A stretch of DNA of 27,777 bases. Source: Jimgerdemannia flammicorona (Eukaryota > Mucoromycota > Endogonomycetes > Endogonales > Endogonaceae). A model generated the notes under the pieces. It was not told the DNA's origin. It did not search any database and saw nothing but the letters and a program-made list of their open reading frames with translations. The DNA lies in the NCBI GenBank assembly GCA_003990745.1, contig RBNI01000699.1, forward strand, positions 1-27,777, in the 5' to 3' direction. Within the stretch, counting starts at the first letter, position 1; each line of letters begins with the position of its first letter. This document shows positions 1 through 27,777 of the stretch, piece after piece. The position numbers and the translations under genes are program-made.

Positions 1-3000
1 TAGCCAAGATTTCAAGTCATCCCAGTGGCCCCCCACACCAACCTGCCTCTGCTCCACACCCAGTCTATTTCCAATTACTATCCAAAAGTCCCCCAATACC
101 TCACACTCTCCTAGCCAATGTTCTGGCATCTGCACCAGACCCCCAGCCTGCCCTACATTGTAACACTCCTCACACTCAAAGCGGCCATCATCCACCAGAT
201 GCCTAGTATGGAAATTCAACATGACATTCCTCCACAGCACTCACCACCACACCACCCAGTATTTAGGAGGAAGCCACCATCGCACCTCAGCACTCCAAGA
301 CCAGATACCTGCCCAGTCTCACTCCTTGCCAATCCCTGCTGTCTGCCAGCCCCTTGGCTAAAGATCTAGGCCAAGACTCCGCTGACACTCTACTCTATCC
401 CCAATATCAAATATTTCAAGTGAGGTACCCCCCAGGAGCAGTCTATCCCAACTCCACATATCGGGCCCCCACATCACCTCCCCCTCATTGCCCTGCCAAT
501 GCAGGCCAATTCTGTGTACTCCCTCTACCACTCCCCACCAAAAGCCCCTGAATTGCAGCCGCCGAGCATCATTCAGCCCCACCATAGAGAGCAGATCTCC
601 AGAGGACTCTCAAGGGGAGGATCTCATCTCCCACACCTTTTGCAGCAGAGGCACCCAACCCCTGCCCCACAGTTCAGCAGCTCTCTTCAACCACCAGGCT
701 CGCAAGCAGTGCAACTGCTTGGGGAAATCCACAAGGCCTAGACCCCCCCTGACCACCAGTATCACCAAAGTATCCCAACTGATCTGGGCCCTCCTCTCTG
801 CCCAAATCCAATCTCTAGCCACTTTCGTCAGCCTCTTCACCACCCACACTGGGAAGTCCAGGTGATAGGCCATGTACCACAGCTTGGGAAACCAATATAC
901 ATTCAGTATTATCACCCATCCTGCCAGAGAGATATGGCAGCCTCCCCAACCTTGAAGGGCCTCCCCCCACATGGTCACTCTGCTCTCCCACCACACTCGT
1001 GGCAGGACTGAGCCATACACTGAGAGGAAGATGCCCAGATACCACACCACCTCACCAGTAGGGACAATTGTTCCAATGACATCCCCACCCACTAGCCCAT
1101 TCCCTAGCACCATCGTCTCACACTTATTCCAGTTGAGCTTCACCCCAGAGTGAGCCTCATACCAATCTACTGTCTCCTTAAGCACCTTGACATCTGCCAC
1201 AGACCCAAGTCCAACCACTATGTCATCAGCAAAGGCCCCCACCTTCCACACTATATCATATATAGAGAGCCCTGCCACCTTTCAGTGAATCTGATCCATC
1301 AATGGCTCCAGCAAAAGGGCATAGAGAATAGGGGACAAAGGATCCCCCTGAGGGACTCCTCTTCCCAAGGAAAATGCCAGACCACGGTATCCATTATACA
1401 TCAACGCCGCCCAACTGCTCCCCAGCAGACTCAACATAGAGGCCCGAAATCTCAGAGGAACACCAATTCAATCCAATACCTTGCCCAGCCAAACCCACCA
1501 TACCCAGTCATATGCCTTCTCCTGGTCTAAGAAAACCAACCTTCCATCGAGTCCACAGGCCCGAGTCCCTTCAATGATACCATGAACCCATACAGTCCCA
1601 TCTCTTATAAGCCTGCCCCCAATGAAGCCCCGCTGCTCCTCCCCCAGCACCCCTTGGGCAACTTTCTGCATTCTAGTGATGATCACCTTAGTCACCATTT
1701 TCCTGTCCATATCCAGAAGCATAATCGGCCTCCAATTCTTCCAGTCCTCCCTTCTCCCTTTATCTTTGTACAATAAGGCCACCAGCCCAAGGTCTTGCTC
1801 TCCAACCCACTCACCCCTCTGAATAACATGGTTACAGAGGGCAGTCATCTCACCCAAAACTCTGGGAACCTTCACCATCTTTTTCCAGAAGTCCCATGGC
1901 AATCCATCCTCCCCTGGTGACGTTCCAAGTTTAGTCACTGCAAGGACACTCTGAATCTCCTCTCCTTGCACTGGTAAGATTAAGTCACTCAAATTAGCTA
2001 CTTGTGGTGGCCCCCACTCCTCTAGTATATTGACAATCACCACCTCATCTGCACCCCCTTCTTCCTCACTCCACAAATCCTGCCATCACTCCTTCAAAAC
2101 TCCTAAGATTTGTTGTGTGCCATGCACCATGTCCCCATCAGCATTCAGGATCCCATCCCACTGATGCCGCACTCTCCTAGTATTGAGGAGTCTCGATAAG
2201 TACCTAGTAGGCTGCTCACCCTCCTCAAGCCCCTGCCACTGTAGCCTGGCAGCCATACCTCGCATATGAGTCTCCTCCTCATCTCGCAACACCTGTTGTA
2301 GTTCCACTATCTCCAATTTCGCCCTCTCCATCCTCCAGTCCTCCACTCCATCAGAAGTGAGCAGATCCACTCAATCCAATTGCAGTCTCCTCAGCCTATT
2401 GGAAGCACACCTTGTGCACTCCCTCCTCTGCCTCCCAGCCTCCCTACTGGCTCCTCTCCAAAAGACCCTTACAGCCTCTTTCAAACATTTCCAATGGACA
2501 TCCACAAGCAAACCCTCATGCCTCCACACAACAACCTTTGCCTGAATGTCCTCCACCCACGAGTCCCACAACCCCTTCTCGGCCAGCAGGGAGGAGTTAA
2601 GGCGCCAATGTCTGGGTCCATCTCCACTCCCCCCAAACCGCTCCTGCCCCAACAGTCCCCAGTGGTCAGACCATGGGCACCACTCCACCTCTAATGACTT
2701 CCAAACATCAGAACCCCAATACTCAGCCATCAGAATCCAGTCAATCCTGATACCTAAGCCATTCACCCAATGTGTATAGACCCTGGTATCGCCCCACTGC
2801 ATTCTGCCCATATCCCCCAATGAGCTCAACCTCTCCACCTCCTTCCATACCCCCAGCCCTCCACTTCTCCCCCCTGCACTCCTCCCTCCATCAGTCCTGT
2901 CTAGATGCTGATCCCGAACCATATTAAAGTCCCCCCCCAGAACATCAACCCCTTTCTCCAAGAGAATACCCTCCTCTATCAGCTCCTCGATCCATGCAAT

Positions 3001-3342
3001 TCTCTCACCCCTAACCACAGGGCAGTAGCAAGAGCCAACTCTCACTGACTCCCACCCCGGCCTCTGCCAATCTCCCCAGACCAAGCAATCACCCCAGCTC
3101 CTAACACTTGCCAAGTCTCCTCTACCCTTCCTCACCAGAATTGCCACTTTTCCAAACCAAGCAGCGGCCCCACCCCCTTCCCTAGTCCACTCCACCCTAT
3201 CATCCTCATCCTCACACCTCACATCCTGTAGTAAAAAGAGGTCCACCTCTAATCCCTTGAGCCAAGTAAAAATGTTCTTATGCCATCCAGATCCCCACAA
3301 CCTATTCACATTCAAAGAGAAAATGGTAGTTGTACTGTTCAT
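1..3342 (-). pseudogene. LINE-1 ORF2: endonuclease / reverse transcriptase / zinc motif, eight premature stops, partial
   Basis: This is the LINE replicase, which nicks target DNA and reverse-transcribes the element RNA from the nick. The start is the ATG at 3342 (MNSTT), identical in position to LINE-2; an in-frame ATG at 3369 adds nine residues. Domains in order are: an apurinic-type endonuclease (EEP fold) with LNVN near the start, LLQDVRCE, GGDFNMV (about 2919-2939) and SDHW (about 2659-2670); the RT with GFIGGRLI, GRGVPQGDPLSPILY and catalytic FADD (1222-1233); a thumb/connection region rich in Trp; and a C-terminal zf-RVT-like motif, CEEC (163-174) followed by HWLGEC. No RNase H is visible. 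In-frame stops are at 2371, 2086, 1468, 1282, 610, 358, 319 and 241 (lowest coordinate of each), with no frameshift. The frame is still open at position 1 and by comparison with LINE-2 should run ~320 bp further. Confidence 0.9.
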
Positions 3343-3372
3343 AGGAATAATGTTAGATAATGATCCCATCCT

Positions 3373-5400
3373 CTACAAGTCTGCATTCTGCTCCTTCTGC
3401 ACCAAGTCCAATTCATGTTCAGCAGCCTGTTTCCTTTCCCCAGCTTCCCATGCCTCCAGCCCTTCCAGAAGCTCTACCATTGCCCCATCTTCTCTCTCCT
3501 CAAAGTCCTCCCTATACTCCAGACAAGCCTCCCTCCAGAACTGCAGACCATGATGCTCCACCCAACAGTAGGCTGCCCTCTCACTTGCAACCACTGCCAG
3601 CTCTGCCTTCCTCACCTCATTGACCTCATAACCCTCCTCCTCTAGGAAGATCATAAGAATCTCCCCCCTCAGTACCTCCTCCACACCATTACTATGCAGA
3701 ATCCATTCCCAATACTCCTCAGGTATTGCCCACAGATTCACCTCTCCCAATGTATCTGCTGCAAGGTTATCCATCACCTTGCTCATCTACAGCAAATTCC
3801 CCACCTCCTTCCCTCCTGGGGTCGCTGGCCTTCCTGCATTCAACATCATGGTGTCCACACCTACACTGGCGGCCTCATCCCATCCCTCCTCAGGGATATC
3901 CACCAGCTCGTCCTCGCCAGCTACTACTACCTGGTCCCCTTTTTCCACATCCAGGACCCCAAAGCGCATCCACTGGGCCCCCTTCATCACCACATCCTCT
4001 GTCATCCTTCTCTTCACTGCTGGGCCCCTCCTGATGAGAGGAGGGGGAGTGGCATCCAATTCCTGTTCCCAGACCTCAAATGTACCGTCGGCATAGGGAC
4101 CCTTGGCCAGTACCTTCCCAGCCTCTTCCTTGTCTGCCTCCACCTCCCCTCCTCCATTACCAGCCCAGACACTGGCATCGACGCCCCCAGATATCTCAAC
4201 TCCAGCTGCCTTCGTCTTTGCCTCTGCCATCATACTCACCAGAAGCTCTCTCTGCCTCCTATACTCCTGTGCCCACTCCCACTGCTCCTTATCCATGCAA
4301 ATATGCTTCCCCTCCACAACCTCCAAATGCATTGACTCCTCGAAGAGCTTTCAGGCCTTTGCCCTCCGTTCCACTGCACCACTCAACTCCTCCAGTGCCT
4401 CCAACAAATACTCCTCCTCCTCTTCGCTCCCCTTCACCCTCGATATCCTACAGACAACAGTACCCCACATCAATACCGAGGGCCAGTCACTCGCCTTTCC
4501 CGTGGCCTTCCGCCCTGCCAGCCTAATCCTGACATCCACGTTGCCTGTCCTGATCGTCATTCTCTCCCACACCCTGAATCTGATATCCACAATGTCACCA
4601 TACTCAGCCACCACCTCCTCAACCCTCCTCTTAGTCTCAACCTTCATCACTATCAGTACCCCTTTGACTAGCAGTTGTACCACCCTGGGGTCCCACCTGA
4701 GGCACCTCACCATAGGGACCGCCACTTCACCAACTACAACTCCAGTCTTCATCGTCTCGTCCAGTGGGCCTGCCTCCTCAAAGCCCACCTCCACCCCCTC
4801 CAGCCCCTTCAGGAACTTCACTGAGGCTGCCCCAGCCACCTGCTGCGAGATAAGCCCCAGAACCATCCTAGCCATCACTGCCAAGCCCCGGAAGCACAAG
4901 GTAGCCACGAACTCTGAAACTGACTTCTTGAGTAATGGTACCACCACCAGTCCTGTCACATCATCAGCCAGATCCTCCTTCTGAATCAGTAGTCCCAGCC
5001 CCACTCTGCCATCAGCTATCACATCTCTTTTTTTTTCTTGATTTCCTGTCACGCCTCCATCAGCAGTCCTGCCCCCAGCCACAATACCTCCAGACCCTAT
5101 GCTCACACCCCCAGCCTGGGGACCTTCCCCCCTCCCAAGGCTTGCCTTGCCCTTCCCCACAGCAGTACCAGCCCTGTCATCAACCGGCCATCCACTCCCC
5201 TTCACCTTGTCAGCAAAGCTCACAGGGCCAGTCCACCCTCTCTTCCCACCAGGCACCGACCCTCCTCCAGAACCCTTGCCGCCCTTCGATCCTCCAAAGG
5301 CCCCCATCCCCAGGTCATAACCCATCCCCACACTCTGCTAACCGAAGGCCCCAGGTCCACCTGACCCAGCATGCCCATCAGAACTCTTGCTTGATGACAT
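3373..5400 (-). pseudogene. LINE-1 ORF1 (RNA-binding/gag-like protein), three premature stops
   Basis: This is the first ORF of the LINE, about 675 codons from ATG at 5400 to TAG at 3373-3375. The start is chosen because LINE-2 begins at the aligned ATG and the two N-termini align without gaps. The N-terminal ~110 residues are Gly/Ser-rich and carry a SFADKVKG motif (TFADKV in LINE-2). A folded central part follows, with a region resembling an RRM-like fold: a strand-helix pattern around EEVVAEYGDIVDIRFRVWE and a later GNVDVRIRL strand. That fold is inference. The C-terminal third is acidic and Ala/Glu-rich, probably helical. No CCHC zinc knuckle is visible. Premature stops lie at 5338-5340, 4351-4353 and 3787-3789; LINE-2 has Trp at 5338 and 4351, so these are TGG-to-TAG/TGA changes. 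ORF2 starts just downstream in the same frame. In LINEs, ORF1 protein packages the element RNA; no homologue can be named from sequence alone. Confidence 0.75.
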
Positions 5401-5549
5401 TTGTATAGTACCTTTTCTCCGAGTTGCATTGAAAACCATTGCTTGAAGTTTGTGTAACGTGAATTATACCAGAGAAAGGTGGCATGGATCCTGACCTCTG
5501 ATGATGAAGCCTCCATAGTCCTGAACATTCTGCTCTAAGTCTCTTAGTT

Positions 5550-5684
5550 ATACTGAATAATACCAACACTGGCATTCTGATGTACATAATACTGAATAAT
5601 ACCAGTACTGGCATTCTGATGTAATACTGAATAATGCCAGTACTGGTATTCTGATATAATATTGAATTATATCAGCATCTTGAA
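5550..5684 (+). repeat. ~35-bp tandem repeats in LTR, four units
   Basis: Four degenerate units of about 35-39 bp follow the pattern ATACTGAATTATGCCAGCAC then TGGCATTCTGATRTA. Each unit is centred on a palindrome, TGCCAG-CA-CTGGCA in its best form. The array sits between the end of ORF3 and the TATA box, where U3 enhancers or protein-binding sites would be expected. The function is inferred. Confidence 0.7.
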
Positions 5685-5804
5685 CCTGTACAACCATCAG
5701 TGCTGACTCTGGAACTTAGCAGTTTTTCCTGTCCTGGTATTTTATTTTAGTTATTGGAATTTATATTTAGCTTTATATCTTAGCAACCATTGAATTATAT
5801 TTTG

Positions 5805-5837
5805 TATAAATACCCCACTTATTTCCTCTGAAATAAA
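5805..5837 (+). promoter_or_regulatory. LTR core promoter and poly-A signal (Gypsy-I 5' LTR)
   Basis: TATAAATA at 5805-5812 is followed by AATAAA at 5832-5837. Both are conserved at the same spacing in the other two LTRs. The TATA box would place the transcription start (U3/R border) a few tens of bases downstream. Confidence 0.6.
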
Positions 5838-6042
5838 GTCAGTTCCAGTTCACTTATACACAATCTCTTGCAAGCAATCTAAGAGATAACAAGATAGTTA
5901 AAGATAAGAAGTTTGAGGACTATAAGACCTTGGAAAGGCACTTCAATAAGAACTTGCTTATAACAAACTTAAGTTAGTCTAAGAAGATATATCTTGAAGA
6001 GAATCTGGCATATTTGAAGGACTCAGTGACTACTATGTGACA

Positions 6043-6162
6043 ACTTAGTGCCCATTGGCTGGTGATTCAAGATGAATCCCTCACTTTCAAGCTGAAAAAT
6101 GAACAATCTCCACAACAACTACCCTGACTATAAGAGTCACCCCTGTAAGAATTCAAGATAAG
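6043..6162 (+). other. Gypsy-I leader, expected primer-binding region
   Basis: This is non-coding sequence between the LTR end and the gag start. The same leader follows the LTR at 17435. A tRNA primer-binding site should start within a few bases of 6043, but the sequence acttagtgcccattggctgg has no clear TGG at the junction. The first TGG is at 6056-6058. Either the site is mutated or another priming mode is used; I cannot name the primer. Confidence 0.4.
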
Positions 6163-7491
6163 ATGGAAATGCACCCCCTCATATTCTATAGATATACTAC
6201 TGAAGAGTCAATCCTGACCTTCATTGAAGACTTTGAACAATTTGCCACCATACGAGCTCTTAGTGTGGATGCACAATTGGCCCTTCTACCAGTCAGCCTC
6301 AGAGGACCTGCCAGAGATAAGTTCAATACAGCTACTATTGCTGATAATAGTGTAGCCAAACTTGCCAACATGAAGGCCTTCCTTAGAACAACATACTATA
6401 CTGAAGAGATCAAGCAAGCACTCAAGAATTAACTCAATACTATCTACTAGGGACTTAGTAAAGATCTCAACTCATTCTATACCTGAATCTGTCACCAGAT
6501 TGTCTTAGCTGGCTATGATGATGCCCTCAAGGAACAAATAGCAAATTCAACCTTCCTTAAAGGAGTTCACTCTGAAATTGCTCTAGCAATCCAGTCTACC
6601 CCAGCTGTACTGACCCTTGATCAGAAAGTGGTCTTTGTATAGAGATATTAGACTACTAGACACCCTGCTGAATACTCAATAGAGAAAATAACTGGTATCA
6701 AGATAGAGCCATCAAAGCCAACTAGTATTATACCTGCTATAGTTGTAAACAGACAACTAACCCCACCTACCCCCAAGGCAGCCAAAGCTGACCCAGTAGA
6801 GGGACTTGCCAAGCAGTTTGCCGAAATGACTGTACACCTTAGTGATATTGTTAGAGAAGTCCAAAGCACCAACAGGAGACCAGTGCAGAGATTTGCAGCT
6901 GCTACAGAAGAATGCAATATTATATACTTCAGGTGTAGAGAAGAAGGCCACTATGTAAAGAATTGCATAACTGAAACAAGACACAAAGCCCAACTAAGCA
7001 ATACTAGCAGAACTAGAGAACAAACCAATATAGTAGTCTTTGAGGAGATTAGTGACACTGATGATGAAGAATACTATGAGGAGCTCGAATTCTACCCTAC
7101 TACTGAAGGTACTAGAATCCAGTCCAAGCTCTATGATAAGAAGAGTAACAGTAAGCCAGTTGGAAGACCAAAGAAGACTTCAGCTATCACAATTTAAAGC
7201 AAAACCTAACCTGAGAAGATTGATCAAGATATGGAATTAGATGAAGCTGCCCACCAAATCATTGAAGGCACTACTCTAGTCTCAGGAGAAAGTGAAAACA
7301 AGAAGGAACAGAAGCTGTGCAAGACCAAGATCCACCAGTATGATATCTATAAGGATCTCAAGGAACAGAAGGTCAATGCTACTTTTGGACAGCTAGCCGA
7401 AGTCCCTGCCTTCAGACAGCAGTTGAGAGTAGGACTTGCAACTACTGCCAAGAATCAAGAGTACAAGATTGTAGAAGCTCACAATGCATAG
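6163..7491 (+). pseudogene. gag: Gypsy-I gag (capsid/nucleocapsid), several premature stops
   Basis: This is the structural protein that would form the virus-like particle and bind element RNA. The start ATG at 6163 (MEMHPLIFY) follows the leader. The first ~210 codons are a retrotransposon-gag-like capsid region; the FLRTTYYTEEIKQAL stretch and a later GYDD..LKEQI stretch are typical. Next comes a basic Pro/Lys-rich linker, then a zinc knuckle at 6925-6966 reading YFRC-REEGH-YVKNC. The family pattern is CX2CX4HX4C; here the first Cys is Tyr in both Gypsy copies. After the knuckle come an acidic patch (SDTDDEEYYEE) and a Lys-rich tail. Stops at 6430, 6448, 6487 and others, such as 7195, fall where Gypsy-II reads Gln. 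The frame continues into protease without a clear gag stop, so gag-pol was probably one frame. Confidence 0.75.
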
Positions 7492-8310
7492 GAAGAATCT
7501 GAAAACTCAGGTGAAGAATCTGAAGACCAGTGCAAGACATCAGCCTATACTCCATGTCAGATTGAAGACTGTATCTTTGATACCATCATTGATACTGATG
7601 CTGGAGGATACCTTATGAGTAAGAAGGCAATTGACTGCCTAGGCTAGGATATTGAAGAATCCACCAAGATGGTCTATATTATAGCAGATAGTACACAAGC
7701 TATCTCTCTTGGCAAAATCTGAGAAGTCCCCATCAAGATAGGAGGAGCTACCATCTCAATAGATGTGATTATTACAAGTACCACCAACTATGACATCCTT
7801 ATTGGCAATCAATGACTTTACAAGGCCAAGGCCATCATTGACCTCAATGCCCAGAAGATGCAGATCAACTATAGAGAAAGGAAGGTACAAGTCTCTATCA
7901 ATGTCCACAAAGGAGTTCTATCAGACATGGAGGAAGAAGATGAAGAGGACACAGAGGTCTTCATGTACTCGGTGAACAAGAACAAGAACAAGACACCTAA
8001 ACTCATGGATGAGCAGTGGTACAACAAGATCATTGATGACTATACCCCTCAAGGAAGATACCCCCATGGTACTAGGATGTACTGCTCTGAACACCTGAAT
8101 GACTGCTGGTCCTATATCAGTGAAGTCAAGAAAATCCACTAACAGAAACATGAGCAAGAAGCTGCTGAAGCAAAAAGGAAAGTTGAAGAAGATGACCAGC
8201 CCCCAGAGCTTCAAGCTGACAGTGACAATAAGGAGGAACAAGAATCAGACATCATCCTCAAGGTCAAGAAGTTTCACCCCAAAGCCAAGATCCTAGAATA
8301 CAAGACTGAA
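7492..8310 (+). pseudogene. Gypsy-I aspartic protease and spacer
   Basis: This is the retropepsin-like aspartic protease that would mature the polyprotein. The fold is recognised by CIFDTIIDTDAGG (active-site block, 7591-7602), and later NYDILIGNQ with LYKAKAIIDL, the usual C-terminal signature of Ty3-type proteases. The canonical triad is Asp-Thr/Ser-Gly; here it reads Asp-Thr-Asp, a Gly-to-Asp change explained by one G-to-A, shared with Gypsy-II. Downstream (~7900-8310) is a linker of unknown role with KNKNKTPKL, EQWYNKIID and a charged EEDDQPPEL stretch. In-frame stops in this segment include W-to-stop in the LGWD and NQWL motifs. Confidence 0.8.
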
Positions 8311-8728
8311 GGAGCTATAGGAATAGACCTTACCAGCATTCAAGATACTACCCTCGAACCACAGACCACCACCCTACCTTAGCACTGGAATTGGAGTCAA
8401 GTTGTCAGAAAACTATGCCAGAATTATCAAGACCAGGAGCAGTCTGACCAAAAGCAAAATCTCAGTTAAAGGAGGAGTAATTGACCCTAATTACACTGGC
8501 AAGATCTTCCTCATAGTCAGAAATCACAACCCTACCACCCCATTCGAAATCAAGAAGCATGACAGGATTGGCCAGATGCTGATTCACAAAATCAAGAAAC
8601 CCAAGATCACTGAAGCCATCAAACTCATCAAGATCAAGAGAGGAGAACAAGACTTTGGATCTACTAGAAGAGGAGCCTATGCCACCACCAAGATTGCTAA
8701 ACTTGAGCACAAAAAAGACAAGGACTAG
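8311..8728 (+). pseudogene. Gypsy-I dUTPase domain inside pol, one frameshift
   Basis: dUTPase hydrolyses dUTP to dUMP and pyrophosphate, which keeps uracil out of newly made cDNA. All five motifs of the trimeric family are visible. Motif 1 is AIGIDL (8314-8331). Motif 2 is RSSL (8435-8446). Motif 3 is GVIDPNYTG (8474-8500) with its catalytic Asp. Motif 4 is DRIGQML. Motif 5 is RGEQDFGST (8639-8665), where the family and Gypsy-II have Gly-Phe-Gly. From motif 1 to motif 5 is about 118 codons, a normal core length. One extra base near 8376, absent from Gypsy-II, moves the frame by +1, so motif 1 is in one frame and motifs 2-5 in the next. The domain sits between protease and RT. That differs from betaretroviruses (before protease) and non-primate lentiviruses (after RNase H). 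Confidence 0.87.
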
Positions 8729-10189
8729 AACAAGCATACATATACTATTGGAGAAAACTTTCCACTGAAAGAATAACTTCTCAAGATCCTGCATCAGAAT
8801 GAAGGAGTACTTGCTACAGACTTCAGGGATATCTACAATCAAGAACCCAAGTACTACCATGAAGTTGACACTAGTGATATCAAGCCCATCTATCAGAAAG
8901 CCAGACCCATACCACCTGCCTATAGAGAATGGCTGTGAGCAGAACTCAAGGAAATGGAAGAAGCCAGAATCATCAAACATGCTATCAGTCCCTGGGCTTC
9001 ACCCATTGTTCTTATCCCAAAGAAAGGAAGCAAGTCTGGAGAGTTTGCACCAAGACTCTGCATTGACTACAGGAAGCTCAATACTATCACCAAGAAGAAT
9101 AGGCAGCTCTTGCCAAATATTCAAGAAATACTTACTACCCTTAGAAGTGAAGCCAAATACTACACTACCTTAGATCTATTCTTAGGCTTCCATCAGATTG
9201 GTCTCACTCAAGATGCCAGTGAGAAATCAGCCTTCATCATACCTGATACCACCTATATCTATCTGTGAATACTATTTGGAATGTGCAATGCCCCAGCAAG
9301 TTTTCAGTAAATGATGAACAGAGTCTTTAACAATGAGATTGGAAAATGGCTCTTTATATATGTCAATGATGTAATCATCTTCAGCAACACTGCATGGGAA
9401 TATGTCAATCACATACAGCTAGCCCTCAAGAAGCTCAAGGAGCATGGCCTTTACATCAAGCCCAAGAAATGCAAGTTTGTAGCTCAAGAAATTGCCTATC
9501 TAGGACACCTTATCAACCAGACTGGAATCCATACAGACTCTATGAAGATTGAGGCTATTGCAGCCTACCCAAGACTCAGAATAACCACAGAAGTCCATGC
9601 CTTCCTTGGACTGACCAGATACTACAGAAGATTCATCAAAGGATACTCTAATATTGCAGCACTTATCTACGAGCTACTGAAGAAGGAAACCAAATTCAAA
9701 TGGACCAAGGAATACCAAGAAACCTTCAATGAACTCAAGACCAGGTTGACCCAAGTACCTATTCTCAGAAGACCAGATTAGAATCTAGAATTCATCCTGC
9801 AGACAGATGCAAGTGCTATAGGATTTGGAGCAGTTCTAGCTCAGAAGAAAGATGGATATAAATATATCATCTTCTATGCAAGCTAAGGTACCTGTGGAGC
9901 AGAACAAAACTATGAGTCATGCAAGCTTGAATGCTTAGCAGTAGTTTGGGCAGTAGACAAGTTCCACTACTACCTAGTTGGGAAATACTTTACCATTCAA
10001 ACAGACCATTCCACTCTTATCTGGCTATTCTACACTCTGAACCCCAAAGGAATATATGTCAGATAGATCTACAGGCTGCAAGAGTATGACTGGATTGTCA
10101 AGCACCACTCAGGAAGAACCAACACCAATGCTGATGCACTCTCAAGGATACTCTGAAATACCCCCATCAAGATTACTCAACATGAATAA
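8729..10189 (+). pseudogene. pol: Gypsy-I reverse transcriptase and RNase H
   Basis: This is the RNA-dependent DNA polymerase with its RNase H, in one frame (second codon phase). RT landmarks are KARPIPPAYRE at the entry, SPWASPIVLIPKK, LCIDYRKLN, TTLDLFLGFHQI, FGMCNAPASFQ, the catalytic box YVNDVIIF (9359-9370) and YLGHLI. The catalytic YVDD box has become YVND, a single G-to-A; Gypsy-II keeps YIDD. RNase H landmarks are LQTDASAIGFGAVLAQ, NYESCKLECLAVVWA, TDHSTL and TNTNADALSR, so its acidic residues are in place. Stops include 8726, TGA in REWL-stop-AEL, TGA in YIYL-stop-ILFG, TAA in YAS-stop and the TAA at 10187-10189 that ends the frame. The last is shared with Gypsy-II and overlaps the integrase frame. 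Confidence 0.93.
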
Positions 10190-11558
10190 GGAGCTATACT
10201 ATGGATTAATTAGCTATCTTGGGCAGTAGAAGATACCCAACCACCTCAAACCCTGGACAATCACCATCATCAACCAGACTTGGAAACAGTTTGAACTAGA
10301 CAACACTATACTCAGAAAAGAAGGAAAGCTAGTAATACCCAAACACAAGAAGTATCAAGTAATGAAGGAAGTATATGAAATATATATGACAAGACAAGAA
10401 GAACCATGTGGTGGCCCAAGATGGAAGAAGACCTGCACCAATTTGTCAAAGGGTGTAATAAGTGCCAAAAACAGAAATAAGATCAGTAAGACCAGGTACT
10501 CAGATTATCAAGAATTGAGCCTATCTCCTTCCACCACATTGCAATGGATATCATTGGGCCACTGCCAGTAATACTATCAGAAAACCACTATATTATAGTT
10601 ATTGTAGACCTCTTTACCAAATGGATAGAAGCAGGAGCATTACAAGAAGCCAATGCCCTCTCTATAGCTAACTTCCTGTACCAAGAAATCATCTGCCACT
10701 ACAAGACACCAAAGCAAATCACAACAGACCATAGCACAGAATTTGTCAATGGATTCCATGAGATAATATATCAGAAATACAAGATCCAGCACATCAAGAC
10801 CACCATATACCACTCTCAAGGAAATGGACAGACAGAGAGAACTAACAAGACCCTCAAGAACATCCTGGCGAAGATCTCAGAGACATATGAGAATTGGGAT
10901 AATTATCTCCCAACTGCCCTCTCTGTCTTACGAGATATACAATCACAGAGCACACACTTTACCCCAAGAGAACTGCTCTTCAGAGAAGAAGATTCTGATA
11001 GAACCTCAGCCATAAATCTAGATCTAACTTGGAAATAGGTTGATGCAGAAATCTGGAGACTACACCAAATCAGGATGAAGGCTGAAGATTACATTATCAA
11101 GTCATAAGTGCTGATAAGAAAGAATGCAGAAAAGAATCACAAGACCCTAGAACTCATCCAAATTGGAGAAAAGGTCCTACTGTATCAAAATATGATAGAA
11201 GTCTCATGGTCATGAAAACTGGAGCCCAAATGGAAAGGATTCTTCTATGTGCAAGATATCAAGGGAACTACCTTCTGGCTTAGAAAAATCTCAGGAACCA
11301 TACTGCCTACTATAGTACATAGGAACAGACTCAAGAAGTACCATAAACCTATACAAGAGAAGCAAAATGTAATGACTACCTGTGAGGTTCTAGTATGCGA
11401 ATCATAACAGCATGTTCTGTGACCAGCAGACTATCTGTCTGGACCATTCTCTAAGAGATATGGTACCAGCAACTACTCATCTGTAAGACTTTTGAAGCTA
11501 GAGGAGTTCGAACCATCAACTGATTGATCAAGATCAGAATCAGGCCCTTGCTCTATAT
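10182..11558 (+). pseudogene. Gypsy-I integrase (DD35E) with GPY/F-like C-terminus
   Basis: This is the integrase that would insert element cDNA. The N-terminal part (from ATG at 10182) reads in the frame +1 to RT/RNase H; a private two-base AT expansion near 10385 returns it to the RT frame. The zinc-binding region retains TMWWPKM and CNKCQKQK (Cys-X2-Cys); the His pair is not clear. The catalytic core is well kept: Asp at 10547 (AMDIIGPLP), Asp at 10727 (TTDHSTEF) and Glu at 10835 (GNGQTERTN). There are 35 residues between the last two, the classic DD35E. The C-terminal module WKGFFYV...FWLR...HRNRLKKYH (about 11230-11345) matches the Ty3 GPY/F module. No chromodomain is seen after it. Several stops interrupt it, for example two near 10480 and others at 11036 and 11105. 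Confidence 0.88.
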
Positions 11559-11709
11559 GAAGAGAGCAACTCTTCACTATTACACCAAAATACAAAGGGA
11601 AGATACCAGCCCATAAATATTACTTTTGACCCCTTGCCAGAGGTTATGGGATCAGCAAATTTTTCAGGACTGGACCAATGAATAAGGATGCTCAAGAAAA
11701 TCCTTATTC
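11559..11709 (+). other. Untranslated or degraded tail of the Gypsy-I internal region
   Basis: About 150 bp lie between the end of recognisable integrase and the polypurine tract. I see no conserved domain. Short open stretches exist in more than one frame, so the true end of pol cannot be set. Confidence 0.4.
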
Positions 11710-11719
11710 AGGAGGAAGA
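11710..11719 (+). other. Polypurine tract
   Basis: AGGAGGAAGA lies immediately before the TGTAACAG start of the 3' LTR. This is the expected position and composition for the plus-strand priming site of an LTR retrotransposon. It is one of the reasons for placing the LTR start at 11720. Confidence 0.7.
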
Positions 11720-11961
11720 TGTAACAGTGACCCCAGAATAATGACATTAGCACAGGAGATAGCCTTTTCTCACAAGCCACCAGATCAGAGCACAAGAAGA
11801 TTATACAGTATATAAGATGAGTAATGATGACCAACTGTGAGTCATTGTGACCATAGTTCAGATATCTTGAGGAATATAAAAGAAGGATCAAGGAACTACA
11901 GTAGCAGCAACCAACAAGACCCACCAATCCCAAAATAGCTCAAAGACTTACCACAAACAAA

Positions 11962-12778
11962 ATGCCTACTGCTCACCAAATCTTGAGGTCAAGGAACCAC
12001 TAAGGCATCTCAGTTGAAGAAAGAATGTTCCAAGACATTAGAAGAGCTATGAGGACTCACTCAAGAAGGACTTCTAGTGTTAACCTGGGTACTAGTGACT
12101 CTTATCATTATATCCTCTACTGCTATGAAATGGAAACAAGGATCACCATTGCTACTGAATGTCTCTAAATATGGTAGGAGTATGAAATAAGAAACCTCCT
12201 CTGCTGGGAGTTCCCACAGGCCAGCACTCAAGAGCTACAAGATGCCACTCCCATAGATATATGTATGTAAAACAAGGACAGCTAAGAAGATCCATCAGAT
12301 CTTCAGGCATGCACTATGGTTGATCCCCAACTTGAAGTATATTAGAGTCTCAGACTTCAGAGACCTATCATCTCACAATATCAATGCACTAGAAGCCAGG
12401 GTGGCTACAGAAGCTCAGTCCACTATCACTCTCAATAGTGATGAAGTAGAAGACTTCTAGCATCTTATCTTTCAGGACAACTCAGACCAATTTCTATAAG
12501 GATTGATCTTAGTATTCTAAGACCCAAGCATCTAGGTTAGACCTTCCCAAGACTCCATATTTGTTCTCTATTTTGTGGAAGAGAACCTCATAGACTGGAG
12601 AGCCCCTGATTTCCCTGCCATTAAACATGATGATATCATCAGTGATGATGTCATCCTACACGACATATGTGAAATGCATGACCTATGCAATGACGATGAA
12701 TTTGTAGACCTCATCTCCTTTGAAGACATCCTGACCTCTGATGATGAAGCCCCTATGGTCCTGAATATTCTGCTTTAA
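11962..12778 (+). pseudogene. ORF3 in the Gypsy-I 3' LTR, function unknown
   Basis: A reading frame lies entirely within U3 of the LTR, from ATG at 11962 (MPTAHQIL) to TAA at 12776-12778. The same frame exists in the other complete LTR (16091-16933), and the last codons remain at 5488-5538. I do not recognise the product. The N-terminal part is basic (RSRNH, RRAMRTHSRR), the middle has RHALWLIPNL and IRVSDFRDL, and the C-terminal ~70 residues are strongly acidic (HDDIISDD, FEDILTSDDE), ending VLNILL. No signal peptide, membrane segment or zinc motif is visible, so it does not look like an envelope gene. Stops are at 12001, 12166, 12175, 12458, 12497, 12518 and 12533. A TGTA duplication near 12262 shifts the frame. 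The longest clean stretch is the acidic C-terminal 67 codons from 12575. Confidence 0.55.
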
Positions 12779-12788
12779 GTCTCTTGGT

Positions 12789-12920
12789 TACACTGAATAA
12801 TACCAGCACTGGCATTCTGATGTAATACTGAATTATGCCAGCATTGGCATTCTGATATAATACTGAATAATGCCAGCACCAGTATTCTGATGTGATACTG
12901 AATTATACCAGCATCCTGAA
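12789..12920 (+). repeat. ~35-bp tandem repeats in the 3' LTR of Gypsy-I
   Basis: Four units start at the end of ORF3, each with an ACTGAATWATRCCAGC core followed by WTGGCATTCTGAT. The first units retain the CCAGCACTGG palindrome core. The period is about 35 bp. They lie 120-250 bp upstream of the TATA box. Confidence 0.7.
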
Positions 12921-13040
12921 CCTATATAACCATCAGTGCTGACCCTAAAACTTAGCAGTTTTTTCTATCCTGGCATTTTATTTTAGTTATTGGAATTTAT
13001 ATTTAGCTATATATCTTAGCAACTATTGAATTATATTTTG

Positions 13041-13073
13041 TATAAATACCCCTCTTATTTCCTCTGAAATAAA
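13041..13073 (+). promoter_or_regulatory. LTR TATA box and poly-A signal (Gypsy-I 3' LTR)
   Basis: TATAAATA is at 13041-13048 and AATAAA at 13068-13073, with the same spacing as the other LTR copies. The 3' LTR copy would act mainly in 3' end formation. Confidence 0.6.
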
Positions 13074-13278
13074 GTCAGTTTTGGTTCACTTATATACAAT
13101 CTCTTGCAAACAATCTAAGAGATAACAAAACAGTTAAAGATAAGAAGTTTGAAGACTATAAGATCTTGGAAAGGCACTCCAATAAGAACTTGCTTATAAC
13201 AAACTTGAGTTAGTCTAAGAAGATATACCTTGAAGAGAATCTGGCATATTTGAAGGACTCAGCAAACACTACATGACA

Positions 13279-15848
13279 GTATATAGATATAATTATGATG
13301 TGATTATACTACCAAATGGCTATATTTTCTCAGAGAAGTATAGTGACAAATTGGACTTATATATATATCTTCTTTCATTCTTATGAGCTTAAAGTATTGG
13401 TCCAATTGAAAGGTCTATATATCTGTAGATAGTCCTTTTTAGTAACTATTAAATATATCTGGCTTGAGTGGCTTAAAACTAACTAGTACTATAGTGAGAT
13501 ATGATATACTTACAGTTCTTATTTTCTACTGATCTAGTTATACTTGAAGTGCTTGGATTTGATGAGCCATAGAGGTAATTATATCCTCTAAGCTGACTTG
13601 TGGTTCTTCTGCTTCTCTTATAGCAAAGATGTCTGGCTAATAGGCTGACTCTTTGCAGCTCATTTCAGATTTATGTGACTGATTATGACTGGTATCTGAA
13701 TTTATATAGGGTTTCTTAATAAGGCAAGGTATAATGACACTACTGCTACCAAGTATAATAGTTCTAGATTCTTTAAGAGAAAGTAGCTAAATCTGGAAGT
13801 TCTAGTTAGTCTAAAGTAGCTCAAAGAGATACTTAAAGGTTCAAGTATTTTTGAAGAATTTCTGGGAAAAAATATTCTAAGCTTTATTTAGGTAGAGAAC
13901 AAGGATATTTATACATAATCTGAAAGAAAGATCTGAAAGGATCTTAAAAAGAAAGAGAAATACCAAAAAATAGATTCTCAGCAAAGTTAACTAATATAAT
14001 TCTACAATGTTCCAAAAGGTTCTATAACTAGCTAAGACAAGATATTTAATGCTACAAAAAGACAAGAATATTTTAATAGTGTCTGGATACTGAGAGAAGA
14101 TTTCCAAGTAAGTAGAAGATACTGGAACATAGTAGAATATTCAAGAAATAACAAGAAAAGACTAGCTAAAAGATATGAAAATATACTAAGATTAAATATA
14201 ATTACAGTACTCAACTAGAACTAAAAGCTGATATAGTAATATAATTGAGGTCTGCAGGCTTGAGTAGAGAGTATTAGGAGTTTTCTCCTGTTCTATATAT
14301 GAGTTCTTCACTTACTTTATTAGAGAGAACTATATTCTATCCACTATTTTATATTTTTTAGAGAGGGTTTTCTTTATCTATTGATCTATTTAGAGTAGTG
14401 GGAACTTTGCTATCTAGCTATAATATAGTCTTGTATATATATTAGAGTTTTAGATATATATTTTCAGTTATTCATATGTATATAGTTATTTTCCCTCTAA
14501 TAGTAGAGAGAGTATGGTATATAGAATGAGATATAGACTATTTAGCTCTACTGGGTGACCAACTTTCTATCTAAAGTCAAAAACAAGATATCTGAACCTA
14601 GCAATACTCTGCTAACTTCTATATAATTAGTATAAACTTAGCTTATATCAATAGGTCATTTATTTTATAATAAAATAAGAAAATAGTTATAAAGAATATA
14701 TCAAAGCAGAAAGCAGTCATAATTAGTATAAAGTAATAGCTACAAGAAGATATAAATATCAGACAAAAGGTAAATTATTAAATATTTATCTCTACTTCAA
14801 AAACCTATAAAGATATCTTCTTAATACTTTTATATCTATTAGATAGCCTACTGAAGCTAGTCTCTTTCAACTATTTAACTATATCAAGATTGCAATATAA
14901 GAAAGAAACATCTGCTCTGAGGCCCTTAATCTCACCAGCTAAGATCTAGAATATTTTGTCTTCAACTGTTAGAAAATTATCAAAAGGGCCTACTAGTCTA
15001 TTAACTAGTTGGAAATCTAGTATAAATATTTATATTTACCAATACTGTCAGGCCCTCTCTACTAAATAAATAACTAACTAGAGTAGTCTAGATAGATATA
15101 AATAAAGACTCACTAAAATAATTTACCAAATTTTCTAGTATATCTACTATATAATCTTCAATCTCAACTATCTATGAACTACAGATATCCAGAACCTCTT
15201 CTTCTCTAAAGTAGATAAACTTGAGATAAAGATAGCTACTAAGGCCAACTTCTAGATCTTCCTTATGATTAAGAATTGGGAATCTTACTGAAGTTTATTC
15301 TGAATGACAACTCTGATCAGTAGATTCAAGATCTCTTTGATCTATTTAAAAAACTGTCTCTCTGAATAAATATTCTAAGAAATAATAATCAAATCCAATA
15401 TAGATAATACCAATTATATCAGATAGTAATCTCTAACACTATCTCAAACAACTTTAGACCAGTTTAAATCAATAGTAAACCACACAATCTCAGACCTCTA
15501 AGAACTATTTATAGATTTTATTAACTTCTCTGTATTTGATATTAATATCTCTACTAATTTCTATACCAACTTAGCAGATAATAAGAATAAAGATAATGTT
15601 ATTCTTTTAGTCCTCAATTTTAAGATAAGTGAGACAGAAATCAATATAAATATTAATTTCTAAGAAGAGAGAAATATAATAGAATTATATTATAAATAAG
15701 TTTTAATAATATAGTATAAATAGTAATTATGTGATTTAGTAATAATATTACAAATAATTAACATATAAATAAAATGAGTAAAAGATACAGAAAATGATAT
15801 AATAAAACTTCTGAATAATAAAGCTATAGCTTATATTATAGTAACTAT
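13279..15848 (+). other. AT-rich, CpG-free DNA between the two Gypsy elements
   Basis: These 2.57 kb hold no open frame of note and no RNA gene that I can recognise. Composition is strongly A/T, with many TATA, TAGA and CTAG steps. Reading every line I found no CpG dinucleotide. This is what long-term RIP or methyl-cytosine deamination leaves behind, so the segment is probably an older, unrecognisable repeat. The part from ~14900 to 15600 has somewhat more C and could be a decayed coding region, but no motif survives. It is the flank of both Gypsy insertions: right flank gtatatag at 13279, left flank ...gtaactat up to 15848. Confidence 0.6.
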
Positions 15849-16090
15849 TATAATGGTGACCCCAGAATAATGACATCAGCCCAGAAGACAGCCTTTCCTT
15901 ATAAGCTACCAGATCAAAGTACAAGGAGATCATATAGCATACAAGATGAGCAATGATGACCAAATATGAGTCATTGTGACCACAGTATGGGTATCTTGAG
16001 GAATATAAAAGAAGGATCAAGAAACCATAGTAACAGCAACCAATAAGACTCACCAATTCCAAAATAGCTCAAAGACTTACTACAAATGAA

Positions 16091-16933
16091 ATACCTACTG
16101 CCTGCCAAACCTCAAGGTCAAGAAACCACTAAGGTACCTCAGTTGAAGAAAGGATGTTCTAAGACATCAGAAGAGCCATGAGGACCTATACAAGAAGGAC
16201 TCCTAGTGTCAACCTGGGTACTGCAGAACCTTATCACTTTATTCCCTACTGTTATGAAATGGAAACAAGGATCACTATTATTACTGAATATCTCTAAATG
16301 TGGCAGAAGTATGAGATAAGAAACCTTCTCTGCCAGGAGTTCCTACAGGTCAGTACTTAAGAGCTACAAGATGCCATTCCCATAGATATATGCAAAATAA
16401 GGACAGCTAAGAAGATCTATCAGATCTTCAGGCATGTACTATGGTTGATCCCCAACTTGGAGTATATTAGAGTCTCAGACTTCAGAGATCTGTCAGCCTA
16501 CCATATCAATATACTAGAAGCCAGAGTGGCTACAGAAGTCTAGTCTACTATCACCCTCAATAGTGATGAAGTAGAAGACTTCTGGCATCCCATCCTCCAG
16601 GACAACTCAGACCAATTTCTACAAGGATTGATCTCAGTATTCCAAGGCCCAAGCATCTAGGTTAGACCTCCCCAAGACCCCACATTTGTCCCCTATTTTG
16701 TAGAAGAGAACCTCATAGACTGGAGAGCCCCAGACATCCTTGTTCCTGCTACTGCCGAATGTGATGATATTATTAGCAATGATGTTATCCCGCATGACAT
16801 ATATGAGACATGCAATATATATAAAACATATGACCTATGTGACAACAATGAATTTGCAGACCTCATCTCCTTTGAAGACATTCTAACCTCTGATGAGGAT
16901 GAAGCCCCTATGGTCTTGAACATTCTGCTTTAA
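16091..16933 (+). pseudogene. ORF3 in the Gypsy-II 5' LTR, function unknown, no frameshift
   Basis: This is the better-preserved copy of the LTR reading frame: 281 codons in a single frame from 16091 (ATA where Gypsy-I has ATG) to TAA at 16931-16933. Premature stops are at 16130, 16160, 16295, 16358, 16541 and 16658. Of these, 16130, 16295 and 16658 are also stops in the Gypsy-I copy. Recognisable blocks are VEERMF, RRAMRTYTRRTPSVNLG, YCYEMETRITI, AKKIYQIFRHVLWLIPNLEY, DEVEDFW, FVEENLIDWRAPD and an acidic end FEDILTSDEDEAPMVLNILL. The C-terminal region has about ten more residues than in Gypsy-I (a Tyr/Cys-rich insert around 16800-16830). No homologue is recognised. Position in U3 recalls LTR-encoded accessory genes of some retroviruses, but no sequence link is implied. 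Confidence 0.55.
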
Positions 16934-16943
16934 AGTCCTTTGG

Positions 16944-17070
16944 TAATACTGAATTATGCCAGCATTAGTATTCTAATATAATACTGAATTATGCCAGCAC
17001 TGGCATTCTAATATAATACTGAATTATTCCAGCACCATTTTTCTATACTACTGAAATTATATCAGCATCC
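16944..17070 (+). repeat. ~35-bp tandem repeats in the Gypsy-II LTR
   Basis: There are three clear units and one weak unit. The second unit keeps the full palindrome TGCCAGCACTGGCA. The position relative to ORF3 and the TATA box is the same as in the other LTRs. Confidence 0.7.
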
Positions 17071-17194
17071 TGAATCTATACAACTATCAGTGCCGACCCT
17101 GGAACTTAGTAGTTTTTTCTGTTCTGGCATTTTATTTTAGTTATTGAAATTTATATTTAGCTTTATATCTTAGTAACTATTGAATTATATTTTG

Positions 17195-17227
17195 TATAAA
17201 TATCCCTCTTATTTCCTCTGAAATAAA
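17195..17227 (+). promoter_or_regulatory. LTR TATA box and poly-A signal (Gypsy-II 5' LTR)
   Basis: TATAAATA is at 17195-17202 and AATAAA at 17222-17227, conserved with the other two LTRs. This would be the transcription start region of Gypsy-II. Confidence 0.6.
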
Positions 17228-17434
17228 GTCAGTCTACTCAGTGCAATATACACACTTTCTTGCAAGCAATCTAAGAGATAACAAGACAGTTTAAAGATAA
17301 GAAGTTTGAGAACTATAAGATCTTGGAAAGGTACTCCAATAAGAACTTACTTATAACAAACTTTAGTTAGTCTAAGAGATATACCTTGAAGAGAATCTGG
17401 TATATTTGAAGGACTCAGCAATTACTACATGACA

Positions 17435-17560
17435 ACTTAGTGCTTATTGGCTGGTGATTCAAGACAAATCCCTCACTTTTAAGCTGAAAATCAAATAACT
17501 ACCACAACAACTACTCTGACTACAAGAGTCACCCCTGCAAGAATTCAAGACAAGATAGAA
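17435..17560 (+). other. Gypsy-II leader
   Basis: This non-coding leader is homologous to 6043-6162. It starts acttagtgcttattggctgg, so the presumed primer-binding region again lacks a recognisable tRNA match. Confidence 0.4.
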
Positions 17561-18911
17561 ATGTATCCCCCCACATTCTATAGATATACTACTGAAGAGT
17601 CAATCCTGACCTTCATTGAAGACTTTGAACAATTTGCTGTCATATGAGCTCTTGGTGTGGATGTACAATTGGCCCTTCTACCAGTCAGCCTCATAGGACC
17701 TGCCAGAGACAAGTTCAATGCAGTCACCATTGCTGATAATGGTACAGCCAAACTTGCTAACATGAAGGCCTTCCTCAGAACAATATACTATACTGAAGAG
17801 ATCAAGCAAGCTCTCAAGGATCAACTCAATACTATTTGCCAGGGACTCAGTAAAGATTCCAACTCATTCTATACCCAAATCTGTCACCAGATTGTCTTGG
17901 CTGGCTATGATGACCACCTCAAGGAACAAATAGCAGATTCAACCTTCCTCAAAGGAATTCACTCTGAAATTGCTCTAGAAATCTGGTCTACCCCAGCTAT
18001 ACTGATCCTTGATCAGAAAGTAGTCTTTGTACAGAGATATTGGACTGTCAGATACTCTGCCAAACACTCAATGGAGAAAATAACTGGCATCAAGATAGAG
18101 CCATCAAAGCTAACTAGTATCATACCCACTACAGTTGTAAACAGACAACCAACCCCACTTACCCCCAAGGCAGCCAAAGCTGACCCAGTGGAGGAACTTT
18201 TCAAGTAGTTTGCTGAGATAACTACACACCTTGGTGATGTTGTTAGAGAAGTCTGAAGTGCCAACAGGAGACTAGTGCAGAGATTTGCAGCTGCTACAGA
18301 AGAATGCAATATTATATACTTCAGATGTAGAGAAGAAGGCCACTATGTAAAGAATTGCATGACTGAAACAAGACACAAAGCCCAATTAAGCAATGCTAGC
18401 AGAACCAGAGAACAAACCAATGCAGTAGTCATCAAGGAGATTAGTGACACTGATGATGAAGAATACTATGAGGAGCTCAAATTCTACCCTACTATGTACT
18501 AAAGGTACCAGAACCTGGTCCAAGCCCTATGATAAGAAGAGCAACAGCAAGCTAGTTGGAAGACCAAAGAAGACCCCAGCTGTCACTATTCAAAGCAAGA
18601 CTCAATCTGAGGAGATTGATCAAGATATGGAGTTAGATGAAGCTGCTCACCAAATCATTAAAGGTACTACTCCAATCTCGAGAAAGTAAAAGCAAGAAGA
18701 AATAGAAGCTGCACAAGACCAAGATCCACTAGTATAATATCTACAAGGACCTCAAGGAACAGAAGGTCAATGCTACTTTTAGACAGCTAGCTAAAGTCCC
18801 TGCCTTCAGACAGTAGTTGAGAGTAGGACTTGCAACTACTGCCAAGAATCAAGAGTACAAGATTGTAGAAGCTTACAATACATAGAAATCTGAAGACCAG
18901 CACAAGACATC
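17561..18911 (+). pseudogene. gag: Gypsy-II gag, frame broken by small indels
   Basis: This is the homologue of Gypsy-I gag. ATG at 17561 aligns with the second Met of that copy. A TGA at 17645 replaces the Arg codon CGA of Gypsy-I. A 183-codon clean stretch follows (17657-18208), which keeps Gln where Gypsy-I has stops (for example KDQLNTICQGLSKD). The zinc knuckle (about 18319-18360) again reads YFRC-REEGH-YVKNC with Tyr in place of the first Cys. A four-base TGTA insertion near 18497 and a two-base loss near 18679 change the frame twice. The net result is the phase used after LINE-2. The segment ends at the LINE-2 target site 18895-18911. Confidence 0.75.
18895..18911 (+). repeat. LINE-2 target-site duplication, left copy
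   Basis: The 17-bp sequence GACCAGCACAAGACATC is repeated exactly at 24655-24671. Gypsy-I has a single uninterrupted equivalent near 7523. The pair proves that LINE-2 inserted into an existing Gypsy-II. Confidence 0.95.
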
Positions 18912-18935
18912 TTTTTTTTTTTTTTTTTTTTTTTT
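18912..18935 (-). other. LINE-2 poly-A tail (24 T on + strand)
   Basis: An uninterrupted run of 24 T lies directly against the left target duplication. It is the poly-A tail left by target-primed reverse transcription. Its purity suggests a fairly recent insertion. Confidence 0.9.
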
Positions 18936-18996
18936 ATAGTCACTTGGACTCCCTTTATTACCCGAATCTATAATAATATTAATACAGCCTAAGCCT
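18936..18996 (-). other. LINE-2 3' UTR
   Basis: About 60 bp lie between the ORF2 stop and the poly-A tail. The region is A/T-richer than the coding part. No AATAAA was identified with confidence. Confidence 0.5.
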
Positions 18997-21900
18997 TCAA
19001 CCTATCCCACAGGGCCCCCCCCCTTCCTTAGTTCCTACAAATGACACCCCATCCACCTTCACCACCACCCTACCACCACTCTTTGCTACAATCCTCCTTA
19101 CTAGTTCCCTATGTTTTCCCCCCTTGGTGCCCCACCCAATCCACCATGCCTTGAAGAGCTCTAACATCAGCTCCTCTCATCTCACTATCCTCAGGCTCAC
19201 CGGTCTCTGGGGTCCCTCCTCAAACATGCTCTGCCAGTGTTCTGCGAGCCCCACCCAAAATGCGACAGCCTAGCCAACCATCAGCCACTCATTTCCCACC
19301 CCCCCCACCAGCCTTGACTGCAGTGCCGCCCACTGCCCACCCACCTTAGGGTTCGGCACAGACACTCCCAGCCTCACCCCAACAACCTTCCAAAAATTCT
19401 CCAGACTCTCGCACTCCCCCAGCCAATGTTCAGGTATCTGTACCACCCCTCCCTCCTGCCCTACATTATGACACTCCTCACAGTCAAAGACTCTGCCATC
19501 CACCAGATGTCCAGTCCTAAAGTTCAGCATCATATTCTGATGCAACAGCCTCCACCATGCTACCCAGAATTTTGGCAGGAGCCACCTTGACACAACCTTG
19601 AACCAAGACCATACTCCTGCCCAGTCCTACCTCTTCCCAATCCCAGCCCCTTGCCAGGCCTTCGGCCAAAGGTCCTGCCCCAGACCCCTCAGGCACTCCA
19701 TACCCTCCTCTAAGCAGAAGTCCTCAACCAGATTCTCTCCCAATAAGAGCCTGTCTCACCTCCACATCTCCAGACCCCAGTCCTCATCCCCTTCAGTACC
19801 TTGCCAACAGATCTCAATATGGTGTACCCCATCTATTACTCCCCACCAGAATTCTTTGTATCGCATCCTCTGGCTGCCATCCAAGGCCACCAAGGACAGT
19901 AGATCCCCTGAGCCACCCCTTGGTGACACCCTCGTCTCCCACAAACACTGCATAAGGGGCACCCATTCTCCTCCTCTCAACTCACTAGCCCTCTTCATCC
20001 ACCATGCCCTCAAGCAGAGTAGCCTCTTAGGAAAGTCCACCAGGCCAAGGCCTCCATGATCCACAGGAAGTGCTAATACCTCCCAATCAACCTGACTCTG
20101 GCGTCCAGCCCAGAGCCAAGAGTGGGCCATCTTGAGAAGCTTTTTGACCACCCACTTAGGAAAATCCAAATGGTAGCCCAGATACCAAAGCTTTGGCATC
20201 CAATACACATTCAGAACAGTTACCCTTCCCGCCAGTGACACCTGTCTACCACCCCAACTCATCAGTACTGTCCCCCATTCTACCAGTTTGCACTCCCACC
20301 ACTCCTTGGGAAGTAAAGAGCCATACACCAAGAAATAAATACCCAAGTACCATACCACTCCTCCCGCCGGGACAATTGTTCCAATGACGTCCCCCTCTAT
20401 GACTCCTTCTCCAAGGACCATTGTCTCACACTTGTACCAGTTGAGTTTCACCCCAGAGCATATCTCATACCACTCGACTATCTCCTTGAGCATAGCCACA
20501 TCTACCACCAAGCCCAACCCGACCACCATATCATCTGCAAAGGCCCCCACCTTCCAATTGACCCCCAAGATATTCAGTCCACCGACTCTGTGCCAGATCC
20601 AATCCAACAATGGCTCCAGGGCAAAAGCATAAAGGATAGGTGACAGCGGATCCCCTTGAGGCACCCCCCTTCCCAAGGGGAAAGAGGCCCCCCTGTGACC
20701 ATTCACCAGAATTGCAGCCCTACTTCCTTCCAGCAATCCAATAAGTGACCGATACATGCCCACTGGTACCCCAATGTACTCCAGTATCTTCTCTAACCAT
20801 ACTCTCCGCACCCTATCATAGGCCTTCTCCTGGTCCAGAAATACCAAACAGCCATCCACCCCTGCAGCCCTAGCACCTTCAATGATGCCGTGAATCCATG
20901 CCATGCCATCTTGGATCAGTCGGCCTCCAACAAAGCCTCACTGCTCCTTCCCTATCACCTGCTGTACCACACCCTGTAACCTCGCCACCAGAATTTTGGT
21001 GACCAACTTCCGGTCCATATCCAGCAGCATGATTGGCCTCCAATTTTTCCAATCCTCTTTAAGCCCTTTGTCCTTGTATAGCAGGGAAACCAGCCCCAAC
21101 TGCTGCCCTCCAATCCACTCCCCGGTACTGATGACTGCTTCACACATTAGTGACATCTCCTCCAAAGCCTCCTCTACAGATGCCATACGTTTCCAAAAGT
21201 CCCAAGGCAGACCATCCTCTCCAGGCGCCATTCCTAGGGATGTCAATGCCAGAACTTGAAGGATCTCCTCGCCCAAAACCAGTCGGCCAAGATCCCCCAA
21301 CCCTGCTGCTGGATTTGGGTGCTAATCTTCCAGATGCCACTCAATATCCTGCGCCCCCTCCCCTCCCTCCTCCTCACTCTAGAGGTTACTCCAGTGGGCA
21401 CTCAGCTGGCCAAGGATCCCCTGCATGTCTAATACCATTTCTCCCTCATCATTAAGGACTCCTTCCCACTGGTGTCTTGCTCCCCTAGCATGAAGGAGAT
21501 GGGACAGAAGCCTTGTAGGTCGTTCTCCTTCTTCCAGTCCTTGCCACCTTAACCTGGCCGCCATAGCCTGAGCCTGCACTGCTTCCTCCTTCCTCAACAA
21601 ATCCTGTAATTCCACTACTTCCAACTTAGCCTGCTTAGCCTTCCAGTCCAATACTTCCTCCTCCTCCAATAGCCCAGCCCAATTCAGAAGTAGTCTTTCT
21701 AGTCTCCTAGATGCCCATCGGACTTATCTCCTCCACTGAGCCCCTCGCTCCTTCCCAACTACCCCCCAGTACCTCTGAGCTTCAGATTTCAGTCTACACC
21801 ACCTATCTCCAATCCCCATCCCTGCTTGCCTCCACTTATTAATCTTGGATCATACCTCTGCCACCCACTCATTCCACAGATCCATCTCATCCAACAGCGA

Positions 21901-22650
21901 AGAGTTCAGATGCCAATGTCCTGGTCCCTCTCCACTCCCTCCAAACCTCCCACCTCTCCGAATACCCCAGTGATCTGACCAAGGGCACCACTCGACCTCC
22001 ATCGTCTCCCAAACTGTATATCCCCAGCACTCAGCAGTCAGAACCCAATCAATCCTAGTACCCAGCCCTCCCACCCAGTGCGTATATAGATGTCAATCCC
22101 CATCCTGAAGTCGCATGGCATCCACCAGTGAGCTGAGCCGTTCCACCTCTTCCCAGTCCTCCAATCCACCACTCCTTCCTGCCATACCCTGTCCCCCATC
22201 AGTTCTATCCAGTCTACTCTCCCATATCATATTAAAATCACCCCTCAGACAATCCACCCCAGCCTCAACCAAGAGCCCAGAATCCTGCAGATCTCCAATC
22301 TATGCCACTTGGGTCCCCCTCTCAGCTGGGCAGTAACAAGATCCCACCACAATTGAGTTCCATCCAGGCCTCCACCATATCCCCCACACTAATCTACTAC
22401 CCCAATGTCCAGTGTCCGCAATGTCCCCTTTCCCCTTCCTAACCAGGATTCCCACTTTACCCTGCCAAACTGCCTCCCCCCCCCACTCTCTAGTCCATTC
22501 TAGTCCATCTTCCTCCCCCTCACACCGTACATCCTGAAGTAAGAAGATATCTGCCTCCAGTTTCTTCAGCCATTCAAAAATCATACATTGCCTCTTAGTC
22601 CCCCTAAGCCCATTGACGTTCATAGAAAAAATGTTGGTTGTACTATTCAT
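18997..22650 (-). pseudogene. LINE-2 ORF2: endonuclease / reverse transcriptase / zinc motif, eleven premature stops
   Basis: This is the LINE replicase, 1218 codons in one frame from ATG at 22650 (MNSTTNIF) to TGA at 18997-18999. The EEP endonuclease shows MNVNGLRG, LLQDVRCE, GDFNMIWE and WSDHWG. The RT shows EEILQVLAL..APGEDGLPWDFW, GFVGGRLIQDG, GRGVPQGDPLSPILY and catalytic FADD (20530-20541), inside a clean 382-codon block (20904-19756). The C-terminal zinc motif is CEEC (19471-19482) then HWLGEC. About 90 further codons follow the stop at 19270, including WWIGWGTKGGKHRELVRR, which sets the true end. No RNase H is visible. Premature stops (lowest coordinate) are 22300, 22093, 21850, 21724, 21379, 21322, 20938, 19756, 19627, 19270 and 19177. 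Where LINE-1 can be compared, several replace Trp or Arg. Confidence 0.92.
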
Positions 22651-22684
22651 AGTGAAATATATGATAATGTTGAAATCTCCACAT

Positions 22685-24571
22685 CTACAATTCCATGCTC
22701 ACTTCCTCTCCAGCCAGATCCAGGTTCCATTCTGCCACAATCTCAACTTCCACATTTTGCTGTTCATCCAGAGCTGCTAACAATTCCACACAGTCCTCAC
22801 CATCCACCATCTCCATTGCTGCCCGATGCTCCTTGCACACCACCTGCCACTTTTCCAGTCTCTTCTGCGGCCCCCACAGATAAGCTGCCCTTTCATTAGC
22901 GATACCCAAAAGCATCGCCTCCCTTGCCTCAGTGACCTCATACTCCTCTGCCTCCAGAAGAGCTGCCATCATCTCATCTCTCAACTTCCTCACGACCTCC
23001 TCCCCTCACAGCACTCACCCCCAGAATTCCTCACTGATCACCCAGAAGTCGATCTCGCCCAGTTCCTCAGCTGCCACATTTTGCAGTACCCTCAATAGCC
23101 ACTTCTCCCCTCCAACTACCTCTGCTGCCTGCGCCAAATCTGCCTCCCCTTCCTTCCTCTCCTCAGTTCGCACAGACTCATCCCAACCATCCTCAGACAC
23201 ATCCTCCAGCTCCCTCTCTCCCACCTTGGGAACACCATACTGGATCATATTATCTTCTACCATCGCTATGTCCACTACAGCCTCCTCTGGCCTCTGTCCC
23301 CCACTCTCCTTCGCCTTCCCCCCTTGCTGCCCCTCCTCCACCCAGATGCTAGCACTTGCTCCCTTGCCCTCCTCCATAGCCCCGGCCCTTTTACCCCCAT
23401 CCAAACTGGCCAACAAATCCTTCTGTAGCTGTCTCCCCTTTACCTTCTCCCAAAGCACCTTGTTCATTTGCACCTTCTTGCCCTCGATCACCTCCACTAC
23501 CGTCCTAGCCTCGTAAGCCCTCCAAGCCCTCTGCCTCCTCTCTACAGCCCCAGCTAGGTCCTTGAGTGCCTCCAGCAGGTCCTCCTCCTCTTCCTCTGAC
23601 CCCTTCACCCTCAAAACCTTGCACTCCACCGGGCCCCACTTCAATGCCACTGGCCAATCCCTAGCCTTCCCTGTATTCTCCATCCCAAACAGCCTCAACT
23701 GGACATCCACATCACCTGTCCTGAGCTCAGTCCCCTCCCATACCCTGAATCCAATGTCGACCACCTCACCATACTCCTTTACCACATCTGTGACCAGCCT
23801 CCTTGCCTCCTCCTTCTTCACCATCGGCAGGTCTGCAATCACCAGGTGAACCACTCAGGGATCCCAATGCATACACCTCGCCATCGGCACCGAAATCCCT
23901 CCAATCACCACCCCCTTCTCCACTGCCTCCAGTAGCAAACCCTCCTCTTCAAACCCCACCTCGACTGCCTCCAGCTTCTTCAAAAACTTTACCAAGACTA
24001 CTCCTTTCACCTCACTAGCCAGTAGCCCCAGCACTATCTTTGCCATCACTGCCAAGCCACGGAAGCACAGCGTGATGGCGAATTCCGACTGAGATTTTTT
24101 GAGTAACAGGGCCGCCACTAGGCCCGTCACACTATCAGCCAGGTCCCCGGGTCTCACACCACTCCCCTATCCAGGTCCCCCATCAGCTGTCACATCTGAA
24201 TTTTTTTCCAGATTGCCCATCACACCACCATCAACAGTCACTGCCTCAGCCACTACACCTCCAGCCCCACTATGCTGACCCCCCAGAGGAGAGGCCTCCT
24301 TATTACTCGAAATAGCAGCCACCTTCCCCAGCTCCAGTCAGCCATCCAGTCCAGTCGCCTGCTTCCCCATCCTGACCTTATCCGCAAAGGTCATCCTCTC
24401 TCTCCCATATTGCTTTGCACCTCCTCTGCCACCACCTCTGGCCCCATGTCCTCTTATCGAAGCACTCAGCAAGCCAAGACCAGCCCCTTGACCCCTCTCC
24501 ACATATTGCCAGTCAAAGGCACTGGGGCTCCCCTGCCCAGTATGCTCACCAGAATGCTTGTTGCTCACCAT
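22685..24571 (-). pseudogene. LINE-2 ORF1 (RNA-binding/gag-like protein), five premature stops
   Basis: The first ORF of LINE-2 is 629 codons, from ATG at 24571 (MVSNKHSGEH) to the stop at 22685. An in-frame ATG at 24604 would add 11 residues, but LINE-1 supports the inner one. It has a Gly-rich N-terminus with MTFADKV, a central folded part with FLKKLEAVEVGFEEEG and DVVKEYGEVVDIGFRVWE (RRM-like by inference), and a Glu/Ala-rich C-terminal part. No zinc knuckle is seen. Stops are at 24338, 24167, 23855, 23015 and 23006, with no frameshift. The 34-bp spacer to ORF2 and the different frame contrast with LINE-1, where the two ORFs are in the same frame. Confidence 0.75.
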
Positions 24572-24654
24572 CTTGATAGTACCAATACTTGAAGATGTTG
24601 TCAAAAGTGTTGTCTGAGTCTTGTGTCACCTGAATGGTACTGGTGAAAGATCCT

Positions 24655-24671
24655 GACCAGCACAAGACATC
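24655..24671 (+). repeat. LINE-2 target-site duplication, right copy
   Basis: This is an exact repeat of GACCAGCACAAGACATC at 18895-18911. Gypsy-II coding sequence resumes here in phase. Confidence 0.95.
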
Positions 24672-25446
24672 AGCCTATACTCCATATCAGATTGAAGATT
24701 GTATCTTTGATACCATCATTGATACTGATGCTAGAGGATGTCTCATAAGCAAGAAGGCAATTGACCACCTAGGCTGGGACATTGAAGAGTCTACCAAGAT
24801 GGTCTATATTACAGTAAATGGTATATGAGCTACCCTCCTTGGCAAAATCCAAGAAGTCCCCTTCAAGATAGGAGAAGCTACCATCTCAGTAGATGTGATT
24901 GTTACAAGTATCACCAACTATGACATCCTCATTGGCAACCAATGGCTTCACAAGGCCAAGGCCATCATTGACCTCAATGCCCAGAAGATGCAGATCAACT
25001 ATAGAGGAAGAAAGGTACAAGTCTCTATTAATGTCCATAAAGGAGTCCTACCCGACATAGAGAAAGGAGATGAAGAGGACATAGAAGTCTTCATGTACTC
25101 AGTAAACAAGAACAAGAATAAGTACAAGACACCCAAGCTCACAGATGAGCAGTGGTACAACAAGATCATTGATGGCTATACCCCTTAAGGAAGATGCCCC
25201 CATGGTACTAGAATATACTGCTCTGAACACCTGAATGACTGCTGGTCCTGTATCAGTGAAGTCAGGAAAATCTGCCAACAGAAATATGAGCAAGAAGTCA
25301 CCAAAGCAAAAAGGAAAGCTGAAGAAGATGACCAGCCCCCTGAGCTTCAAGCTAACAATGATGATGAGGAGGAATAAGAACCAGATATCACCCTCAAGAT
25401 CAAGAAGTTTCACTCTGAAGTCAAGATCCCAGAATATAAGACTGAA
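24655..25446 (+). pseudogene. Gypsy-II aspartic protease and spacer
   Basis: This is the homologue of the Gypsy-I protease. The active-site block IDTDARG is at about 24718-24738, again with Asp in place of the usual Gly of Asp-Thr-Gly. The C-terminal signature NYDILIGNQWLHKAKAIIDL is intact here, with Trp where Gypsy-I has a stop. Stops are at 24826 (TGA), 25186 (TAA, Gln in Gypsy-I) and 25375 (TAA). The charged linker before dUTPase is conserved with Gypsy-I, including EQWYNKIID and CSEHLNDCWS. Confidence 0.8.
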
Positions 25447-25860
25447 GGAGCCATAGGAATAGACCTTACCAGCATTCAAGATGCTACCCTTGAACCACAG
25501 ACCACCACCCTACTTGGTACTAGAATTGGAGTCAAGCTACCAGAGAACTATGTCAGAATTATCAAGACCAGAAGCAGTCTGACCAAAAGTAAAATCTCTG
25601 TTGAAAAAGGAGTAATTGACCCTAATTACACTGGCAAGATCTTCCTCATAGTCAGGAATCACAACCCCATCACCCCATTCAAAGTCAAGAAGTATGACAG
25701 GATTGGCCAGATGCTGATTTACGAAATCAAGAAGCCCAAGATCATTGAAGCCATCAAACTCATCAAGACTAAGAGAGGAGAATAAGGCTTTGGATCTACT
25801 GAAAGAGGAGCCTATACCACTATCAATATTACCAAACTTGAGCACAAGAAAGACAGGGAC
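25447..25860 (+). pseudogene. Gypsy-II dUTPase domain inside pol, single frame
   Basis: This is the better copy of the dUTPase, with all motifs in one frame. Motif 1 is AIGIDL (25450-25467), motif 2 RSSL (25570-25581), motif 3 GVIDPNYTG with the catalytic Asp (25609-25635) and motif 4 DRIGQML (25696-25716). Motif 5 is RGE-stop-GFGST (25774-25800), with one TAA at 25783-25785 where Gypsy-I reads Gln. The Phe of motif 5, which stacks on uracil in the family, is present in both copies. Only this single stop interrupts the domain core. It lies between protease and RT exactly as in Gypsy-I, so the arrangement belongs to the element family and is not a chance insertion. Confidence 0.88.
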
Positions 25861-27324
25861 CAGAATAAGCACACATATACCATTAGAGAAAACTTTTCCC
25901 TGAAAGAACAACTTCTTAAGATCCTGTATCAGAATAAAGGAGTACTTGCTATAAACTTCAGGGATATCCATAATCAAGAACCCAAGTACTATTACAAAGT
26001 TGACACTAATGATACCAAGCCCATCTACCAGAAAGCCAGACCTATACCACCTGCCTACAGAGAATAGCTGTGAGCAAAACTCAAGAAAATAGAAGAAGCT
26101 GGAATTATTAAGCAAGCTATCAGTCCCTAGGCTTCATCTATTGTCCTTACTCTGAAGAAAGGAAACAAGCCTGGAGAGTTTGCACCAAGACTCTGTATTG
26201 ACTACAGGAAGCTCAATGCTATCACCAAGAAGGATAGGCAGCCCTTGCCAAATATTCAAGAAATCCTTACCACCCTTGGAAGTAAAGCCAAATACTACAC
26301 CACCTTAGATCTGTTCTCAGACTTCTATCAGATTGATCTCACTCAAGATACTAGTGAGAAATCAGCCTTCATCACATCTGATGCCATCTATATCTATCTG
26401 TGAATACTATTTGGAATGTGCAATGCCCCAGCAAGTTTCCAGCGAATTATGAACAGAGTCTTCAGCAATGAGATTGGAAAATGGCTCTTTGTCTATATTG
26501 ATGATATAATCATCTTCAGCAATACTGTACAGAAATATGTCAACCATATATAGCTAGCCCTCAAGAAGCTCAAAGAGCATGGCCTCTACATCAAGCCCAA
26601 GAAATATAAGTTTGCAGCTCAGGAAATTGCCTACCTAGGACACCTCATCAACCAGACTGGAATCCACATAGACTCCATAAAGATTGAGGCTGTTGCAGCC
26701 TACCCAAGACCCAGAACAACTACAGAAGTCCATGTCTTCCTTGAACTGACCAGCTATTATAAAAGATTCATCAAAGGATACTCCAATATTACAGCACTTA
26801 TCTATGAGCTACTGAAGAAGAAAACCAAATTCGAATGGACCAAAGAATGCCAAGAAATCTTCAATGAACTCAAGACCAGGTTGACCCAAGTATCTATCCT
26901 CAGAAGACCAGATTGGAACCTAAAATTCATCCTGCAGACAGATGCAAGTACTATAGGACTTAGAGCAGTCCTAGCTCAGAAGAAAGATGGATATGAATAT
27001 GTCATCTCTTATGCAAGCTGAGATACCCATGGAGCAGAACAGAACTACAAGTCATGTAAGCTCAAATGCTTAGCAGTAGTTTGAGTAGTAGACAAGTTCC
27101 ACTACTATTTAGCCAGGAAATACTTCACTGTTCAAACAGACCATTCTGCTCTTGCCTAGCTATTCCACACTCTGAACCCCAAAGGAATATATACCAGATG
27201 GATCTACAGGCTGCAAGAGTATGACTGTACTGTCAAATACTGCTTAAGAAGAACCAATATCAATACTGATGCACTCTCAAGGATACCCCAAAACACCTCT
27301 ATCAAGACTATTCAATATGAATAA
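25861..27324 (+). pseudogene. pol: Gypsy-II reverse transcriptase and RNase H
   Basis: This follows dUTPase in the same frame and ends at the TAA at 27322-27324. The RT entry KARPIPPAYRE, LCIDYRKLN, TTLDLFSDFYQIDLTQ, FGMCNAPASFQRIMNRVF and the catalytic box YIDDIIIF (26494-26505) are present, so the polymerase triad is intact. RNase H shows LQTDAST, TDHSAL and TDALSR; the KLECLA motif of Gypsy-I reads KLKCLA, losing the acidic residue. Stops shared with Gypsy-I include TGA before AKL/AEL, TGA in YIYL-stop-ILFG and the TGA/TAA in the YAS motif. Private ones include two W-to-stop changes and TAG in the YVNHI segment. No frameshift was found. Confidence 0.92.
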
Positions 27325-27424
27325 GGAGTTATACTATAGATTAATTAGCTGCCTTGGGCAGCAGAAGATGCCCAACCACCTCAAACCCTGAATAATTACT
27401 ATTATCAATCAGACTTGGAAACAG
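27317..27424 (+). pseudogene. Start of the Gypsy-II integrase region, truncated
   Basis: From ATG at 27317 the frame +1 to RNase H reads MNKELYY, then LGQQKMPNHLKP and IINQTWKQ, matching the Gypsy-I segment from 10182. A TGA replaces Trp after HLKP. Homology stops after position 27424, so the zinc and catalytic parts are missing. Confidence 0.65.
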
Positions 27425-27777
27425 GGTGAAGTGAAGGCCAACAGGTGAGGGAGGCTGCTGGGAGGACTTGAGATCTTAGCTAGTAGGTGGTGTAGGTAAT
27501 AGTTGGCTCACTGTAGGGTGGGTGTTAGCAGTGTGGGTGGGTCTGGCTGGACATTGGCTTTTTGTATTTGAGGAGGGGCAACAGATAGGGCTACAGGAGA
27601 AGGTATTACAGTGGGAGGAGCTGTTGGGGGATCTGCTGACTAGATAGTGGGTGGGTTGGAGTTCTCAGAGGGGGTGACATCATGGTTTGGTGGTAAGGAT
27701 CTGTGAACAGAGTAGTGGGAGGATAGAGATAGTATTAGACAAAGTAGCCTTTCATCAGAATGGAGTAAGGGGGGGGG
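27425..27777. other. G-rich segment of unknown nature replacing the Gypsy-II 3' end
   Basis: The sequence abruptly changes to G/T-rich DNA (GGGTGGGTGTTAG-like runs) with no similarity I can see to Gypsy or to either LINE end. On the minus strand a Pro/Ser-rich frame runs through almost the whole segment with two stops (TAG and TGA). That would fit the edge of another mutated element in antisense orientation. It ends in a run of nine G at the window edge. No domain can be named. Confidence 0.4.

Follow-up and report, generated by a model that had tools for sequence, protein, structure and literature searches.

A dUTPase domain between protease and reverse transcriptase in a high-copy Ty3/Gypsy retrotransposon family

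The window analysed here, a stretch of 27,777 nucleotides, contains the damaged remains of a retrotransposon Pol in which a dUTPase appears to be inserted between protease (PR) and reverse transcriptase (RT). This raises the questions of whether the domain is genuine, whether it is found at the same place in other copies and in relatives, whether the order of the domains marks a lineage, and what the element might gain from an enzyme of the nucleotide pool. As outlined below, the window holds two dead copies, A and B, of a Ty3/Gypsy family, here termed W, whose Pol consists of protease, a Cys/His linker, dUTPase, RT, RNase H and integrase.

The dUTPase domain and its surroundings in the window

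In copy B, the dUTPase domain with its motifs 1 to 5 comprises positions 25378..25821 of the forward strand. A Pfam profile search of the window revealed a match to PF00692 at 25378-25782 with 73.6 bits (E 1.6e-20, cut-off 22), so that the presence of a dUTPase within 24655-27324, as claimed in the preliminary description, was borne out. A single reading frame holds the five motifs in the right order, namely AIGIDL (25450-25467), RSSL (25570-25581), GVIDPNYTG (25609-25635), DRIGQML (25696-25716) and GFGST (25786-25800), including the catalytic Asp of motif 3 that characterises the trimeric dUTPases of PF00692. The domain is also matched by the PHROGs dUTPase profiles and, with scores below the curated cut-offs, by those of NCBIfam. 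In addition, its top sequence matches in the PDB are dUTPases, and a structural model with a mean pLDDT of 74 was aligned by Foldseek with solved dUTPases at TM-scores of mostly 0.71-0.76 over the query. The matches of motifs, profile and fold exceed chance, and the domain is confirmed as a trimeric-type dUTPase with the beta-rich dUTPase fold.

The domain had further been described as lying in frame with the flanking protease and RT. While the shared frame could be verified, the region is not an open polyprotein, since 13 in-frame stops interrupt 24655-27324; the final one is at 27322, and another, a TAA at 25783, directly precedes motif 5. Upstream of the dUTPase, likewise on the forward strand, are a protease remnant at 24672..25185 (left edge approximate; RVP_2, PF08284, E 6.6e-5 on 24829-25185) and, in the interval between protease and dUTPase, a Cys/His linker of the form WY..I.DGY.P.GRCPH..R.YC.EH...C..C at 25126..25296 (ends approximate), which has one internal stop and was aligned with the other families of the genome. 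Downstream, RT and RNase H follow on the same strand at 25990..27321 (left edge approximate; RT_RNaseH_2, E 7.5e-17 on 26554-27018) with many in-frame stops.

The 5′ part of copy B is found at a distance, with a 5′ LTR at 15856..17434 (85% identity to 11727-13278) and a gag region at 17435..18894, both on the forward strand; the gag piece matches copy A, to which positions 16880-18897 are 88% identical. Between gag and protease, copy B is cut by a LINE insertion on the reverse strand at 18895..24671 (RVT_1, E 2.2e-15 on 19759-20937, and alignment), with a poly-A that appears as a T run on the forward strand and with a 17-base target site duplication at 18895-18911 and 24655-24671. Copy B resumes past this insertion at 24655.

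Copy A, delimited on the forward strand at 5488..13278 by self-alignment and domain matches, comprises gag, protease, dUTPase, RT, RNase H and integrase together with a 3′ LTR (11727-13278) and a cut 5′ LTR (5488-6042). Over 551 sites, 46 transitions and 4 transversions separate the two LTR remnants of this copy (K2P 0.099). Its dUTPase at 8327..8725 on the same strand matches PF00692 with 59.6 bits over profile positions 34-128 of 129 and is preceded by a frame break. The shared Pol of the two copies is 88% identical, and as the frame of copy A is also broken by stops and frame breaks, both copies are dead. Protease, RT, RNase H and then integrase in copy A and in further loci, together with the LTRs, identify W as a Ty3/Gypsy family. 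Two LINEs reside on the reverse strand of the window (1-5480 and 18936-24640), which are 67-69% identical in their aligned parts and both carry an endonuclease (PF03372) and an RT (PF00078); one of them splits copy B and the other abuts the cut LTR of copy A.

Family W in the genome and amongst its relatives

In the 134.8 Mb assembly there are at least 150 matches to the window dUTPase and at least 150 to the window RT piece, and the copy number of W is thus high. In 12 loci anchored on the dUTPase, of which the window is one, the protease lies upstream in every case (one protease being partial) and RT downstream in ten; in L036 and L040, the roughly 1.5 kb that follow the dUTPase yielded no RT match. 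Conversely, in ten of 12 loci anchored on RT, again including the window, a dUTPase precedes RT, in some of them in pieces, and the remaining two stop short of that site. Relatives devoid of the domain at this place, which would have spoken against the preliminary description, were accordingly not encountered amongst these loci. Of 29 dUTPase-RT pairs chosen by eye amongst the genome matches, the window included, 26 have a spacing of 1176 bases; the other three measure 1174, 1174 and 1166 bases. Fusions of dUTPase and RT are seen in the open frames of locus L053 and of protein P0001. A chromodomain after integrase was searched for in two pieces of damaged copies (L042:2788-3465 and a 63-aa piece from the window) with no match, and W is therefore not filed as a chromovirus.

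With respect to the host, a chitin synthase match over the full profile with 816 bits makes it very probable that the genome is fungal; because the profile (PF03142) also matches four of 14 control genomes, this assignment draws on how strong and how long the match is. Hydrophobin (PF01185) and HET (PF06985) profiles had no match in the genome in searches that disregarded introns, and both were silent in the controls, too. A dUTPase belonging to the host itself was not distinguishable from the retroelement copies.

The RT phylogeny was reconstructed from 120 rows and from 52 of these, consisting of 22 dUTPase carriers, three Nudix carriers, five named rows and the 22 best-ranked others; both trees are without P0001, which has a partial RT, and without P0005 and P0006, which were left out by hand. 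The same set of 18 rows including W is recovered in both trees (support 100/93 in the 52-row tree, SH-aLRT 96 in the 120-row tree). The RTs of this clade are about 44-53% identical to that of W, and 16 of the 18 proteins have a dUTPase, while in the two rows without it just 20 and 51 residues precede RT. In ten dUTPase-bearing relatives that were scanned, the order PR-dUTPase-RT was found in six and dUTPase-RT with no protease match in four. Inside the W clade, a protease before the dUTPase is directly seen in P0007, P0016 and P0020 as well as in the window family. However, P0029, P0051 and P0052 have the same order and fall outside the clade, and the order is therefore not exclusive to it. 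The earlier suggestion that the order may define a lineage thus holds in the sense that a dUTPase beside RT marks a supported RT clade and is a usable marker of a Gypsy lineage. Two plant proteins (P0002 and P0003, from Camellia sinensis) have a dUTPase following a short Cys motif.

The order had also been regarded as unusual, which could not be sustained, as it has already been published for Postia placenta (PMC2864245), bdelloid rotifers (PMC5408684) and planarians (PMC6431247). W is a further member of this known kind of PR-dUTPase-RT retrotransposons. In P. placenta, the dUTPase is described at either end of Pol (N-terminal or C-terminal) or, in PosPlaTy3-5, between PR and RT, and earlier dUTPase-bearing elements are cited there for Phanerochaete and Tuber (Novikova and Blinov 2008; Riccioni 2008, via PMC2864245). 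PosPlaTy3-5 resembles W in domain order, being a fungal Gypsy Pol with a dUTPase between PR and RT; the title of a supplement to that report refers to dUTPase domains of chromodomain-containing elements, whereas no chromodomain was detected in the two pieces of W. The bdelloid elements Juno, Vesta and TelKA are described as having dut between PR and RT and no chromodomain, in which they are similar to W, and Juno also resembles W in having an extra Zn knuckle beside dut. Their host, however, is an animal, and the knuckle of Juno follows dut, whereas the linker of W precedes the dUTPase (PMC5408684). By citation, the bdelloid report extends the order to fungi, and the planarian report to fungi and rotifers.

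Two domain orders around a similar linker

W is not the only Gypsy family of this genome to carry a dUTPase. In the families X, X2, Y and V the order, read by eye, is gag-dUTPase-protease-RT, with the dUTPase upstream of the protease as described for betaretroviruses (PMC4531489, PMC2427051). The families W and Z differ from betaretroviruses in that the protease precedes the dUTPase, and also in host and RT lineage. Z (L056, L059; C2093) and V (L057; C1991) were found via RNase H and not via the dUTPase. The RTs of X and Y form a separate clade (100/99 in the 52-row tree); the RT piece of V is closest to Y, and its RNase H piece scores slightly higher with P0057 (122 bits) than with Y (119 bits).

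A Cys/His linker with a GRCPH core follows the protease and precedes the dUTPase in W; in V and Y, it is the dUTPase that comes before the linker and the protease after it. W and V share 44.6% identity in this linker (E 1e-21 when five sequences were compared), and weaker forms are present in the W-clade relatives P0020, P0014 and P0010. Between the two groups, protease and dUTPase hence swap sides of a similar linker, and the reversed order may have come about by module exchange or by repeated gain. In the dUTPase tree, which is weak, W is separated, though not with strong support, from the majority of its RT clade and falls with cellular-type rows, and V groups with Z (94/83) despite their differing domain orders, which argues against RT and dUTPase simply having descended together. 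Topology tests rejected neither a single clade of all Gypsy dUTPases (p-AU 0.23) nor a single clade of the dUTPases of the W clade (p-AU 0.21), and since the dUTPase trees are weak as well, no claim is made for either a single or a repeated gain. As the genome houses five or more Gypsy families that carry a dUTPase, and these show two domain orders, it is well suited for asking how often retroelements gain, lose and move the enzyme, and also whether dUTP is a limiting factor for reverse transcription in hosts other than animals.

A Nudix domain with an intact Nudix box is located before the protease in three of the 120 listed RT relatives (P0030, P0050 and P0073). These three form one RT clade in the 52-row tree, and the 120-row tree places them in a set of four rows whose remaining member, P0097, is listed without a Nudix match. 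Amongst the papers listed by searches of an open library, no title or abstract opening mentions a Nudix domain in the Pol of LTR retrotransposons. Such Gypsy proteins with Nudix instead of dUTPase, and the families with reversed order around a similar linker, are what is added here to the elements already in print, and the Nudix-bearing relatives would extend the question of gain and loss to other enzymes of the nucleotide pool.

Constraint, proposed role and decay

For 21 aligned W copies (210 pairs; L036, L040, L048 and L052, which had no aligned piece of 1000 bases, are not part of the set), the dUTPase has a median pairwise dN/dS of 0.27 and RT one of 0.26; the linker reaches 0.40 and the short end of the protease 0.13, with the apparent dN being lowered by the choice of the copies by protein similarity. 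Pooled pN/pS values for dUTPase and RT, respectively, are 0.29 and 0.25 in nine copies chosen via RT, and 0.26 and 0.33 in nine chosen via the dUTPase; between the two window copies they are higher (0.46 and 0.36). The Asp and Tyr of motif 3 are retained in all 21 copies, the residue before the Tyr being N in both window copies and in L033 and D in the other copies. L047 has a damaged motif 4 and L051 an altered one, and changes in motif 5 affect six of the 21 copies (winA, L051, L039, L045, L043 and L030). The similar dN/dS of dUTPase and RT together with the conservation of motif 3 indicates that an intact dUTPase mattered to the source elements about as much as an intact RT did; since then, many of the copies have decayed.

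What this dUTPase might do can be proposed by analogy with retroviruses (PMC2427051, PMC4531489). Retroviral dUTPase is described as a part of Gag-Pol that should be located close to RT in the particle; for non-primate lentiviruses, the enzyme is reported to matter in non-dividing cells (PMC2427051). We consider it probable that the dUTPase of working W copies was likewise made within Gag-Pol; the protease would have cut it out, the particle would have carried it next to RT, and there it would have split dUTP to dUMP, with the new cDNA taking up less uracil. A lowering of dUTP during cDNA synthesis is the most likely activity of the W enzyme on this analogy. Such an activity may have been of benefit in cells with high dUTP, and high dUTP or uracil repair in the host cell, again judged from retroviruses (PMC2427051), is a plausible explanation for the domain.

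An alternative hypothesis, which we regard as rather unlikely, assumes that the domain keeps its fold but acts as a binding or processing partner, e.g. of nucleic acid or the Cys/His linker, and hydrolyses dUTP hardly or not at all. It would fit the conserved linker adjoining the dUTPase, the altered dUTPases discussed for BIV and betaretroviruses (PMC4531489), and the Phe that replaces the Tyr of motif 3 in X and X2 (L010, L004, L055 and L054), in V (L057) and in five of the 14 database proteins that showed the motif pattern out of 19 tried (P0011, P0015, P0016, P0022 and P0031). However, both Asp and Tyr are intact throughout the aligned copies of W itself, and the Asp is kept in the other aligned families of the genome with the exception of the decayed L054.

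It is more doubtful still, and in our view improbable, that the domain is a passenger that was captured once and has been carried along because it is harmless. Gypsy relatives without a dUTPase are indeed common, PF00692 being absent from 101 of the 120 listed RT relatives, 50 of which have at least 260 residues ahead of RT and hence room for it, but a passenger would be at odds with a constraint equal to that on RT, with the retention of the dUTPase throughout a clade with RT identities to W of about 44-53%, and with its occurrence in at least two RT clades. Finally, a chance match of motifs, or a stray fragment of a host dUTPase inserted beside a Gypsy element, for which nothing was found in favour, is refuted by the profile and fold matches, by the same site in both window copies and the other loci read, and by the open-frame fusions in L053 and P0001.

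As to the mode of decay, 162 of the 255 private changes amongst the W copies are C>T or G>A, and a clear neighbour bias was not seen. At shared variable sites, 50 are mixed CA/TG as compared to 214 CA/TA or TG/TA, which suggests that CpA was hit in addition to CpG. CpG has almost vanished from the window copies A and B, with an observed/expected ratio of 0.03-0.05, and the ratio falls to 0.0 in an AT-rich block (27% GC) at 13279-15850. This pattern resembles repeat-induced point mutation, yet both copies have a (CpA+TpG)/(ApC+GpT) index of 1.36-1.49, which is not low and so does not demonstrate the classical form of that process.
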